Source: Actinomycetota bacterium (GTDB lineage: Bacteria > Actinomycetota > Thermoleophilia > Gaiellales > Gaiellaceae). From it: a stretch of 64,000 nucleotides of DNA. The notes under the pieces are model-generated. The model was not told where the DNA came from. It searched no databases and saw only the letters and a program-made list of their open reading frames with translations. Within the stretch, counting starts at the first letter, position 1. The number at the start of each line of letters is the position of its first letter. The stretch lies in contig VAWW01000013.1 in assembly GCA_005884575.1 (NCBI GenBank), forward strand, positions 62,001-126,000. Reading direction: 5' to 3'. The position numbers were made by a program, and so were the translations under genes. Below, one piece after another: positions 1 through 64,000 of the stretch.

Positions 1-402
1 CTGCACGTCGACCCGACGACGGTGCCGCTCGCCGAGCTGCTCCTGACGAAGCTCCAGATCGTGCAGCTGAACGAGAAGGACCTGAAGGACATCTGGGCGC
101 TCGTCCTCGAGCACGAGGTCGCCGACCACGACGACGACACGATCAACGGCGGCGTCGTGGCGCGCGTGCTCGCGGGAGACTGGGGCTTCTGGCGAACGAG
201 CCGCGAGAGCGTCGAGGTCGCCCGCGAGCGGCTCGGCGACAGCGGCCTCGACAGCGAGCAGCGGCAGGTGATCGACGACCGGCTACGACGACTCTGGGAG
301 CGCGTGGAGCAGGAGCCGAAGTCTCTTCGCTGGCGCAGCCGCGCCAAGATCGGCGACCGGTCGCGCTGGTACGAGCAGCCCGAGGAGGTTGCGCACCGCT
401 AG
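1..402 (+). CDS. C-terminal part of an uncharacterised protein (possibly nucleotidyltransferase-like)
   Basis: The frame is open from the first base, so only about 133 C-terminal residues are visible and the start lies outside the window. The stretch PLAELLLTKLQIV followed by NEKDLKD is helical and charged. It resembles, from memory, the region after the catalytic core in AbiEii/MNT-like nucleotidyltransferase proteins, but the GG...DxD core itself is not in view. The tail is basic and rich in Trp and Arg. The gene ends 2 bp before the stop of the convergent HMG-CoA-lyase-like gene. The function call is tentative. Confidence 0.6.
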   Translation: MHVDPTTVPLAELLLTKLQIVQLNEKDLKDIWALVLEHEVADHDDDTINGGVVARVLAGDWGFWRTSRESVEVARERLGDSGLDSEQRQVIDDRLRRLWERVEQEPKSLRWRSRAKIGDRSRWYEQPEEVAHR

Positions 403-404
403 GG

Positions 405-1262
405 CTAGGGCCAGCGGCCGGCGCGGTACACGTAGCCCTCGAGCCTGCGGCCGAGCACCTCCTCCAGCCACTGCGACACCGCGATCAGCGCGTCGAGATC
501 GATGCCCGTCGCGATGCCCTCGCCCTCGAGCAGGTAGACGAGATCCTCGGTGGCGATGTTGCCGGTCGCACGCGGCGCGTACGGGCAGCCGCCGAGGCCG
601 CCGATCGACGCGTCGAGAACATTCGCACCCGCCTCGAGCGCGGCGAGCGCATTCGCGTAGCCGGTATTGCGCGTGTTGTGGCCGTGGAATCCCTGCGCGC
701 GCGTCCGCTCGACGAGCGCGCGCACCTGCGACGGCGTCGCGACGCCGATCGTGTCGGCGAGGACGACCTCCGCCGCTGCGAAGCGCGTGGCCAGCTCTGC
801 GACCGCGCCCGGATCGACGCGGCCCTCGAACGGACAGCCGAACGCGACGCTGATCGTGACCGTCGCCGGCACGTCGGCGAGGACGAGGATCGCCTCCACC
901 CGCGCAACGGCCTCCTCGAGCGACGCGTTCCCGTTCCGCCGGTTGAACGTCTCCGTCGCGCCGAGCGTGCAGTTGACCCGGTCGAGCCCGCTCGCGCGAA
1001 ACCGCTCCCACCCGCGCTCATTCAGGACGAGTCCCGAGTACTCGGTGCCCGGACGCCGCTCGAGCGCCGAGACGACCTCTTCCGCCCCGGCCATCTGCGG
1101 CACGCGGTCGTCTCGCACGAAGCTGACCGCCTCGACTCGCGGCAGCCCGGCCGCCGCAAGCCGCCCCACGAGCTCGGCGCGCATCGCCGGCGGCAGCGTC
1201 TCCGGCTCGTTCTGGAGCCCGTCGCGCGGCCCGACGTCGCAGACCGTTACGGCACGTTCCAC
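405..1262 (-). CDS. Hydroxymethylglutaryl-CoA lyase-family protein
   Basis: A 285-residue TIM-barrel lyase of the HMGL-like family, which cleaves 3-hydroxy-3-methylglutaryl-CoA (leucine degradation) or a related 3-hydroxyacyl-CoA into acetyl-CoA and a ketoacid. Visible features are the N-terminal GPRDGLQNE motif with the catalytic Arg-Asp pair (about residues 11-19), a metal-binding HGHNT (classical enzymes have HxHDT), and the flexible-loop signature GGLGGCPYAPRATGN with the catalytic Cys. The HNT variant occurs in a bacterial HMGL-like subgroup, so the exact substrate is open. The GTG start directly follows the TGA of the upstream permease gene, so the two are probably translationally coupled. 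It is the last gene of the aminotransferase-permease-lyase operon. Confidence 0.88.
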   Translation of the reverse strand: MERAVTVCDVGPRDGLQNEPETLPPAMRAELVGRLAAAGLPRVEAVSFVRDDRVPQMAGAEEVVSALERRPGTEYSGLVLNERGWERFRASGLDRVNCTLGATETFNRRNGNASLEEAVARVEAILVLADVPATVTISVAFGCPFEGRVDPGAVAELATRFAAAEVVLADTIGVATPSQVRALVERTRAQGFHGHNTRNTGYANALAALEAGANVLDASIGGLGGCPYAPRATGNIATEDLVYLLEGEGIATGIDLDALIAVSQWLEEVLGRRLEGYVYRAGRWP

Positions 1263-2789
1263 TCAGGCGGGATACGCGGCCGGCGGCGACTCCGGCTGCT
1301 CGAGCGGCACGGTCGCGATCTGCCGTCGCGTCTCGGCGCCGCGGAGATAGCCGAGGATCCCGATCACGAGGATGGCCGCGAGCGTGCCGAGCGTCAGCGC
1401 CTCGTACGTCCCCTGGCCGACACCCCACTCTTCCTTGAACTTGTACCCGACGCCGAACAGGCGCTCGAGCACGTTCGGGAAGACCGCAGCGAACGAGCCG
1501 AGCGCGATCCAGAACGTCACGAGGATCGTCGACACCCAGAGTCCGGGCATCCCGAACGGGTGCACGTACGGTCGGTGCACGTTCGGATGGCTGTAGCGCA
1601 GCTTCAGCACCGTCGGGAAGATCCAGAGGTAGGAGATCAGCGTCGTCGAGATCGCGATCGTCAGGACGACCTGGAACTTCGCATTCTCGCCGCCGTTGAA
1701 CGCAGCGATCGCGAGCACGCAGAAGATCGTCGAGACGATCCCGGAGAGCACGTTGACGCGCACCGGCGTACCGAGCTTCCGGTTGAAGATGCCGAAGAAC
1801 GGCTCGAACGCGCCGTCGTAGGCGGCCACGGCCTGGATCCGGTCGGAGCCGATCATCCACACGGCTCCCGACGTGACGAGCGCGCCGACGAACGCGATCG
1901 TCATCAGCACGAGAAGCGTGTGCGCGGCGCCGCCGTAGACACCGTTGAACGTGAGCGTGACGGCGTCGATGAAGCCGCCGATGCCGGTGACCTGCTTGAG
2001 CGGGAGGACGAGGATGATGCAGAAGATCGGGACGACGTACATCAGGACGCCCGTGATGCCGCTGCGCAGCACGGAGAGCGGAACGTCGCGCTGCGGGTTC
2101 TCCATCTCCTCCGCGGCGCCGTTCTGCAACTCGAAGCCGACGTAGTTGAAGAGCAGTACAGGCACGAGACCGAAGAAGACGGCGCGCGTGGGGCTGACGT
2201 GGCCCTCGAAGCCGGCGAAGCCGTGCTTCGCGCCGTAGATGACGACGGTCAGGGAGAAAAAGCCCAGTACGAGGAAGCGCAACAGCGCGCCGAAGTTCGG
2301 GATCCACTTGCCGTACCGCAGCGAGACGATCGCGACGCCGATCGAGATCCAGATGAAAAGGATCTTGAAGACGTAGTCGCCGACGCTGCCGGTTCCGATG
2401 CCGAACACGTTCGCGTCCCAGGCGTCCTTCGAGATGAACGCGAGCGAGCCGCCCACCCACAGGGGATTCGTCACCCAGTAGAGGATTGCCGCGATCCCGC
2501 CCTGGAAGCGGCCGAACGCGAGCTTGACCCACTCGTACGGCCCACCCTCCTGCGTGAACGTGGAGCCGACCTCGGCCATCAGGAGCATGTACGGCGCGAC
2601 GAACAGCACGGCGGTGACGACGAGCCACACGAAACCCTCCGGCCCGTTCGACGCGACGAGGCCGAGCGTGTCGAGGCCGACGAACGCGCAGACGGTGAAG
2701 AAGACCATGTCGAAGCGCCCCAGCGACTTGATCAGCTTGCTCTTCTCGGAGAGCGCGAGAGCGGTAGTTTCTTCGACGATCGTCGTCAT
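1263..2789 (-). CDS. APC-family amino acid/amine permease
   Basis: A 508-residue integral membrane protein with about 12 hydrophobic segments, of the amino acid-polyamine-organocation superfamily. Transmembrane segment 1 begins after KLIKSLGRFDMVFF, and the motif EGGPYEWVK after segment 2 is typical of APC transporters for glutamate, GABA or polyamines. Its start overlaps the aminotransferase stop by 4 bp (ATGA), so uptake and transamination are probably coupled. With a secreted amine oxidase across the divergent promoter, a diamine or omega-amino acid is a plausible substrate, but the sequence does not decide it. Confidence 0.88.
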   Translation of the reverse strand: MTTIVEETTALALSEKSKLIKSLGRFDMVFFTVCAFVGLDTLGLVASNGPEGFVWLVVTAVLFVAPYMLLMAEVGSTFTQEGGPYEWVKLAFGRFQGGIAAILYWVTNPLWVGGSLAFISKDAWDANVFGIGTGSVGDYVFKILFIWISIGVAIVSLRYGKWIPNFGALLRFLVLGFFSLTVVIYGAKHGFAGFEGHVSPTRAVFFGLVPVLLFNYVGFELQNGAAEEMENPQRDVPLSVLRSGITGVLMYVVPIFCIILVLPLKQVTGIGGFIDAVTLTFNGVYGGAAHTLLVLMTIAFVGALVTSGAVWMIGSDRIQAVAAYDGAFEPFFGIFNRKLGTPVRVNVLSGIVSTIFCVLAIAAFNGGENAKFQVVLTIAISTTLISYLWIFPTVLKLRYSHPNVHRPYVHPFGMPGLWVSTILVTFWIALGSFAAVFPNVLERLFGVGYKFKEEWGVGQGTYEALTLGTLAAILVIGILGYLRGAETRRQIATVPLEQPESPPAAYPA

Positions 2790-4162
2790 GAGATCTGCCG
2801 CCAGGCCTCGGCGAGCACTTCACCGAGAATTCCCGCGATCTCGTCGAACTCCTCCGGGCCCGCCACGAGCGGCGGTGAGATCTGAACGACCGGATCGCCG
2901 CGGTCGTCGGCGCGGCAGATGAGCCCGTGCTCGAAGAGCTGCTGCGAGAGGAATCCGCGCAGCAGCGTCTCGGACTCGTCCTCGTCGAACGTCGCGCGCG
3001 TTTCCTTGTCCTTGACGAGCTCGAGCGCCCAGAAGTAGCCGGTGCCGCGAAGGTCGCCGACGATCGGCAGGTCGAGCAGCTGTTCGAGCGTCGCGCGAAA
3101 CACGTCCTCGTGCTCGCGCACGCGCTCGACGATCCGCTCGCGCTTCATGATCTCGATGTTCTTCAGCGCGATCGCCGCCATCACCGGATGGCCGCCGAAC
3201 GTGATCCCGTGCGCGTACATCGTCCTTTCGTCCATGAACGGCTCGATCACATGGTCGGTCGCGATCACGGCGCCGATCGCCGCGTACGCCGACGAGAGTC
3301 CTTTCGCGCTGGTGATCAGGTCGGGACGGATGTCGTACTTCTCGGAGCCGAACCAGTGGCCCAGCCGTCCGAAGGCGGTGATCACCTCGTCGGCGCAGAG
3401 GAGGATCCCGTAGCGGTCGCAGATCTCGCGCACCCCCTGGAAGTAGCCCGCGGGCGGGGTGAAGGCGCCGCCCGCGTTCTGGACCGGCTCCATGACGACG
3501 ACGGCAACGGTCTCCGGCCCGGCCTGGACGATCGCCGACTCGAGATCCTCGAGCAGGAACGCGGTGAACTGCGCCTCGGTCTCCTCGGGCGGCCGGTGGT
3601 AGCGGTTCGTGTTGCGCACATGGAGCGTGTCGGGGACGAGCGGCTCGAACGGCGCCCGTAGGTCGGCGATGCCGTTGATCGAGAGCGCGCCCATCGTGGT
3701 CCCGTGGTAGGCGAGGCGACGGCCCACGGCCTTCCAGCGACGCTCGCCTCGCGCGAGGTGGTACTGGCGCGCGAGCTTCCATGCCGACTCGATCGCCTCG
3801 GAGCCGCCGGAGACGAAGAAGACGCGGTTGAGGTCGCCCGGCGCGAGGGACGCGACCTCGGCCGCGAGCTCGATCGCCCGCGGATGCGCGTACGACCAGT
3901 TGGTGTAGAAGGGCAGCTCGCGCATCTGCTCGTGTGCCGCCTGGCCGATCTCGTCGCCGTAGGAGTAGCCGATCTGCACCGCGAAGAGCCCGGCCAGCGC
4001 GTCGAGATAGCGCTTGCCGTTCGCGTCCTCGAGGTAGCAGCCGTCGCCGCGGACGATGATCGGCGGCTCGCTGCCGCCCATCCGGGTGAAGTGCAGCCAG
4101 AGGTGGTCGCGGGCCGCACGCTGGAGCTCCTCGAGCGAGCGGCCGGTCTGGGGCAGGCTCAC
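2786..4162 (-). CDS. Class III PLP-dependent aminotransferase
   Basis: A 458-residue fold-type I aminotransferase of the omega-amino acid/putrescine/taurine-pyruvate transaminase group. Visible are the N-terminal substrate region (GYSYGDEIGQAA), the PLP-phosphate site VSGGSEAIESAWKLAR, YHGTTMGALS, the Asp in LLCADEVITAFGR that holds the pyridine nitrogen, and the Schiff-base lysine in DLITSAKGLSS (about residue 287). The open frame extends further upstream, but that part is Arg/Pro-rich and unlike the family. The GTG at 4162 with an AGGA about 8 bases upstream gives the normal length. It opens a three-gene operon and faces the amine oxidase gene divergently. Confidence 0.9.
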   Translation of the reverse strand: MSLPQTGRSLEELQRAARDHLWLHFTRMGGSEPPIIVRGDGCYLEDANGKRYLDALAGLFAVQIGYSYGDEIGQAAHEQMRELPFYTNWSYAHPRAIELAAEVASLAPGDLNRVFFVSGGSEAIESAWKLARQYHLARGERRWKAVGRRLAYHGTTMGALSINGIADLRAPFEPLVPDTLHVRNTNRYHRPPEETEAQFTAFLLEDLESAIVQAGPETVAVVVMEPVQNAGGAFTPPAGYFQGVREICDRYGILLCADEVITAFGRLGHWFGSEKYDIRPDLITSAKGLSSAYAAIGAVIATDHVIEPFMDERTMYAHGITFGGHPVMAAIALKNIEIMKRERIVERVREHEDVFRATLEQLLDLPIVGDLRGTGYFWALELVKDKETRATFDEDESETLLRGFLSQQLFEHGLICRADDRGDPVVQISPPLVAGPEEFDEIAGILGEVLAEAWRQIS

Positions 4163-4242
4163 GCCGGCGATCCTACCCTTGCGGTTGGTCGGGTGAATGA
4201 GAGAAGGTCGGAGGTACACACCGGTCGAGAGGAGAGGGGTCG

Positions 4243-5817
4243 ATGGCGCGAACGCCGCTGGCGCGGACGGTGCAGGACGCGTGGTCGGTCGTGGACGAGG
4301 CGGCGCGGTGCGGACTCCCCGTCGGCGAGGTGCTCGACGAGCGGAGGACGACGCGCCGCCAGTTCCTGCAGCGCGCGGGCGCGGCAGGCGTCGCCGTCGC
4401 GGGCGCGTCCGCCTTCGGCGCGCTCGCACCGCGGGCCTCTGCGGCGGGAGCGCTTCGGATCGCCGTCGTCGGCGCCGGCCTCGCCGGCCTGACGTGCGCG
4501 TACCGACTGAAGCAGGCGGGATTGAATGCGCAGGTCTACGAGGCCTCGAGCCGGATCGGCGGGCGCTGCTGGTCGTATCGCACCGAGTTCGGCGGCCAGG
4601 TGGCCGAGCACGGCGGCGAGCTGATCGACCAGGGGCACACCGCGATGCGCCAGCTCGCGCAGGAGCTCCACCTGGACCTCGACAACCTGCTGAGCGCGCA
4701 GCAGAACGGCACCGAGGACTTCTTCTACTTCGACGGCGCTCCGTACCCGTATGCGCAGCTGACCGACGACCTGAACGGCATCTACCAGAAGATGCACAGG
4801 GACGTCTCGGCCGCGAGCTACCCGACGACGTGGGACAGCTACACGCTGCGCGGCTGGGAGCTCGACCACATGTCGATCATCGACTGGCTCAACGAGACGT
4901 GCCCGAACGGCGGCGCGAGCTCCCGCCTCGGCCAGGTGCTCGACGTCGCCTACAACATCGAGTACGGCGCCGAGTCGAGCGTGCAGAGCTCGCTGAACCT
5001 GCTCTACCTGCTCGGCTACACCGGCCAGGGCCAGTTCCGCGTCTTCGGCCCGTCGAACGAGAAGTACCACGTGCGCGGCGGCAACGACCAGATCCCGGAG
5101 CGGCTTGGCGCGCTACTCGCAAATCAGATCGTGACCGGCACGGAGCTCGTGGCGATCAAGCAGAACGCCACCGGGACGTACAGGCTGACATTCAGGCAGA
5201 GCTCCGGCACGACCACGGTCACGGCGGACCACGTGGTGCTCGCGATCCCGTTCTCGATCCTCCGCTCGGTCGACTACCGCAAGGCCGGGTTCGAGCCGCG
5301 CAAGAACACCGCGATCCAGGAGCTCGGGATGGGCACGAACTCGAAGCTCCACGTCCAGTTCTCGAAGCGGTACTGGAACGACCTCGGCAACAACGGGAAC
5401 ACGTACGCGGACACGGGCTACCAGAACACCTGGGAGGTCACGCGGGCGCAGCCGGGGACGAGCGGGATCCTCGTCGACTACACCGGCGGAACGATCGGCA
5501 CGAGCTTCGGCTCCGGCACGCCGGCCTCGCGCGCGCAACAGTTCCTGGCCCAGCTCGAGCCGGTGCTGCCTGGGATCTCGAAGTACTGGAACGGACGCGC
5601 GACGATCGACTTCTGGACCGCCTACCCGTGGACGAACGGGTCGTACTCCTACTGGAAGGTCGGCCAGTACACGAAGTTCTCGGGTATCGAGGGAACGCGC
5701 CAGGCGAACTGCCACTTCGCCGGCGAGCACACCTCGCAGGACTTCCAGGGTTACCTGAACGGCGGCGTCGAGACCGGGGAGCGCGCCGCGTCGGAGATCC
5801 TCGGCGACTTGAAGTAG
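4243..5817 (+). CDS. Tat-exported flavin monoamine oxidase family protein
   Basis: A 524-residue FAD-dependent amine oxidase. A twin-arginine signal (TTRRQFLQ, Arg-Arg at 38-39) is followed by an Ala-rich hydrophobic stretch to about residue 68, so the folded flavoprotein is probably exported by Tat. The dinucleotide-binding fingerprint IAVVGAGLAGLTCAYRL (about 73-89) ends with a Glu binding the ribose, then RIGGRCWS as in MAO and L-amino acid oxidases. The C-terminal HFAGEHTS...GYLNGGVETGERAA segment completes the FAD site. About 37 residues precede the RR motif, longer than usual. ATG is preceded by GGAGAGGGG. It may oxidise amines outside the membrane, producing aldehydes and peroxide. Its stop abuts that of the convergent PPOX gene. 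Confidence 0.9.
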   Translation: MARTPLARTVQDAWSVVDEAARCGLPVGEVLDERRTTRRQFLQRAGAAGVAVAGASAFGALAPRASAAGALRIAVVGAGLAGLTCAYRLKQAGLNAQVYEASSRIGGRCWSYRTEFGGQVAEHGGELIDQGHTAMRQLAQELHLDLDNLLSAQQNGTEDFFYFDGAPYPYAQLTDDLNGIYQKMHRDVSAASYPTTWDSYTLRGWELDHMSIIDWLNETCPNGGASSRLGQVLDVAYNIEYGAESSVQSSLNLLYLLGYTGQGQFRVFGPSNEKYHVRGGNDQIPERLGALLANQIVTGTELVAIKQNATGTYRLTFRQSSGTTTVTADHVVLAIPFSILRSVDYRKAGFEPRKNTAIQELGMGTNSKLHVQFSKRYWNDLGNNGNTYADTGYQNTWEVTRAQPGTSGILVDYTGGTIGTSFGSGTPASRAQQFLAQLEPVLPGISKYWNGRATIDFWTAYPWTNGSYSYWKVGQYTKFSGIEGTRQANCHFAGEHTSQDFQGYLNGGVETGERAASEILGDLK

Positions 5818-6234
5818 CTACGACTCGTCGAAGCCGCTCGAGTCGAGGTGCTCGGGGCGGATCTTGACGCTGAGCCGCTGCTCCTCGGGATTGCGCCAGG
5901 GATACTCGTCCTTGCCTAGATACTTCTTCGCGAGCCTGTCGATCTGCGGGTCGGCGCCGTCGGTCGTCATCTCGGCGCGGCCGCCGATCGCGACCCACTG
6001 ATACGGGTTCTCGGCGTTGACGACGATCAGCGAGACGCGCGGATCCTTCTCGAGGTGGCGCGGCTTCGCGCGACCTGCCGCGGTGTTAAACGAGATCGTG
6101 CCGTCGTCCTCCAAATCGACCCAGACCACGGTCGCGTGCGGCGACCCGTCCTCGCGCAGCGTCGTGACGACGCCCACATAGGGGTTCTGCAGGAATTGCT
6201 TCTGCTTCTCGCTGAGCGCTGCCGTGGTCGCCAT
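5818..6234 (-). CDS. PPOX-class F420-dependent oxidoreductase-like protein
   Basis: A 138-residue split-barrel flavin/F420-binding protein of the pyridoxamine 5'-phosphate oxidase-like family, typical of actinobacteria. Visible are the opening KQKQFLQNPYVGVVTTLREDGSPHATVVW, the central TAAGRAKPRHLEKDPRVSL (cofactor phosphate region) and the dimer strand YQWVAIGGRAEM. Such proteins reduce small substrates with F420H2 or act as flavin reductases, and the actual substrate is unknown. Upstream of the ATG lies AGGAGGAT, a good ribosome binding site. It is a stand-alone gene convergent with the amine oxidase, with no spacer between the two stops (TAGCTA). Confidence 0.85.
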   Translation of the reverse strand: MATTAALSEKQKQFLQNPYVGVVTTLREDGSPHATVVWVDLEDDGTISFNTAAGRAKPRHLEKDPRVSLIVVNAENPYQWVAIGGRAEMTTDGADPQIDRLAKKYLGKDEYPWRNPEEQRLSVKIRPEHLDSSGFDES

Positions 6235-6274
6235 CGATCCTCCTGTCGTTGGACGCTGGACTCCACCGTAGTCG

Positions 6275-7009
6275 TTACCTGGGAGTGCGGAAGGTGAGCG
6301 GCGTGCGGTTGACCGCGGCGCGGTCGCCGGCCTCGGGGTCCGGGGCGACCGCCCGCTCCCGCGCCGTCGGGCCCCGGTGCAGCACGGTCAGCCGGTACTC
6401 CGAGACGAGCCGCCCGGCCGCGGCGCCGGGGATGCGCTGCCGGACGACGACGCGCACCACGTGCCGTCCGGCGGGCAGCGGCTGGAACACGAGCGAGTGG
6501 ACGCTCATGTGCAGCGCGCCGAGGTCGCCCGGGAAGTAGATCCGGCAGATCTGCGAGCCGTTGTTCCGGTAGAAGAGCCAGTAGCGGTGCGGCTGCGCGA
6601 GATGCCGCCCGTCGTAGGTGACGTCCACGTCGAAGCGGCTCGCGTCCGCGCGCGAGCCGGCCTCCGTCAGCGCAGACGTGACGACGGTGTCCAGCACGAG
6701 CCCGGTGCGCGGAACGGTCAGCCGCCAGACATTCCGCACGGTGCCGCCCGGCACGACCGTGCGCTCGACGTCGTACGGCAGCAGGCGGAAGGCGCCCGCG
6801 TCGATGTACTCGGGCAGCTGGTGGAAGTTGTACGTGACGACGGCGCTCGCGAGATTCGCCGGATTCGTGTCCATGTCGGTCTTCGCGTCCGGCGGCCGCA
6901 CGAGGCCGGCCGGAATCAACGGCCGCTCCGCCGTCGGCGCCGCGGAATGCTGCGACCCGCAGCCCGCTACGAGGAACGCGGCGAGGAGAGCTGCGGTTGA
7001 CGCGCGCAC
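6275..7009 (-). CDS. Predicted lipoprotein of unknown function
   Basis: A 244-residue protein with a clear lipoprotein signal: MRASTAALLAAFLVAGCGSQ, lipobox LVAGC with the lipidated Cys at about residue 17. The mature part has an Ala/Pro linker and then beta-rich segments with many aromatic residues (YRNNGSQICRIYFPGDLGALHMSVHSLVF). I do not recognise a family; the size and beta content suggest a small extracellular beta-sandwich domain. It is transcribed divergently from the rsgA leader region. It shows that lipobox signals do exist in this genome, in contrast to the ABC binding proteins here. Confidence 0.75.
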   Translation of the reverse strand: MRASTAALLAAFLVAGCGSQHSAAPTAERPLIPAGLVRPPDAKTDMDTNPANLASAVVTYNFHQLPEYIDAGAFRLLPYDVERTVVPGGTVRNVWRLTVPRTGLVLDTVVTSALTEAGSRADASRFDVDVTYDGRHLAQPHRYWLFYRNNGSQICRIYFPGDLGALHMSVHSLVFQPLPAGRHVVRVVVRQRIPGAAAGRLVSEYRLTVLHRGPTARERAVAPDPEAGDRAAVNRTPLTFRTPR

Positions 7010-7044
7010 TCCTGGAATCTACGGTTCCTGGGTTCGCGACGTTC

Positions 7045-7162
7045 CGAGGAAAGGAGGCAGTGACATGACAGCTGAGCGATCCGCCTCCTTCGCCGTCGCG
7101 TAACGCCGCTCTCTCCCTGATCGAGCGAGGAGCCGCGACGCGCGGCCCACGTCCTTTCCTCG
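7045..7162 (+). promoter_or_regulatory. rsgA leader with competing base-pairing around two ribosome binding sites
   Basis: CGAGGAAAGGA (7045-7055) is exactly complementary to TCCTTTCCTCG (7152-7162), giving an 11-bp long-range stem that would hide the leader ORF's ribosome site. The alternative AAGGAGGC (7051-7058) pairs with GCCTCCTT (7083-7090) inside the leader ORF. CTCCTT (7085-7090) is also complementary to the rsgA ribosome site AAGGAG (7174-7179). These are mutually exclusive pairings. A switch in which leader translation controls access to rsgA is inference. Confidence 0.4.
7065..7103 (+). CDS. Possible 12-residue leader peptide upstream of rsgA
   Basis: A very short frame, MTAERSASFAVA then TAA, with a strong ribosome binding site (AAAGGAGG, 7050-7057) 7 bases before the ATG. 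It lies 83 bp upstream of the rsgA start on the same strand. The strength of the ribosome site and the complementarity around it (see the regulatory entry at 7045-7162) suggest a translated leader ORF. The codons show no run of a single amino acid, so classical amino-acid attenuation is not indicated. Chance cannot be excluded. Confidence 0.4.
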   Translation: MTAERSASFAVA

Positions 7163-7186
7163 TTCGTTCTCACAAGGAGATCTGCG

Positions 7187-8218
7187 TTGCCTGCTTTCGA
7201 CCTGAGCGGGCTCGGATGGACAGCCGAGCTCGCGGCCTCGCTCGAGGCCGGATCGATCCCCGGACGCGTCGCCGTCCAGCACCGGGGCGAGTACGTCGTC
7301 TACAGCGAGCTCGGCGAGCTCCGCGTCCGCCTGCCCGGGCGGCTCCTCCGGGACGGCATCACCGCAGCCGTCGGCGACTGGGTCGCGCTCGACGGCGAGG
7401 CGATCCGCGCGGTGCTGCCACGGCGCACGGCGCTTGTCCGCCAGGCGGCCGGCCGCGAGACGGGAGCGCAGGTGCTCGCCGCGAACGTCGACGTCGCCTT
7501 CCTCGTCACGTCGCTCGGCCCCGACCTCGAGCCGCGCCGGCTCGAGCGCTACCTGACCGTCGTGTGGGAGAGCGGCGCGAGCCCGGCGATCCTGCTGACC
7601 AAGTCGGACCTCCACATCGACGCGGCCGAGCAGGCGCTCGAGGTCGAGGCGGTCGCGTTCGGGGTTCCCGTCCACGTCGTCAGCGCGGTCACGGGCGAAG
7701 GCTGCGACGAGGTCGCCGCGTATCTGGCGCCCGGCACGACTGGGGTGCTTCTCGGCTCGTCCGGCGTCGGCAAGTCGACGCTCGTCAACCGCCTCGCGGG
7801 CTCGGAGCTCCTGCGGACGCGCGAGATCCGCGAGGACGACGGGAAGGGCCGGCACACGACGTCGCACCGCGAGCTCGTCGTCTTGCCGGGCGGCGGCATG
7901 CTGATCGACACGCCCGGGCTCCGCGAGCTGCAGCTGTGGGACGGCGGCGGTAGCGGCTTCGAGGAGGCCTTCGCCGACGTGGAGGAGCTGGCTGCCGGCT
8001 GCCGCTTCAGCGACTGCGCTCACCTGCGCGAGCCCGGCTGCGCGGTCCTCGCGGCGGTCGACGACGGCGTCCTGCCGCTCGAGCGGCTGCGGAGCTACCG
8101 CAAGCTGGAGCGCGAGCTCCAGCGCCAGGTGCGCCGGCAGAGCGACGCCCGCGAGCTCGCCGCCCGCAGGAAGGAGATCAGGAAGTTCACGCGGTCGCTC
8201 CGCAAGGACGCCTGGTGA
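7187..8218 (+). CDS. rsgA: Ribosome small subunit-dependent GTPase A
   Basis: A 343-residue circularly permuted GTPase that assists late 30S subunit maturation and releases RbfA. An N-terminal OB fold covers about residues 22-80. The G motifs appear in permuted order: G4 TKSD (138-141), G1 GSSGVGKS (190-197), G2 in GRHTT (221-225) and G3 DTPG (241-244). A C-terminal zinc knuckle follows, with Cys272, Cys277, His279 and Cys285 (CRFSDCAHLREPGC). The start is TTG at 7187, chosen because AAGGAG ends 7 bases upstream and no better start matches the OB fold. The leader region with alternative pairings suggests translational control. Confidence 0.95.
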   Translation: MPAFDLSGLGWTAELAASLEAGSIPGRVAVQHRGEYVVYSELGELRVRLPGRLLRDGITAAVGDWVALDGEAIRAVLPRRTALVRQAAGRETGAQVLAANVDVAFLVTSLGPDLEPRRLERYLTVVWESGASPAILLTKSDLHIDAAEQALEVEAVAFGVPVHVVSAVTGEGCDEVAAYLAPGTTGVLLGSSGVGKSTLVNRLAGSELLRTREIREDDGKGRHTTSHRELVVLPGGGMLIDTPGLRELQLWDGGGSGFEEAFADVEELAAGCRFSDCAHLREPGCAVLAAVDDGVLPLERLRSYRKLERELQRQVRRQSDARELAARRKEIRKFTRSLRKDAW

Positions 8219-8246
8219 GCCCGGCCGCGTGCTTCAATTCCGGCGC

Positions 8247-8810
8247 GTGAAATTCGCAGCGACAGCGATCGTCCTCACCGCTGCCCTGGTCACCGGGGGC
8301 TGCGGCGGCGGCTCGAGCAAGAGCTCGGCTCCGCCTGCCGCCTCGACCCAGGCTCCCGCGACGACCGCGCCGCCCGCGGCGACGACGGCGCCCGCACCGG
8401 CACCGAGCGCGAGCCCGAGGAACACCTGCCTCGACGTCCCGGCGCCACTGATGCGGCGGCTCCAGAGCCACGTCGTCCTCACGGGCGGCCGGCTCAGCCA
8501 TGTGCAGGCCGTGACGACGAAGGCATTCCCCGGGATCTACTTCATCTCGGCACGCGTGGACGGCGGCGGCGCGAAGAACCTGGTCGCGACCTGGGCGACC
8601 CAGCGACTCGGCGGCAACGCACCCGTCTACGCCGTGGACGGAAACGCGGCGCTGGTGTCTCTCTACGGAGGCGTGCGGGCGAAGATCCCGGAGCTGCACG
8701 CCACGGTCCCCGGCGCCTACAAGTCACGCGTCTGCGCAGCCGGCCCCGACGCTCCGCAGGGCGAAGACGCCCCGATCGGCGGCGGAGGCGGCGCCCCGGC
8801 GACGAAGTAG
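8247..8810 (+). CDS. Secreted or lipoprotein-like protein with Ala/Pro/Thr-rich linker
   Basis: A 187-residue hypothetical protein. From the GTG at 8247 it begins MKFAATAIVLTAALVTGGCGGG, a signal-like sequence ending in a weak lipobox (VTGGC). A low-complexity Ala/Pro/Thr linker of about 40 residues follows, as in actinobacterial surface proteins. The remaining domain (about 120 residues) has conserved-looking patches such as GIYFISARVDGGG and PVYAVDGNAALVSLYGG, suggesting a small alpha/beta ligand domain. A GTG at 8229 is an alternative start; neither has a clear ribosome binding site. I do not recognise the family. It is convergent with the Opp system 1 ATPase gene. Confidence 0.72.
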   Translation: MKFAATAIVLTAALVTGGCGGGSSKSSAPPAASTQAPATTAPPAATTAPAPAPSASPRNTCLDVPAPLMRRLQSHVVLTGGRLSHVQAVTTKAFPGIYFISARVDGGGAKNLVATWATQRLGGNAPVYAVDGNAALVSLYGGVRAKIPELHATVPGAYKSRVCAAGPDAPQGEDAPIGGGGGAPATK

Positions 8811-8813
8811 CCG

Positions 8814-9856
8814 CTAAGCCGCCGTGGTTTCGAGCGGCTTGATCACCTCGGCGAAGTGACAGGCGCTCGGATGGCCGTGACCGCGGTCGATCAGCGCGGG
8901 CTCTTCCTCGGCGCAGATCTGCTGCGCCTTCCAGCAGCGGGTGCGGAAGCGGCAGCCGGAGGGAGGATTCGCCGGGCTCGGCACGTCGCCCTCGAGGACG
9001 ATCCGCTTGCGCTTCCCGCGCAGCGACGGATCCTCGATCGGCACCGCGGAGAGCAGCGCCTGCGTGTACGGGTGCGTCGGCCGCTCGTAGATGTCCTGTT
9101 TCGATCCGATCTCGACGACCTTGCCGAGGTACATCACCGCGACGCGGTCGGAGACGTGGCGGACGACGGAGAGGTCGTGCGCGACGAAGATGTAGGTCAG
9201 TCCGAAGTCCCGCTGCAGGGACTCGAGGAGGTTCACGACCTGTGCGCGGATCGAGACGTCGAGCGCCGAGACGGGCTCGTCGAGGATCAGGAGCTGCGGG
9301 TTGAGCGCGAGTGACCGCGCGATCCCGATCCGCTGCCGCTGGCCGCCCGAGAACTCGTTCGGGAACCGGTTCGCGTGCTCCGGCGAGAGGCCGACCGTTC
9401 GCAACAGCTCGTTGACTCGCGCCTTGCCGGCCTGTCCGCGGTAGCTGCCGTGGATCCGCAACGGCTCGCTGACGATGTCGCGCACCGTCATCCGCGGGTT
9501 CAGCGACGCGTAGGGATCCTGGAAGACGATCTGCAGCTCGCGTCGCACCTCGCGCATCTGGCGGCGCGAGTAGCCGCTGATGTCGCGGCCGTTGAAGATG
9601 ATCTTCCCCTCCGTCGGCTCGATCAGCTTGAGGATCGTCCGCGACAGCGTCGTCTTCCCGCAGCCCGATTCGCCCACGAGGCCGAGCGTCTCCCCTGCCC
9701 GCAGCGACAGGTCGACCCCGTCGACGGCGTGCACCTGGCCCACCGTCCGCTTGAACAGGCCGGCCTTGATCGGGAAGTACTTGACGAGCCTCTCGACGCG
9801 GAGGATCTCGCTGCCCGCCGCCGCCGGAGTGTGGATCGACTCGACCGGTTGGGCGC

Positions 9857-9860
<4 letters not shown>
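8814..9860 (-). CDS. Oligopeptide ABC transporter ATP-binding protein, OppF type (system 1)
   Basis: A 348-residue ATPase of the Dpp/Opp class, the second of two nucleotide-binding subunits. Walker A is GESGCGKTT, the Q-loop lies in [15 protein letters not shown], the ABC signature is FSGGQRQR and Walker B is LLILDEP; the switch His is in VAHDLS. The C-terminal oligopeptide-transporter extension carries [14 protein letters not shown], a Cys cluster found in this subfamily. The ATG at 9860 overlaps the OppD-type stop by 4 bp (ATGA). A much longer frame upstream is rejected because it runs through oppD. It is the last gene of the SBP-B-C-D-F operon. Confidence 0.92.
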
Positions 9861-10883
<1,023 letters not shown>

Positions 10884-10891
<8 letters not shown>

Positions 10892-11870
10892 GGATTCGGC
10901 GCTGGGTCGGGTCGAGCGCGTCCCGCAGCCCGTCCCCGATGAAGTTGACGCAGAGGATGATCAGCACGATCGTCAGACCCGGCATCGTCACGAGCCACCA
11001 GAGGTTCAGGCCGGCCGCCTGTCCGTCGGCGATCAGCGTTCCGAGCGAGAGGTCGAGGCCGAAGCCGAGGAAGGAGATCGTCGACTCGTTCAGGATCGCG
11101 AGGCCCGTGAGCAGTGTCGCGGCGACGACGATCGGGCCGATGGTGTTCGGGAGGATGTGCCGGAACATGATCCGGAAGTTGCCGGAGCCGGACGCCTTCG
11201 CAGCCTCGACGTACTCCTTCTCCTTCAGCGACAGGAAGCTGCCGCGGACAATGCGGGCGATGTTCGTCCAGAACAACAGGCCGAGCAGGAGTGCGAGCCG
11301 TACGGGCGAGCCGTGCCCGAGGTACTTCGCCGCCACGAGCAGCACGGCGAGCGCGGGCACGACGAGGAAGAGGTCGGTAGTGCGCATCAGCAGGTTGTCG
11401 ATCCAGCCGCCGAAGTAGCCCGAGCAGGCGCCGATGAGGATCCCGATCAGACTCGCGATCCCCGCGACGAGCAGCGACACCTGCTCCGTCGCGCGGATGC
11501 CGTAGAGCGTTCGGCTGAAGTAGTCGCGCCCGATCTGGTCGGTCCCGAAGAAGTGGTGGCCGGCGAAGGTCGGAGAGACGGTGATGTCTGCGCTCGGCAG
11601 CGTCGGGTCGTACGGGGCGATCTGCCCCGCGAACGCTCCCGCGACGAAGATCACGATCAGCAGCACGATGCCGACCATCGCCAGCCGGTGGCGGAAGAAG
11701 CGCGCGCGGGCATACGACCACTGGCTCCGCGCCCTGACCTCGAGCCCGTGCTCGTAGGTCGTGATCGTGTGGTCCGCGACACCGGCCTGGATCTCGGTCA
11801 TCTCCATCCCGGGCTGGGTGCCGATCGAGCCCGTGCCGACGAGCGGCGGCTCGTGGAGCCTGTCAGTCAT
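10884..11870 (-). CDS. Peptide ABC transporter permease, OppC type (system 1)
   Basis: A 328-residue inner-membrane permease with a hydrophilic N-terminal tail of about 60 residues, a first transmembrane segment (LAMVGIVLLIVIFVAGAFAG), the GTDQIGRDYFSR motif after it as in DppC/OppC, and a five-helix BPD_transp_1 core. The EAA-like coupling loop reads EYVEAAKASGSGNFRIMFRHILPN and contacts the ATPases. The protein ends IGDGLRDALDPTQRR, the usual OppC tail. It overlaps its neighbours on both sides by 8 bp. Confidence 0.92.
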
Positions 11871-12828
11871 AGCGGATCCGCGGGTCGAGGAAGCCGTACA
11901 CGAGGTCGGCGATGAGGTTGAAGATGATCACCATGACGGCCACGACCATCAGCCACGCCATCACCGGGTACGGGTCGCCGGACGTGAGCGCGACGACGAA
12001 GTAGTGGCCCATCCCGTCGAGCGTGAACACCTGCTCCGTGACGAACGCGCCGGCGAAGAGCGCGCCGAAGTCGATCGCGATCTGCGTCGTCAGCGGGATC
12101 AACGCGTTCCGGAACACGTGCTTCCCGATCACGCGCCACTCGGGCAACCCTTTTGCGCGGGCCGTCCGCGTGTAGTCCGAGTTGATCACCTCGAGCATCG
12201 AGGCGCGCATGTAACGGCTGTACCCGGCGACGCTCAGGGCGCAGAGCGCGATCACGGGCAGCGCAAGATGCTGGATTCGGTCGAGCAGCCAGTATTTCGG
12301 GTTGTCCGACGAGAGCTGAGCCGTATAGAAGATCCGCAGGTGCCATTTCAGGTAGATGTTGGTGAAGATCACCTGGAGGATCAGCGCGAGCCAGAAGACG
12401 GGCATCGCGAATCCGATGAAGCTCAGGGTCGTCGCGGTGTAGTCGAAGATCGAGTACTGGCGGATCGCCGACAGGATCCCGATCGCGACGCCGATCAGCA
12501 CCGAGAGCACGAGGACGATGACGAGCAGCTCGATCGTGTGCCAGAGGACGCGCTCGAGGTTCGGCCAGACGGGATCGCCGTTCGAGAGGTTGTTGCCGAA
12601 CTTGTGCAGGACCGCGTCCTGCACCCAGAGCCAGTAGCGCTCGAAGACCGACGCGTCGAGGTGCTTCGCGTGGGCGATCACCTTGATGTCCGCCGGCGTC
12701 AGGTGCGTGTTCGAGTAGAGATCCGCCAGCGGGTTGGACGACAGCGCGACAAAGACGAAGATCAGGAAGCTGGCCGCAACCAGGACGGGGATCGAATAGA
12801 GGAGGCGCCGCGCGATGAAGGTGAGCAT
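11863..12828 (-). CDS. Peptide ABC transporter permease, OppB type (system 1)
   Basis: A 321-residue permease with the OppB/DppB pattern: an N-terminal membrane anchor (RRLLYSIPVLVAASFLIFVFVAL), a hydrophilic extracytoplasmic domain of about 90 residues, then five transmembrane helices. The coupling loop is DYTRTARAKGLPEWRVIGKHVFRNAL, and the end is LVYGFLDPRIRYD. It partners the OppC-type subunit in one channel. A 91-bp gap with two hairpins separates it from the upstream binding-protein gene, while the three downstream genes overlap. That arrangement would give more binding protein than membrane subunits. Confidence 0.92.
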   Translation of the reverse strand: MLTFIARRLLYSIPVLVAASFLIFVFVALSSNPLADLYSNTHLTPADIKVIAHAKHLDASVFERYWLWVQDAVLHKFGNNLSNGDPVWPNLERVLWHTIELLVIVLVLSVLIGVAIGILSAIRQYSIFDYTATTLSFIGFAMPVFWLALILQVIFTNIYLKWHLRIFYTAQLSSDNPKYWLLDRIQHLALPVIALCALSVAGYSRYMRASMLEVINSDYTRTARAKGLPEWRVIGKHVFRNALIPLTTQIAIDFGALFAGAFVTEQVFTLDGMGHYFVVALTSGDPYPVMAWLMVVAVMVIIFNLIADLVYGFLDPRIRYD

Positions 12829-12852
12829 CGGGTGATCTCCCAGTAGGCGAGG

Positions 12853-12913
12853 CCCGCCCCGGGCGCAAGGCCCGGAGCGGGGACTCTACCCTGGAACCGG
12901 TTCTACCGAACCG
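12853..12913 (-). other. Two intercistronic hairpins between the binding-protein gene and the oppB-type gene
   Basis: In the 91-bp gap, GCCCGGAGCGGG (12870-12881) and CCCGCCCCGGGC (12853-12864) form a 12-bp stem (one G-U pair) around a 5-base loop on the transcribed strand. CGGTTC/GAACCG (12898-12903 and 12908-12913) form a second stem with a 4-base loop. No long U-tract follows on the minus strand. Such hairpins after a substrate-binding-protein gene commonly stabilise the upstream message or partly terminate transcription; which applies here is inference. Confidence 0.55.
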
Positions 12914-12919
12914 ATTTTC

Positions 12920-14596
12920 CTACTTGTTCAGCCACCAATCCTCGGCGTTGTAGAACGGCCCCTGGTTGGTGGCGTTGTCCCTCATGCCCGTGACGTACGA
13001 GTGGTACACGAGGAACGTGGGCTTCTGGTAGAGCGGCACCGAGGGGACGTCGTTCCCGATCAGGGCGTCCGCGGCGTTGACGATCGCCGCCCGCTTCTTG
13101 GGATCGAGCTCGTGGTCGCCCTGGTGCAGGAGGGCGGTCGCCCTCGTGTTGCAGTAGTTCATGAAGTTCGAGGTGCCGCCCTTGTTCGGGCAGCTCCAGA
13201 TCGCCGTGCTCCCCTGCGGATCCGGGGTGCCCGACCACGCGAACATGAAGAGGTCCCACGTGCCGGCGGTCAGATCCTGGCCGAACGCGATGTTGGACGG
13301 CTTGAAGTTGTTCGTCAGGTCGAAGCCGTTCGCCTTCGCCCGCGCCTGGATGATCTGGAACGCGAGCTCGCGGAGCTGGTTGCCCTTCGTCGATTCGAAG
13401 GAGAACGACAGCCGCGTCCCGTTGCACGAGTAGATCCCGTCGCCGCCCTTCTTGCAGCCGTGGGACTCGAGCAGGGACGCCGCCTTCTTCGGGTTGTAGT
13501 CCCACTTGTTGAAGTGGGCCTGATACTGCGGGAAGTTGCTGAGGTAGATGACGTTGTCCAGCGGCTTCAGGGACGGGTTCAGCTTGCTGAACAGCGTCTT
13601 CAGGACCTCGCGCCGGTCGATCGACATCATCAGCGCACGCCTGACCCACGGGTTCCGCGCGAGCGGGTTGCCCTTCGGGCCGAGCTGGATGTCGATGTGC
13701 TCGAACTGCGCGCCGAGGCTCGACTGCACCTTCAGACCCGCCGTCGTCCGGAGCTCGGCGAGCGGCAGCTGGGGCTGCGGGTAGATCGCGTCGACCTCGC
13801 CGCCCTTGACCTGCTGGATCTCCGTGTTCGAGTCGGTCAAGTACCGGAAGATGACCGAGTTCAGGTAGGCCTTGTGCGGCCCCCAGTAGTTCGGGTTGCG
13901 GATCAGGGTCAGCTGGCTGCCCTTCGCCCAGTTCTTGACGAGGAACGGGCCGCTGCCGATCGGCTGGCCGGTCTTCGGGTTGTCGAGGTTGTTGATGAAG
14001 ACCTTGGTGTAGTCCTGGCCGGAGAGCGCGTGCGCGGGCAGGATGCCGAGGGCCCCGAGGAAGAGCTCCTTCCAGCCGGCGAACGGCTGCTTGAACGTGA
14101 ACTGAACTGTCTTCGGGTCGATGACCTTCGTCTTGTTGATCAGGTCGTAGCCCGTGCGCGAGACCCAGCCGCCGCCCGACGGCGCCTTGTCGATGCTGGT
14201 GTCGAGCGTCGTCTTCAGGGTGAAGACGAGGTCCGCCGAAGACACCGGCTTGCCGTCGCTCCACTTCGCCTTCGGGTTGATGTGGTAGGTGACCCGCATC
14301 GGGTTCAGCTGCAGATCGACCTTCGAGGCGAGCTTCAGCTGGTAGCTGAAGTTCGGGAGGATCGTGTAGATGCCGGGCATCACCATCTCTGAGACATAGG
14401 CGCCCCAGGTGTTGTTGCAGTCGTTCAGGTTGTTGTTCAGGCACGGCGGCTCCTGCTCCGCACCGAACAGCAGCGTTCCGCCCACCTTCACCTTCGCGGC
14501 CGCTGCATGATCGGGACGGGCAGACGCCGTGGCGACCAGGCCGAGAGTGAGCGCGAGCACACACGCCCCCACGAGCCATAGACGACGTCGATGCAT
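12920..14596 (-). CDS. Peptide ABC transporter substrate-binding protein, family 5 (system 1)
   Basis: A 558-residue extracellular solute-binding protein of the DppA/OppA class. The ATG at 14596 has GGAGGGA just upstream and starts MHRRRLWLVGACVLALTLGL, a Sec signal with likely cleavage after ATASA. There is no lipobox at the end of the hydrophobic core. The mature protein shows the SBP_bac_5 layout: VGGTLLFGAEQEP at the N terminus, KWSDGKPVSSADLVFTLK and GSGPFLVKNW in the first lobe, and C-terminal FMFAWSGTPDPQG. It heads the SBP-oppBCDF operon. Substrate is probably oligopeptides, but family 5 proteins also bind sugars and nickel chelates. Confidence 0.92.
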   Translation of the reverse strand: MHRRRLWLVGACVLALTLGLVATASARPDHAAAAKVKVGGTLLFGAEQEPPCLNNNLNDCNNTWGAYVSEMVMPGIYTILPNFSYQLKLASKVDLQLNPMRVTYHINPKAKWSDGKPVSSADLVFTLKTTLDTSIDKAPSGGGWVSRTGYDLINKTKVIDPKTVQFTFKQPFAGWKELFLGALGILPAHALSGQDYTKVFINNLDNPKTGQPIGSGPFLVKNWAKGSQLTLIRNPNYWGPHKAYLNSVIFRYLTDSNTEIQQVKGGEVDAIYPQPQLPLAELRTTAGLKVQSSLGAQFEHIDIQLGPKGNPLARNPWVRRALMMSIDRREVLKTLFSKLNPSLKPLDNVIYLSNFPQYQAHFNKWDYNPKKAASLLESHGCKKGGDGIYSCNGTRLSFSFESTKGNQLRELAFQIIQARAKANGFDLTNNFKPSNIAFGQDLTAGTWDLFMFAWSGTPDPQGSTAIWSCPNKGGTSNFMNYCNTRATALLHQGDHELDPKKRAAIVNAADALIGNDVPSVPLYQKPTFLVYHSYVTGMRDNATNQGPFYNAEDWWLNK

Positions 14597-14646
14597 CGTT
14601 CCCTCCGTTTCGCTGCGCGCTGAGGGGATTCCGGCGCGCATTTCCA

Positions 14647-14668
14647 CACGTGCCCGGTCGAGCACGTG
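14647..14668. promoter_or_regulatory. Candidate operator: inverted CACGTGC repeat upstream of Opp system 1
   Basis: CACGTGC (14647-14653) and GCACGTG (14662-14668) are exact reverse complements separated by 8 bases, centred about 60 bp upstream of the binding-protein start. The symmetry and location suit a dimeric repressor site or a 5'UTR structure. No regulator gene is adjacent, so the binding protein is unknown. Confidence 0.4.
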
Positions 14669-14701
14669 GCTCTCGTCCAGGTGAGACGCGCGGGGAGTAT
14701 A

Positions 14702-14765
14702 AGAGTTAGTGGCCGGTATCATTTGGAAAGCCGAAACGGCCGATAGATCCTCAGGTGCTAACTCT
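14702..14765. promoter_or_regulatory. Widely spaced inverted repeat in the divergent promoter region
   Basis: AGAGTTAG (14702-14709) and CTAACTCT (14758-14765) are exact inverted copies 48 bp apart, in the 196-bp region between the Opp system 1 binding protein and the zf-HC2 gene. The second copy lies 28 bp before the zf-HC2 start codon. It could be a paired operator; chance is also possible for 8-bp arms. Confidence 0.3.
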
Positions 14766-14792
14766 CCCGGCCCCCGTGCGTCTGACTGATCG

Positions 14793-15242
14793 ATGATGGG
14801 TCCGACCCTGTACTGCGACCGTGCCCGCATGTGGGCGTCTCTCGCTGTGGACGGCGAGATCTCCGAGGTGGAGCGCGACTCGCTGCGGGCGCACGTCGCC
14901 GTCTGCCCCGCCTGCGAGGCCTGGGCGGCAGGTGTCGTCGACCTCGCCCAGACGCTCCGAACGGCCCCCCTGGCCGAGCCGAGCCGGACGCTGTTCGACC
15001 CGCCCATCCGGTCGAGGCACCTCCAGCTGCGCGCGCTCCAGCTCGCAGCCGCGGCCGCCGCGGTCGCAGCATCGGTCGGCCTCGGCCACCTCGCGGCGTC
15101 GCTGACGTCTCCGGCCGGAGGGAAGGCGCCCTCCCGCGCCGCGATCGCCGCTACGCAGGAGCCGTACATCGAGCAGCAGCAGCTCGCTCTGCTCGGCCGC
15201 GCTGCCGAGCGCACTCCGCGCGGCCGCGTCGTCCCGGTCTAA
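14793..15242 (+). CDS. zf-HC2 anti-sigma-factor-like membrane protein
   Basis: A 149-residue protein starting MMGPTLYCDRARMWASLAVDGEISEVE. It contains the zinc-finger anti-sigma pattern His-x3-Cys-x2-Cys in LRAHVAVCPACEAW (about residues 34-47), preceded by a conserved-type Cys at residue 8. A hydrophobic Ala-rich segment (LQLAAAAAAVAASVGLGHLAA, about 83-103) is a likely membrane helix, followed by a short outer tail rich in Gln, Ala and Arg. This is the layout of an anti-sigma factor for an ECF sigma factor, yet no sigma gene is next to it. It may be an orphan, or its partner may be encoded elsewhere. Confidence 0.7.
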   Translation: MMGPTLYCDRARMWASLAVDGEISEVERDSLRAHVAVCPACEAWAAGVVDLAQTLRTAPLAEPSRTLFDPPIRSRHLQLRALQLAAAAAAVAASVGLGHLAASLTSPAGGKAPSRAAIAATQEPYIEQQQLALLGRAAERTPRGRVVPV

Positions 15243-15278
15243 GCCGCCCGGCGGCCCGCCCTCTATGCTCCTGCGACC

Positions 15279-16055
15279 GTGGGCGACCTCGGCGTAGCAC
15301 CCCTCGTCCGCCGCCGGGGGCGCCTGCTGGCGCTGACGTTCCGCACCGGGCGCCGCTTCGTCTTGGACTTCGTCCCGTTCGCCGCGCTCATCCTGCTCTA
15401 CGGCGAGCTGCGGGGGCTCGTCCACGTGATCCGGCCGCACCCGTACTACCTGCCGCAGCTGCACGCCGAGCGTTGGCTCTTCGGCGGTCACGTTCCGACC
15501 GTCGACCTCCAGCACTGGCTGTGGGCCGGGCACGAGCGGTGGCTCGATCACGCGCTGCTCTTCGTCACGAACATCCACTCGGTCGTTCCCATCACGCTGG
15601 CGTTCCTCTTGTGGCTGCGGCGACGCCCTCTCTTCTACCGCTTCGCCGCGTCGACGGTTGTCCTTTCGTATGCGGCCGTCGTGACGTTCCTGCTCTACCC
15701 GGCGGCGCCGCCATGGGCCGCGGGAAAGATCGGCCTGCTCGACGTCGTGGAGATCGGCGGCCCTGAGGGCGCGACCTCGACGGGGGTGATCCACGGGAAC
15801 CCGTACGCTGCCATCCCGTCGCTGCACGCCGGTTACGCGTTCATGGTCTTCCTGATGATCGCGTCGCTCACGTGGCCGACGCGGCACCGCCGGCTCGCCG
15901 TCGCCGCGGCGGCGCTCTACCCCGCTGTGCAATCGTTCGCCGTCGTCTACACGGCCAACCACTACGTGGTCGACGTGCTGATCGGCTACGCGTTCGCCGC
16001 CGCCGCGTACTTCAGTGTCCGCACAGTCTGGCGGCGCCGCGGCTTTCCCGGCTAG
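15279..16055 (+). CDS. PAP2-superfamily membrane phosphatase (Aur1/Ipt1-like)
   Basis: A 258-residue integral membrane enzyme with about six hydrophobic segments. The phosphatase signature is split: C2 in IPSLHAGYAFMV (about 178-189) and C3 in VVYTANHYVVDVLIGY (about 223-238). These hold the catalytic His residues and the Asp of the PAP2 active site facing outward. The N-terminal PYYLPQLHAERWLFG and the missing classical C1 (KxxxxxxRP) resemble inositol phosphotransferase/Aur1-like members. It may dephosphorylate or transfer a lipid phosphate. GTG start. Its stop overlaps that of nagA on the other strand in a shared CTAG. Confidence 0.83.
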   Translation: MGDLGVAPLVRRRGRLLALTFRTGRRFVLDFVPFAALILLYGELRGLVHVIRPHPYYLPQLHAERWLFGGHVPTVDLQHWLWAGHERWLDHALLFVTNIHSVVPITLAFLLWLRRRPLFYRFAASTVVLSYAAVVTFLLYPAAPPWAAGKIGLLDVVEIGGPEGATSTGVIHGNPYAAIPSLHAGYAFMVFLMIASLTWPTRHRRLAVAAAALYPAVQSFAVVYTANHYVVDVLIGYAFAAAAYFSVRTVWRRRGFPG

Positions 16056-17101
16056 ACCTCGACCTCCGCGACCGGCTCGCCCTCGAGGAGCACGCTGGTG
16101 ACGGCGAGCGCGTCGTCCACGACGACGACGTCGGCGCACGTGCCGGGAGCCAGCCGCCCCGCGTCGACTCCGAGGAGTCCGGCCGGGATGCTCGTCACGC
16201 ACGGGACCGCGTCCTCGAGCGGGATGTCGAGCGCGACGAGGCGTCGCAGGCCGTCGGCGAGCGTCCGCGCGCTGCCCGCGAGGCGCCCGTCCGCCCGGCG
16301 CGCGACGCCGTCGGCGACGACGACCTCGATGCCGCCGATCGTGTAGACGCCGTCACCGCAGCCCGCTGCCGCGATCGAGTCGCTGACGAGCGCGACGCGA
16401 CCGCGGCCGCTCCGCCACGCCAGCAGCACCGGCTCAGGCGCGAGGTGGACGCCGTCGACGATCAGCTGGAGCACGACGTCGTCGCGGACGAGCGCCACAC
16501 CGGCGACGCCCGCCTCCCGCGGCCCGAGCTGGCTCATCGCGTTGAAGAGGTGCGTGACCGAGCGCGCTCCACGGTCGAAGGCGGCGTGCGCGGCGGCGGC
16601 GTCGGCGGCGGAATGACCGATCGAGACGCAGATTCCCCGGCTCACGAGCTCGTCGATCAGCGCGTCGGCGCCGGGCAGCTCGGGCGCGAGGGGCTGTCGC
16701 AGCAGCTCTTCCAGATGGGTGCCGGCGCGCGCAGGCGAGAGGAACGGCCCCTCGAGATGCGTGCCGAGGATCCGGGCGCCGGCACCGCCGACCAGGCGCG
16801 CCGCCTCGATTGCCCTCAGCGCCCGCTTCGTCTCGTCCGGCGGACTCGTGATCAACGTCGGCTGATAGGCCGTCACTCCCTGCTGGAGCAGCCGCCGCCC
16901 GAGCTCGAGCACGGCCTCCGTGTCAGCGCGCAGCAGGTCGACTCCGCCGAAGCCGTTCACCTGCAGGTCGACGAACCCTGGAAGTGCGATGCCTCGGCCT
17001 CGGCCCGCGAGCCCGACCGACTCGATGCGACCGTCCGCGACCGAGACGTCGCCGGCGACGACGCGGCCGTCGACGAGCGCCGCCTCGACTCCGAGCCTCA
17101 T
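16052..17101 (-). CDS. nagA: N-acetylglucosamine-6-phosphate deacetylase (muropeptide operon copy)
   Basis: A 349-residue amidohydrolase that converts GlcNAc-6-phosphate to glucosamine-6-phosphate and acetate. Visible are [13 protein letters not shown] (family N-terminal loop), the metal Glu in [10 protein letters not shown], metal His residues in SIGHSAA and VTHLFNAM, substrate-binding DGVHLAPE, and the catalytic Asp in [13 protein letters not shown] at 17101 overlaps the OppF-type stop (ATGA). It is the eighth and last gene of the SBP-oppB-oppC-murQ-anmK-oppD-oppF-nagA operon, where it would process the GlcNAc-6-phosphate released by MurQ. A second, clearly distinct NagA is encoded at 29517-30608. 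Confidence 0.92.
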
Positions 17102-18044
17102 GCGGATCGCACCGCACTCACCTCGCGCGCTGCGACGTGGCAAGCCGCGGCATGCGCGGGCAGCAGCTCGAGCAGCTCAGGCCGGATCTCGCGGCAGATC
17201 TCCTCCGCGAGCGGACAGCGCGGGTGGAACGGGCAGCCGGACGGCGGCGCGGCCGGATTCGGAACCTCGCCGCGGATCGGCGCGTCGACGCGGCCCGCCT
17301 CGAGCTCCGGGTCCGGCACGGGCATCGCATCGCGCAGCGCACCGGTGTACGGATGCAGCGGCACGTCGAGCACGGCGTCCCACGGACCGAGCTCGACCAC
17401 GCGGCCGAGGTACATGACCGCGATCCGGTCGCTGAGGTGCCGCACCATCGAGAGGTCGTGGCTGATGAAGACGTAGCTCAGGCCGAGCTCGTCCCGCAGC
17501 CGCACGAGCAGGTTCATCACCTCGGCCCGCACGGAGACGTCGAGCGCCGAGACCGGCTCGTCGAGGATCAGTACGACCGGCTCGGCGGCGAGCGAGCGCG
17601 CGACGCTCACGCGCTGCCGCTGGCCGCCGGAGAGCTCGTGCGGGTAGCGATCCGCGTGTCCCGCGGCAAGTCCGACCATGCCGAGCAGCTCGGCGACGCG
17701 GCCGGCTCCGCGGGCGAGGTCGTGGACGCGCAGGACCTCGGCGATCGCGCCGCCGACGGTCTGGCGCGGGTCGAGCGACGCGTACGGATCCTGGAAGACC
17801 ATCTGAATGCGGCGGCGCCGCTCGCGCAGGCGGCGGCCGTGGAGCGCGGTCAGGTCGACGCCGTCGAACTCGATCCGCCCGCGCGTCGGCTCCTCGAGCC
17901 GGACGAGCAGCCGCGCGAGCGTCGACTTGCCGCAGCCGCTCTCACCGACGATCCCGAGCGTCTCGCCGCGCTCGAGCGCCAGGGAGACGCCTCTGAGCGC
18001 ACGCACCGGGCCGTAGTCCTTCGCGAGATCGCGCGCCTCCAGGA

Positions 18045-18048
<4 letters not shown>
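17098..18048 (-). CDS. ABC transporter ATP-binding protein, OppF type (muropeptide operon)
   Basis: A 316-residue nucleotide-binding subunit. The N terminus [25 protein letters not shown] leads to Walker [15 protein letters not shown]; the Q-loop is in [14 protein letters not shown], signature LSGGQRQR, Walker B LILDEP, switch ISHDLS. The C-terminal extension contains [17 protein letters not shown]. The GTG at 18048 shares GTGA with the OppD-type stop. It is embedded between oppD and nagA in the same operon as murQ and anmK, tying the importer to amino-sugar catabolism. Confidence 0.9.
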
Positions 18049-19024
<976 letters not shown>

Positions 19025-19028
<4 letters not shown>

Positions 19029-20179
19029 CGCAGCTCGAAGCGGGTGGGCGCCGTCGCGGCCGGCGGCGGCAGCTCGAGCGGCGCGGCGCCCGGAACGATC
19101 GCGCCGAGGATCACTGCGCGCGACGCGCCGGTGCAGCTCGGGATCGCACCGGCGAGGCCGTTCGCGGTCAGGAACCCGATCAGCGCGATCATCAGCGCCT
19201 CCTTCGCCTCGGACGGGACGCCGAGCTCGTCCACGGTGCGGAGCTCGACATCGGGGAGCCGCTCGCGGAGCCCGTCCATGATCGCGACGTTCTGCGTCCC
19301 TCCGCCCGAGGCGATCACCGTCTCGACGCCGTGCCGGACGAGCTCGCGCGCGACGGTCTCCACGGTCAGCGAGGCGAGTGTCGCGAGCAGGTCGTCGCCC
19401 GTCCGCTCTGCGTGTGCGCGCAGGTAGGCGGCGTTGAAGAGCTCCTTGCCCGTCGACTTCGGCGCCGCGAGCGCGTAGAACGGCTCGGCGAGCAGGCGGT
19501 CGAGGAGCGCCTCGTCGACCGCGCCGCGGGCGGAGCGCTCGCCGCCGCGGTCGTACGACAGCTCCCCGTTCGTCGCGGCCAGCATCGCGGCGTCGAGCAG
19601 CGCGTTCGCCGGCCCCGTGTCGTACGCGATCGGCTCCGCGCTCGGGCGGACGACGGTGATGTTCGCGATCCCGCCGAGGTTCAGCGCGGCGGCGGTTCGG
19701 GACGAGCCGCTGAGCAGCAGGACGTCGAAGATGCTTGCGAGCGGTGCGCCGTGCCCGCCGGCCGCGATGTCGCGGATGCGGAGGTCGGCGACGACCGGCA
19801 AGCCGGTCCGGTCGGCGATCCACGCGGGCTGGCCGAGCTGAAGCGTGCCGCGCGCCGTTGGCCCGTCGACCCAGTGGTACACGGTCTGCCCGTGCGAGGC
19901 GACGAGATCGGCCGCGCCGTCCGGGAGGCGGGTGAGCAGCTCGGTGGCGGCCTCGGCGAACGCCCGGCCGATCTCGGTGTCGAGCTTGCAGACCTCCTCG
20001 ATCGTCGTCTGCGCCGGCGGAAGGGCGTCGACGAGCCGGCTGCGCAGCTCCGGCGCATAGGGCGTGCTGCTCTTGGCCAGCAGCTTGGCGGAGACGACCT
20101 CACCGTCCAGCTCGAAGTCGGCGGCCGCGGCTTCGATCGCGTCGTGCGAAGTACCGGAGATCAGACCGAGCACCCTCAT
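19025..20179 (-). CDS. anmK: Anhydro-N-acetylmuramic acid kinase
   Basis: A 384-residue ASKHA-fold kinase that opens the 1,6-anhydro ring of anhydroMurNAc while phosphorylating it to MurNAc-6-phosphate with ATP. Visible are the ATP loop GLISGTSHDAIEAA at the N terminus, SHGQTVYHW (about 95-103), the catalytic-region loop PVVADLRIRDIAAGGHGAPLA, LNLGGIANITV, DTGPANALLD and the C-terminal ASGGGTQN. It acts just before MurQ in the peptidoglycan-sugar route. Its ATG overlaps the murQ stop (ATGA). Its presence implies that lytic-transglycosylase products (1,6-anhydro muropeptides or the free sugar) reach the cytoplasm. Confidence 0.93.
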
Positions 20180-21066
20180 GTGAGCGCCCTGCGCAAGTCA
20201 CGGCCGCAGGCCTCGAGCCGTTCGCGCGCGTCGCGGGCGTCGAGGCCGCTCAGGAGCATCACGATCGCCGTCTTCGCATCGCCGTCGGCGGCGGCGAGCG
20301 CCGCTTCCGCGTCGGCCGGCGCGGCGTCCGCGGCCTGCGCGACGATGCGCACCGCTCGCGCGCGCAGCTTCTCGTTCGTCGCGCGGACGTCGACCATCAG
20401 GTTGCCGAACGTCTTGCCGACCTTCACCATCGCGATCGTCGAGAGCATGTTCAGGACGAGCTTCTGCGCCGTCGCCGCCTTCAGGCGCGTCGAGCCGGCG
20501 ATGAACTCCGGCCCGACCACCACCTCGATCGGGATGTCCACCGCGGAGCTGAGCGGTGCTTCCTCGTTGCACGCGAGCCCGACGACGACGGCGCCCCGCG
20601 CGCGTGCGTGCGCGGCGGCGCCGAGCACGTACGGCGTGCGGCCGCTCGCCGAGATCGCGACGACTGCGTCGTCCGGGCCGACGCCGAGCCGCTCGAGGTC
20701 GTGCGCGCCCGCGTCGGCATCGTCCTCCGCGCCCTCCTGCGCGTCGGCGAACGCCTGCGTCCCGCCGGCCATCACGGCGACCACGCGATCCGTGTCGAAG
20801 GTGGGGCCGCATTCGGCCGCGTCGAGGATCCCGAGCCGTCCCGCGGTGCCGGCGCCGACGTAGACGAGCCGGCCGCCGCGCGCGAGCCGCTCAGCGACCG
20901 CGTCGACGGCGGCCGCGATCGAGGACGCGGCGGCGGCGACCGCGGCGGGGACGCGCGCGTCCTCGTCGTTCATCAACCGGACGAGGTCGGCGGTCGGCGC
21001 GCGGTCGATCTCCTTCAGCTCGGGGCGCACCGCCTCGGTGACGAGCTGATCGAAGCGCTCAGTCAT
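20176..21066 (-). CDS. murQ: N-acetylmuramic acid 6-phosphate etherase
   Basis: A 296-residue SIS-fold enzyme that cleaves the D-lactyl ether of MurNAc-6-phosphate to give GlcNAc-6-phosphate and D-lactate. Visible are VYVGAGTAGRLGILDAAECGPTF (about 69-91) with the catalytic Glu in DAAEC, VVAISASGRTPYVLGA (sugar-phosphate loop) and the C-terminal VDVRATNEKLRARA. Length matches the family. The ATG at 21066 overlaps the oppC stop by 8 bp. It sits between the transporter permeases and anmK, so the pathway order AnmK, MurQ, NagA is encoded on one message with its importer. Confidence 0.94.
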   Translation of the reverse strand: MTERFDQLVTEAVRPELKEIDRAPTADLVRLMNDEDARVPAAVAAAASSIAAAVDAVAERLARGGRLVYVGAGTAGRLGILDAAECGPTFDTDRVVAVMAGGTQAFADAQEGAEDDADAGAHDLERLGVGPDDAVVAISASGRTPYVLGAAAHARARGAVVVGLACNEEAPLSSAVDIPIEVVVGPEFIAGSTRLKAATAQKLVLNMLSTIAMVKVGKTFGNLMVDVRATNEKLRARAVRIVAQAADAAPADAEAALAAADGDAKTAIVMLLSGLDARDARERLEACGRDLRRALT

Positions 21067-21937
21067 TGCGCCGGGTTGGATCGAGGGCGTCGCGCAGGCC
21101 GTCGCCGAGCAGGTTGAGCCCGACGACGGCGAGCGTGATGAACACCGCCGGCCCGGCGAGCGTCCACCACGCAGTCGCGGCGAGCGCGCGGGCATCGCTC
21201 ACCATCAGTCCGAGCGACGCCTCCGGCGGTTGCGTGCCGAGGCCGAGGAAGCTGAGGCCCGACTCGGTGAGGATCGCCCACGACAGCGAGAGCGTCACCT
21301 GGACGATCACCGGCGAGGCCACGTTCGGGACGATGTGACGGAAGAGCAGGCGCGGCGACGAGAAGCCGAGCACGCGCCCGGCGCGGATGAAGTCGGCATC
21401 CTGGAGGGCGAGCACCGGGCCGCGCGCGACCCGCGCGAAGATCGGCACGTAGACGATGGCGATCGCGATCGCCGTGTTGAACCAGCCGGAGCCGAGCGCG
21501 CTGACGATCGCGAGCGCGAGCAGGATCGCCGGGAACGCGAAGAGCACGTCGCTGACGCGCATCACGATCGCGTCGACCCAGCCGCCGAAGAAGCCGGCCG
21601 CGACTCCGGCGACCGTCCCGATCGTCCCCGCGATCGCGACGGAGACGAGCGCGACCTGGAGCGACGCCTTCACGCCCTCGACGCAGCGCGAGAAGATGTC
21701 GCGGCCGAACTGGTCGGTGCCGAGCCGGTACTTCGACGAGGGCCCGAGCAGCCGGTCGAGCGGATGCTGCGACACCGGGTCGTACGGCAGCACGTGGACG
21801 AGCGCCGCGAACGCGCCCACGAGCAGGAGCGCCGTGATCACGGCGCCGATCCGGCCGCTCGGGCTACGGAGCAGGCGCGCGGCCCAGCCGCTGCGGGCCG
21901 CTCCGGCAACGGGCAGCTCGAGGACGGTCTCGGTCAC
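21059..21937 (-). CDS. ABC transporter permease, OppC type (muropeptide operon)
   Basis: A 292-residue permease. GTG at 21937 (GTGA overlap with oppB) gives the N terminus MTETVLELPVAGAARSGWAARLL, then a membrane helix (RIGAVITALLLVGAFAALVHVLPYDP is the region), the OppC motif GTDQFGRDIFSR and five further helices. The coupling loop is DFIRAGRVLGFSSPRLLFRHIVPN and the C terminus LLGDGLRDALDPTRRND. The opening TExxxELP resembles that of the upstream OppB protein, which helps fix both starts. Confidence 0.9.
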   Translation of the reverse strand: MTETVLELPVAGAARSGWAARLLRSPSGRIGAVITALLLVGAFAALVHVLPYDPVSQHPLDRLLGPSSKYRLGTDQFGRDIFSRCVEGVKASLQVALVSVAIAGTIGTVAGVAAGFFGGWVDAIVMRVSDVLFAFPAILLALAIVSALGSGWFNTAIAIAIVYVPIFARVARGPVLALQDADFIRAGRVLGFSSPRLLFRHIVPNVASPVIVQVTLSLSWAILTESGLSFLGLGTQPPEASLGLMVSDARALAATAWWTLAGPAVFITLAVVGLNLLGDGLRDALDPTRRND

Positions 21938-22968
21938 AGCTCGCGCACCCGCGGGTCGATGCGGCGGTAGAGCAGGTCGGTCAGGAAGTTGACGAGCACG
22001 AAGGCCGCCGCGATCACGAGCACCGTGCTCTGCACGACCGCGTACTCCCGCTCGCCGATCGCGCTCAGCACCTGCCGGCCGAGCCCGGGCAGCGCGAAGA
22101 TCTGCTCGACGATCACCGCGCCGCCGAGCAGGTAGCCGAACTGAATGCCGACGATCGTGACGATCGGGATCAGCGCGTTGTGCAGCACGTGCCGGATCGC
22201 GATGCGGCGCGGATCGAGTCCCTTGCCGCGCGCGGTGCGAACGAAGTCGCGGCTCGACACCTCGATCACCGCCGAGCGCGTCGTCCGCATCACCGGCGCC
22301 GCGAGCCCGAAGCCGAGCACCGCGGCCGGGAAGATCATCTGCTGGAAGTTCGTCCACGGGTCGTCCCACGGCGTCCGGTAGTCCCCGCCGTTCGGGAAGT
22401 AGTTGAACTTCGTCGCGACGATCGTGACGACGGCCGTCGCGAGGACGAAGCTCGGCACCGACAGGCCGAGCAGGCCGATCGACTGGCCCGTCGTGTCGCG
22501 GATCCCGTTCGGCCGCGACGCGGCGAGCGTGCCGAGGAGCACGCCGGCGATCGAGCCGAAGATCGTGGAGAGCAGCGCCAGCTCCACGGTCACCGGCAGC
22601 GCCGACCGCGTCATCGACGAGACCGAGGCGCCGGTCGAGAGCGAGATCCCGAGGTTCCCCTGCAGGACGCTCCAGATCCACGAGAAGTACTGCCGCCACA
22701 GCGGCTGGTCGATCCCGTAGTAGTGCTCCAGCGCGACCTTCTGCGCGTGATTAAGCACGCCAGTCTCGGTGCCGAACTGGGCGTTGATCGCGTTGCCCGG
22801 AACGACGCGCAGGACGATGAAGACGAGGATCGAGACGCCGACGAGCGTCAGCAGCGATCCGAGCAGGCGGCGCAGGAGCCGGTGGCGGTAGAGGCGCGCG
22901 GTCCAGCCGACGCGCGGTCGGTCCTCGTCCAGCAGGAGCGCGGGGAGTTCGATGATCGGTTCGGTCAA
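21934..22968 (-). CDS. ABC transporter permease, OppB type (muropeptide operon)
   Basis: A 344-residue permease with the OppB arrangement: membrane helix RRLLGSLLTLVGVSILVFIVLRVVPGNA, an extracytoplasmic domain, then five helices with coupling loop DFVRTARGKGLDPRRIAIRHVLHNAL and end LLYRRIDPRVREL. I prefer the TTG at 22968 because the product then begins MTEPIIELP, matching the N terminus of the partner OppC protein. A GTG at 23019 would add 17 residues and lies 12 bp after the binding-protein stop. Neither has a strong ribosome site. Confidence 0.87.
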   Translation of the reverse strand: MTEPIIELPALLLDEDRPRVGWTARLYRHRLLRRLLGSLLTLVGVSILVFIVLRVVPGNAINAQFGTETGVLNHAQKVALEHYYGIDQPLWRQYFSWIWSVLQGNLGISLSTGASVSSMTRSALPVTVELALLSTIFGSIAGVLLGTLAASRPNGIRDTTGQSIGLLGLSVPSFVLATAVVTIVATKFNYFPNGGDYRTPWDDPWTNFQQMIFPAAVLGFGLAAPVMRTTRSAVIEVSSRDFVRTARGKGLDPRRIAIRHVLHNALIPIVTIVGIQFGYLLGGAVIVEQIFALPGLGRQVLSAIGEREYAVVQSTVLVIAAAFVLVNFLTDLLYRRIDPRVREL

Positions 22969-23031
22969 GGAGCGCCTGGCACCGTACGTGCCGGAGCCGC
23001 GCCGCGGCGGCCCCGGCACGAAGCGGGACGT

Positions 23032-24576
23032 CTACGAGAGCGAGGTCTGCCGGAGGTATTGCAGCGAGCCGTTCGGCATCGGGACGAAGCCGTGGACCTT
23101 GCTCGTCGTCACGCGGTAGTCGTAGGAGCTGAACAGCCACACCCAAGCCGCCTGGCCCTCGAGCAGCTTCGTGATGTTCCGGTAGACGGCCTTCCGCTGC
23201 TTCACGTTGTCCGTCGCGCGACCCTGTGCGAACAGCTGGTCGAGCTTCGGCGACGAGAAGCCGGCAACCTTGTTGAGGCTCCCCGTGGAGGTGAAATAGC
23301 GGTTGTACATCGTGTCCGGATCGACGCGGCCGCCGTTCAGGGCGATCGCGGCGTCGAAGTCCGCCGCCAGCCAGCGCTTGACGTACGTGCCGGCGTCGAG
23401 CACCTGCAGGTCGAGATTGATCCCGACCTTCTTCAGCTGCGCCTGCGCGCTCTGCGCCTCGTTGACGGCCGTCGCGTACTCGCCGGTCTCGACGATCGTC
23501 TGGATCGTGAAGCCTTCCGGCATCCCTGCGGCTTTCAGGAACCGCTTCGCCTTGGCGAGGTTCGGTGTCGGACAGGGACGGTCGGCGTTCGGGTTCGAGC
23601 GGTAGGCGGGGCTGGTGATCGGGCCGATCACGCTGCCCTCGCCGAGCGCGGCCGAGTCGAGCACTTCCTTCCGGTTGAGCGTGCACTGGATCGCGAGCCG
23701 CGCGAACTGCTTCGTGAGCGGCCCGCGGCGGGCATTTAGCTGGAGCACGTGGTAGTTGAGCGACGGCGTCCGGTAGACCTTCAAGCCGCCGCCCTTCACC
23801 TGGCGCGCGACGAGCGGGTCGCTGATCAGGCCGAGCTGCACCTGGTTCGCGCGCAGGGCCGAGACGATCGAGCTCTCGTCGGGGATGATCCGGAACTGCA
23901 CCTGAGCGAGTTTCACGGGCTTGCCGTAGTAGCGCGTGTTGGCAGAGAGGTCGAGCGACTGGCCGGGCGTCCACTTGTCGAACTTGAACGGGCCCGTGCC
24001 GTTCGGATTCTTGATGAACGACCCCGACGCGACATCCGCGCTCGAGAGGATCGCGGTGTTGATGTCGGCGAGTGCGGCGAGGATCGGCACGTCCGGCGTG
24101 TTCATGTGCAGGACTACGGTCGTCGGCGCCGGCGTGTCGATGCTCGTGATGGGCGACAGGTTGGAACGCGCGACCGCGGCGGTGGCCGGGTCAAGGATCC
24201 GGTTCAGCGACGCCTTGACGTCGGTCGAGTCGAAACCCGCCCCGTTATGGAACTTGACGTTCTTGCGCAGCTGGAAGGTGAGCGTCTGCGCGCCGTCGGA
24301 GAACTTCCACGAGGTCGCGAGGTCGGGGACGATGTCGAGGCTCGACGTGAGCTGGACGAGCGTCCCGTAGATGAGCTGGAGCGTCTGGACCGACTGGAAC
24401 GCGGTCGCCTTGTGCGGGTCGAACTGGTCGATGTCGGCCGTGCGACCGACGACGAGCTTGCCGCTCGCCGACGAGGTTGCGACGCCTGCGGCCGACGATC
24501 CCACGAGCGCCGCGAAAACCGCGAGCGCCGGAGCGAGCGCGACGAGGGGCAGGCGGCGCAGACTACGCCGATGCAT
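23032..24576 (-). CDS. ABC substrate-binding protein, family 5 (muropeptide operon)
   Basis: A 514-residue solute-binding protein. The ATG at 24576 has GGAG 7 bases upstream and begins MHRRSLRRLPLVALAPALAVF, a Sec signal without lipobox cysteine. Visible features are GKLVVGRTADIDQFDPHKA, KFHNGAGFDSTDVKASLNRIL, NGTGPFKFDKW and C-terminal WVWLFSSYDYRV, all typical of SBP_bac_5. This family includes OppA, MppA (murein tripeptide) and chitooligosaccharide-binding proteins, so GlcNAc-MurNAc saccharides, anhydro-muropeptides or murein peptides are all possible. The following murQ, anmK and nagA favour a MurNAc-containing ligand. A DasR-like box lies 18-33 bp upstream of the start. Confidence 0.9.
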   Translation of the reverse strand: MHRRSLRRLPLVALAPALAVFAALVGSSAAGVATSSASGKLVVGRTADIDQFDPHKATAFQSVQTLQLIYGTLVQLTSSLDIVPDLATSWKFSDGAQTLTFQLRKNVKFHNGAGFDSTDVKASLNRILDPATAAVARSNLSPITSIDTPAPTTVVLHMNTPDVPILAALADINTAILSSADVASGSFIKNPNGTGPFKFDKWTPGQSLDLSANTRYYGKPVKLAQVQFRIIPDESSIVSALRANQVQLGLISDPLVARQVKGGGLKVYRTPSLNYHVLQLNARRGPLTKQFARLAIQCTLNRKEVLDSAALGEGSVIGPITSPAYRSNPNADRPCPTPNLAKAKRFLKAAGMPEGFTIQTIVETGEYATAVNEAQSAQAQLKKVGINLDLQVLDAGTYVKRWLAADFDAAIALNGGRVDPDTMYNRYFTSTGSLNKVAGFSSPKLDQLFAQGRATDNVKQRKAVYRNITKLLEGQAAWVWLFSSYDYRVTTSKVHGFVPMPNGSLQYLRQTSLS

Positions 24577-24593
24577 TGGACTCCTTTGTGACA

Positions 24594-24609
24594 AGTGGAC
24601 TAGACCAAT
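24594..24609. promoter_or_regulatory. DasR-like (dre) operator before the muropeptide operon
   Basis: AGTGGACTAGACCAAT differs at a single central base from the DasR core pattern TGGTCTAGACCA within AxTGGTCTAGACCAxT. It lies in the 70-bp spacer between the family 5 binding-protein gene and the divergent GNAT gene. Read in reverse (ATTGGTCTAGTCCACT) it shares ATTGGnnnAGnCCACT with the two sites at 34699 and 34730. A GntR/HutC-type regulator is encoded at 34765-35505. Confidence 0.72.
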
Positions 24610-24646
24610 CAGGGAACGAGCCGTACAGTTCCACGGCCCATTGGTG

Positions 24647-25153
24647 ATGTCAACGGGAGAACCGTTGCGCCCAGCGGTGCCCGGCGACGCCGCCCGACTC
24701 GGGGAGATCTTCGTCCGGTGCTGGCGGAGCGCCTACCGCGGAGTCGTCGCCGACGAGATCGTCGACGGCCTCGATCCCGCGGTCGTCGCGCGCTGGTGGG
24801 AGCGGCTGCTCGCGGAACACGACGTCATCGTCGCGACGGGGGACGGCGGCGTGCCGGTCGGGATGGCCCGCTACGGGCCGGACCCCGACGACGGGGGCCG
24901 CGGCCACCTGTTCAGCCTCTACGTCGATCCCGACGCAGCGGGTGCCGGCGTCGGGCGGACCCTGATGGGGCACGTCGCAGCGCAACTCGGAGCGGCCGGC
25001 TTCACGACGGCGACGCTGTGGGTGTTCGCCGCGAACGAGCGGGCGATCCGCTTCTATCGCGCCGCCGGCTGGGAGCCGACGGGCGAGGAGCGCGTCGAGG
25101 ACGAGTGGGGCGCGCCAGAGATCCAGCTCGCGACAGAGCTCACACAGCGCTAG
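24647..25153 (+). CDS. GNAT-family N-acetyltransferase
   Basis: A 168-residue acetyltransferase. The GNAT fold is visible from LRPAVPGDAARLGEIFVRCWRSAYRGVV through the beta4 strand HLFSLYVDPDAAGAGVGRTLM, whose AGAGVGRTL forms the acetyl-CoA pyrophosphate loop, to LWVFAANERAIRFYRAAGWEPTGEE. The acceptor cannot be read from sequence. It starts at ATG 24647, divergent from the muropeptide operon across the DasR-like site, so it may share that control. Its stop overlaps the convergent nucleotidyltransferase stop in a CTAG. Confidence 0.88.
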   Translation: MSTGEPLRPAVPGDAARLGEIFVRCWRSAYRGVVADEIVDGLDPAVVARWWERLLAEHDVIVATGDGGVPVGMARYGPDPDDGGRGHLFSLYVDPDAAGAGVGRTLMGHVAAQLGAAGFTTATLWVFAANERAIRFYRAAGWEPTGEERVEDEWGAPEIQLATELTQR

Positions 25154-25617
25154 CTCGTGGCGCCGCGCGCTTCTTCGAGTGCGCGGATATCGATGTGATC
25201 CAGATCGCGGCCGGCCGCGTGCTTCATTGCGATCAGATCGTCGAGTCCGACGTACGCGATTCCCCCCTTGACGACCGCGCGTCCCCGGAGAGTCTCGTAG
25301 CTCCGTGCTCCTTCGACGGCCTGCATCAGGCCCAGCCGCCCATAGCGAGTCGCGAGAAACCAGTTACCGCCCTGGGCGAGCCCGTCGACGTCGAGCTGGA
25401 GCGGCATCTCCTCGAGGGGGAAATCGCCGACGACCAGGCGTTCGAGATTCGCCTCGCTCGGCTCGGGGATGATGTCGACGTCCTTGGTCGCCCGCACGTA
25501 GCCGTGGGCGGCGACTGCCACGCCGCCGATGACGAGGAAGTCGACGTCGTGCTCGCGCAGGACGCGGAGAAGCTCGAGAGGCTGCAACCGCGCCAGTAGC
25601 CGCTGCTCGCCGCTCAT
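25150..25617 (-). CDS. Nucleotidyltransferase-like protein (toxin-type, DUF6036/AbiEii-like)
   Basis: A 155-residue protein with the minimal nucleotidyltransferase core VDFLVIGGVAVAAHGYVRATKDVDIIPEP (about residues 25-53): GG, then DxD binding metal. Later segments (GLDDLIAMKHAAGRDLDHIDI) match the C-terminal helix of AbiEii- or DUF6036-type proteins. Such proteins act as toxins that modify tRNA or other targets, with an antitoxin next door. The start overlaps the XRE gene by 4 bp (ATGA), and the regulator is encoded first, as in many toxin-antitoxin operons. Toxicity is inference. Confidence 0.78.
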   Translation of the reverse strand: MSGEQRLLARLQPLELLRVLREHDVDFLVIGGVAVAAHGYVRATKDVDIIPEPSEANLERLVVGDFPLEEMPLQLDVDGLAQGGNWFLATRYGRLGLMQAVEGARSYETLRGRAVVKGGIAYVGLDDLIAMKHAAGRDLDHIDIRALEEARGATS

Positions 25618-25958
25618 GTCTCCTCAGGCGGCGAGGCCAACGCCGTGAGTGCCTCGCTCAGGGCGGCCTGTTGCGCGATCCGATCTTCGAGCGACAACTC
25701 CTCGTAGTCGCGCCGAAGCTCACGCACCGACGCGTTCGGCCGCGGTCCGGGCACGGCGGCGACCTCGAGGCGCTCGCCCATGACGGCGAGGAGGCGCTCC
25801 AGGGTCGAGACACTCGGCGAGACGACGCCGCGTTCGATCTTCGAGATCTGCCCCTGGCTCGTGCCGGCGCGGCGTGCCAGCGCCTCCTGGTTGAGCCCGT
25901 GCCGTACACGGGACTCTCGAACCAGCCTCGCCGCTCTCACGTGCCAATGATAGCTCAA
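25614..25958 (-). CDS. XRE-family helix-turn-helix regulator (probable antitoxin)
   Basis: A 114-residue protein with an N-terminal lambda-repressor-like HTH: RLVRESRVRHGLNQEALARRAGTSQGQISKIERGVVSPSVSTLERLLAVMG (about residues 10-60), followed by a charged helical tail that could bind the partner toxin. The TTG at 25958 is used here; a GTG at 25940 gives a protein six residues shorter that still contains the full HTH. The palindrome at 25948-25971 covers the TTG, which suits autorepression and leaves the later GTG possible. Confidence 0.78.
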   Translation of the reverse strand: MSYHWHVRAARLVRESRVRHGLNQEALARRAGTSQGQISKIERGVVSPSVSTLERLLAVMGERLEVAAVPGPRPNASVRELRRDYEELSLEDRIAQQAALSEALTALASPPEET

Positions 25959-25971
25959 ATATGAGTTATCA
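25948..25971. promoter_or_regulatory. Palindromic operator of the XRE/nucleotidyltransferase module
   Basis: TGATAGCTCA (25948-25957), AATA, TGAGTTATCA (25962-25971): a 24-bp inverted repeat with one mismatch per arm. It is AT-rich in a very GC-rich region and covers the start of the XRE gene and the last codon of the M20 gene. This is the expected place for antitoxin autoregulation. Confidence 0.6.
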
Positions 25972-27282
25972 GAGCCGTCCGAGCGCGACCAGCGTCTCGC
26001 GCGCGCACGCGATCCCGAGCGGCAGCAGATCGAGCGCGAGGCGCTCGTTCGGCGCGTGCGCGTTGCCGTCCGGCAGGTCGAAGCCGGCCAGGATCGTCGG
26101 GATCCCCTTCGCGGCGAGCGCCGGGACGATCGGCAGCGTGCCGCCGCCGCGGACGAGCCGCGGGCGGACGCCGAGCACGCGCTCGAACGCGTCGAGGCCG
26201 AGTTGCACGGCCTGCGACTCCGGGTCGATCAGGCCGGCGTCGCCCGTCGCGAGGCGCGTCACCTCCAGCTCCGCGCCCGGCGGAACGGCCGCGCGCAGCA
26301 GCCGCTCGAACGCCGCCGCGATCTCCTCGGTGTCCTGGCCCGGCGCGAGCCGGATCGAGACGTTCGCCTCGGCGGCGATCGGGACGATCGTCTTCTGGAG
26401 GTGCGCCGACCCGGAGTCGAGGCCGTGGACGTCGACCGCGGGCTCGGCCCACGTGCGGTGGTAGAAGCGCTCGGCCGCCGCCGCGTCGGCGGGACTCGCG
26501 CCCTGCGCTGCGAGCATCTCGCCTCCGCTCGCGAGCGCCGCCCAGTCGGCGAGCTCCTGCTCGGTCGGCGCCGCGGCGCCGACGCGCAGCTCCGCGGGAA
26601 CGCGACGCACGGCCTCGAGGATGTCGAGCAACGCGTGCGACGCGTTGAGCGCCGCGCCGCCGAACATGCCGGAATGGAGATCGCGGTGGCCGGTGCGAAC
26701 GCGAAGATGGAAGTACGCGAGGCCGCGCGTCGCGACGTTGAAGACCGGGACGCCGCGGCGGTGGAACCCGCTGTCGAACACGATTGCCGCGTCCGCGCCG
26801 CGCTCATCCGCGGCGAGCCACTCGACGAGCGACGTTCCGATCGTCTCCTCCTCGCCGTCGCAGGCGAAGCGGACGTTGACCGGAAGCTCGCCGGCGGCGG
26901 CGAGATCGGCGGCCGCGCGCAGCAGCATGTAGAGCTGGCCCTTGTCGTCGGCCGCGCCGCGCGCGTAGAGCCAACCGTCGCGGACGGTCGCCTCGAACGG
27001 CGGCGAGTCCCAGAGCTCGAGCGGATCGGCCGGCTGCACGTCGAAGTGTCCGTAACAGAGGACCGTGGGCGCGTCGGGCCTCGTAGTGCGCAGCTCGCCG
27101 ACCGCGAGCGGCTCCCCGTTCCAGTCGACGATCTCGGCCTCGCCGCCGGCCGCGCGGACGAACTCGCGCGCCCACTCGCCGGCGCGAAGGACGTCGGCGC
27201 GCGCGGCCGGATCGGCGCTCACGCTCGGAATCGCGAGCCACTCGCGCAGGTCGTCCAGCCAGATCTGCTCGACCTCGGCCAC
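25969..27282 (-). CDS. M20-family dipeptidase
   Basis: A 437-residue metallopeptidase of the M20 (carnosinase/PepV-like) family, hydrolysing dipeptides in the cytoplasm. The first zinc motif is CYGHFDVQP (His and Asp, about 76-84). The bridging region RGAADDKGQ is followed by the catalytic Glu pair in ACDGEEETIG; further ligands are VFDSGFHRRG and the C-terminal PDGNAHAPNERL. A lid domain begins near TRGLAYFHLRVRTGHRDLHSG. It lies head-to-head with a decayed paralogue at 27310. Next to muropeptide uptake genes, a role in cleaving imported peptides is plausible. Confidence 0.92.
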   Translation of the reverse strand: MAEVEQIWLDDLREWLAIPSVSADPAARADVLRAGEWAREFVRAAGGEAEIVDWNGEPLAVGELRTTRPDAPTVLCYGHFDVQPADPLELWDSPPFEATVRDGWLYARGAADDKGQLYMLLRAAADLAAAGELPVNVRFACDGEEETIGTSLVEWLAADERGADAAIVFDSGFHRRGVPVFNVATRGLAYFHLRVRTGHRDLHSGMFGGAALNASHALLDILEAVRRVPAELRVGAAAPTEQELADWAALASGGEMLAAQGASPADAAAAERFYHRTWAEPAVDVHGLDSGSAHLQKTIVPIAAEANVSIRLAPGQDTEEIAAAFERLLRAAVPPGAELEVTRLATGDAGLIDPESQAVQLGLDAFERVLGVRPRLVRGGGTLPIVPALAAKGIPTILAGFDLPDGNAHAPNERLALDLLPLGIACARETLVALGRL

Positions 27283-27309
27283 GACGCGCGAGCGTATCGT
27301 CCGGGCGTC

Positions 27310-28509
27310 ATGGACGAGCTTCTCGAGCTTCTGCCATCCCGAGCGTCAGCAGCGACCCGGCGCACGCCGTGGATCTCCGGCGCGCCGCCGAGTGGGTGAG
27401 CGCGTTCGTCGAGCGCGCGGGCGGCAGCGCGGCGATCACCGGCGGTCCGGGCGGCCGGTGGTGGACGCGCGCTTCGCGGCGGCCGACGGTGCACCGCGCG
27501 TCCTCTGTTACGGGCATTTCGACGTGCAGCCGCCGGAGCCGCTCGAGCTCTGGGACTCGCCGCCGTTCGAGCCGGAGGTGCGCGACGGCTGGCTCTACGC
27601 ACGCGGCGTCGCGGACGACAAGGGTCAGATCTGGATGCTGCTCGAGGCGGCGCGGCAGCTGGCGGCCGTGCTTCCAGTCGAGCTCCGGTTCCTGCTCGAC
27701 GGCGAGGAGGAGGTCGGCGAGACGACTGTGGCGGACCTGGTGGCTGCCGGTGACGTGCCGGCGGACGCGTGCGTCATCTTCGACTCGCGGATGCTCGGTC
27801 CGGGCAGGCCGGTGTTCAACCTCGCGACGCGCGGCACGGCGTACTTCCGCGTGCGCCTGCTCGCAGGCGAGCGCGATCTCCACTCGGGCGTCTTCGGCGG
27901 AGCCGCGCTGAACGCAGTCCATGCACTCGTGCGCACGCTCGACGCCGTGCTGCCGCGCGACGGTCGCTTGCCGGAAGCACTGCACAAAGGAGTCGAGCCG
28001 CCGGACCAGCCGAGCTCGCCGCCTGGCGCGAGCTCGAGCCCGGTGCATCGGTGCTGGCCGCCCAGGGCGCACGACCGGCAGACGAGCATGCCGCCGACGA
28101 GCTGTACGCGCGCACGTGGGCGCAGCTGTCGCTCGACGTGCACGCGCTCGCCGCAAGCGCGCCGCAGCTGATGAAGACGATCGTCCCCGCATCGGCGGAG
28201 GCGATGCTGTCGGTACGGCTTGCGCCGGGCCAGACGCTCGACGAGATCGTGCCGACGGTAGAGCGCCTGCTCCGCGAGGGCGCGCCGCCGGGCGCCGAGG
28301 TCGAGGTGACGCTGCTCGCCGGCTGCGATCCCGGCCGCTTCGACGCGGGCGCGTCCGCGATCGCGCTCGCGGCCGATGCGTCTTCGACCTCCCCGACGGC
28401 AACATTCATGCCCCCGAACGAGCGGCTGCGTGTCGAGCATCTTGACCTCGGAGTCGCCGCAGCGCGCGAGCTCTTCCGCGCCTGGGGCTCTCTCAGCGCG
28501 TCAGCGTGA
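27310..28509 (+). pseudogene. Decayed M20-family dipeptidase
   Basis: A paralogue of the divergent M20 gene, readable only across several frames. MDELLELL is followed by a 1-base loss near 27333, where the family has LAIPSVS. The frame then shifts near 27458 to PVVDARFAAADGAPRVLCYGHFDVQP, and again near 28005 to ELAAWRELEPG. About 37 codons are missing near 28380, where ALAADA runs straight into FDLPDGNIHAP. An extra C in a C-run near 28411 breaks APNERL. The zinc and lid segments (CYGHFDV, DGEEEVGE, RDLHSGVFGG) are still recognisable, so decay looks recent. Five lesions argue against simple sequencing error. Confidence 0.85.
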
Positions 28510-29530
28510 CCTTGCTCAGCCCATGCGGGTTGTCGAGGTCGGCGCCCCGGAGCTCGGCGAGGCGCATCGCTGCGATCTGGCCGGGGATCACGGCCGTCAG
28601 CGGGCTCACCCAGTCCGGCACCGCGCGGACGAGCCGGAGCGGCGTGGCGGCTCTGCCGAGGACGCGCTCGTCGTCCGCGATCGCGATCAGCCTCGCGCCA
28701 CGCTCCTGGAGCCGGTCGAGCGTCTCGTCGAGGCCGGCACGCGGCGGGCCCGTTGGCGCGACGACGATCACCGGCCAGCCTGGGCTGATCGCGGCGATCG
28801 GGCCGTGGAGGAGATCGGCAGCCGAGTACGCCTCGACGACGAGCCCCGAGAGCTCTCGGATCTTCAGCGCGATCTCGAACGACGTCGCGTAGTTCACGCC
28901 CCGCGCGACGACCGTGCCGCCCTCGACACGGGCATACGCATCGAGCGCAGGCGCGTCGGCGAACGAGCGCTCGAGCTGCTCGGCGATCCGTTCCGGCATC
29001 TGCTCGAGCTCGCGGAGCGCTGCGGCGTCCCGCGTCGAGGCCGCGAAGAGCAGGGCAACGGCACCGAGTGAGTTGAGGTACGTCTTCGTCGCCGCGACCG
29101 CGTGCTCCTCGCCCGCCTCGAGCGGGAGCACGAACTCGGCGACGCCGGCGAGCGGCGAGGACGGGTCGTTCGTCAGCGCGAGCGTCGGCCGGCCCTGGCG
29201 CGCGGCCTCCTCCACGACCGCGCGCACGTCCGGCGAGCCGCCCGACTGCGAGATCCCGATCACGAGTGCGCCCTCGAGCCGCGGCGGCTGCTCGTAGATC
29301 GTGTAGAGGGACGGCGTCGCGAACGCGACCGGAACGCGGTTCGCGCGGCCGAGCAGATACTGCGCGTACCGCGCCGCATTCGAGGAGCTGCCGCGCGACG
29401 CGATCATCACGTACTTGACGTCGGGGCGGCGGAAGAGCTGTCCGAGCTCCTTCGCGTGCTCGCGCTGGCGCTCGAGGAAGCGCGCGAGCGCGGCGGGCTG
29501 TTCCCTCAGCTCCGTCTCAAGCCAGGACAC
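28493..29530 (-). CDS. SIS-domain sugar-phosphate isomerase/deaminase (GlmS C-terminal/NagB-II type)
   Basis: A 345-residue protein with two SIS domains and no glutaminase domain, as in NagB-II and AgaS. First domain: VMIASRGSSSNAARYAQYLLG, VIGISQSGGSPDV (sugar-phosphate loop) and ATKTYLNSLG. Second: VVARGVNYATSFEIALKIRELSGLVVEAYSAADLLHGPIA, with the Glu of the isomerase site. The C terminus is DNPHGLSKVTLTR. It probably converts glucosamine-6-phosphate to fructose-6-phosphate and ammonia, taking over from the NagA product. The GTG start overlaps the second nagA by 14 bp. It ends the sugar-transport operon. Confidence 0.88.
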   Translation of the reverse strand: MSWLETELREQPAALARFLERQREHAKELGQLFRRPDVKYVMIASRGSSSNAARYAQYLLGRANRVPVAFATPSLYTIYEQPPRLEGALVIGISQSGGSPDVRAVVEEAARQGRPTLALTNDPSSPLAGVAEFVLPLEAGEEHAVAATKTYLNSLGAVALLFAASTRDAAALRELEQMPERIAEQLERSFADAPALDAYARVEGGTVVARGVNYATSFEIALKIRELSGLVVEAYSAADLLHGPIAAISPGWPVIVVAPTGPPRAGLDETLDRLQERGARLIAIADDERVLGRAATPLRLVRAVPDWVSPLTAVIPGQIAAMRLAELRGADLDNPHGLSKVTLTR

Positions 29531-30608
29531 GGGACTCTCCGGCGAGCACGACGCGCGTGATCTCCAGCCGGTCGTCGAGGACGACGACGTCGCCGCGACC
29601 GCCGGGAACGAGCACGCCGAGGTCCGGACGGCCGGCGATACGCGCAGGAACCGCCGTCGCAGCGCCGACGGCGTCGACGAGCGGCGCGCCGAGCGCGTGC
29701 AGGTTCCGGACGGCCTCGATCATCGTCAGGACGCTCCCCGCAAGCACGCCGTCGCGACGCCGCGCGGCGCCGTCCTGCACCTCGACCTCCACCGGGCCGA
29801 GCCGGTAGCGCCCGTCGCCGAGGCTCGCGCCCTCGCCCGCGTCTGTCACGAGCGCGAGCCGTCCCGCGGCGACGCGCCACGCCAGGCGCGCGGTCTCCGC
29901 CGCGAGGTGGTGGCCGTCGAGGATCAGCTGGACGTCGACGTCCTCACGCGCGAGGGCCGCGCCCGCGAGTCCGCCGTCGCGCGCCTGGATCGGGCGCATC
30001 GCGTTGAAGAGGTGCGTGACCGTTCGCACGCCGCGGTCGAACGCCGCGTTCGCCTCGTCGACCGTCGCGTCCGAATGACCGAGCGAGACGGCGACGCCGC
30101 GCGCGTGCAGCAGCTCGACGAGGTCGAGCGCTCCGGGGAGCTCGGGCGCCAGCGTCACGTGGCCGACGTCGCCGGCGGCGAGCAGCCGCCCGAGCAGCGC
30201 GGGATCGGGGTCGCGCCGGTGCTCGGGCGGATGAATGCCGAGCCGCTGCGGCGAGAGGAACGGCCCCTCGAGATGCACGCCGACGACGCGCGGCCCCGGC
30301 GCGGCGTTCGCGACCTCGGCGAGCGCGGCCGTCAGCTCCTCCTCGGGCGCGGTGATGAAGGTCGGCCGGAACGCGGTCACGCCCGTCTCGAGCAGTGCCT
30401 CCCCCGCGCGCGCGTACGCGCGGGCGTCCGCAGAAAGGAAGTCCACGCCGCCGAAGCCGTTCACGTGGAGGTCGACGAACCCGGGGACCGCGATGCCGCT
30501 GCCGCGCTTGCCGTTCCGCGCGCAGGCGACGATCGCGCCGTCCGCGATCTCGACGTCGCCCGCGACGAGCTCGCCCGCCACGATCGCCGCTTCGACGCCC
30601 AACCTCAT
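29517..30608 (-). CDS. nagA: N-acetylglucosamine-6-phosphate deacetylase (sugar-transporter operon copy)
   Basis: A 363-residue amidohydrolase, distinct in sequence from the NagA at 16052-17101. Motifs: [16 protein letters not shown], the metal Glu in [14 protein letters not shown], His in SLGHSDAT and [16 protein letters not shown], and the catalytic Asp in LVTDAGEGAS. The ATG at 30608 shares ATGA with the upstream TIM-barrel-like gene. Both NagA copies begin MRLGVEAA, pointing to duplication within the genome. Here it would act on GlcNAc-6-phosphate from sugars imported by MalEFG system 1. Confidence 0.92.
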   Translation of the reverse strand: MRLGVEAAIVAGELVAGDVEIADGAIVACARNGKRGSGIAVPGFVDLHVNGFGGVDFLSADARAYARAGEALLETGVTAFRPTFITAPEEELTAALAEVANAAPGPRVVGVHLEGPFLSPQRLGIHPPEHRRDPDPALLGRLLAAGDVGHVTLAPELPGALDLVELLHARGVAVSLGHSDATVDEANAAFDRGVRTVTHLFNAMRPIQARDGGLAGAALAREDVDVQLILDGHHLAAETARLAWRVAAGRLALVTDAGEGASLGDGRYRLGPVEVEVQDGAARRRDGVLAGSVLTMIEAVRNLHALGAPLVDAVGAATAVPARIAGRPDLGVLVPGGRGDVVVLDDRLEITRVVLAGESRVLA

Positions 30609-31591
30609 GTCGGGCTCCCGACACCGGCGAGCCCCGCGCTGACGGCTTCCCACACGAGCGGCGCGTCGGGCGTCGCGAGCTTCGACATGTGGCCGCAGGC
30701 CTCGTAGCCCCACGTCCAGAGCCTCTCGATCCCCTCGGCGCGCGCGGCAGCGATCACCGCCTCGAGGTCGGGGATGTCCTCGCGGGTCAGGCCGAAGCTC
30801 GGCAGCCACAGCTCGGCACCGACCCCGGCACGGTCGGCGGTCTCCCGCAGCAACCGCGCGAAGCGGCCGACGAACGGCCCCGCCGGCTCGTCGAAGTTCT
30901 TCCAGTACGGATCGGTCGCGAGTGTGTCCAGTCCCGGCAACGCTGCGACCGCGTCCCAGTCGGACACGCCGTGCGCGCCCTCAGTCAGCGGCAGCAGGCA
31001 GACCGTCGACCGGCCGCCGCGCTCTGCGACTTGGCCCACGAGCTCGCGGAGGAAGTCGACGACCGACGCCTCCCGGAACGCGAGCACCTCCGGCGTCAGC
31101 TCGCGCGGGAGCTCGCCCCCGAAGCGCTCGGCACATGCATCGCACCGGCAGGCCCAGCGGGCCGGCTCGTCGATGCCGACGTGCTCGGGCACCGTCCAGT
31201 GGGGCTCGTCCCAGAACACGCGGTCGGCCCCCGCATCCACCACGGCGTCCGCCCACTCGCGGCAGAACGCCCGGTAGGCGGGTCGGTTCAGGCAGCCGGT
31301 CGGAACGTGGCACCCGTCGTCCAGCACCTGGCACGCCTCGGGGTGGAAGCCGACCCAGCGGCTCTCGGCCTCGCCGCCGAACGTGCGCCCCACGCCCCAC
31401 GGGCACATCTGCACCTCGAGCCCGGCCCCATGCGAGAGCTCGACGATCCGCTGCATCGTGGCGCGGTAGTACGCGAGGTCGTTCTCCGAGAACGTGTGCA
31501 GCACGCCGGTGTAGCCGCGCCGGGCGAGGTCGCGCATGTCCTCCTCCACGTGCCGAGGGATGCGCACGCCGAAGTACGAGCAGCCGGTCAT
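30605..31591 (-). CDS. Uncharacterised TIM-barrel glycoside-hydrolase-like protein with CxCxxC motif
   Basis: A 328-residue soluble protein (no signal peptide), starting MTGCSYFGVRIPRHVEEDMRDLARRGYTGVLHTFSEND. Repeating strand-like segments (GVLHTF, VQMCPWGVG, RVFWDEPHW, STVCLLPLT, LATDPYW, ELWLPSFG, RLWTWGYEA) spaced by helices suggest a TIM barrel. VFWDEPHW (about 145-152) is a plausible acid/base site. ACRCDACAERFGG soon after resembles the Cys motif of putative glycosyl hydrolases related to GH42/DUF4838-type proteins. It lies between the MalG-type permease and nagA with 4-bp overlaps on both sides, so it probably processes the imported sugar in the cytoplasm. I cannot name a family. Confidence 0.75.
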   Translation of the reverse strand: MTGCSYFGVRIPRHVEEDMRDLARRGYTGVLHTFSENDLAYYRATMQRIVELSHGAGLEVQMCPWGVGRTFGGEAESRWVGFHPEACQVLDDGCHVPTGCLNRPAYRAFCREWADAVVDAGADRVFWDEPHWTVPEHVGIDEPARWACRCDACAERFGGELPRELTPEVLAFREASVVDFLRELVGQVAERGGRSTVCLLPLTEGAHGVSDWDAVAALPGLDTLATDPYWKNFDEPAGPFVGRFARLLRETADRAGVGAELWLPSFGLTREDIPDLEAVIAAARAEGIERLWTWGYEACGHMSKLATPDAPLVWEAVSAGLAGVGSPT

Positions 31592-32427
31592 CCCTTCACG
31601 CCGCCCGCAGTGAGCCCGAACGCGATCTTGCGGTGCACGATGACGAAGAAGGCGACGACCGGCAGCGCGGTCAGCGTCGCGCCGGCCATCAGCGAGCCCC
31701 ACGCCGTGCCGCGGTTCGTCGTGAAGTTCGCGAGCCAGACCGTCAGTGTCTGCTTCTCCGGGCTGGAGAGGAACACGTACGCGATGATGTACTCGTTCCA
31801 CGCCTGGATGAACGCGAAGATCGACGTCGCGACGAGTCCCGGCGCGACGAGCGGCAGGAGGATCCGCACGAACGCGCCGAAGCGCGAGCAGCCGTCGACG
31901 AGCGCCGCCTCCTCGAGCTCCTGTGGGATTCCCATCACGAACCCGCGCAGCGTCCAGATGCAGAACGGCAGGACGAACGTCAGGTACGCGACGACGACGC
32001 CCGTCAGCTTGTTCACCTGCGTGCCGCCCGGCGCGTTGCTGAACGCGATGTAGAGCGGGATGATCAGCGCGTTCAGCGGCACCATCTGGACGGCGATGAT
32101 CAGGACGATGAACGCCTTCCGGCCGTAGAAGCGGAAGCGCGCGAGCGCGAGCGCCGCGAGGAACGAGAGCACCGCGGAGAGGGCGACGACGACGCAGACG
32201 ACGAAGACGCTGTTCTTCACGTCCTGCCAGAAGTACGGCCGGTGGATCGCGTCCGTGAAGTTGCTCAGCGTCGCCGGGTGCGGGAACCACTTCGGCGTGA
32301 ACGTCTGCACGTCGATCCCCGGCTTGAACGCCGTCGACACCATCCAGTAGACCGGGAAGATCATGACGAGGAACACGAGGACGCCGGTCGTGTTCAGCGC
32401 GATCCGCTCCGCGCGCCGCCGGGTCAC
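31588..32427 (-). CDS. Carbohydrate ABC transporter permease, MalG type (sugar system 1)
   Basis: A 279-residue permease with six membrane helices. GTG at 32427 (GTGA overlap with the MalF-type gene) gives MTRRRAERIALNTTGVLVFLVMIFPVYWMVSTAFKP, the usual MalG opening. The coupling loop is IPQELEEAALVDGCSRFGAFVRILLPLVAPGLV, and the C terminus HRKIAFGLTAGGVKG matches the family tail. It forms the channel with the MalF-type subunit. No ATPase is encoded in this block; the MalK-type ATPase at 35533-36585 probably serves. Confidence 0.92.
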   Translation of the reverse strand: MTRRRAERIALNTTGVLVFLVMIFPVYWMVSTAFKPGIDVQTFTPKWFPHPATLSNFTDAIHRPYFWQDVKNSVFVVCVVVALSAVLSFLAALALARFRFYGRKAFIVLIIAVQMVPLNALIIPLYIAFSNAPGGTQVNKLTGVVVAYLTFVLPFCIWTLRGFVMGIPQELEEAALVDGCSRFGAFVRILLPLVAPGLVATSIFAFIQAWNEYIIAYVFLSSPEKQTLTVWLANFTTNRGTAWGSLMAGATLTALPVVAFFVIVHRKIAFGLTAGGVKG

Positions 32428-33380
32428 TCGGCCTCTCCCGCGCGCACCATCTGGCGGACGTAGAAGAAGCTGACGACGAGCATCACGAGCACCATCGTCA
32501 GCGCGATCGCCGAGCCGAGTCCGTACTCGCTGACGCGGAACGACTCGACGAACGAGTAGATGCTCATCAGGTAGTAGTCGTTCGTCGGCCGGCCGTCTCG
32601 CATGATCCACACCTGGTTGAAGACCTGGAAGTCCCAGATGATCGAGAGGCTGACGAGGATGATGAAGATCGGCTTCAGCAGCGGCATCGTCACGAACCGG
32701 AAGACCTGGACGAAGCTCGCGCCGTCGATCCGCGCAGCTTCGTGCAGTTCCTCCGGCACCTGCGACAGCGCCGCGTAGAGCGTGATCGCGACGAACGGGA
32801 TCGCGCCCCAGACGACGACCGCGGTGATCACGCCGAAGCCCGAGAGCGTGTTCGCGAACCAGTCGTGGTGGACGAAGTTGCCGGCGTGGAGCTTCGTCAG
32901 CGTCCAGTTGAGGACCCCGAACTCGTAGTCGACCATCCAGAGCCACACGTTTACGGAGACGACCACGGGCGTCGCCCAGACGAGCACGAGTCCCGTCGTC
33001 AGCAGCAGGCGCATGAAGGAGCCGAGACGCGCGAGCAGCAGCGCGATCAGCGTCCCGAAGAGCATCGTCAGCGAGACGTTCGCCGCCGTGAATGTGACAG
33101 TGCGCAGCAGCACGTGCCAGAACTGGCTGTCGTGCAGGATCCGCGTGTAGTTCGACAGGCCCGTCCACTCGCCGTGGTGCGTGAGCAGCTGGGGCAGGCC
33201 GTACTTCTGGAAAGAGAGCTGGACGAGCAGGTAGAGCGGATAGCCGAGCACCGCTCCGACGACGATCGTCGCCGGGGCCAGCAGCGCGTACGGCGCGGCG
33301 CCGCGCGTGAGACGGGCCCGCCGCCGAGCCGACAGGAGCGTCGGCTCGGCGGCTACGCGGAGGCCCGTTTCAGCGCTCAC
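32424..33380 (-). CDS. Carbohydrate ABC transporter permease, MalF type (sugar system 1)
   Basis: A 318-residue permease. GTG at 33380 shares GTGA with the binding-protein stop and gives MSAETGLRVAAEP before helix 1 (YALLAPATIVVGAVLGYPLYLLVQLSF). It has six helices with the coupling loop VPEELHEAARIDGASFVQVFRFVTMPLLKP. The start choice follows the overlap pattern of every gene in this operon. Substrate is inferred as an N-acetylated amino sugar from the nagA and SIS genes downstream. Confidence 0.92.
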   Translation of the reverse strand: MSAETGLRVAAEPTLLSARRRARLTRGAAPYALLAPATIVVGAVLGYPLYLLVQLSFQKYGLPQLLTHHGEWTGLSNYTRILHDSQFWHVLLRTVTFTAANVSLTMLFGTLIALLLARLGSFMRLLLTTGLVLVWATPVVVSVNVWLWMVDYEFGVLNWTLTKLHAGNFVHHDWFANTLSGFGVITAVVVWGAIPFVAITLYAALSQVPEELHEAARIDGASFVQVFRFVTMPLLKPIFIILVSLSIIWDFQVFNQVWIMRDGRPTNDYYLMSIYSFVESFRVSEYGLGSAIALTMVLVMLVVSFFYVRQMVRAGEAE

Positions 33381-34657
33381 GCGCTGGCGTTCAGGATGCT
33401 CGTTATCTGCTTGCTCGCCGCAGTGGTTGCAGCCTTCACGCTCTGCTTGCCCGTGAAGATGTTCACGAGCATGTTCTGCAAGACGTTCGCGTTCTCGACG
33501 TTCGCCCAGTTCGGCGTCACCGGAATGAACCAGGTGAACTTCGCCGCCTCGGCGAACGGTGCCAGCTTCGGATCGGCCGCGTTGACCTTCAGGAGGGTTG
33601 TCGTGTTCGGAATGTTCCCCGCCTTCGCGATCTGCGTCATCGCGCTCGTGCTGGTGAACGCCTTGATCCAGTCGGCGGCGAGATCCTTGTTCTTGCTCGT
33701 CACCGGAATGCCGAGATCGGAGCCGCCGAGGAACGTCGGCATGTAGCGGCCCTTGACGTGGCTCGGCATCGGGTAGGCGCCCATCACGTCGGCGAGGGCG
33801 GGATTGCCGACCTTCGGGTCGAGCGTGTACGGCCACTCCCAGCCGTTGCCGACGAACGACGCGACCTTGTCCTTGGCGAAGACGACGCTCGGGTACGGAT
33901 GCGACTCATCCGTCGTCAGGCTCGCGCGAGACGTCGACTTGACGATCGACTTGAGCGTCGTCAACGCGGTGATCGCCTGAGGGGAGTCCAGCGTCCCGAC
34001 CCACTTGCCTTTGCGCGTGGTCGCGATCTTGCCGCCCCAGTCATAGACGAACGCCATCGACGCGTACCAGTTCTTGCCGGGGAAGTAGAACGCCGAGAAG
34101 TTCGCGTCCTTCCCGTACTTCTTCATCAGCTTCTGGTTGTCCACGACGAACGCGCTCAGCGTCGTCGGCGTGCCCTTGATCCCCGCCTTCGCGTAGAAGT
34201 CCTTCCGGTAGATGACGGCCCGCGCGCCCGTGTAATACGGAACGCAGAAGAGCTTGCCCTGGTAGGTGCAGGAGTCCTTCAGACCTTTCAGCCACGTGCC
34301 TGAGTTGGGGAAGCTGCTCTTCTGCGCAGACAGGTCGGCGAACACGCCGTTCGCCATGTACTTGGTCGTCTCGGTGTTGCCGAGCTCGATCACGTCGGGG
34401 GCGTTGCCTCCGGCGATCGTCGCGTCGAACTTGGTCAGGTGGTCGGTCCATGTCTGGTAGTGGACGTCGACGTTCCCGCCGGGGTGCTCTTTCTGGAAGT
34501 CCTTCGTCGCCTGGGCGACGGTGTCCGCCCAGCCGTTCTGGGCGTCGTTCTGGAGCCACACGGTGATCGACGTCGCTTTCGACGCCCCGCTTGCAGTCGA
34601 CGCGGCAACCGCAAGCGCAACGGCGACGATCGTCGCCGCCACGAGACGAATCTTCAT
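33377..34657 (-). CDS. Carbohydrate ABC substrate-binding protein, family 1 (sugar system 1)
   Basis: A 426-residue extracellular binding protein. The ATG at 34657 has GGAGGTGG upstream and begins MKIRLVAATIVAVALAVAAS, a Sec signal without lipobox Cys. The mature protein has TSITVWLQNDAQNGW, HPGGNVDVHYQTWTDHLTKF, GGNAPDVIELGNTE and GGSDLGIPVTSKNKDLAADWIKAF, typical of the UgpB/MalE group. It is the first gene of an operon of six (SBP, MalF, MalG, TIM-barrel-like protein, NagA, SIS). Two tandem DasR-like boxes lie upstream, so induction by amino-sugar phosphates is likely. Confidence 0.92.
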   Translation of the reverse strand: MKIRLVAATIVAVALAVAASTASGASKATSITVWLQNDAQNGWADTVAQATKDFQKEHPGGNVDVHYQTWTDHLTKFDATIAGGNAPDVIELGNTETTKYMANGVFADLSAQKSSFPNSGTWLKGLKDSCTYQGKLFCVPYYTGARAVIYRKDFYAKAGIKGTPTTLSAFVVDNQKLMKKYGKDANFSAFYFPGKNWYASMAFVYDWGGKIATTRKGKWVGTLDSPQAITALTTLKSIVKSTSRASLTTDESHPYPSVVFAKDKVASFVGNGWEWPYTLDPKVGNPALADVMGAYPMPSHVKGRYMPTFLGGSDLGIPVTSKNKDLAADWIKAFTSTSAMTQIAKAGNIPNTTTLLKVNAADPKLAPFAEAAKFTWFIPVTPNWANVENANVLQNMLVNIFTGKQSVKAATTAASKQITSILNASA

Positions 34658-34698
34658 AGCGCCACCTCCCGGGCGGCGGCGGCCGCATGCGACCGCCG

Positions 34699-34714
34699 AT
34701 TGGATAAGACCACT
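34699..34714. promoter_or_regulatory. DasR-like operator, promoter-distal copy (start-codon side), sugar system 1
   Basis: ATTGGATAAGACCACT, 42 bp upstream of the binding-protein start. It matches the DasR-type pattern ATTGGTCTAGACCACT at 13 of 16 bases, keeping both outer half-sites. Its start is exactly 31 bp (about three helical turns) from that of the second copy at 34730, in the same orientation. Confidence 0.6.
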
Positions 34715-34727
34715 CGTCACGGGCGGG

Positions 34728-34757
34728 AGATTGGCATAGACCACTTCTCCCTGTCAA
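34728..34757 (-). promoter_or_regulatory. Putative promoter of sugar system 1 operon
   Basis: On the minus strand, a perfect -35 TTGACA (34757-34752) is followed after 18 bases by CAATCT (34733-34728), a weak -10. The -35 box is the strongest evidence. The spacer contains a DasR-like operator. Confidence 0.45.
34730..34745. promoter_or_regulatory. DasR-like operator, promoter-overlapping copy, sugar system 1
   Basis: ATTGGCATAGACCACT matches the DasR-type pattern at 14 of 16 bases. It lies between the putative -35 (34752-34757) and -10 (34728-34733) boxes of the operon, a position at which a bound repressor would block RNA polymerase. Confidence 0.68.
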
Positions 34758-34764
34758 GCCGATA

Positions 34765-35505
34765 TCAGCCGATATTGATATGCGTTCTACGCCGTGTGGT
34801 CTGAGCCACATCGTGCGAGAGCTCGGCGATCAGCCGGTAGCGGTCGCCGCGGTAGAGGGAGCGCACGAACTCGACGATCTCGCCCGTGTCGGCGCGGCTC
34901 GTCCGCTCGAACAGGAAGGCCGGCGAGTGCAGGGGCACGTGCAGGAGCTCCGACTCCTCCTCGTTCGTCACCGTCGGCTCGATCGTCTGGACGCCGGACG
35001 CGACGACGACACCGTAGCGCGACGCGAGCAACTCGTAGAACGACGAGTCCTCGAGCTGGGTGCGCTTCAGGCCGGGCACGACCGCCGCCGGGACGTGCAG
35101 CGTCTCGAGCGCCATCGGCTCGTCGTCGGCGAGCCGGACGCGGCGAATCCGGACGACGCGGGCGTCCGGCGAGACGTGGAGCGCACGGCCGAGCGCCGGG
35201 CCCGCGTGGATCGTCTTCAGCTCGACCGCCCGGGCGCCGGGAACCATCCCGCGGCGGCGCATGTCGTCGCTGAAGGAGGTCAGCGTCAGCTGCTGCGCGA
35301 TCTTCGGCTCGCCGACGAAGGTGCCGCTGCCGTGCCGGCGCACGAGCAGACCCTCGCGCACGAGGTCGTCGAGCGCCGCGCGGATCGTCAGCCGCGAGAC
35401 GCCGAAGTCGGTGCTCAGCCGCCGTTCGGACGGGATCGAGTCGCCGATCTCGCGGGCTTCGATCAGCTCGAGCACGCGCTGGCGCGTGGCGTCCTGCTTG
35501 CTCAT
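34765..35505 (-). CDS. GntR/HutC-family transcriptional regulator (DasR-like)
   Basis: A 246-residue regulator. The N-terminal winged HTH is GDSIPSERRLSTDFGVSRLTIRAALDDLVREGLLVRRHGSGTFV (about residues 20-65). The C-terminal UTRA ligand domain includes RRRGMVPGARAVELK, VVRIRRVRLADDEPMALETLHVPAA and FLFERTSRADTGEIVEFVRSLYRGDRYRL. DasR/NagR proteins of this family sense GlcN-6-phosphate or GlcNAc-6-phosphate. ATG at 35505 is preferred; a TTG at 35520 would lie in the likely -10 (TTGAAT). Four DasR-like boxes in the window, one just upstream of this gene, make it the probable local regulator and self-regulator. Confidence 0.9.
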   Translation of the reverse strand: MSKQDATRQRVLELIEAREIGDSIPSERRLSTDFGVSRLTIRAALDDLVREGLLVRRHGSGTFVGEPKIAQQLTLTSFSDDMRRRGMVPGARAVELKTIHAGPALGRALHVSPDARVVRIRRVRLADDEPMALETLHVPAAVVPGLKRTQLEDSSFYELLASRYGVVVASGVQTIEPTVTNEEESELLHVPLHSPAFLFERTSRADTGEIVEFVRSLYRGDRYRLIAELSHDVAQTTRRRTHINIG

Positions 35506-35532
35506 GACCTGCGGATTCAAGCAGGGCGCCGG

Positions 35533-36585
35533 CTAGTGGTCAATACCACTAACGCGTTCGCCGCCCGCGTCGAACAGGTGCGCCTCCTCGGCCACCGGCC
35601 GCAGCGCCACGCGCTCGCCCCGCGCCGGCGCCCGCTTCGCTTCCGTGCGCGCGACGAGCCTCCCGAGCGCCGACGCGCAGAAGACGTACGCGTCGGCGCC
35701 GAGCTCCTCGACGACCTGCACCTCGGCAGGCAGCCCTTCGCCCGCGAGCTCGAGCGACTCGGGCCGCAAGCCGACGACGACCTCGCCGTTCCCTGCCGGA
35801 ACCGGAATCCGCGATCCACCGAACGAAACGGCCCCATTCGAGCACGGCAGCGTGCAGAGGTTCATTGCGGGCGAGCCGATGAACCCGGCGACGAAGGTGT
35901 TGACCGGCCGCTCGTAGAGGACGCGCGGCTCGTCGCACTGCTGCAGCCGCCCGTCCTTCATCACGGCGACGCGATCACCGAGCGTCATCGCTTCCGCCTG
36001 GTCGTGCGTCACGTAGACGGTCGTCGTCCCGAGCCGGTCCTGGAGCGCGGCGATGTCTGCGCGCATCTGGACGCGCAGCTTCGCGTCGAGGTTGGAGAGA
36101 GGCTCGTCCATCAGGAAGACGCTCGGCTCCCGGACGATCGCGCGTCCCATTGCGACGCGCTGGCGCTGGCCCCCGGAGAGCTGACCCGGCTTGCGCGCGA
36201 GGTAGTCGACGAGCCCGAGCAGCTCCGCCGCCTCACGGACGCGGCGCTCCCGCTCGCTCTTCTTGACGTGCGCGATCTTGAGGGGGAAGCCGATGTTCGC
36301 GGCGACGCTCAGGTACGGATAGAGCGCGTAGTTCTGGAAGACCATCGCGACGTCGCGCTCCTTCGCCGGCAGGTCGGTGACGTCGCGCCCGCCGATCAGG
36401 ACGGCGCCCGCGTCGACCTCCTCAAGACCCGCGAGCATCCGCAGCGCCGTCGTCTTGCCGGAGCCGGACGGGCCGACGAGCACCATGAACTCGCCGTCTG
36501 GGATCTCGAGCTCGAGCGCGTCGACCGCGGGCGCCTCAGTGCCCGGATAGATGCGCGTCGCGCGGTCGAAGCTGACGTCAGCCAC
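35533..36585 (-). CDS. Carbohydrate ABC transporter ATP-binding protein, MalK/MsiK/UgpC type
   Basis: A 350-residue ATPase. GTG at 36585 gives MADVSFDRATRIYPGTEAPAVDALEL; the start overlaps the kinase-gene stop by 8 bp. Walker A is GPSGSGKTTALRML, the Q-loop lies in MVFQNYALYPYLSV, signature [14 protein letters not shown], Walker B VFLMDEPLSNLDAKL, switch VTHDQAEAMTLGDRVAVM. The C-terminal regulatory/TOBE domain includes VNTFVAGFIGSPAMN and VVVGLRPESLEL. It is the only MalK-type ATPase in the window and is flanked by two MalEFG systems, so it probably energises both, as MsiK does in Streptomyces. Confidence 0.93.
   Translation of the reverse strand: MADVSFDRATRIYPGTEAPAVDALELEIPDGEFMVLVGPSGSGKTTALRMLAGLEEVDAGAVLIGGRDVTDLPAKERDVAMVFQNYALYPYLSVAANIGFPLKIAHVKKSERERRVREAAELLGLVDYLARKPGQLSGGQRQRVAMGRAIVREPSVFLMDEPLSNLDAKLRVQMRADIAALQDRLGTTTVYVTHDQAEAMTLGDRVAVMKDGRLQQCDEPRVLYERPVNTFVAGFIGSPAMNLCTLPCSNGAVSFGGSRIPVPAGNGEVVVGLRPESLELAGEGLPAEVQVVEELGADAYVFCASALGRLVARTEAKRAPARGERVALRPVAEEAHLFDAGGERVSGIDH
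35535..35550. promoter_or_regulatory. Palindromic DasR-like operator upstream of the GntR gene
   Basis: AGTGGT-CAAT-ACCACT has perfect 6-bp arms (7 with flanking T/A) and matches AGTGGTCTAGACCACT at 14 of 16 bases. It overlaps the last codons of the malK-type gene. On the minus strand it contains TTGACC, a possible -35, with TTGAAT 17 bases downstream as -10. Autoregulation of the GntR gene is the simplest reading. Confidence 0.65.
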
Positions 36586-37504
36586 GGCTCGTCCTCGCGA
36601 GCGTCGGCGTGCCGAGCTCGGCTCGGGCGCGGGCGAGTGCCTGGGGCCGTGCGCCGACCTCCTCCAGTGCGAGGAGCGCGACGCCGACGATCGGCGGTGC
36701 CTCGACGACTTGCAGACTGACCGACGGCGCGACCTCGCGCAGCTCGTGCTCGACCGCGCCGAGCAGCCCCGCGTCGCCCGACTGCAGCAGACCACCGCCG
36801 AGAACCACCTCGACGGGCTCCGCCGTCAGGTCGAGCCGGAGCAGCGCGACGCGCACGAGCGAGACGATCTCGCCCGCGAGCCGGTCGCGAAGCTCGGCCG
36901 CGACCGGATCGTCCGCCGCCTCGGCGAGCACGACCGGCGCGAGCTCGACGACGCGGCGCTCGGAGATCCGTCCGAAGTGGATCGCCTCGGCGAGCGCGCT
37001 CGGGGCCTCGAGGCCGAAGTGCTCCGGAACGGCGAGCTCGAGCGTCGTCGTCGGGCCGCGGCCGTCCTCGCTGCGCGCCGCGGCCGAGACCGCAGCCATG
37101 CCGACGTCGTAGCCGCCGCCCCAGTCCCCGCTCAGCTGCCCGAGCGAAGGGAAGCGCGCGTGGCGCCCATCCGGTGTGACGCCGACGCAGTTGATCCCGG
37201 CGCCGCAGGTGACGGCGACGCCCCACCCACGCTCGGTGCCCGCCCGGAGGATCGCGAACGTGTCGTTGTCGACGACGATCCGGCGGGCCCAGCCACGCGC
37301 GGCTGCGAGCCTCTCGAGCTGGTCGACCTCGGCCGGGAAGTCGACGCCGGCGAGCAGGAGCTCGGCGAGCTCGATCTCCGGTCGCTCCGCCGCGGCCTCG
37401 TCGAGCAGCGACTCGAGGATGTCGAGGCAGCGCTCCGCGCCGAGATGCTGCGGCGAGCTCGCGGGCCCGCGGGCGAGCGCGAGCACCTCGCCGTCCGACC
37501 GCAC
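36578..37504 (-). CDS. BadF/BadG-family (NAGK-like) sugar kinase, N-terminal phosphate loop lost
   Basis: A 308-residue ASKHA protein resembling N-acetylglucosamine kinase. Present are NDTFAILRAGTERGWGVAVTCGAGINCVGV (about 79-108), LGQLSGDWGGGYDVG and the C-terminal nucleotide motif VVLGGGLLQSGD. The first phosphate motif (DGGxxKT) is missing. An in-frame ATG at 37527, sharing ATGA with the MalG-type stop, encodes MIVLAVDG. The frame then jumps to VRSDGEVLALARG, so roughly nine codons are deleted together with a frame change. The longest intact frame restarts at GTG 37504. Without the ATP loop it is probably inactive. It lies between MalG and MalK genes, the expected place for the sugar's kinase. 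Confidence 0.8.
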   Translation of the reverse strand: MRSDGEVLALARGPASSPQHLGAERCLDILESLLDEAAAERPEIELAELLLAGVDFPAEVDQLERLAAARGWARRIVVDNDTFAILRAGTERGWGVAVTCGAGINCVGVTPDGRHARFPSLGQLSGDWGGGYDVGMAAVSAAARSEDGRGPTTTLELAVPEHFGLEAPSALAEAIHFGRISERRVVELAPVVLAEAADDPVAAELRDRLAGEIVSLVRVALLRLDLTAEPVEVVLGGGLLQSGDAGLLGAVEHELREVAPSVSLQVVEAPPIVGVALLALEEVGARPQALARARAELGTPTLARTSRG

Positions 37505-37523
37505 CCGTCGACCGCCAACACGA

Positions 37524-38405
37524 TCATCCCTTCACTCCCGTCAGGGTGACGCCTTCGACGAACGCCTTCTGCGCCAGGAAGAAGAGCACGATCACCGGTG
37601 CCATCACGAGCAGCGTCGCTGCCATCGTCAGGTTCCACTGCACCTGGTGCAGCGACCGGAACTGCGACAGGCCGATCGACGCGACCCAGTGGTGCGGGCT
37701 CTCGCCGACGTAGAGCAGCGGCAGGAAGTAGTCGTTGAACGTGTAGAGGATCGAGAACAGCGCCACCGCCGCGATCGCCGGCTTCGCGAGGCGCAGCACG
37801 ACCGTCGTGAGAATCCGCAGCTCGCCGCAGCCGTCGACGCGCGCGGCGTCGAGATACTCCTCCGGAATCGTCAGGAAGAACTGCCGCAGCAGGAAGATCG
37901 AGAACGCGTCCCCGAGCCAGCTCGGGATGATCAACGGCCAGAGCGTCCCGACCAGATGCAGCTTGGCCCAGAGTACGTAGACCGGGATCACCGAGACCTG
38001 CGGCGGCAGCATCAGCGCGACGAGCACGACGAGGAAGACGGCGTCGCGCCCCCGCCAGCGCAGCCGCGAGAGCGCGTACGCGACTGGGATGCTCGAGACG
38101 AGCACGCCAAGTGTCGCGAGCCCCGAGTACATCGCTGTGTTCAGCGCCCAGCGCAAGAGCGGCGCCTTCGACCAGACGTCGACGAAGTTGCTCCACCTGA
38201 ACGGCTGCGGCCAGAGGTGCGACGAGAGCGCCTGGTTCGTCGACATCAATGCCGTCAGCGCGATGAAGGCGAACGGCGCCAGGAAGAGAACCGCGACCGC
38301 GATCAGCAGGCTGTGATTCGCGACCGCGACGAGGAACCTCCGTCGACGGACCGCGAGCGGCGGCTTCCTGCGGGCGAGCGGCGCGGTCGCCGCCGCGGTC
38401 GTCAT
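37524..38405 (-). CDS. Carbohydrate ABC transporter permease, MalG type (sugar system 2)
   Basis: A 293-residue permease with six helices. ATG at 38405 overlaps the MalF-type stop (ATGA) and gives MTTAAATAPLARRKPPLAVRRRR before helix 1 (LLIAVAVLFLAPFAFIALTAL). The coupling loop is IPEEYLDAARVDGCGELRILTTVVLRLAKPA, and the C terminus AQKAFVEGVTLTGVKG is the MalG tail. It differs in sequence from the system 1 MalG, so the two systems are not a recent duplication. Confidence 0.92.
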   Translation of the reverse strand: MTTAAATAPLARRKPPLAVRRRRFLVAVANHSLLIAVAVLFLAPFAFIALTALMSTNQALSSHLWPQPFRWSNFVDVWSKAPLLRWALNTAMYSGLATLGVLVSSIPVAYALSRLRWRGRDAVFLVVLVALMLPPQVSVIPVYVLWAKLHLVGTLWPLIIPSWLGDAFSIFLLRQFFLTIPEEYLDAARVDGCGELRILTTVVLRLAKPAIAAVALFSILYTFNDYFLPLLYVGESPHHWVASIGLSQFRSLHQVQWNLTMAATLLVMAPVIVLFFLAQKAFVEGVTLTGVKG

Positions 38406-39361
38406 CTCGCAGCTCCGGCGTAGTGCACCCATCGGCGCGAGTTGACGATGATGACGAGCGTCACGAGGAACGAGACGGCGAGCAGCAGCATCGCCATCGC
38501 GGACGCGTAGCCCATGTTGAAGTAGCGGAACCCGTGCTGGTAGAGCAGGATCGGGTAGAAGAGCGTCGAGCCCTCCGGGTAACCGAGGTTCGCCGGCAGG
38601 TCACCGGCCTGCGACGCCTGTCCCGACGCGACGTTCGCGGCGACGTACGCTTGCGTGAAGTACTGCAGCCCCTGGATCACGCCGAGCACGACCGCGAAGA
38701 GGATGATCGGGCTGATCGACGGCAGCGTCACCCAGCGCAGCCGCTGCCACGGCCCGGCGCCGTCGAGCTCAGCCGACTCGTAGAGGTGCCGCGGCACGTC
38801 GTGGATCGCCGCGAGGAAGATGATCATCGTGTTCCCGACGCCCCAGACCGCGAGCAGCACGAGCGACGGCTTGGCCCACTGCGGCGACTGGAACCAGAGC
38901 GGCCCCTGGATTCCCAGGTGGGAGAGCGTGACGTTCACGGGTCCGGTCGCCGGGTTGAGCAGGTAGACGAAGCCGAGCGTTGCGGCGACCGGGGGCGCGA
39001 GCGCGGGCAGGTAGAAGATCGTCCGGAAGATCCCGACGCCGCTCCGCGCACGCGAGACCATCAACGCGATCCCGAACGCGAACAGGACCTGCAGCGGCAC
39101 CGCGACGCCGATCATCCAGAGCGTGTTCGAGACCGCCGGCCAGATCTGCTGGTCGGTGTGGAAGAGGTACTGGTAGTTCGCGAAGCCGATCCAGCGCGGC
39201 GACGAGAGCAGGTCGTAGTGCGTGAACGACAGGTACACGCTCATCGCGAGCGGATACCCGAAGAAGACGGAGAAGCCGACGAGCCAGGGGCTCATGAGGA
39301 GCAGGACGAGTCGGCGGCGGCGCCACGCCGCCTTCCTCCTGGCTCGCCGGCGGTCGGTCAC
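38402..39361 (-). CDS. Carbohydrate ABC transporter permease, MalF type (sugar system 2)
   Basis: A 319-residue permease beginning MTDRRRARRKAAWRRRRLVLLLMSPWLVGFSVFFGYP, a basic cytoplasmic N terminus then helix 1. The P2 loop contains LTHYDLLSSPRWIGFANYQYLF-like extracellular sequence, and the coupling loop is VPRHLYESAELDGAGPWQRLRWVTLPSISP. GTG start at 39361 shares GTGA with the binding-protein stop. Confidence 0.92.
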   Translation of the reverse strand: MTDRRRARRKAAWRRRRLVLLLMSPWLVGFSVFFGYPLAMSVYLSFTHYDLLSSPRWIGFANYQYLFHTDQQIWPAVSNTLWMIGVAVPLQVLFAFGIALMVSRARSGVGIFRTIFYLPALAPPVAATLGFVYLLNPATGPVNVTLSHLGIQGPLWFQSPQWAKPSLVLLAVWGVGNTMIIFLAAIHDVPRHLYESAELDGAGPWQRLRWVTLPSISPIILFAVVLGVIQGLQYFTQAYVAANVASGQASQAGDLPANLGYPEGSTLFYPILLYQHGFRYFNMGYASAMAMLLLAVSFLVTLVIIVNSRRWVHYAGAAR

Positions 39362-40689
39362 GGCACCCTGCCGCCCTTCTTCGCCTGGGCGAGCTGCGCG
39401 TCGATCTGCTTGTCGACGTTCTTCAAGCCGCCGACGAGGTCTTTCGCGTGGCCGGCCTGGTACTTCACGACGAAGTTCTCGATCAGGTCCTGGTACGCCG
39501 CGCCGACCGCGGTGATCGGCGAGGTCGTCGACTTCGGGTTGCCGAAGATCTTCAGGAACGTCGCGAAGTGCGGGTCCGGCTTGATCTCCGGCGAGGTCAG
39601 AGACGCCTTCGTCGTGGGCACGTTGCGGATCTCATTCGAGAACTGTGCGAGGAAGTGGCTGTTGGTGGTCAGGTACTTCACGAGAGCCCATGCCTGGTCG
39701 CCGTGCTTGACCCCCTTCGGGATGCCGATGATCGTCCCGTTGATGTAACCCGAACCGTAGAGCTGCGGATGGTCGTCGGCGACCGGCATCGGCGCGGTTC
39801 CGTACTGGAGACCCGGGTGCTCGTTCTGGATGAAGGCGACGCGCCACTCTCCGTCCTCGGCCATCGCCAGCTTGCCGAGCTCGAATGCGTTCGACGCGGA
39901 GAACTCGTCGCCGAGGCCGGCCTGGAAGCGGACGAGCTTCGAGTAGCCGTACCAGTCGATCAGATTCTTCTGCCACTTCAGCGCCTTCGCCCATGCGGGA
40001 TCGGAGCCGAGGATCGAGTGGCCTTTCGCATCCATGAACTGCGCGGCCCAGGACTGGGCGTTGCGGATCGCCTTGACGGGCGCGCCGTCGTAGAAGCCGG
40101 AGAACGGGGTGTAGCCCACGACTTTCAGCGATCCGTCCGCGTTTTTCTGCGTCAGCTTCTTCGCATACGCCGCGAGCTCGGACATCGTCTTCGGCGGCCG
40201 AGTGAGGCCGGCCTTCTTGAAGAGCGTCCTGTTGTAGTACAGGCCGAATGTGTCGGCGAGCAACGGCAGTGCGCAGCGCTTCCCCGCGTACTGCGTGTAG
40301 TACTGCGTCGCTTTCGGGAAGATGTCGACGTTGATGTGGTCCTTGTTCAGGTACGGCGCGAGGTCGATCCACGCCCCCGACGTGCAGAAGCTGCCGACGT
40401 TCGACGGCGTGAACGAGCTGACGACATCGGGCGCGTTGCCGCCCCTGATCGCCGCGAGGATCTTGTCGTCGTTGATGTTCCCGACGACGTCGACCTGCAC
40501 CTCGGAATGCTTTGCGTCGTACTCGGCCACGAGCGACTTGAAGGACTTGAGCTCGTGGGTGGCCGAGCTCCAACCGACCCAGACCGTGAGCTTCGTCGGG
40601 CCGGCCTTCCCCTTCGGCGCGGCTGCGGCGGCCGCGGCGGCGAGCGCCAGCGCCGCGGCCACGACGACTGCGATGCGCATCCGTCTCAT
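39358..40689 (-). CDS. Carbohydrate ABC substrate-binding protein, family 1 (sugar system 2)
   Basis: A 443-residue binding protein. ATG at 40689 with GAGGGAG upstream begins MRRMRIAVVVAAALALAAAAA, a Sec signal with no lipobox Cys. The mature part shows TKLTVWVGWSSATHELKSF, IRGGNAPDVVSSFTPSN, GLYYNRTLFKKAGL and GYINGTIIGIPKGVKHGDQAWALVKYL, standard for SBP_bac_1. It heads the SBP-MalF-MalG-kinase-MalK transcript. A good promoter and a 19-bp palindrome precede it, and a ROK-family regulator is encoded divergently, so that protein is the likely repressor. Confidence 0.93.
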   Translation of the reverse strand: MRRMRIAVVVAAALALAAAAAAAAPKGKAGPTKLTVWVGWSSATHELKSFKSLVAEYDAKHSEVQVDVVGNINDDKILAAIRGGNAPDVVSSFTPSNVGSFCTSGAWIDLAPYLNKDHINVDIFPKATQYYTQYAGKRCALPLLADTFGLYYNRTLFKKAGLTRPPKTMSELAAYAKKLTQKNADGSLKVVGYTPFSGFYDGAPVKAIRNAQSWAAQFMDAKGHSILGSDPAWAKALKWQKNLIDWYGYSKLVRFQAGLGDEFSASNAFELGKLAMAEDGEWRVAFIQNEHPGLQYGTAPMPVADDHPQLYGSGYINGTIIGIPKGVKHGDQAWALVKYLTTNSHFLAQFSNEIRNVPTTKASLTSPEIKPDPHFATFLKIFGNPKSTTSPITAVGAAYQDLIENFVVKYQAGHAKDLVGGLKNVDKQIDAQLAQAKKGGRVP

Positions 40690-40698
40690 GGCTCCCTC

Positions 40699-40717
40699 TC
40701 GTTAGTGAACCTTACGA
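40699..40717. promoter_or_regulatory. ROK-type operator O1 upstream of sugar system 2
   Basis: TCGTTAG-TGAAC-CTTACGA, an imperfect palindrome directly downstream of the putative -10 of the sugar system 2 promoter, around the expected transcription start. It shares TCGTTAG-N5-CTnACGA with O2 at 40773. The centre-to-centre distance is 74 bp, about seven helical turns. Confidence 0.65.
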
Positions 40718-40721
40718 GGCG

Positions 40722-40751
40722 ACCGTAACGGGCTCCTTCTCTGTAAGTCAA
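40722..40751 (-). promoter_or_regulatory. Putative promoter of sugar system 2 operon
   Basis: On the minus strand TTGACT (40751-40746) and TACGGT (40727-40722) are separated by 18 bases, a good housekeeping-sigma pattern. It lies between the two ROK-type palindromes and faces the binding-protein gene. Confidence 0.55.
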
Positions 40752-40772
40752 GCTTGGGATTGTGCGGGCTTG

Positions 40773-40791
40773 TCGTTAGGCTTCCTGACGA
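40773..40791. promoter_or_regulatory. ROK-type operator O2 at the ROK gene start
   Basis: TCGTTAG-GCTTC-CTGACGA (8-bp arms with one mismatch if the flanking G/C pair is included) ends one base before the ATG of the ROK gene. No ribosome site is present between it and the ATG, so the message is probably leaderless and the operator would overlap the core promoter. Same half-sites and 5-base spacing as O1. Confidence 0.65.
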
Positions 40792-40792
40792 C

Positions 40793-41947
40793 ATGGCCAT
40801 CCCGCCGCTCCTCAAAGATTTGAACGAGCGCACGGTGCTGGAGGCGATCCGCGAGGAGGCGCCGATCTCCCGCGCCGAGATCTCGCGCCGGGCCGGGATC
40901 TCGAAGCCGACGGTTTCGCTCGCCCTCCAGTCGCTGCTCGACGCCGGTCTCGTGCGCGAGGCGAAGGTGGACCCGGGACGGCCGAGCTACGGCGCGGTGT
41001 TCTTCGAGCCCGTTCCGGACGCGGCGCTCGTGCTCGGCCTCGATCTCGGCTCGCGTTTCCTGCGCGGCGCCGTGTGCGACCTCGGCGGGCGCATCCGCAC
41101 GCGGCAGGACGTCGAGGCCGATGCCGGGGGCGCGGACTGGGTGCTCGACGTCGTCGCCGGACTGCGCGACTCGCTCGTCGCCGCGGCGGGCGCATCGGAC
41201 GGCCAGCTCGACGGCGTCGTCGCCGGTATCCCGGGCGTCGTCACCGGGAGCGGCGAGATCCGGCTCGCGCTGAACGTGCCCCGGCTCGAGGGGCGAAAGT
41301 TCGGCGAGGAACTGGCGGCGCGGCTCGAGGTCCCGGTCACGCTAGAGAACGACATCAACCTCGCGGCGCTCGGCGAGCGCTGGCAGGGCGTCGCACGCGG
41401 CGTCGACGATTTCATGTTCCTCTCGATCGGCGCGGGTCTCGGCGCGGGTCTCGTGCTCGACGGCGAGCTGAAGCGCGGCCGGCACGGCGCCGCCGGCGAG
41501 CTCGACTACGCGCGCGCCGGCCGCGACGACGATTTCGATCCGTGCGCCGCCGCGGCCTCCGCGCTCGCCGCGCGGCTGGCCGAGGGAAAGGAGACGATGC
41601 TCGCCCCGCCGTTCGACACGCGCGAGATCTTCACCGCGGCGCGCGGTCGCGACGCCGTGGCGCGGGCCGTGGTCGCGGAGCTCGCGCGGCGGATCGCATT
41701 GCACATCGTCCCGATCGCGGCGGTCGCGGACGTCGAGCTCGTTGTCCTCGGCGGCGGTCTCGGCACGAACGGCGACCTGCTGCTCGGGCCGGTGCGCGCG
41801 CACCTCGACGAGTGGCTGCCCTTCCCGCCGCGCGTCGAGGTCTCGATGCTCGGCGACGCGGCCGTCCTGACCGGTGCGCTCGCCGTCGGAAGGCAGGCCG
41901 CGCTCGAGAACGTGTTCGCGAATCGCAGCGCACGTAGACTCGGCTGA
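40793..41947 (+). CDS. ROK-family transcriptional regulator
   Basis: A 384-residue NagC/XylR-type protein. The N-terminal winged HTH is LNERTVLEAIREEAPISRAEISRRAGISKPTVSLALQSLLDAGLVRE (about 8-54). The ROK sugar-binding domain follows: LGLDLGSRFLRGAVCDLGG, VAGIPGVVTGSGEI, VTLENDINLAALGER (sugar-binding Asn-Asp) and FLSIGAGLGAGLVLDGEL. The zinc-binding His/CxCGxxGCxE motif of canonical ROK proteins is not evident; the equivalent region reads GRHGAAGELDYARAGRDDDFDPCAAAAS. ATG at 40793 is chosen because the HTH starts right after it. It is divergent from sugar system 2 and directly abuts the M24 peptidase gene. Confidence 0.92.
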   Translation: MAIPPLLKDLNERTVLEAIREEAPISRAEISRRAGISKPTVSLALQSLLDAGLVREAKVDPGRPSYGAVFFEPVPDAALVLGLDLGSRFLRGAVCDLGGRIRTRQDVEADAGGADWVLDVVAGLRDSLVAAAGASDGQLDGVVAGIPGVVTGSGEIRLALNVPRLEGRKFGEELAARLEVPVTLENDINLAALGERWQGVARGVDDFMFLSIGAGLGAGLVLDGELKRGRHGAAGELDYARAGRDDDFDPCAAAASALAARLAEGKETMLAPPFDTREIFTAARGRDAVARAVVAELARRIALHIVPIAAVADVELVVLGGGLGTNGDLLLGPVRAHLDEWLPFPPRVEVSMLGDAAVLTGALAVGRQAALENVFANRSARRLG

Positions 41948-43081
41948 GTGTTCGACCACGCGGAGCGGCGGCGCCGGTTGTCGGAGCGGATGCGCGAAGA
42001 GGGCGTCGACCTGCTCTTCCTCGGCCTCTCCGCCGATCTCGAGTATCTGAGCGGCGCCGAGCGTGGGATCCCGAACTTCGGCGAGAGCTCGTACGCGCAC
42101 GGCTGGGTCGCGGGCGGCTTCTTCCGGCCGGACGGCGATCCGGTCTTCGTGCTGCCGCGCATGGCACGGCGCTTCGAGCTGAGCCAATGGGAGGCGCCCG
42201 GAGAGCTCGTGGTCGTCAACGAGACCGACGACGGGCCGGCGATCTTCGAGCGAGTGGTGCGTGGGCTGAACTCGAACGCGGCGGTGGCGGTCGGCAACCG
42301 CGTCTGGGCGGAGGCCGTCCTGAACCTCGGCCGCTCCGTCGGCTTCGAAAAGCTCCAGACCGGCTCCCAGCTCGTCAACGAGCTCCGCCGCGTCAAGTCG
42401 CCGGAGGAGCTCGACGCGATGTCGCGCGCGGTCGACGTCGCCGAGAAGACGATGGCCGCGGTCACGCCGAAGGTCGTCCCGGGCGTGACGATGGCCGAGC
42501 TGAACGAGGAAGTCGAGCACCAGCTACTCGCGCACGGCTCCCGCACGCCGTCGTTCGCGACGCACACGTTCACGGGGATGGATCCGGACAGCCTCGACGC
42601 GACGCGCGAGACGGCCCACGAGCCGCTGCGCGAGGGCACCGCGGTGATGTTCGACTTCGGCGCGGTCGTCGACGGCTACTGCAGCGACTTCGGCCGGACG
42701 ATCTACTGCGGCGAGCCGCCGGCCGACGTGCGCGAGGTGTACGCCGTGATGCTCGCCGCGCAGGAAGCGGGCCGGGACGCGTCGGTTCCGGGTGCGCTCG
42801 CGCGCGAGGTGAACGCAGCGTGCCGGGCGCCGATCGAGGAAGCCGGCCTCGGCGAGTACTTCGGCCACCGAATGGGCCACGGCATCGGCATGGACATCCA
42901 CGAGAAGCCGTTCATCTCGGCCGAGGACGAGACGCCGCTCGAACCCGGCATGACGTTCACCGACGAGCCGTCGATCATTCTCCCCGGCCGCTTCAGCGTC
43001 CGCATCGAAGACATCGTCGTGTGCGAGGACTCAGGCGGGCGAAAGCTGGGTTCGTATCCGGCGGAGCTCGCCAACACATAA
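41948..43081 (+). CDS. M24-family metallopeptidase (Xaa-Pro aminopeptidase-like)
   Basis: A 377-residue creatinase/prolidase-fold enzyme. The N-terminal domain (about 1-130) includes LLFLGLSADLEYLSGAERG. The catalytic 'pita-bread' domain carries the five metal ligands: two Asp in FDFGAVVDGYCSDFGRTIY, His in GHRMGHGIGMDIHE, Glu in FTDEPSI and Glu in RIEDIVV. It removes N-terminal residues next to proline from peptides. The GTG start immediately follows the TGA of the ROK gene, so it is probably co-transcribed with it. Prolidase-like dipeptide specificity is possible. Confidence 0.9.
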   Translation: MFDHAERRRRLSERMREEGVDLLFLGLSADLEYLSGAERGIPNFGESSYAHGWVAGGFFRPDGDPVFVLPRMARRFELSQWEAPGELVVVNETDDGPAIFERVVRGLNSNAAVAVGNRVWAEAVLNLGRSVGFEKLQTGSQLVNELRRVKSPEELDAMSRAVDVAEKTMAAVTPKVVPGVTMAELNEEVEHQLLAHGSRTPSFATHTFTGMDPDSLDATRETAHEPLREGTAVMFDFGAVVDGYCSDFGRTIYCGEPPADVREVYAVMLAAQEAGRDASVPGALAREVNAACRAPIEEAGLGEYFGHRMGHGIGMDIHEKPFISAEDETPLEPGMTFTDEPSIILPGRFSVRIEDIVVCEDSGGRKLGSYPAELANT

Positions 43082-43113
43082 CCGGTGAGCCTGGGCCTCG
43101 CGGGACTGCGAAT

Positions 43114-43151
43114 AGAGGCCCGTGCCGACGCCGCGCGCGACACGGGCCTCT
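43114..43151. terminator. Bidirectional terminator-like hairpin between convergent genes
   Basis: AGAGGCCCGTG (43114-43124) and CACGGGCCTCT (43141-43151) form a perfect 11-bp stem around a 16-base GC-rich loop, placed between the convergent M24 and Opp system 3 binding-protein stops. GCGTTT follows on the plus strand; there is no long T-run, as is usual in GC-rich actinobacteria. Confidence 0.7.
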
Positions 43152-43161
43152 GCGTTTCGAG

Positions 43162-44760
43162 CTACTTCGCCGAAACCTGCGTAACGTCGATCTGGTACAC
43201 GGGGTTGAAGACCGCGCCCTTCAGATCGGTCGTCGCGACGAAGACCTGCGTCGGCTGGATCAGCGGGAAGAACGGGCCGTCCGCATTCAGCTTCTGCTGG
43301 ATCTGCTGGTACAGCTTCTGCCGCGCCTTCGCGTTCGTCGTCACGAGCGCCTGGTCGCCGAGCTTCTCCAGCGGCGGGTCCGACCCCGCCGGCCAGCCGG
43401 CCCGCGTGCCGACGAGCTTCCCCGGCAGGAACGCGAGGTAGTCGGCCGGATCCGGATAGTCCGGGCCCCACAGCGACAGCCCGAACGCCATCTTCCCGTC
43501 GCGGTACTTCTGCAGCCACGTGCCGACCGGCGCGCCCGCGAGCTCGACGTTGAAGCCGACGGACTGCAGGTTCGCCTGCACCTTCTGCGCCATGCTCGCG
43601 AACGGAACGCCGTTGATCGTCAGGTCGCTCGGAAACTCGAGCGTGATCTTCCCGCTCCCGATCGCGGACGCCGCGAGCTCCCATTTCGCCTTCGCGCCGT
43701 TCTGGTTGATCCGCATCTTCTGTGGCAGCGACCCGAGGAACATGTTCGGGATGATCCCCGGCGCCTGGATCGCGCCGGGGCCCGCAACGCCGACCACCGA
43801 GCGATAGTCGATCGCGTACCGCACCGCGTTCTGAAAGTGCTTGTTCGGAGTGATCTGCGAGATGTCCTTGTTGTTGTTCGCGAACAGCCAGAACACCCAC
43901 GTCGACGGCGTCAGCGAGACCTTCAGCTTCTTGTTCTTGCGGATGCCCTGAGCCTGGTCGGACGCGAGGTCGATCGCGACCTCGTGCGATCCGCGCTGGA
44001 TGTTGATCAGCTGGGTCGCCGAGATCATGTTGCGGACGACCACGCTGCTCCACTTCGCCTTGTTGGGACCCCAGTACTTCGCGTTGGGCTGAAGGACGAG
44101 CTGCGACGTCGTGCTGTACTGCTTCAGCACGTAGGGCCCACTGCCGGCGCCGACCGAGTTGCCGGAGTTGAACCATTGCTCCGCCTTGTCGGTCTTGTCG
44201 GCGTCGGCCGCGTCGGTGCCGCCGTGCGCCTTGACGAGCTTCGAGTTGACGATCCCGAGCGACGTGTTCGCGAGGATCGCGGGCAGCGCCGTGTTCGGCA
44301 CCTTCGACTTCAGGACGACGCCGTACTTGCCCTTCGCCGCGACGCTGACGTCGGCGAGCAGGAACGACGGGTTGCCCTTCAGGTTGATCAGGCGGTTGAA
44401 CGAGAAGACGACGTCGGCGGAGGTCAGCGGCGTTCCGTCCGCAAAGTGGACGTTCTTCTTCAGCTTGAACGTGAACGTCTTCGCGTCCTTCGACGCGGTG
44501 TACGACTCCGCGAGCTGCGGAACCGGATGCGCGACGTCGGCGCCCTTGTACGTCAGCAGCGTGTCGAAGACGGCGCGGTTGACGATGCTTGCAGTCGGCT
44601 CGAACGCACGCTGCGGGTCGGCAGTCTTGATCTCGAACGACCGGTCGATCACGAGCGTGCCGCCCGCGGACGAGCGCGCCGTCGCACCCTGCGCGGCGAC
44701 CGCGACAGCGATCGCGACAACGGGGATCAGCGCAAGCCGCGCTGAACGAAGTCTCTTCAC
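43162..44760 (-). CDS. Peptide ABC substrate-binding protein, family 5 (system 3)
   Basis: A 532-residue binding protein starting at GTG 44760, with GGAGGAG upstream. MKRLRSARLALIPVVAIAVAVAAQGATARS is a Sec signal without lipobox Cys. Landmarks of SBP_bac_5: GGTLVIDRSFEIKTADPQRA, KKNVHFADGTPLTSADVVFSFNRL, GSGPYVLKQY, QPNAKYWGPNKAKW and LSLWGPDYPDPADYLAFL. It is the last gene of the system 3 operon, unlike systems 1 and 2 where the binding protein comes first. Substrate is probably di- or oligopeptides given the nearby M19 dipeptidase. Confidence 0.92.
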   Translation of the reverse strand: MKRLRSARLALIPVVAIAVAVAAQGATARSSAGGTLVIDRSFEIKTADPQRAFEPTASIVNRAVFDTLLTYKGADVAHPVPQLAESYTASKDAKTFTFKLKKNVHFADGTPLTSADVVFSFNRLINLKGNPSFLLADVSVAAKGKYGVVLKSKVPNTALPAILANTSLGIVNSKLVKAHGGTDAADADKTDKAEQWFNSGNSVGAGSGPYVLKQYSTTSQLVLQPNAKYWGPNKAKWSSVVVRNMISATQLINIQRGSHEVAIDLASDQAQGIRKNKKLKVSLTPSTWVFWLFANNNKDISQITPNKHFQNAVRYAIDYRSVVGVAGPGAIQAPGIIPNMFLGSLPQKMRINQNGAKAKWELAASAIGSGKITLEFPSDLTINGVPFASMAQKVQANLQSVGFNVELAGAPVGTWLQKYRDGKMAFGLSLWGPDYPDPADYLAFLPGKLVGTRAGWPAGSDPPLEKLGDQALVTTNAKARQKLYQQIQQKLNADGPFFPLIQPTQVFVATTDLKGAVFNPVYQIDVTQVSAK

Positions 44761-44793
44761 GTGCTTCTCCTCCTGATTCGCGGTGCCTCAAAC

Positions 44794-45777
44794 CTATTCG
44801 ACGCGCGCGGCAACTCCTAGTTGGGCGGCTCGCTCCGCCGGCCGCGCGGGCGGCCCACCGGGCTCCTGCAGCCAACAGGCAGCGCGGCGGATTTCGGTCA
44901 CCGGCAGCAGCGGCGGCTCGTCGCGCGGGCAGCGTTCGAACGCGTACGGGCAGCGCGGATGGAAGCGGCAGCCGCTCGGCGGATGCGCCGGATCCGGCAC
45001 CTCACCCGGCAGCGCCTCCGGCAGGAAGCCGCTGCCGTCCGCGAGCGGGACGGCACCGATCAGCGCCTCCGTGTAGGGATGCAGCGGGACCTCCCAGAGC
45101 GACCTCGTCGGCGCGGTCTCGACCATCACGCCGAGGTACATCACCGAGACGACATCGGCGACGTGGCGAACGATCGCGAGGTCGTGCGAGATCAAAAGCA
45201 GCGAGAGGCCGAGCTCGCGGGACAGGTTGACCAGCAGGTTCGCGATCTGCGCCTGCGCGGACGCGTCGAGCGACGCGAGCGGCTCGTCGAGCACGATCAC
45301 CGACGGATCGGCGGCGAGTGCGCGGGCGATCGCGATCCGCTGCCGCTGGCCGCCGCTGAACTGATGCGGGAACCGCGTCGCCGCGTTCGGCGGCAGCCCG
45401 ACGAGCTCGAGCAATTCGGCGACGCGCTTGCGGCCGCCGCCGCCGCCATCCGCGATCTGCGAGCCGATCTTCCGCCGCGGGTTGAGCGACGAGTACGGGT
45501 TTTGGAAGACCATCTGCAACCGCGTCAGCTCGCGCGGCCGCGCGCGGCGCGTCAGCGGCGCGACCTCGCGTCCCTCGAAGTGGATCTCCCCGGCCGACGC
45601 CTTCACGAGCCCGACCGCCGCGCGCGCGAGCGACGACTTGCCGCAGCCCGACTCGCCGACGAGCCCGACGATCTGGCCGCGCTCGACGATCAGGCTCGCA
45701 CCGGCGACAGCGCGCACGCTCTCGCGCCCGCGGCGCTCGTACGTCACCTCCACGTCATGGAGCTCGAGCGCGCTCAT
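44794..45777 (-). CDS. Peptide ABC transporter ATP-binding protein, OppF type (system 3)
   Basis: A 327-residue ATPase starting MSALELHDVEVTYERRGRESVRAVAGASL. Walker A is [17 protein letters not shown]-loop MVFQNPYSSLNPRR, signature FSGGQRQR, Walker B VIVLDEPLASLDA, switch ISHDLAIV. The C terminus has PSGCRFHPRCPYAFERC. ATG at 45777 shares ATGA with the OppD-type gene. A long Arg/Ala-rich upstream extension of this frame is rejected as non-coding. Confidence 0.91.
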   Translation of the reverse strand: MSALELHDVEVTYERRGRESVRAVAGASLIVERGQIVGLVGESGCGKSSLARAAVGLVKASAGEIHFEGREVAPLTRRARPRELTRLQMVFQNPYSSLNPRRKIGSQIADGGGGGRKRVAELLELVGLPPNAATRFPHQFSGGQRQRIAIARALAADPSVIVLDEPLASLDASAQAQIANLLVNLSRELGLSLLLISHDLAIVRHVADVVSVMYLGVMVETAPTRSLWEVPLHPYTEALIGAVPLADGSGFLPEALPGEVPDPAHPPSGCRFHPRCPYAFERCPRDEPPLLPVTEIRRAACWLQEPGGPPARPAERAAQLGVAARVE

Positions 45778-46739
45778 GCGAATGGGTCGTTGTGGCACGC
45801 GAGCCGGCGGCCGCCGCCGATCTCGACGAGTGGCGGCACCTCGACGCGGCTCTGCTCGGTCGCGTACGGGCAGCGCGGATGGAACGCGCAGCCGCTCGGG
45901 ATCCGCGCAGGGCTCGGCGGCGCGCCCTCGATCGCGACGAGCGGCCGTTCGCTTGCCTCCGGATGCGGCAGTGCGTCGAGCAGCGCCTTCGTGTACGGAT
46001 GCCGCGGAGTCTGCAGCACGTCCTCGCGCGGGCCCGATTCGACGACGCGGCCGGCGTAGAAGATCGAGATCCGGTCGGCAATCGACGACAGCACGCCAAG
46101 GTCGTGCGTGATCAGCACGACAGACAGGTCGTTCTCGCGGCGCAGCCGGTCGAGCAGCCGCAGGATCCCCGCCTGCACCGTTACGTCGAGCGCCGTCGTC
46201 GGCTCGTCGGCGATCAGCAGCTTCGGCCCGCACGCGAGGGCGACGGCGATCGCGATCCGCTGGCGCATGCCGCCGGAGAACTGGTGAGGGTACGCGTGCA
46301 GCGCCGAGCGCGGGCCGGGGATGCGTACCTCCTCGAGCAGCTCGAGCGCCCGCCGCTCGGCCTCGTCCTTGCTTAGCCCGAGGTGACGGCGCACGTGCTC
46401 GGTCAGCTGCTTTCCGACCGAGAGCATCGGATGGAGCGACGTCATCGGATCCTGGAAGACCATGGCGACGTCGCGGCCGGAGACGTCGCGCAGCGCGCGC
46501 TTTGGCAGCCGCAGCAGGTCGCGGCCGCCGAACTGCGCGCAACCGCCGACGTGCGCCCCGTCCGGCAGCAGGCCGAGGAGCGCGAGCATCGAGATCGTCT
46601 TGCCGCTGCCGCTCTCCCCCGCGACGCCGAAGACCTCGCCGGGCTCGACCGCGTAGTCGACGCCGTCGACGATCGTCACGCGTCCCTCGCTCGTCGGCAG
46701 CGAGACCCGCAGGCCTTCGACTTCCAGCAGCTTGCTCAC
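45774..46739 (-). CDS. Peptide ABC transporter ATP-binding protein, OppD type (system 3)
   Basis: A 321-residue ATPase. GTG at 46739 gives MSKLLEVEGLRVSLPTSEGRVTIVDGVDY. Walker A is GESGSGKTISMLALLG, Q-loop MVFQDPMTSLHPML, signature FSGGMRQR, Walker [14 protein letters not shown], switch ITHDLGVL; the C-terminal motif is PSGCAFHPRCPYATEQS, which lacks the final Cys of the usual cluster. It is separated from the permease gene by 151 bp containing a large hairpin. Confidence 0.9.
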   Translation of the reverse strand: MSKLLEVEGLRVSLPTSEGRVTIVDGVDYAVEPGEVFGVAGESGSGKTISMLALLGLLPDGAHVGGCAQFGGRDLLRLPKRALRDVSGRDVAMVFQDPMTSLHPMLSVGKQLTEHVRRHLGLSKDEAERRALELLEEVRIPGPRSALHAYPHQFSGGMRQRIAIAVALACGPKLLIADEPTTALDVTVQAGILRLLDRLRRENDLSVVLITHDLGVLSSIADRISIFYAGRVVESGPREDVLQTPRHPYTKALLDALPHPEASERPLVAIEGAPPSPARIPSGCAFHPRCPYATEQSRVEVPPLVEIGGGRRLACHNDPFA

Positions 46740-46827
46740 GTTCCCGAGGCCCGCCCGGCGGTGTGAGCGCGGAGGGCACAGTGCGCGTAGCACGAGCCCG
46801 CAAGCGATCGTGCCGTCAGGCGGGTCA

Positions 46828-46870
46828 GTCCTTCGCGCAGCCCCGGCTGCGCCGGGGCGTAGCGAAGGAC
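46828..46870 (-). repeat. Large nested palindrome between OppC- and OppD-type genes (system 3)
   Basis: GTCCTTCGC (46828-46836) and GCGAAGGAC (46862-46870) enclose a second inverted repeat, GCCCCGGC (46840-46847) with GCCGGGGC (46851-46858). The RNA would fold into a long stem with a small internal mismatch. It lies in an intergenic gap within an otherwise overlapping operon, so it may set different levels of membrane and ATPase subunits. A dispersed repeat is also possible. Confidence 0.55.
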
Positions 46871-46890
46871 GGTCGGGGGCGTCAGGGCGG

Positions 46891-47775
46891 TCAATCCTGC
46901 GTGTCTTCTGAGCGCCATGCGGTCTGCGGGTCGAACACGTCGCGCAGGCTGTCGCCGAGGAAGTTGAACGCGAGCACCGCGGTGAAGATCGCGAGCCCCG
47001 GGAACGTGCCCATCCACCAGAACTGGAAGTACTGCGTGCCGGTCGCGACCATCGATCCCCACTCGGGATGTGGCGGCTGTGCGCCGAGCCCGAGGAAGGA
47101 GAGGCCGGACAGGAGAAGCGTCGCGTTCGCGAGGTCGAGCGTCATCAGCACGAGCACCGGGCCCGCGATGTTCGGCAGCACGTCGCGGAAGAGCGCGCGC
47201 CGCGCCGATGCGCCGAGCAGCCGCGCCGACTGCACGTACTCCGCGTCGCCGACGGAGAGAACGAGTCCGCGGACGACGCGCGCGTACGACGGCCAGGCGA
47301 CGACGACGATAGCGAGCGCCGCGTTGCGCAGGCCGCGGCCGAGCACGGCGGTCACGACCATCGCGAGAATGATCGGCGGGAATGCGAAGACGAGGTCCGC
47401 GATGCGCATCACGAGTCCGTCGGCGATCCCGCGCAGGTAGCCCGCGACCGCGCCGAGCAGCCCGCCGATCGCCGCCGCGAGGCCGACGAGCAGGAGCGCG
47501 ATCGGGATCGTGATCCGGGCGCCGAAGATCACGCGGCTCAGGACATCGCGACCGAGCTCGTCCGTGCCGAAGAGGTGCGCGCCCGAAGGCGCCTGCGTCG
47601 GCGTGAAGCTCTGCGCGAGCGGGTCGTACGGCGCGACGAGCGGCGCGAAGATCGCGATCAGGAACCACGCGACCGCGATCGTCGCGCCGGCGATCGCGAG
47701 CGGTTGGCGCCAGGCAGGGCCGAGCCGGAGGCGGGGGCGGCGGCGGAAGCGCGGCAGCGCGAGCGGCTCGCTCAC
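46891..47775 (-). CDS. Peptide ABC transporter permease, OppC type (system 3)
   Basis: A 294-residue permease. GTG at 47775 gives MSEPLALPRFRRRPRLRLGPAWRQPLAIAGATIAV, leading into helix 1 and the OppC motif GTDELGRDVLSR. The coupling loop is EYVQSARLLGASARRALFRDVLPN; the C terminus is FLGDSLRDVFDPQTAW. The open frame reaches further upstream into the hairpin region, but that extension is unlike OppC proteins. A GGAG lies about 11 bases before the chosen GTG. Confidence 0.9.
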   Translation of the reverse strand: MSEPLALPRFRRRPRLRLGPAWRQPLAIAGATIAVAWFLIAIFAPLVAPYDPLAQSFTPTQAPSGAHLFGTDELGRDVLSRVIFGARITIPIALLLVGLAAAIGGLLGAVAGYLRGIADGLVMRIADLVFAFPPIILAMVVTAVLGRGLRNAALAIVVVAWPSYARVVRGLVLSVGDAEYVQSARLLGASARRALFRDVLPNIAGPVLVLMTLDLANATLLLSGLSFLGLGAQPPHPEWGSMVATGTQYFQFWWMGTFPGLAIFTAVLAFNFLGDSLRDVFDPQTAWRSEDTQD

Positions 47776-47817
47776 GGGGCGATCTCCGCCCCATGAGCGT
47801 GGGGAGGGGCGCCCATC

Positions 47818-47889
47818 GTGGGGGAACCGGGAGGTTCCCCCACAGAACCTTCGAAGAAGGGGGCTCGTGGGGGAAACATGGTTTCCCAC
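47818..47889. repeat. Two related hairpins between OppB- and OppC-type genes (system 3)
   Basis: GTGGGGGAACC (47818-47828) pairs with GGTTCCCCCAC (47833-47843) around a GGGA loop, a perfect 11-bp stem. GTGGGGGAAAC (47867-47877) pairs with GTTTCCCAC (47881-47889) around ATG with two bulged G. Both share GTGGGGGAA, placed 49 bp apart, so they look like copies of one small palindromic repeat. The 142-bp gap interrupts an otherwise compact operon. Confidence 0.6.
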
Positions 47890-47917
47890 ACGGGAGCGAG
47901 ACGAAGGCGAGCGACGC

Positions 47918-49000
47918 TCACGTAATTCGGATCCTCGGGTCGATCACGCCGTAGAGCACGTCGACGATGAAGTTGACCGTGATGTAGACGACCGCGACGA
48001 AGAGGCTGACGCCGGCGATCGCGGGCACATCGAGTGCGACCGCCGCGTTGTACGCGTACTGGCCGATCCCGGGCCAGGTGAAGATCTTCTCCACGAGCAC
48101 CGCGCCGGTGAGCACGTTCGCGAAGACGAGCCCGAGCACGGTGACGACGGATGGGAGCGCGGCCCGCAGGATGTAGCGGCGGATCACGGTTCGCTCCGGC
48201 AGTCCCTTCGCGCGACCGGCGCGCACGTAGTCGTTGCCCGCGACCTCGAGCACCGCTGAGCGCGTGTAGCGCGTCAGCAGCGAGACGTTGAACGCCGCAA
48301 GCACGAGCGCCGGCAGCGCCAGGTGATGCAGCACCTGGACGAAGAGGCTCCAGCGGCCGGAGACGAGCGCGTCGATCGTGTAGAGGCCCGTGTGGTGCGG
48401 CGGCGGCAGCTGTCCCGGATCGAGCCGGTCGCTCCCCGGGAACCAGCCGAGCCGGTAGAAGCCGACATAGAGCGAGACGAGCGCGATCCAGAAGGTCGGC
48501 ATCGAGATCCCGCCGAGCGAGACGACGCGCAGCAGGTGATCCGCGAGCTTGTTGCGGCGCATCGCCGCGTAGACGCCGAACGTGATCCCGAGGATCGCGG
48601 CGAGCAGGACGGAGACGATCGCGAGCTCGGCGGTCGCCGGGATGAACTGGCCGAGGTCGTGCGTCACCGCGTCGTGCGTCAGCGCCGACTGGCCGAGATC
48701 GCCCTCGGCGACGTGCTTCAGATAGAGCACATAGCGGACCGGCAGCGGCCGGTCGAGCCCGTAGTGCCGCTTGAACGACGCGACGGCGGCGGGGTCACCA
48801 GCAGCCTGCTCCCCGAGGTTCGCGGTGACGGCGTTCGTCGGGACGAGCTGCGTCAGGACGAAGACGACGAGAGTGATGCCGATCGCGAGCAGGACGAGCG
48901 CGACGAGACGCCGCCCGAGGAAGCGGAGGAAGCTCGGCGAGGGAACCAAGCTGCGCCGCGCCCGGGGCGCGTCGGCGAGCGCGGTCGGGGCGGTCGTCAC
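47918..49000 (-). CDS. Peptide ABC transporter permease, OppB type (system 3)
   Basis: A 360-residue permease. Helix 1 is RFLGRRLVALVLLAIGITLVVFVLTQLVP, then an extracytoplasmic domain (GDPAAVASFKRHYGLDRPLPVRYVLYL region), and five helices with coupling loop DYVRAGRAKGLPERTVIRRYILRAALPS; it ends LYGVIDPRIRIT. A large insertion between helices (WFPGSDRLDPGQLPPPHHTGLYTID) is typical of DppB-type proteins. GTG at 49000 shares GTGA with the small upstream gene. Confidence 0.91.
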   Translation of the reverse strand: MTTAPTALADAPRARRSLVPSPSFLRFLGRRLVALVLLAIGITLVVFVLTQLVPTNAVTANLGEQAAGDPAAVASFKRHYGLDRPLPVRYVLYLKHVAEGDLGQSALTHDAVTHDLGQFIPATAELAIVSVLLAAILGITFGVYAAMRRNKLADHLLRVVSLGGISMPTFWIALVSLYVGFYRLGWFPGSDRLDPGQLPPPHHTGLYTIDALVSGRWSLFVQVLHHLALPALVLAAFNVSLLTRYTRSAVLEVAGNDYVRAGRAKGLPERTVIRRYILRAALPSVVTVLGLVFANVLTGAVLVEKIFTWPGIGQYAYNAAVALDVPAIAGVSLFVAVVYITVNFIVDVLYGVIDPRIRIT

Positions 49001-49335
49001 GGGGCTCCGATGCTAGCGGCGCTCTCCTCGCGGGCCCAGAAGGGTCTGCCGATGCGCAGCTCGAACGTGACGTAGCGCTCGAGGCCGCGTGCGGCGGCCA
49101 TCATCTCGGCGCCCGTCGCCAGGTCGTCCAGCTCGAAGATCAGGTACCACGCCGTCGCGGTCGGGCCGACCTGCAGAACGTCGTCGCAGAACGACGCGAC
49201 GACGCGGGCGCCGAGCTCCTCCCAGCGGGCGAGCACGGCGCGGAAGGCCGGCAGGAAGAGGTCGCGCTTCTCCTCTTCGGACGCCGCGAAGTAGCCGGGC
49301 CGTCCGCCGCCGATGACGAGGATGCGATGTGCCAT
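48997..49335 (-). CDS. Small uncharacterised protein, possible dimeric alpha/beta-barrel type
   Basis: A 112-residue protein starting MAHRILVIGGGRPGYFAASEEEKRDLFLPAFRAVLARWEELGARVVASFCDD. Alternating strands and helices (ILVIGG, RVVASFCDDVLQVG, AWYLIFELDDLATGAEMM, VTFELRIGRPFW) resemble a ferredoxin-like fold of the dimeric alpha/beta-barrel class, but I do not recognise a family. It is the first gene of the Opp system 3 transcript (GTGA overlap) and faces the M19 dipeptidase gene with only 19 bp between start codons. A regulatory or accessory role is guesswork. Confidence 0.72.
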   Translation of the reverse strand: MAHRILVIGGGRPGYFAASEEEKRDLFLPAFRAVLARWEELGARVVASFCDDVLQVGPTATAWYLIFELDDLATGAEMMAAARGLERYVTFELRIGRPFWAREESAASIGAP

Positions 49336-49354
49336 GCGGGTAGTCTCTCGCGCC

Positions 49355-50347
49355 GTGATCGCGGACGCGCACAACGACCTGCTGCTGGAGCTCGTCCACC
49401 GGCGCGGTGAGGAGCGGCCGTTCGAGCGGTACTGGCTGCCGCACCTCGTCGCCGGCGACGTCGGGTTGCAGGTGTGCCCGCTCTACGCCGAGGTCGAGGA
49501 GGGGGCGGAGCGCGCGCTCGCCGAGGCGCTCGTGGAGACGACGGCGTTCCGGCGGGCGGTTGCCGAGAACGGCGGCCGCGTCGCCCACGTCCGGTCGCGC
49601 AGTGATCTCGACACGCTGGACGGACGGATCGGATTGCTGCTCTCGCTCGAGGGCTGCGAGCCGCTCGGTACGAATCCGGAGCTGATCGAGGTCTTCTGGG
49701 AGCTCGGCGTCCGCATGGCGTCGCTGACCTGGAACCGGCGAAACGCGTTCGCCGACGGCGCGGGCGAGCCGGCACACGGCGGCCTCTCGACGCTCGGCCG
49801 CGAGCTCGTCGCGCGGCTCGTCGAGCTCCGCGTCGTGCTCGATCTCGCGCACGCGTCCGACCGCACGTTCGCGGACGTGCTCGAGGCCGCGTCCGACGCG
49901 ACCTTCGTCGTCTCCCACGCAGGCTGCCGCGCGATCGTCGACACGCCGCGCAACGTCTCCGACGACCAGCTGCGAGCGCTCGCCGAGCGCGGCGGCGTGT
50001 TCTGCGTGATGGCGCTGCCGCTCGTGGTCGATCCGCAGGGACCGACGATCGAGCGGGTGGTCGATCACATCGACCACGCCGTCGAGGTGATGGGAATCGA
50101 GCACGTCGGCCTGGGCGCGGACTTCATCCAGCAAGTGGCGCTCGCGTGCGGCTACGACGGCCATGCCGCGGCGCTTCTCCCGCCCGGCATGTCGATGCAT
50201 GATCCGATCGAGGGCCTCGCGGGCCCGCAAGACTACGGCGCCCTCGTGGCAGAGCTCCGCCGCCGCGGCTACGAAGGATCGGATCTCGACGCGATCCTCA
50301 GCGGCAACCTCATGCGTCTCCTCCACGAAGCGCTGCCGACGAACTGA
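49355..50347 (+). CDS. M19-family membrane dipeptidase (renal dipeptidase-like)
   Basis: A 330-residue zinc dipeptidase. From GTG 49355 it begins MIADAHNDLLLELVHRRG, the family opening DxHND with two metal ligands. Further signatures: LLLSLEGCEPLG with the bridging Glu, WNRRNAFADG, LDLAHASDRTFADVL, FVVSHAGCRAIVDTPRN and IEHVGLGADF. M19 enzymes cleave L-L and L-D dipeptides, and no signal peptide is seen, so it probably acts in the cytoplasm. It is divergent from Opp system 3 and probably digests its imported peptides, possibly including wall-derived ones with D-residues. An ATG at 49334 is an alternative start. Confidence 0.9.
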   Translation: MIADAHNDLLLELVHRRGEERPFERYWLPHLVAGDVGLQVCPLYAEVEEGAERALAEALVETTAFRRAVAENGGRVAHVRSRSDLDTLDGRIGLLLSLEGCEPLGTNPELIEVFWELGVRMASLTWNRRNAFADGAGEPAHGGLSTLGRELVARLVELRVVLDLAHASDRTFADVLEAASDATFVVSHAGCRAIVDTPRNVSDDQLRALAERGGVFCVMALPLVVDPQGPTIERVVDHIDHAVEVMGIEHVGLGADFIQQVALACGYDGHAAALLPPGMSMHDPIEGLAGPQDYGALVAELRRRGYEGSDLDAILSGNLMRLLHEALPTN

Positions 50348-50398
50348 CATCGGTACCAGGTACGCACGCAAAAGTGTGTCGGCTTGCGCGTGAAACTG

Positions 50399-51289
50399 TT
50401 AGCGGCGGAGCGCGGGGACGACCTCGTCGAGGAGGAGGTCGAGGCCCAGAACCGGGTCGCCGAACTCGACGCGGTGAAGACCGGCGTCGGCGAGTTCCTC
50501 CACGTGCGCGACGACTTCCGCAGGCGTGCCTGCGATCGCGAACCTTTCGAGCGGCGGCTCGCGCCCCGGCTCGAGCGTCGGATCGAGTCCGGCGACGACC
50601 TCCAGATACATCGCGACTTTCTCGCGCGCGAGGGCCCGCGCGCGATCGCCGTCGCGGTCGACGACCGTCACCGCGCCGACGACGACGCCGACGCCGTCGT
50701 TGCCCAGCCACTCGCGCATCTGCCGCACCATGTCCGGGTTCGCGCTGCCGCCGATCTTCACCTCGTCCGCGACCTCCGCCGCCAGCGCCGCCATCTTCGG
50801 CCGCCAGGTGCCGAGCATCAGCGGGACGCGCCGCCGCCGCGGCTCGTACTCGAGCCCGGCCCCGGGCACGAGGCGGAAGTGCGCCCCGTCGAAGCCGCTC
50901 CGGTCGCCGGTCAGCAGCCGCCGCACGACCTCCACCGCTTCCCGCATCCGCTCGACCGGACGCCGCTGCTCCAGGCCGAGCTGGTCGAGCCACGCCCCGT
51001 TTGCCAGACCGAGCAGGGCCCGTCCGTCGGAGACGAGATCGAGAGCCGCGATCTGCCCCGCGATCTCCGCCGGATGGAGCGTCCACGGGTTCAGCGCAGC
51101 CGGGCCGACGCGAATGCGTTCCGTCCCTTCCGCGATCAGCAGCAGCGGCGCGATCGCCGGTTGGTAGTACAGATCGTGGAAGACCGTGAAGACGTCGACT
51201 CCGGCCGCCTCGGCCCGCCGGGCGATCTCGACGTACTCGGCCGGCCGCTTGTCCGACTGCAGGCCGAGCCCGATCTCCAGCCGCGTCAG
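50399..51289 (-). CDS. LLM-class F420-dependent oxidoreductase, probable CTG start
   Basis: A 296-residue luciferase-like TIM-barrel oxidoreductase: MTRLEIGLGLQSDKRPAEYVEIARRAEAAGVDVFTVFHDLYYQP, then ERIRVGPAALNPWTLHPAEIAGQIAALD and GRALLGLANGAWLDQLGL, typical of F420-dependent enzymes such as Mer. VPLMLGTWRPKMAALAAEVADEVKIGG binds the cofactor's phosphate. No ATG, GTG or TTG lies near the required start. A CTG at 51289 overlaps the upstream TGA as CTGA, and GGAGG sits 7 bases before it, so I take CTG as start. Substrate unknown. Confidence 0.85.
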   Translation of the reverse strand: MTRLEIGLGLQSDKRPAEYVEIARRAEAAGVDVFTVFHDLYYQPAIAPLLLIAEGTERIRVGPAALNPWTLHPAEIAGQIAALDLVSDGRALLGLANGAWLDQLGLEQRRPVERMREAVEVVRRLLTGDRSGFDGAHFRLVPGAGLEYEPRRRRVPLMLGTWRPKMAALAAEVADEVKIGGSANPDMVRQMREWLGNDGVGVVVGAVTVVDRDGDRARALAREKVAMYLEVVAGLDPTLEPGREPPLERFAIAGTPAEVVAHVEELADAGLHRVEFGDPVLGLDLLLDEVVPALRR

Positions 51290-51600
51290 GTCAGATCCTC
51301 CGAGCGCATCACACGCTCGCCGATCCGCTCGATCCGCATCACGACGCGCTCCTCGGGATCGGGGCAGCAGACGAGCGAGTCCTGCTCCAGCCAGTCCTCG
51401 TCGGGCAGCTTGCGCTGCTTCGCCGGCAACAAAGGCAACACCGACTGGAGCGCGTAGAGGCAGAAGTGCCGCCCCTCGGGGATGCGCACGCGGCTCGATT
51501 CCGTCAGCTCGAAGTAGTCGCCGACCTCGAGCCCGCACACCGACCGGCCCTCGATCCGCTCGACGGTGACGCGCAGGTCGTAGAGCTTCATCTCCGCCAT
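51286..51600 (-). CDS. TIGR04076-family small protein
   Basis: A 104-residue protein, MAEMKLYDLRVTVERIEGRSVCGLEVGDYFELTESSRVRIPEGRHFCLYALQSVLPLLPAKQRKLPDEDWLEQDSLVCCPDPEERVVMRIERIG by segments. The VGDxFEL ... FCLYALQSVLPLLPA ... CCPDPxxxVxxRI pattern fits TIGR04076 proteins (function unknown, four conserved Cys). Here Cys occurs in RSVCG, HFCLY and VCCPD. The start is the ATG at 51600, with an ATG at 51591 as alternative. It is translationally coupled to the LLM oxidoreductase and may be an accessory redox protein. It is divergent from the Liv binding protein. Confidence 0.75.
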   Translation of the reverse strand: MAEMKLYDLRVTVERIEGRSVCGLEVGDYFELTESSRVRIPEGRHFCLYALQSVLPLLPAKQRKLPDEDWLEQDSLVCCPDPEERVVMRIERIGERVMRSEDLT

Positions 51601-51641
51601 GACACGAGCATATGATCGTGGCCCGGACGAAGGAGGGTCAC

Positions 51642-52916
51642 GTGAAGAAGACATTGGCCGTCGCAACGCTGCTCGCCGTCGTCGCATCCGCGGCCGGTGT
51701 CGCCGCCGCGAACGTCTCGACGGGCTCCAAGCTGCGGAACTGCAAGTTCCAGCTGCGGATCGGGGACGTCCTGCCGTTCACAGGCGGCCTCGCCGCCTAC
51801 GGAGGCAACCTCGACCGGGCCGTGAAGCTCGCGGTCGACATGCAGAACGCGTCGCTGAAGCGGCTGAAGCTGAACAAGAAGATGTCCGTGAGGCTCGTGG
51901 CGTCCGAGGACGGCCAGACGCAGGCCTCCGCGTCGGTCGAGGCCGCGACGAAGCTCGTCAAGGCCGACAAGGTCAACGTCGTGATCGGCGAAATGGCGTC
52001 GAGCGCGACGATCGCGATGGCACAGTCGGTGACGATTCCGAACCGGGTCGTCGACATCTCGCCCACCTCCAGCGCCCCGCAGCTGACGGACATCGCCGAC
52101 AACGGCTACCTGTGGCGCGTCTACCCATCGGACTACCTGCAGGGCAAGGTGCTCGCCCAGGCCGCCGTCGACGCATTCGGCAAGGGGAAGACCGTCAACG
52201 TCGGCGCCCGCAACGACGCCTTCGGCACGGCCCTCGAGCAGCTCTTCGTCGAGCAGTACACGAAGCTCGGCGGGAAGATCGGCAAGGACATCAAGTGGAA
52301 CGTCGACCAGACGAACTACGACAGCGAGGCCGGTCAGCTCGTGAGCGGCAACCCGGACGGCTTCGTCATCATCGACTTCCCGGAGACCTTCCAGAAGTTC
52401 GTGCCGTCGCTCGTGCGTTCGGGGAAGTGGAAGGCGTCGGAAACCTTGATGACCGAGGCGCTGCGGAACGCCGACGAGCTGAAGAAGATCGGCGCGCCCG
52501 CGGACGGCTTGCGCGGGACCGCGGCGACGTCGGAAGGCGCGCCGGCCCGCGCCGTCTTCGACGCGCTGTGGAAGGCGAAGGTGACCGGCGCGAAGCCGTA
52601 CACCGGCTTCGAGGGCACCGCGTTCGACGCGGCCAACCTCGCGTTCCTCGCGGCGGTGAAGGCCTGCTCGGCGAGCTCCCCGAAGCTGAAGAACCAGCTG
52701 ATCGCAGTGTCCGGCCCGCCCGGCACGAAGGTCACGTACCAGCAGATGGACAAGGCGATCAAGCTCCTGCTCTCGGGCAAGGACGTCAACTACGAAGGCG
52801 CCTGGGGCCCGATCGACTGGGATGTCGCCGGCGATCCCGGCTCGGCGGTCTACGAGATCTGGAGGTACTCGGGCGGCTCGATCGCCACGGAGAAGACGAT
52901 CACCTTCGGCCCGTAG
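51642..52916 (+). CDS. Branched-chain amino acid-type ABC substrate-binding protein (LivJ-like)
   Basis: A 424-residue binding protein of the Peripla_BP_6/Liv class. GTG at 51642 has AAGGAGG upstream and gives MKKTLAVATLLAVVASAAGVAAAN, a Sec signal without lipobox Cys. Mature features: LRIGDVLPFTGGLAAYGGNLDRAVKLAVDMQNA, VNVVIGEMASSATIAMAQ, VVDISPTSSAPQLTDIADNGYLWRVYPSDYLQGKVLAQ and FEGTAFDAANLAFLAAVKAC. The ligand is an amino acid or related amide. The matching permeases and ATPases are on the opposite strand at 53921-57166, separated by two small genes. Confidence 0.92.
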   Translation: MKKTLAVATLLAVVASAAGVAAANVSTGSKLRNCKFQLRIGDVLPFTGGLAAYGGNLDRAVKLAVDMQNASLKRLKLNKKMSVRLVASEDGQTQASASVEAATKLVKADKVNVVIGEMASSATIAMAQSVTIPNRVVDISPTSSAPQLTDIADNGYLWRVYPSDYLQGKVLAQAAVDAFGKGKTVNVGARNDAFGTALEQLFVEQYTKLGGKIGKDIKWNVDQTNYDSEAGQLVSGNPDGFVIIDFPETFQKFVPSLVRSGKWKASETLMTEALRNADELKKIGAPADGLRGTAATSEGAPARAVFDALWKAKVTGAKPYTGFEGTAFDAANLAFLAAVKACSASSPKLKNQLIAVSGPPGTKVTYQQMDKAIKLLLSGKDVNYEGAWGPIDWDVAGDPGSAVYEIWRYSGGSIATEKTITFGP

Positions 52917-53296
52917 TGGAACGGGTGCGGGATAGCGGCGGCTTCGGCGAAGCCGCCGCCTACTCCCGTGCCGTTCGGTACGGCGAGCACGTCGCGGTCA
53001 GCGCGACCGCGGCGCTCGAGGGCGGGAAGATCCTCTACCGCGGGGACGCCTACCGGCAGACGCGCGAGGCGATCCGGAAGGCGATCGCGGCCGCGGCCGA
53101 ACTGGGCGCCCGCGCCGAAGGCGTCGTCCGCACGCGGATCCTGCTGGCGCCCGGTTGCGACTGGCGCGAGGCGGTGCGGGCGCACGCGGAAGTCTTCGCC
53201 GGGATCGACCCCGCCAACTCGACGTACTTCGTCGGCGCGCTGATTCCGGAAGGCGCGCTCGTCGAGGTCGAGCTGGAGGCTGTCGTCGATGGCTGA
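52916..53296 (+). CDS. RidA/YjgF-family protein lacking the catalytic Arg
   Basis: A 126-residue protein of the RidA fold: YSRAVRYGEHVAVSATAALEGGKILYRGDAYRQTREAIRKAIAAAAELGARAEGVVRTRILLA... and PANSTYFVGALIPEGALVEVELEAVV. Archetypal RidA enzymes hydrolyse reactive imines and have an Arg where this protein has Asn (PAN-S-T instead of PAR-S), so the classical deaminase activity is doubtful. GTG at 52916 shares one base with the TAG of the LivJ-like gene. The next gene overlaps its end by 8 bp. Co-location with a DadA-like oxidase suggests handling of imine products or ligand sensing. Confidence 0.85.
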   Translation: MERVRDSGGFGEAAAYSRAVRYGEHVAVSATAALEGGKILYRGDAYRQTREAIRKAIAAAAELGARAEGVVRTRILLAPGCDWREAVRAHAEVFAGIDPANSTYFVGALIPEGALVEVELEAVVDG

Positions 53297-53924
53297 CTGG
53301 GTCACCATCTCGGCGCTCGCGACGGCCGGCGGGACGCTCGTGCTCGCGGGCGCAACCTTCGCGTCGGTGCGGTCTGCAAACCGGGCGGCGCGGGTTGCCG
53401 AGCAGTCGCTGCTCGCGGCGATGCGGCCGTTGCTCCTGCCGACGCACGTCTCCGATCCGCCCGAGAAGATCGGCTTCGTCGACGGGAAGTGGGTGCGCGC
53501 TCCGGGGGGTGGTGGGATCGCGGAGGTCGGGGACGCCGCGATCTACCTCGCGATCCCGTTGCGCAACGTCGGCACGGGGATCGCCGTCCTGCACGGCTGG
53601 CACTTCTTACCGGGGTTTCCGCTCGGCGACGACAACAGGCCCCCGCCGCTCGAGGCGTTCCAGCGCCTCACCCGGGACCTGTACGTCCCCGCCGGCGACA
53701 CCGGCTTCTGGCAGGGGGCCTTTCGCAATCCGGATGCCGACGAGTTCCGCGAGGCCGCGCGCGCGATCGAGGCGAACGAGGACCTGACGGTCGACGTTCT
53801 CTACGGCGACCACGAGGGCGGGCAGCGCGTGATCAGCCGGATCGTGCTCCGGCCCCGCGAGGACGGCACGAGGATCGCCTCGGCCGCGCGCCACTGGAAC
53901 GTCGACCGGCCCGATCCGCGCTAG
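53289..53924 (+). CDS. Uncharacterised membrane-anchored protein
   Basis: A 211-residue protein with one N-terminal membrane helix (WVTISALATAGGTLVLAGATFASV), a short helical linker (RSANRAARVAEQSLLAAMRPLLLP) and a soluble beta-rich domain (AIYLAIPLRNVGTGIAVLHGWHF, DLTVDVLYGDHEGGQRVISRIVL). This 'helix plus RxxRxAEQ plus beta domain' layout is common among actinobacterial hypothetical proteins. No catalytic motif is evident. It overlaps the RidA-like gene by 8 bp and shares a CTAG stop with the convergent LivF-type gene. Confidence 0.75.
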   Translation: MADWVTISALATAGGTLVLAGATFASVRSANRAARVAEQSLLAAMRPLLLPTHVSDPPEKIGFVDGKWVRAPGGGGIAEVGDAAIYLAIPLRNVGTGIAVLHGWHFLPGFPLGDDNRPPPLEAFQRLTRDLYVPAGDTGFWQGAFRNPDADEFREAARAIEANEDLTVDVLYGDHEGGQRVISRIVLRPREDGTRIASAARHWNVDRPDPR

Positions 53925-54631
53925 CGGCGCGCGCCGAGGTAGAGCTCGGCGACCTTCGGGTCGGCGAGCAGCGCGCGGCCCTCGCCTTCGTAGGCGTTGC
54001 GTCCCATGTCGAGGACGTAGCCGCGGTCCGCTAGGGCGAGGGCGCGCCGCGCGTTCTGCTCGACCATCACGATCGCGATCCCGTCGGAGTTGACCTCCTG
54101 CAGCTTGTCGAAGACGAGCTGCACTGCTTGCGGTGAGAGCCCCGCGGACGGCTCGTCGAGCAGCAGCGTCCGCGGCCGCGTCGCGAGTGCGCGCGCGACC
54201 GCGAGGAGCTTTCGCTGTCCACCGCTCAGGGTGCCGGCACGCTGCCGGCGCCGCTCGGCAAGAGCCGGGAAGCGCTCGTACAGGTCGTCAACCGCGCTCC
54301 GCCGGGACGCGCGCGGCAGCGACGACGCGCCGATCAGGAGGTTCTCGGCGATCGAGAGGCTCGGGAAGACGTTTCCGAGCTGCGGCACGTAGTTGAGTCC
54401 GAGCCGCGTGAGTGCGTCCGGCGCCGTGCCGGTGACCTCCTCGCCCTCGTAGCGAACCGCGCCGCTTCGCGCGCCGAGCAACCCGTAGACGACCTTCAGC
54501 AGCGTCGATTTCCCCGCGCCGTTCGGGCCGATGATCGCGACGAGCTCGCCGGGTTCCGCACGCAGCGAGACTCCGCGGAGAACGAGTGCCTCCCCGTAGC
54601 CGGCCTGGAGATCCTCGACCTCGAGACTCAT
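53921..54631 (-). CDS. Branched-chain amino acid-type ABC ATPase, LivF type
   Basis: A 236-residue ATPase. MSLEVEDLQAGYGEALVLRGVSLR leads to Walker A GPNGAGKSTLLKVVYGLL, Q-loop region LNYVPQLGNVFPSLSI, signature LSGGQRKLLAVARAL, Walker B TLLLDEPSAGLSP, switch VEQNARRAL. LivF pairs with LivG to drive the LivHM channel. ATG at 54631 overlaps the LivG-type stop (ATGA). It is the last gene of the livHMGF-type operon. Confidence 0.93.
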   Translation of the reverse strand: MSLEVEDLQAGYGEALVLRGVSLRAEPGELVAIIGPNGAGKSTLLKVVYGLLGARSGAVRYEGEEVTGTAPDALTRLGLNYVPQLGNVFPSLSIAENLLIGASSLPRASRRSAVDDLYERFPALAERRRQRAGTLSGGQRKLLAVARALATRPRTLLLDEPSAGLSPQAVQLVFDKLQEVNSDGIAIVMVEQNARRALALADRGYVLDMGRNAYEGEGRALLADPKVAELYLGARR

Positions 54632-55326
54632 ACGGGCGCCGAGGTGCCCAGGTAGGCGTCGACCACGCGCTCGTCGGCGCGAATCTCCGCGGGCGTTCCG
54701 CTCGCGATCACGCGCCCTTCGCTCATCACGACGACGCGGTCGCTCGCCTCCATCACGACGTCCATGTCGTGCTCGACGAACAGGAACGTCGTGCCCGCGT
54801 CGCGTCGCAGCTGCAGCACGTGCTCGACGAGCTGCCGCCCGAGCGCGGGATTGACCCCGGCCATCGGCTCGTCGAGCAACACGAGCCGCGGCTCGGCCAT
54901 CAGCACCCGTGCAAAGTCGAGCAGCTTGCGCTGGCCGCCGGAGAGGACGCCCGCGTAGTCGGCAGCGTGCGACTCGAGCCGGACCAGCGCGAGCAACTCC
55001 CGCGCGCGTTCCGGCCGCTGCGCTGCGAGCAGCATGTTGTCGAGGACCGAGAGGCGCGCCAGCGTCCGCGGCATCTGGAAGGTGCGGACGAGCCCGCCGC
55101 GCGCGATGCGGTGCGCGGGCGAGCGGTCGATGCGCTTCCCCTCGAACCGCACCGTCCCGTGCTCGGCGCGGAGAAATCCGGAGACGACGTTGAAGAGCGT
55201 CGACTTCCCCGCGCCGTTCGGCCCGATCAGTGCGGTGATCGATCCCTCCTCGACGTCGAGCGACGCGCCGTCGACCGCGCGCACGCCGCCGAAGCGACGG
55301 ACGACGTCACGCACCTCGAGGATCAC
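54628..55326 (-). CDS. Branched-chain amino acid-type ABC ATPase, LivG type
   Basis: A 232-residue ATPase, slightly shorter than E. coli LivG. From GTG 55326: MILEVRDVVRRFGGVRAVDGASLDV, Walker A GPNGAGKSTLFNVVSGFL, Q-loop LVRTFQMPRTLARLSVLDN, signature LSGGQRKLLDFARVL, Walker B LVLLDEPMAGVNP, switch VEHDMDVVM. The usual insertion after the Q-loop is short here. GTGA overlap with the LivM-type gene. Confidence 0.93.
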   Translation of the reverse strand: MILEVRDVVRRFGGVRAVDGASLDVEEGSITALIGPNGAGKSTLFNVVSGFLRAEHGTVRFEGKRIDRSPAHRIARGGLVRTFQMPRTLARLSVLDNMLLAAQRPERARELLALVRLESHAADYAGVLSGGQRKLLDFARVLMAEPRLVLLDEPMAGVNPALGRQLVEHVLQLRRDAGTTFLFVEHDMDVVMEASDRVVVMSEGRVIASGTPAEIRADERVVDAYLGTSAPV

Positions 55327-56285
55327 TCGAGCACCATCTCCTCGCGCTTGCCGAGGATTCCCTGAGGGCGGAAGAGCATCAGCCCGACGATCACCGCGCC
55401 GATGACCATCAGCCGCAGGTACGCGCGCTCGGTCCCCGAGAGGAGCGAGAACGGCGCGAAGTCGAAGAAGCGCGTCCCGGCGAAGAGGACGCCGAAGACG
55501 AGCGCGCCGACAGGCACCGTCCACGCGCGGCCGAGCCCGCCGAGGATGACGATCATCCACGCGAAGAACGTCAGCAGCGGCGCGAAGTCGTCCGGGCTGA
55601 AGAAGCTGAACTGCCACGCGTAGAAGAGACCGGCGATCGCGCCGAGCGCGGCGCCGAGCGCGAGCGCCTGCAGCTTGTACGCGAAGACGTTCCGGCCCAG
55701 GGATGCGGCGGCCTCCTCGTCCTCGCGGATGGCCTTCAGCACGCGACCCCACGGCGTCCGCATCGCCGCCCAGACCGCGGCGACGGCGGCGAGCGCGACC
55801 GCCCAGACGAGGATCAGCATCGCGCCGTCCGAGCCGACGTGGAGCGCGTCCTGGACGTGACCGAGAAAGCTCTTCCACGCGCCGTCGTACTGGGCCGCGA
55901 CGCCGACGCCGGCGAGGTTGATCGTCCCCTGCGAACCGCCCGTCAGCCTGTCCTCGTTCGTCGCGACGTAGCGGAGGATCTCGCTGAACGCGATCGTCAC
56001 GATCGCGAAGTAGTCGGCGCGCAGCCGGAGCGTCGGCAGGCCGAGGAGCAGCGCCGCGAGCAGCGCGAGCGCGACGCCGCAGCCCGCCGCGAGCCACATG
56101 TTCCAGTGCTCCTTCACGACGAGGATCGCCATGCCGTACGCGCCGATCCCCATGAACGCGACGTGCCCGAAGTTCAACAGGCCGGCGAACCCGAACTGCA
56201 CCTGCACGCCGAGCGCAAACAGCGTGTAGATCCCCGCGACGATGCCGACGAACGACCAGAAGCCGAACGAGAGGATGGTGCTCAT
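55323..56285 (-). CDS. Branched-chain amino acid-type ABC permease, LivM type
   Basis: A 320-residue permease with eight or nine hydrophobic segments. ATG at 56285 gives MSTILSFGFWSFVGIVAGIYTLFALGVQVQFGFAGLLNFGHVAFMGIGAYG, where GLLNFGHVAFMGIGAYG is the LivM signature. The cytoplasmic coupling region is TPWGRVLKAIREDEEAAASLGRNVFAYKLQALALGA. It ends LFRPQGILGKREEMVLE. ATGA overlap with the LivH-type gene. An upstream extension of the frame runs through livH and is rejected. Confidence 0.93.
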   Translation of the reverse strand: MSTILSFGFWSFVGIVAGIYTLFALGVQVQFGFAGLLNFGHVAFMGIGAYGMAILVVKEHWNMWLAAGCGVALALLAALLLGLPTLRLRADYFAIVTIAFSEILRYVATNEDRLTGGSQGTINLAGVGVAAQYDGAWKSFLGHVQDALHVGSDGAMLILVWAVALAAVAAVWAAMRTPWGRVLKAIREDEEAAASLGRNVFAYKLQALALGAALGAIAGLFYAWQFSFFSPDDFAPLLTFFAWMIVILGGLGRAWTVPVGALVFGVLFAGTRFFDFAPFSLLSGTERAYLRLMVIGAVIVGLMLFRPQGILGKREEMVLE

Positions 56286-57166
56286 ACGACGCGCGCCCTC
56301 CCGAACAGGCCCTGCGGCCGGAGCAACAGGACGAGCACGAGCGCTGCGAACGCGACGACCGGCTTGTACGTGGGATTGACGCCGCCGGCGAGCGATTCCC
56401 ACGTCGAGAGCTCCATCGCGATCCCGAGCGCGAGCCCGCCGACGAGCGCGCCGTACGCGCTGCCGATCCCGCCGAGCACGACGGCCGCGAAGATCGGCAG
56501 CAGGATCGTGAAACCGAGGTTCGGGTCGAACGCGGTCTGCACGAGCCCGGCGAGCACGCCCGCGAGCCCGGCGAGCAGCCCGGAGAGGATCCACGTGAAG
56601 AGGATCACGCGGTTCGTCCGCACGCCCGCGACCGCGGCGAGCGGCAGGTCGTCGGCGACCGCGCGCATCATCCGGCCGACGTCGGTGCGAGCGATCAGCA
56701 GCCCGACGAGCACGATCCCCACCGCGGCGACGACGATCGCGATTCCCTGCGCGCCCGAGAGCCGCACGCTGCCGAGCACGTAGACCTTGTACGGGTCGAC
56801 CTTGTACGTGCGCTGCTGCGGGCCGGCGACCCAGTAGATCGTGTTGCGCAACACGAGCGCGAGCCCGACGGACGCTAGGAAGAGGCTCATGAACCCGGCA
56901 CTGCGTGCTCGAAGTGGCCGCCACAACGCAAACTCGAGCACCACGGAAAGCAGCGCAGTCGCGACCATCGCGAGCACCGCGGCGACGACGATCGGCAGGC
57001 CGAGCGTCACGTTGAACAGGACGCCCGTGAACGCGCCGTACGTCAGGTAGTCGCCGTACGCGAAGTTCACGAGGCGGAGGATCCCGTAGACGATCGAGAT
57101 CCCGACGGCCGCGAGCGCGATGACGGATCCGGTGACGAGCCCGTTCGCGAGCAGCTGGAGGAACAT
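56282..57166 (-). CDS. Branched-chain amino acid-type ABC permease, LivH type
   Basis: A 294-residue permease: MFLQLLANGLVTGSVIALAAVGISIVYGILRLVNFAYGDYLTYGAF is the LivH opening with the conserved NFAxGD. The coupling loop is TDVGRMMRAVADDLPLAAVAGVRTNRVI, and later GGIGSAYGALVGGLALGI is also typical. The C terminus is LRPQGLFGRARVV. It is the first gene of the liv-type operon, and its ATG lies only 25 bp from the start of the divergent DadA-like oxidoreductase. Confidence 0.93.
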   Translation of the reverse strand: MFLQLLANGLVTGSVIALAAVGISIVYGILRLVNFAYGDYLTYGAFTGVLFNVTLGLPIVVAAVLAMVATALLSVVLEFALWRPLRARSAGFMSLFLASVGLALVLRNTIYWVAGPQQRTYKVDPYKVYVLGSVRLSGAQGIAIVVAAVGIVLVGLLIARTDVGRMMRAVADDLPLAAVAGVRTNRVILFTWILSGLLAGLAGVLAGLVQTAFDPNLGFTILLPIFAAVVLGGIGSAYGALVGGLALGIAMELSTWESLAGGVNPTYKPVVAFAALVLVLLLRPQGLFGRARVV

Positions 57167-57191
57167 GCGCGGAGACTAGACTCGCCGCGCG

Positions 57192-58253
57192 ATGAGACGG
57201 GTCGAGGTCGCAGTCGTCGGCGCGGGCGTGACGGGGCTCTCCGTCGCGTACTTTCTGCGCGAGCTCGGCGTCGAGGCGCTCGTCGTCGAGCGGACGGGGA
57301 TCGCCGCCGAGGCCTCGGGCGTCCAGCCGGGCGGCGTTCGCCAGCAGTGGGGCACCCGGGTCAACTGCGTGCTGGCGCGCGAGTCGGTCGCGTTCTACCG
57401 CGACTTCGAGAGCGCTGCGCGGTTCGATCCGTGCGGCTACCTGTTCGTCGCGCACAGCGAGGAGCTGCTGGACGAGCTGCGCGGGAACGTCGTGCTGCAG
57501 AACGAGGTTGGCGTCCCCAGCCGGCTAGTGTCGCCGGCGGAGGCGACGGAGCTCGTGCCCGGACTCGACGTCGAGGGTGTCGCCGGCGGCGCGTGGTGCG
57601 CCGAGGACGGCTACTTCGACCGGCCGCAGACGGTCGTGGAGGCGTTCGGCGCCGGCACGGAGATCGAGATGGCGGAGGTGCGGCGGCTCGAGCGCGACGG
57701 CGCCGGGTGGCGGCTCGACGACCTCATCGCCGCCGACGCGGTCGTCGTCGCCGCCGGAGTCGATACAACGCGCCTCGTCCCGGGCGTGCCGATCGAGCCG
57801 GAGGCGCGGCACCTGTTCCTCAGCGAGCCGATCCGCGCGCGGCTGCTCGAGCCGCTCGTCGTTGCGGTGGAGCGCCGCTTCGCGGCGAAGCAGCTTGCGA
57901 ACGGGCGCGTTCTGGCGAGCGAGCTCGCCGCGGAGGGCGAGCGAGACGACTGGCGCCGCCACATCGGCGCGGCGATCCACGAGCTGCTGCCGATCCTCTC
58001 TTTCGTCTCGTTCCCCGTGCTCGTGAGCGGCCTCTACGACGTGACGCCGGACCACCAGCCGCTGATCGGCGAGGTCGAGGACAACCTCTGGCTCGCCGCC
58101 GGCTTCAGCGGCCACGGCTTCATGCTCGCGCCGGCGGTCGGCCGCCGCCTCGCAGGCGCGGTCGCAGGCTCACCGGTCGACGATCTGCTGGACGCGTTCG
58201 CGCCGGACCGCTTCGCGCACGGCGCGGTCGAGCCGGAGCGCCGCCTCGTCTAA
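57192..58253 (+). CDS. FAD-dependent oxidoreductase, DadA/SoxB-like (DAO family)
   Basis: A 353-residue flavoprotein of the D-amino acid oxidase/sarcosine oxidase family. The FAD fingerprint is VAVVGAGVTGLSVAYFLRELGVEALVVER (about 6-34), ending in the ribose-binding Glu; then AASGVQPGGVRQQW, CAEDGYFDRPQTVVEAF, ADAVVVAAGVDTTRLVP and the C-terminal TPDHQPLIGEV...LWLAAGFSGHGFMLAPAVGRRLA. It oxidises a secondary amine or amino acid to the imine. It is divergent from the liv operon with a 25-bp spacer, so the amino acid imported by that system is the likely substrate, and the RidA-like protein may deal with its imine. Confidence 0.9.
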   Translation: MRRVEVAVVGAGVTGLSVAYFLRELGVEALVVERTGIAAEASGVQPGGVRQQWGTRVNCVLARESVAFYRDFESAARFDPCGYLFVAHSEELLDELRGNVVLQNEVGVPSRLVSPAEATELVPGLDVEGVAGGAWCAEDGYFDRPQTVVEAFGAGTEIEMAEVRRLERDGAGWRLDDLIAADAVVVAAGVDTTRLVPGVPIEPEARHLFLSEPIRARLLEPLVVAVERRFAAKQLANGRVLASELAAEGERDDWRRHIGAAIHELLPILSFVSFPVLVSGLYDVTPDHQPLIGEVEDNLWLAAGFSGHGFMLAPAVGRRLAGAVAGSPVDDLLDAFAPDRFAHGAVEPERRLV

Positions 58254-58282
58254 CCCTTGGGGACGGGTCCGTTTGGGACAAC

Positions 58283-58870
58283 TCAGCGGCCGTTCGTCGA
58301 GAAGTGCTGGTAGTCGAGCGCGCCCGACCAACGGCCGCCCCAGCCCCAGCCGAGCGCGTCGAACGCGCGCACGAGCGCGCCGCCGGCGACCGCCATCCCT
58401 GGGCGAGCGCTGCCGCGGTCGACGAACTTCGCGCCGGCAGGCGGACTCACGTAGCTGCCCTGGATGTACGGGTTCTCGACCGGGTTGACGTCGATCGCCT
58501 TCCCGTACGCGTGCATCGACCAGTGCTTCGGCCCCGGCGCCGACGCGAAGCGGCAGTTGAACGCCGACGTGTTGTCGGCTGCCATCGACCGCCGGTCACT
58601 GCCGCCGTACGTATCAATCGTCTCCATCCGCCGGATCGGGAAGCGCGCCGCGTACAGCCGCGAGAACACGGTCTGGACCTGCGGGACGACGGCGCGGTTG
58701 ACGACGAGCGCACCGTCGTGCGTGCGGCCGTCGAAGCCCCAGTAGCGAAGCTGCACGAGCCTGAGCTCCGCCGGCGGGACGGGGCAGCCCCGGTGATACG
58801 AGGCGCCGAGATCCGCCGCGGTGACCGGCGAGACCGCGAGCGCCGCGGCCGCGGCGAGTGGCGCGAGCAT
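58283..58870 (-). CDS. M15-family D-Ala-D-Ala carboxypeptidase-like protein, secreted
   Basis: A 195-residue protein with a signal peptide (MLAPLAAAAALAVSPVTAADLG) and an M15 (VanY/M15C-type) zinc peptidase domain. Metal and catalytic motifs: SMAADNTSAFNCRFASAPG, HWSMHAYGKAIDVNPVENPYI (His and Asp ligands, about 121-141) and DYQHFS (last His ligand) near the C terminus. It would trim D-Ala from peptidoglycan stems outside the membrane. It is divergent from an L,D-transpeptidase gene with 20 bp between starts, and the two probably act on the same wall peptides. Confidence 0.87.
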   Translation of the reverse strand: MLAPLAAAAALAVSPVTAADLGASYHRGCPVPPAELRLVQLRYWGFDGRTHDGALVVNRAVVPQVQTVFSRLYAARFPIRRMETIDTYGGSDRRSMAADNTSAFNCRFASAPGPKHWSMHAYGKAIDVNPVENPYIQGSYVSPPAGAKFVDRGSARPGMAVAGGALVRAFDALGWGWGGRWSGALDYQHFSTNGR

Positions 58871-58890
58871 GCCCGTAGTCTGCACTTCCG

Positions 58891-59466
58891 GTGCTCGCAC
58901 TTCTCGCCGCAGCCGTTGCCTGCACGCAGCTGATCGTCGTCGATGCGCCGAGCCGGGCGTCCACGCACGCGACGCTCAGCCTGCAGGCATGCGGCAAGTC
59001 CGCCGGCGGCCCGTGGCCGGCGCGCGTCGGTCGCAACGGCCTCTCCGCGGCGCACCGGGAAGGCGACGGGACGACGCCCCTCGGCACGTTCCGGATCGGC
59101 CCGGTCGTCTACGGCGTCGCACCGGACCCGGGCGTCCGGCTCGCGTACCACCGCCTCGTCTGCGGCGACTGGTGGGACGGCGACCCGGCGTCGCCCACCT
59201 ACAACCGGTTCCGCCACCTGCGCTGTGGCACGCGGCTCGGCGGCAACAGCGAGGCGCTCTGGACGATCCGGCCGGCGTACACGCACTTCGCCGTCATCCG
59301 CTACAACGACGCCCCGACCGTGCCCGGCCGCGGCTCGGCGATCTTCCTCCACGCGGACACCGGCCGCGCGACGAACGGTTGCGTCAGCGTCGCGCTCCGG
59401 CAGCTCGTGACGATCCTCCGCGAGCTCGGCCCCGACGCGCGGATCGCGATCCGGATCCGCCCGTAG
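58891..59466 (+). CDS. L,D-transpeptidase (YkuD-like) family protein
   Basis: A 191-residue protein with a short hydrophobic N terminus ([20 protein letters not shown]). The catalytic motif is [22 protein letters not shown], i.e. His-x-n-Gly-Cys, with Cys as nucleophile at about residue 172. Upstream [17 protein letters not shown] is the family's beta-strand signature. Such enzymes make 3-3 cross-links in peptidoglycan using tetrapeptide donors, and the divergent M15 carboxypeptidase could supply those. GTG start with no ribosome site, so the message may be leaderless. Confidence 0.88.
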
Positions 59467-59525
59467 ACCGTACCGCCGGAGGGGCGTATGGTCGCCCGAA
59501 AGACTCCGCACAAGGAGGCGGTCGG

Positions 59526-60473
59526 ATGTATCCCGCCAGCTTCGAGTACTTCGCGCCCGAGACGATCGACGAGGCGCTGACGATCCTCGAGCGCTTCGGC
59601 GACGAGGGGAAGGTTCTCGCCGGCGGCCAGAGCCTGATCCCGCTGATGAAGCTCCGCTTCGCGGCGCCGCGGGCGGTTGTCGACATCAACCGGATCGCCG
59701 GGCTCGACGGGCTGGGCGAGGACGACGGGCGGTTGCGCATCGGCGCACTCGTCCGGCACAAGGCATGCGAGCGGTCAGCGCTGCTGCACGGCCGCTGGGG
59801 CACGCTCGGCGACGCCGCGCCGCAGATCTCCGATCCGCTCGTGCGGAATCTCGGGACGGTCGCGGGCTCACTCGCCCACGCCGACCCGCAGGGCGACTGG
59901 GGCTCCGCGATGCTGGCGATGCGCGCCGAGGTCGTGGCGCGCGGCTCGGGCGGCGCGCGCACGATCTCGATCGACGATTTCCTGCAGGGCCCGTTCACGA
60001 CGGCGCTCCGGCCGGGAGAGATCGTGACCGAGGTCCGGGTCCCCGACCCAGGTCCACGCTCGGGCGGCACCTACCTGAAGCTCGAGCGCAAGGTCGGAGA
60101 CTTCGCGACCGTCGGCGTCGCCGTCCACCTCACGCTCGCGAACGGGACGGTCGGACGCGCGGGAATCGCCCTGACCGGCGTCGGGCCGATCAACACGCGC
60201 GCGACGGCAGCAGAGGAAGCGCTCGCCGGCCGGACGCTCGACGACGAGGCGATCGCGGAGGCGGCGCGACTCGCAGCCGAGGCCGCCGAGCCGCTCGCCG
60301 ACGTCCGCGGCAGCGTCGAGTACAAGCGGAACGCGATTCGCGTGCTCACCGAGCGTGGCCTCCGTCACGCGGCGGAGTCGGCCCGCGAAGAGCCGCGCGA
60401 CGGCGACGAGCAATTCGCAGGTCACGAGACGGTGGAGGGCGTCATGGACGAGATCGAGGAGAAGGACCAGTGA
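59526..60473 (+). CDS. coxM: Aerobic CO dehydrogenase, FAD-binding medium subunit
   Basis: A 315-residue subunit, [21 protein letters not shown], with FAD motifs [17 protein letters not shown] (about 36-52) and [15 protein letters not shown] (about 112-126), as in CoxM and other molybdenum hydroxylase flavin subunits. It passes electrons from the iron-sulfur subunit to the respiratory chain. ATG at 59526 is preceded by AAGGAGG. It is the first gene of a coxMSL set with GTGA overlap to coxS. The C-terminal 25 residues are very acidic. Confidence 0.93.
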
Positions 60474-60973
60474 GCGCCGAGCCGCGGCCGGTGACGGTCA
60501 CCGTCAACGGCGAGCCGCGCACGGCCGAGGTCGAGCCGCGCCTCCTGCTCGTGCACCTACTGCGGGAGAAGTTCTCGCTCACCGGCACGCACATCGGCTG
60601 CGACACGACGAGCTGCGGCGCCTGCACCGTGCTTCTCGACGGCGTGCCGATCAAGTCGTGCACGCAGTTCGCGGTCCAGGCGAACGGGCGCGAGATCACG
60701 ACCGTCGAAGGCCTGATGCAGAACGGCTCCCTGCACCCGCTCCAGGAGGGGTTCAAGGAAGAGCACGGCCTCCAGTGCGGCTTCTGCACGCCCGGGATGC
60801 TGCTCGTGACGAGCGCGCTGCTCGAGGAGAATCCCGACCCGTCGGAGGAGGAGATCCGCTGGGCGATCTCCGGGAACATCTGCCGCTGCACCGGGTACCA
60901 GAACATCGTCGCGGCGGTGCAATGGGCCGCGCGGAAGCGGCAGGACGACCGGGCGCCGGCCGGCGCCGTCTGA
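60470..60973 (+). CDS. coxS: Aerobic CO dehydrogenase, [2Fe-2S] small subunit
   Basis: A 167-residue iron-sulfur protein. The plant-type ferredoxin cluster is [21 protein letters not shown] (read in parts), and the second cluster lies in [12 protein letters not shown]...[15 protein letters not shown]. These are the two [2Fe-2S] sites of molybdenum hydroxylases. GTG at 60470 overlaps the coxM stop. It links the Mo-Cu site in CoxL to FAD in CoxM. Confidence 0.95.
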
Positions 60974-60982
60974 GGAGGAGCG

Positions 60983-63297
<2,315 letters not shown>

Positions 63298-63301
<4 letters not shown>

Positions 63302-64000
63302 GCGAAATCCTGATCCGCGCCGGCGAGCTCGCGGCGGCGGGAGAACCGTTCGTTCTCGCGACGGTCGTCGACGTCGAGCGTCCGGCCTCCGCACGCCGCG
63401 GCGACCGCGCGGTCGTCCTGCCCGACGGCGCCGTCGTCGGTTGGGTCGGCGGCGCCTGCACCGAGCCGATCGTCGTCCGCGAGGCGCTCCGCGCGCTGGC
63501 GGACGGCGAAACGCGCGTGGTGCGGATCGGACCGGCGGAGAGCTCCTGCGCCTCGGAAGGGACGGTCGAGATCCTCGTCGAGCCGCAGCTGCCGCAGCCG
63601 CTCCTTGCGGCGCTCGGCGACGGCCCGGCGGCAAAGACGCTCGCCGAGCTCGCGCGAGCCGTCGGCTGGCGGGTCGCGGCCGACCTCGAGGCCCGGCCCG
63701 ACGCCGTCGTCGTGGCGACAATGGGCCACGGCGACGAGGACGCGCTCGAGGCCGCGCTCCGGCTCGGCGCCGGCTACGTCGGCCTCGTCGCGAGCGCAAA
63801 GCGCGCCGGGGTCGTGCTCGAGGCGCTCCGCGCGCGGGGCGTCGACGAGGAGGCGCTCGCCCGCGTCCGCAGCCCGGCCGGCCTCGACCTCGGGCCGGCA
63901 ACGCAGCAGGAGATCGCGGTCGCCGTGCTCGCGGAGCTCGTGGCGTGGCGCCATTCGCGGGCGCGCTCGGTCTCCGAGCTCGTCGAGGCGGTCGACCCGG
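63298..64000 (+). CDS. XdhC/CoxF-family maturation protein, cut by the window end
   Basis: The first 234 residues of a protein of the XdhC/CoxF family, with no stop before base 64000. GTG at 63298 overlaps the coxL stop (GTGA). Visible are RGDRAVVLPDGAVVGWVGGACTEPIVVREAL (XdhC N-terminal signature with the conserved Cys) and the C-terminal Rossmann part DAVVVATMGHGDEDALEAALRLGAGYVGLVASAKRAGVVLEALR. Such proteins insert or sulfurate the molybdenum cofactor in partner hydroxylases, consistent with its place after coxL. Confidence 0.9.

Follow-up and report, generated by a model that had tools for sequence, protein, structure and literature searches.

A candidate ribosome-occupancy attenuator in the 5' leader of long-type rsgA genes

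The 5' leader of rsgA in a Gaiellaceae genome of 4.16 Mb quite probably forms a ribosome-occupancy attenuator, as judged from sequence comparison. Together with its relatives, this leader displays a promoter-like box, a strong ribosome site, a short open reading frame (ORF), a hairpin between segments 1 and 2, covariation between segments 2 and 3, and a hairpin of segments 3 and 4 placed before rsgA. The leader most likely senses ribosome trouble, a trigger that we infer. A first-pass annotation of this DNA had proposed a translation-sensing switch, and such an architecture is supported by the comparisons described here. The leader finding is real and reaches further than that annotation held, but the pairings differ from the ones it described. 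The strong evidence for this putative control region comes from comparative data and less from the window alone (the window is the whole stretch of 64,000 nucleotides that was analysed).

The leader in the window and among its relatives

The leader and its gene comprise the following features, with positions counted from the first letter of the window.

6997..7025, + strand: promoter-like box TTGACG, 17 nt, TACGGT, read from the sequence
7035..7041, + strand: lower arm of the leader hairpin, CGCGACG, pairing with CGTCGCG at 7094-7100; the 5' arm covaries with the ORF
7050-7057, + strand: leader ribosome site, AAAGGAGG, read from the sequence
within 7050..7058, + strand: segment 1, of which 7051-7058 pairs with 7083-7090
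7065..7103, + strand: 12-codon leader ORF, MTAERSASFAVA, with ATG at 7065-7067 and TAA at 7101-7103; a leader ORF is conserved in relatives
7083..7100, + strand: segment 2 inside the leader ORF, GCCTCCTTCGCCGTCGCG, pairing with segment 1; in the clade the ORF covaries with a post-stop segment
7122..7131, + strand: segment 3, CGAGCGAGGA, predicted 5' arm of the downstream hairpin
7132..7146, + strand: predicted inner stem of the downstream hairpin, GCCGCG/CGCGGC
7152..7162, + strand: distal segment of the first-pass annotation, an 11-bp complement of 7045-7055 that overlaps segment 4; no covariation in relatives
7157..7166, + strand: segment 4, TCCTCGTTCG, predicted 3' arm of the downstream hairpin
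7174..7179, + strand: rsgA ribosome site, AAGGAG, partly paired with 7110-7116 in the predicted fold
7187..8218, + strand: rsgA, encoding a long-type RsgA GTPase of 343 aa with a TTG start at 7187, assigned by profile matches and a tree

The letters of the window match the coordinates given earlier, including those of a 12-codon ORF with a strong ribosome site before rsgA. The promoter-like box lies upstream of the leader and not downstream of position 7103, where a transcription start would have spoken against the earlier proposal. It predicts a transcript start near 7032, so that transcription of the short ORF and its ribosome site ahead of the gene is suggested by this box. The leader stop codon is followed by 83 nt before the TTG start of rsgA. 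As listed, a divergent ORF (6275-7009, - strand) contains the -35 box of rsgA (6997-7002) in its 5' end; this ORF probably starts further in than listed.

Within the leader, AAGGAGGC (7051-7058) is complementary over 8 bp to GCCTCCTT (7083-7090). The helix between CGCGACG (7035-7041) and CGTCGCG (7094-7100), which the first-pass annotation missed, is an extension of this pairing. CGAGGAAAGGA (7045-7055) is complementary over 11 bp to TCCTTTCCTCG (7152-7162), and GCGAGGAG (7125-7132), read by eye, is a possible alternative partner of segment 2 that is not predicted at equilibrium. By chance in the window, 6 of 5000 dinucleotide shuffles give an 11-bp complement and 183 of 5000 an 8-bp one joining the 5' arm to the ORF (81 of 1000 by duplex energy). 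For 7032-7189, the predicted fold beats those of shuffles by a small margin only (z -1.77). No terminator was recognised around the window leader. A known Rfam element was rejected as its identity: a search of the window gave no match at gathering score and a chance-level one only at 7032-7104, and Rfam families gave no match to the leaders of 14 loci. In the 412 kb of the genome that were scanned (about 10% of it, with 257 long ORFs kept), no intergenic short ORF other than the window leader has a ribosome-site run of at least 8; two reach 7.

The relatives of the window genome in its own family (f1) and in a sister family (f2) are here given the label Gaiella clade. No congeneric genome is found among the 61 genomes examined, in which the nearest RsgA proteins are about 60% identical to that of the window. 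Leader ORFs were called by an automatic rule (ATG or GTG start, 9-26 codons, 60-300 nt upstream, at least 6 contiguous bases of the ribosome-site reference). Such an ORF precedes long-type rsgA in 35/47 cases in f1 and 5/5 in f2, and the conserved leader ORF that the first-pass annotation had proposed as a check is thus present in relatives. Dinucleotide shuffles give 0.7 expected in f1 and 0.15 in f2, and the opposite strand gives 2 and 1. Together these make 40 of 52 genes by the automatic rule (about 1 expected) and 44 of 52 once four f1 leaders accepted by eye are included; leaders with weaker or ambiguous ribosome sites were set by hand (L004, L007, L019, L022, and L025, four of them in f1). 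The count leaves out L064, a repeat of L035, as well as L060 and L123 at contig ends, and L026, also at a contig end, never entered it. Several of the eight leader-less f1 long-type genes (L030, L036, L037, L066, L067, L070, L071, and L072) are second copies, and the other copy in the genome has a leader.

The same rule finds no leader ORF before 11 short-type rsgA genes (group f5s). Elsewhere in the class it finds one before 1/12 rsgA genes in f3, 3/9 in f6, 0/9 in f7, and 1/12 in f10; the leader ORF is far from universal in the class. It selects one of 41 window genes, and this is probably rsgA itself because its leader is the only window ORF of that strength. Of the 44 leaders, 37 have a promoter-like box 23-39 nt ahead of the GGAGG core (29 reach 7/12 matches or more) and 7 have none; these scores are not calibrated against chance. 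Of 39 f1 leader ORFs, 33 end in TAG (TAGC in 26), compared with 14 of 34 readable rsgA genes; TGA is the commonest stop of those rsgA genes and of the window genes.

Pairings that share the leader ORF

Pairing was tested in 44 leaders (39 from f1 and 5 from f2), of which 23 remained after removing similar ones. In 42 of the 44 predicted folds the ribosome-site core pairs with bases of its own ORF; 20 shuffles of codon order give 28.1 on average and 34 at most. The arm that lies 5' of this core covaries with the ORF, with 0 of 5000 permutations as good in the 23 non-redundant leaders, whereas 4954 of 5000 are as good for a control arm further upstream. The earlier claim that the leader ribosome site pairs over 8 bp with its own coding region is borne out in this form. 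The ORF also covaries with a segment after its stop codon (6 of 5000 in the same 23 leaders). In the clade, two covarying and mutually exclusive pairings thus share the ORF, and the second of them is weak in the window sequence.

The other pairings fared differently. The 11-bp distal pairing is present in the window as first described, but the leader ribosome site and the post-stop stretch do not covary in the 23 non-redundant leaders (4080 of 5000 as good), and this pairing was rejected as a conserved switch. The covariation anticipated in the first-pass annotation is therefore found for the ribosome-site arm and the ORF and not for the distal pairing, with the ORF and the post-stop segment covarying instead. 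A CTCCTT had also been read as able to cover the rsgA ribosome site. No covariation links the ORF with that site in the 23 non-redundant leaders (4836 of 5000 as good), and this pairing was rejected as conserved; the rsgA ribosome site and the post-stop stretch give an intermediate value (185 of 5000). The permutations assume exchangeable sequences, and their outcome may be sharpened by relatedness; the non-redundant subset and the control arm serve as safeguards. The whole ORF hairpin differs weakly from dinucleotide shuffles (mean z -1.0). In two Gaiella-clade leaders (L021 and L028), a GC hairpin followed by five T is located just before rsgA.

The proposed switch would work as follows. Ribosomes held at the start of the leader ORF, not advancing, would occupy segment 1 and leave segment 2 free to pair with segment 3. 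The 2:3 pairing would weaken the 3:4 hairpin, and rsgA would be made. With ribosomes passing or absent, the 1:2 and 3:4 hairpins would form and rsgA expression would be low. The switch probably responds to a slowing of initiation or of early elongation, as would occur under stress that targets ribosomes.

Modelled ribosome masks agree with part of this scheme. When the leader start is masked, pairs between the ORF and downstream sequence rise from 6.7 to 13.0 in the Gaiella clade (43 leaders, 32 up and 4 down, with L016 left out for its long spacer). In 24 Firmicutes leaders they rise from 9.6 to 23.4 (19 up and 0 down), and the terminator side loses pairs, from 36.9 to 29.7. Since a start mask frees the ORF for the downstream segment, a non-advancing ribosome would switch the gene on. 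In the window leader the start mask gives no 2:3 pairing at equilibrium because the downstream 3:4 hairpin (7122-7166), which persists, is so stable. Co-transcriptional folding, which equilibrium models ignore, or Rho may matter for this leader. Across the Gaiella clade, 3:4 pairs do not differ between start-masked and end-masked leaders (p 0.55). In 44 leaders, ribosome masks do not make the rsgA ribosome site consistently more or less accessible, and simple masking of that site was rejected as a general mechanism.

The same absence of a modelled effect on the rsgA ribosome site favours a constitutive leader, in which the ORF and its ribosome site load ribosomes early, protect the message, or couple transcription and translation, and the GC-rich leader forms hairpins as a by-product. 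Part of the pairing does come free, given that cores pair into codon-shuffled ORFs in 28 of 44 cases on average. We consider such a leader unlikely, however, because the count seen (42 against a maximum of 34 in the shuffles) is beyond this free share, two separate pairings covary when own partners are compared with swapped ones, and Firmicutes terminators covary with the ORF.

Leaders before long-type rsgA in other phyla

Leaders that would fit a ribosome-occupancy attenuator are also found outside the Gaiella clade. A similar rule, with ATG starts only and at most 32 codons, was applied to long-type loci of other groups. It identifies a leader ORF in 43 of 70 from Firmicutes (3.5 in shuffles), 10 of 23 from alphaproteobacteria (0.4), 4 of 8 from cyanobacteria (0.25), and 5 of 14 from elsewhere (0.3). 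When GTG starts are admitted too, 11 of 24 additional actinobacterial loci have one (0.8 in shuffles; L351 and L358 of this set had too little upstream DNA). Two f30 loci, from genomes of 9.2 and 9.7 Mb with both RsgA kinds, have leader ORFs. Of 20 canonical rsgA genes whose genomes also contain the long type, one has a leader ORF; this control is too easy, because canonical rsgA genes are often located inside operons.

In Bacillales, the ORF contains ACAGCCC, which spans the codons of a Gln-Pro that recurs there and is complementary to GGGCTGT within the 5' arm of a terminator. Where the motif differs, its partner differs too, as with ACACAACCC and GGGTTGTGT in L184 and with TTTCACACGC and GCGTGTGAAA in L164. 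The pairing test was carried out on 24 of the 43 Firmicutes leaders, chosen by hand, of which 17 are non-redundant. In these 17 the ORF and the downstream segment covary, with 0 of 5000 permutations as good; in 6 of the 24 (L136, L238, L250, L253, L262, and L200) the longest perfect complement is other than the expected motif. Intrinsic terminators are present in two Bacillales examples. Control in these relatives would act on transcription because the 3:4 hairpin there is an intrinsic terminator. The pairing of ORF and terminator has an antiterminator layout, and it offers what we regard as the strongest mechanistic evidence, from relatives and not from the window. A T-box leader (RF00230) is located downstream of long-type rsgA in Lysinibacillus (L164, 3706-3951). 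Alphaproteobacterial leaders look alike by eye, and their covariation with 11 leaders is only suggestive (101 and 128 of 5000 as good by energy, 1652 and 3838 of 5000 by longest complement).

Among 22 pairs of similar Gaiella-clade ORFs, there are 84, 90, and 83 differences at codon positions 1, 2, and 3; these pairs were picked by ORF identity, which biases any excess of ORF over flank identity. Because the differences are spread in this way, the peptide is not what is kept, and it appears that ribosome presence and RNA are kept in these leaders. A recurring Gln-Pro motif within Bacillales and a recurring peptide end, VS(I/T)PV(R/H)R, in f6 would suit a leader at which a particular nascent peptide and a drug arrest the ribosome, as in erm or msrD leaders. 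The Bacillales Gln-Pro codons are also the antiterminator strand, so that RNA pairing can explain the motif, and Gaiella-clade peptides show no sign of selection on amino acids, which makes arrest of this kind improbable as the general explanation. The f6 peptide end is shared by leaders L080, L081, and L088, unlike the freely changing f1 peptides, and these leaders are possibly a peptide-dependent variant. A classical attenuator that reads the supply of one charged tRNA is the least credible reading: a leader ORF with alternative structures is its textbook layout and Arg, Ser, Ala, and Thr are enriched in Gaiella-clade peptides, but the peptides have no run of one codon as in trp-type leaders, amino acids change freely with even differences over codon positions (on which both amino-acid attenuation and peptide selection were rejected in this clade), and the target is a ribosome GTPase and no biosynthetic gene.

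Long-type RsgA and its possible role under translation stress

RsgA acts in late 30S maturation. The window rsgA product contains the RsgA GTPase domain (PF03193, 178.3 bits, cut-off 30; TIGR00157, 153.1 bits, cut-off 100) and is the only RsgA over cut-off in its genome. PRK12288 scores 171.2 bits on it, below the cut-off of 360. In a quick tree of 63 rows, a fully supported branch parts the long-type copies from 20 canonical copies. The long-type side holds the Gaiella clade, alphaproteobacteria, Firmicutes, cyanobacteria, two Streptomyces plasmids, and one Listeria record. The canonical subfamily, which is found beside the long type in Firmicutes, was rejected for the window RsgA on the basis of this branch and the PRK12288 score. 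Among 43 genomes searched, those of Firmicutes and cyanobacteria mostly contain both kinds of RsgA, with identities to the window protein of about 44-54% for the long type and about 27-41% for the canonical one. Six alphaproteobacterial genomes have one RsgA match each.

Long-type rsgA appears to be a patchy, partly mobile gene because of its plasmid matches and its uneven presence across families. Long-type-like genes match 133 plasmid records, the weaker of which are untyped as to kind. At 1e-60, 14 of 60 genomes in the family of one Phenylobacterium have a match, and in the family of Fictibacillus 34 of 34 genomes have one. On a Lysinibacillus fusiformis plasmid (L286, 1495-3017), long-type rsgA lies directly before the fosfomycin resistance gene fosM. 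On a Streptomyces plasmid (L285, 1-2565), a Tn3-family transposase gene is located upstream of long-type rsgA, which has a leader ORF. The name rsgA2 is already used for lp_1687 of Lactobacillus plantarum.

Several known systems resemble the proposed one. In Bacillus subtilis, initiation stalling on a leader ORF switches the ABC-F resistance factor gene vmlR; occupancy by the initiating ribosome switches anti-antiterminator, antiterminator, terminator, and ribosome-site-sequestering hairpins, and the short peptide can vary (PMC9226507). The vmlR leader differs in its three-codon ORF, its gene, and its RNA, while the rsgA leader is known from sequence and no terminator was recognised in the window. 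In Escherichia coli, topAI has a leader, toiL, that responds to ribosome inhibition of several kinds, and stalls at the leader start are among those that switch it; it differs in unmasking a downstream ribosome site and in its target, a toxin-antitoxin operon (PMC12121999). The logic proposed for rsgA would be close to that reported for vmlR and topAI.

In Listeria monocytogenes, a leader ORF of 14 codons and an attenuator precede hflXr (lmo0762), which encodes the second copy of a ribosome-associated GTPase (PMC6310831). It differs in that it encodes HflX and not RsgA, its leader has an RLR stall motif, and lincomycin induction was shown there, set against a sequence-based account here (PMC6310831). 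HflXr is the closest parallel to long-type RsgA, as a second ribosome-GTPase copy behind an antibiotic-sensing leader. Streptomyces coelicolor has two RsgA/EngC paralogs, SCO6149 and SCO5211, one of them activated by WblC/WhiB7. The messenger of its second RsgA rises under a translation-targeting antibiotic, and the paralog differs in being controlled at its promoter (PMC7157823). Searches of open-licence PubMed Central papers turned up no account of rsgA being preceded by a leader ORF or controlled by an attenuator. The kind of device is already known, and the target, the spread, and the ORF as switch strand before RsgA appear to be new within the literature searched.

On the strength of the HflXr parallel, we propose with moderate confidence that long-type RsgA is made under translation stress. 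More tentatively, it is possible that long-type RsgA is a stress-inducible and sometimes plasmid-borne counterpart of HflXr, a 30S GTPase made when initiation stalls and controlled in several phyla by an attenuator whose ORF is the switch strand; as the only RsgA of the window's family, it would then place 30S maturation under ribosome feedback. In that family, where the long type is the sole RsgA, the leader may act as ordinary feedback. The rsgA leaders are short, conserved, and simple to place before a reporter. If the proposal is true, ribosomes would feed back directly on a ribosome-assembly GTPase. A reason for the second RsgA of many bacteria would also suggest itself, namely that a block of translation may call for it, and long-type RsgA would be a candidate tolerance factor against translation inhibitors, a role already tested for HflXr.

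Follow-up and report, generated by a model that had tools for sequence, protein, structure and literature searches.

A gene for a 328-residue protein lies, in the 64,000-nucleotide stretch of DNA analysed here (the window), between genes for a sugar permease and for N-acetylglucosamine-6-phosphate deacetylase (NagA), and the question that it raises is which step, in which sugar pathway, such a protein would serve. A sequence-only reading had described a cytoplasmic TIM-barrel-like protein, related to GH42/DUF4838 and embedded in an amino-sugar transport operon, that would cleave an imported disaccharide or glycoside before NagA acts. The open reading frame (ATG to TGA, Table 1), both quoted sequence elements (VFWDEPHW and ACRCDACAERFGG) and the 4-bp overlaps with the MalG- and NagA-type genes are exactly as that reading gave them, save that the strand (minus) was missing; the start codon overlaps the MalG stop, and the stop codon the NagA start, as ATGA in both cases (31588-31591 and 30605-30608, respectively). 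Profile searches confirm the MalG-type, NagA-type and SIS-domain neighbours, and the barrel gene is present in single copy in the source genome.

Table 1. Genes and residues discussed in the text, with their positions in the window.
Feature	Position	Strand	Basis
Unnamed barrel gene, 328 residues; predicted cytoplasmic glycosidase of an imported cell-wall disaccharide	30605..31591	-	reading frame, alignment, AlphaFold model
Invariant C100, aligned to first Cys of GH42 zinc cluster	31292..31294	-	alignment, hhalign
D128-E129-P130, end of beta-4, invariant 36/36; predicted acetamido-orienting Asp and acid/base Glu	31202..31210	-	alignment, model; role inferred
Invariant C148-x-C150-x-x-C153, aligned to GH42 zinc-cluster CxCxxC	31133..31150	-	alignment, hhalign
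D227-P228-Y229, end of beta-6, invariant; D and Y common to GH42 WDxYP	30905..30913	-	alignment
Residue 264 on beta-7, Pro here (family Pro 19 / Gln 17); approximate GH42 nucleophile Glu site by strand position	30800..30802	-	alignment
NagA, N-acetylglucosamine-6-phosphate deacetylase	29517..30608	-	TIGR00221 above cut-off
SIS-domain protein, NagB-II-like glucosamine-6-phosphate deaminase	28493..29530	-	best profile, under its cut-off
MalG-type ABC sugar permease	31588..32421	-	profile
MalF-type ABC sugar permease	32424..33320	-	
ABC sugar-binding protein (SBP_bac_1)	33377..34663	-	
GntR/UTRA regulator	34765..35520	-	
MsmK/MalK-type ABC ATPase	35533..36582	-	
BadF/BcrAD-type sugar kinase, candidate GlcNAc/MurNAc kinase	36578..37504	-	
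Oligopeptide-type ABC transporter (permeases and substrate-binding protein), probable cell-wall peptide importer	21059..24594	-	sequence reading, not profile
MurQ, N-acetylmuramic acid 6-phosphate etherase, separate gene, 10 kb downstream of barrel	20176..21066	-	above model cut-off
AnmK, anhydro-N-acetylmuramic acid kinase, 4-bp overlap with MurQ	19025..20179	-	above model cut-off
Second NagA	16052..17095	-	

The protein family and its predicted fold

Outside the source genome, relatives of the barrel protein are encoded at 39 loci, which belong to Thermoleophilia and other actinobacteria, to haloarchaea, Paenibacillus, Chloroflexi and Eisenbacteria, and to one bin labelled as Acidobacteriota. 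Identities to the window protein range from 29 to 76% and 25 columns are invariant across the 36 members aligned, and a chance open reading frame is thereby excluded. Searches of Pfam, NCBIfam and PDB sequences with the barrel protein gave no usable match, in keeping with the earlier remark that no family name fits, and the protein belongs to a family without a name in the libraries searched. The suggested relation to DUF4838 was rejected, there being no Pfam match for either the window protein (E up to 10) or the 36 members (E up to 0.1). Directly 3' of the Paenibacillus homologue (locus L034, 7346-9478) lies a gene for a 711-residue protein with a secreted-looking N-terminus and no Pfam match.

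Structure prediction had been set beforehand as the test of the claim of a TIM barrel, and it bears the claim out. The AlphaFold2 model, computed from the 36-sequence alignment, is a full (beta/alpha)8 barrel whose eight strands and eight helices follow one another as a barrel requires (pLDDT 93.6, pTM 0.92), and inspection by eye revealed no signal-peptide-like N-terminus. Foldseek comparison of the model with the PDB returned 394 matches at E <=0.001, headed by GH14, GH35, GH5, GH42, ketose 3-epimerases and GH20, i.e. mainly glycosidases with epimerases interspersed, and comparison with BFVD returned generic barrels only. As query TM-scores extend to 0.67 at about 8-14% identity, the fold does not by itself specify the reaction.

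Relation to GH42 and the putative active site

The likeness to GH42 noted from the sequence holds mainly for one part of the protein, the cysteine-containing stretch, and fails at the catalytic residues. In an hhalign comparison of the family with 17 GH42 domains the probability was 95.7% (P 1e-8, 195 columns), against at most 1.0% for column-shuffled controls and 0.3% for a reversed alignment. Four cysteines (C100, C148, C150 and C153) are invariant and align to the GH42 zinc cluster formed by Cys113/153/155/158 (PMC8573354), and from this alignment they are predicted to hold a structural zinc ion. Masking the Cys stretch lowered the hhalign probability to 8% with the register unchanged; common descent with GH42 is therefore likely, but the case for it lies mainly in this one stretch. 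The four-Cys zinc cluster is not universal in GH42.

The acid/base motif of GH42 at beta-4 is Asn-Glu-Tyr (NEY; PMC8573354). Its counterpart here reads D128-E129-P130 in 36 of 36 members, the two being equated because the model puts DEP where beta-4 ends, in a stretch that automatic alignments gap. No acid is conserved on beta-7 (residues 260-267), and the nucleophile Glu that GH42 carries on that strand is absent from all 36 aligned members. PF02449 is matched by two of the 36 members (best E 0.0017) and not by the window protein at E values up to 10. By the features tested the barrel protein is not a GH42 member, and plain membership of that family was accordingly rejected; with the beta-7 Glu missing and Asp standing for the Asn of NEY, the family has not kept the GH42 catalytic set and is unlikely to work by a plain GH42-type mechanism.

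Conserved acids and aromatics at the strand ends (W65, W127, D128, E129, D227, Y229, W262 and W294), with positions taken from strand order in the model and not from superposition, are typical of sugar subsites. In GH123 an adjacent Asp-Glu pair has the Asp stabilising the 2-acetamido group and the Glu acting as acid/base (PMC11087588). Because the GH42-type nucleophile is missing, an N-acetyl substrate could supply its own acetamido group, and D128-E129 matches the GH123 pattern, we infer that catalysis may be substrate-assisted. A substrate with a 2-acetamido group is suggested by this adjacent pair closing beta-4: E129 would be the acid/base in its hydrolysis and D128 would orient the 2-acetamido group, replacing an enzymic nucleophile.

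Genomic context and the fusion to MurQ

Of 38 relatives, 23 carry a MurNAc-6-phosphate etherase (MurQ) domain as an in-frame fusion to the barrel, and MurQ, fused or separate, is found at the locus in 26 of the 38; at one example locus (L002) the fused SIS domain scores 326 bits against the MurNAc-6-phosphate etherase subfamily model. AnmK, present at the loci of eight relatives, follows the fused gene at L019, L020, L022 and L023 and a separate neighbouring MurQ gene at L021, L026 and L030. Of the 38 loci, 29 include a MalF or MalG gene, the gene directly upstream of the barrel is usually MalG (GntR at eight loci), and most bacterial loci adjoin MurQ or NagA. A structural model of the barrel-MurQ fusion reached a pTM of 0.57, too low to place the two domains relative to each other. 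The fused-gene frames at L028 (1264-3111) and L001 (9986-11692) look broken or shifted, perhaps through assembly errors. No description of such a fusion was found in the open-licence papers searched.

The sequence-only reading had overlooked the separate MurQ and AnmK genes of the window, which together with NagA, each scoring over its model cut-off, constitute a peptidoglycan-sugar catabolic cluster. On the strength of the MurQ fusion, of AnmK at related loci and of these two genes 10 kb away, we assign the pathway to the scavenging of peptidoglycan sugars (MurNAc/GlcNAc) in place of generic GlcNAc uptake, so that the idea of an amino-sugar transport operon is retained as regards processing of an imported glycoside and revised as regards the sugars. 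More widely, positions 16052-43081 have the appearance of a cell-wall-sugar supercluster, with two NagA genes, AnmK, MurQ, an oligopeptide and two sugar ABC systems, M20- and M24-type peptidases, a BadF kinase and a ROK regulator, several of them named by sequence reading only. Small overlapping nucleotidyltransferase-like and HTH genes (25150-25958) look by eye like a possible toxin-antitoxin-like pair.

In the barrel tree the window protein (support 81/84) and that of L012 branch inside the fused group, which suggests that an earlier MurQ fusion was lost or split there. Among 249 genomes of the class Thermoleophilia, MurQ was found in 13 of the 14 that encode the barrel versus 8 of the 235 that do not (Fisher P 1.7e-15, kinship not corrected), a P value that overstates independence because all barrel genomes of this survey fall in one family. 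It counts against the peptidoglycan-sugar reading that a search for MurQ drew a blank in the L012 and L018 genomes, in two genomes of Eisenbacteria and in one of Chloroflexota (L038). The source genome lacks both MupG and NamZ, in favour of that reading, but its single GH3 protein could be a source of NagZ-like activity, which counts against it.

The haloarchaeal copies stand in at least two genomic contexts. On Haladaptatus and Halorussus plasmids the barrel gene belongs to a conserved cassette with RidA, glucose dehydrogenase, a PLP enzyme and an annotated glutamine amidotransferase, accompanied by a PIG-L deacetylase, an enolase-superfamily protein and an ABC transporter; part of this cassette is common to Halostella and Natronorubrum, and PIG-L deacetylases adjoin several haloarchaeal relatives. 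Acid-sugar genes (four-carbon acid sugar kinase, aldolase, Gfo/Idh) occur at some haloarchaeal loci, at two of which, both on plasmids, no amino-sugar genes are evident. The family may therefore not be restricted to 2-acetamido sugars and, given both amino-sugar and acid-sugar contexts, the substrate may differ between branches. MurQ was not found in the four haloarchaeal genomes tested, and haloarchaea in general are not known to make peptidoglycan. In Natronorubrum halalkaliphilum (L029, 11343-15364) genes for NamZ, a GH3 protein and AnmK lie in tandem within about 8 kb of the barrel gene, for which scavenging of bacterial walls is a possible role. The same locus (9023-10198) encodes a 392-residue protein without a Pfam match, the start of which is like that of a reading frame closing L032.

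Proposed function, alternatives and known systems

Of the readings considered we judge the likeliest, and somewhat more probable than not, to be a cytoplasmic glycosidase of (beta/alpha)8-barrel fold that hydrolyses an imported cell-wall disaccharide, with location, glycosidase role and bond all predicted. In such a pathway the adjacent MalFG-type ABC transporter would import a peptidoglycan-derived disaccharide, which the barrel would split (GlcNAc-MurNAc, GlcNAc-anhydroMurNAc or MurNAc-GlcNAc); the BadF-type kinase and AnmK would phosphorylate the freed sugars, MurQ would take lactate off MurNAc-6P, and GlcNAc-6P would pass by way of NagA and the SIS deaminase to central metabolism. The wider proposal of a new GH family, in which a GH42-like zinc-cluster barrel has lost its nucleophile, acts with substrate assistance on 2-acetamido sugars and forms with MurQ a two-step disaccharide-breakdown enzyme, found also in haloarchaea, is put forward tentatively and may well not hold in full.

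Since the fused partner MurQ uses MurNAc-6P, the most suitable product for an enzyme fused ahead of it would be that compound, and the barrel might act after phosphorylation, as a 6-phospho-N-acetylmuramidase or 6-phospho-disaccharide hydrolase handing MurNAc-6P to MurQ. It would then be a functional analogue of MupG, the 6-phospho-N-acetylmuramidase whose pairing with MurQ in the mupG-murQ genes of S. aureus is functionally the same (PMC6262408). However, the transporters at barrel loci are of the ABC type, which do not phosphorylate, and no sequence relation to MupG was detected (hhalign probability 1.2%, with two MupG sequences only), so that we regard this possibility as unlikely. MupG/DUF871 membership itself was rejected on that comparison and on the lack of any match to the MupG_N or MupG_C Pfam profiles for the window protein and the 36 members.

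An improbable alternative is a sugar-modifying barrel of isomerase, epimerase or lyase type, i.e. not a hydrolase, acting on an imported amino sugar or acid sugar: ketose 3-epimerases score similarly in the Foldseek comparison, three of the 36 members weakly match a xylose-isomerase-like Pfam model (best E 0.0012) and the acid-sugar genes at haloarchaeal loci would suit such an activity, but the strand-end residues are W, D, E and Y, the aligned family shows no metal-binding His/Glu set conserved across beta-5 to beta-8, and the usual bacterial neighbours are MurQ or NagA. A non-catalytic sugar-sensing or scaffolding domain regulating MurQ or the transporter would accommodate both the loss of the GH42 nucleophile position and the occurrence of the barrel as a fusion partner, but is highly improbable given that D128, E129, D227 and the aromatics are invariant in 36 sequences down to 29% identity, and that the barrel gene occurs alone, without MurQ, in several lineages.

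Cell-wall-sugar breakdown is poorly known in soil actinobacteria outside the studied groups and in some haloarchaea, and a family that no model in those libraries covers, but that gene fusion links to MurQ, provides a concrete enzyme to assay. Should the enzyme act in the proposed way, it would found a new glycoside hydrolase family, exemplify a GH42-like barrel with an altered catalytic mechanism and mark genomes capable of peptidoglycan scavenging.

Among known systems, GH42 (PF02449) shares with the family the barrel, the CxCxxC-spaced four-Cys cluster, the beta-6 D-x-Y, a resembling stretch ahead of the first Cys and C-x-N-S-P-x-Y-R after it; in contrast, the family has DEP for NEY and no beta-7 nucleophile Glu, and at 328 residues the protein is too short for further domains. 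NagZ (GH3) and NamZ (DUF1343) release GlcNAc or MurNAc from cell-wall disaccharides, which is the pathway position proposed here, although the barrel family has no sequence match to either; nor would it be a simple substitute for them in N. halalkaliphilum, because enzymes of both kinds are encoded near its barrel gene. GH20 structures are among the fold matches (query TM up to 0.62), with an hhalign probability of 14% (5 sequences) and no GH20 Pfam match for the window protein. Similar to the GH123 beta-N-acetylgalactosaminidases, compared by motif alone, the family carries an adjacent Asp-Glu pair on a barrel, invariant here; unlike them, it gives no GH123 Pfam match (window protein and 36 members), and GH123 enzymes have additional domains. 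Finally, whilst MupG has no detectable sequence relation to the barrel and acts after PTS uptake, where the loci described here have ABC transporters, both would be cytoplasmic enzymes (by prediction in the present case) paired with MurQ in peptidoglycan-sugar recycling (PMC6262408).
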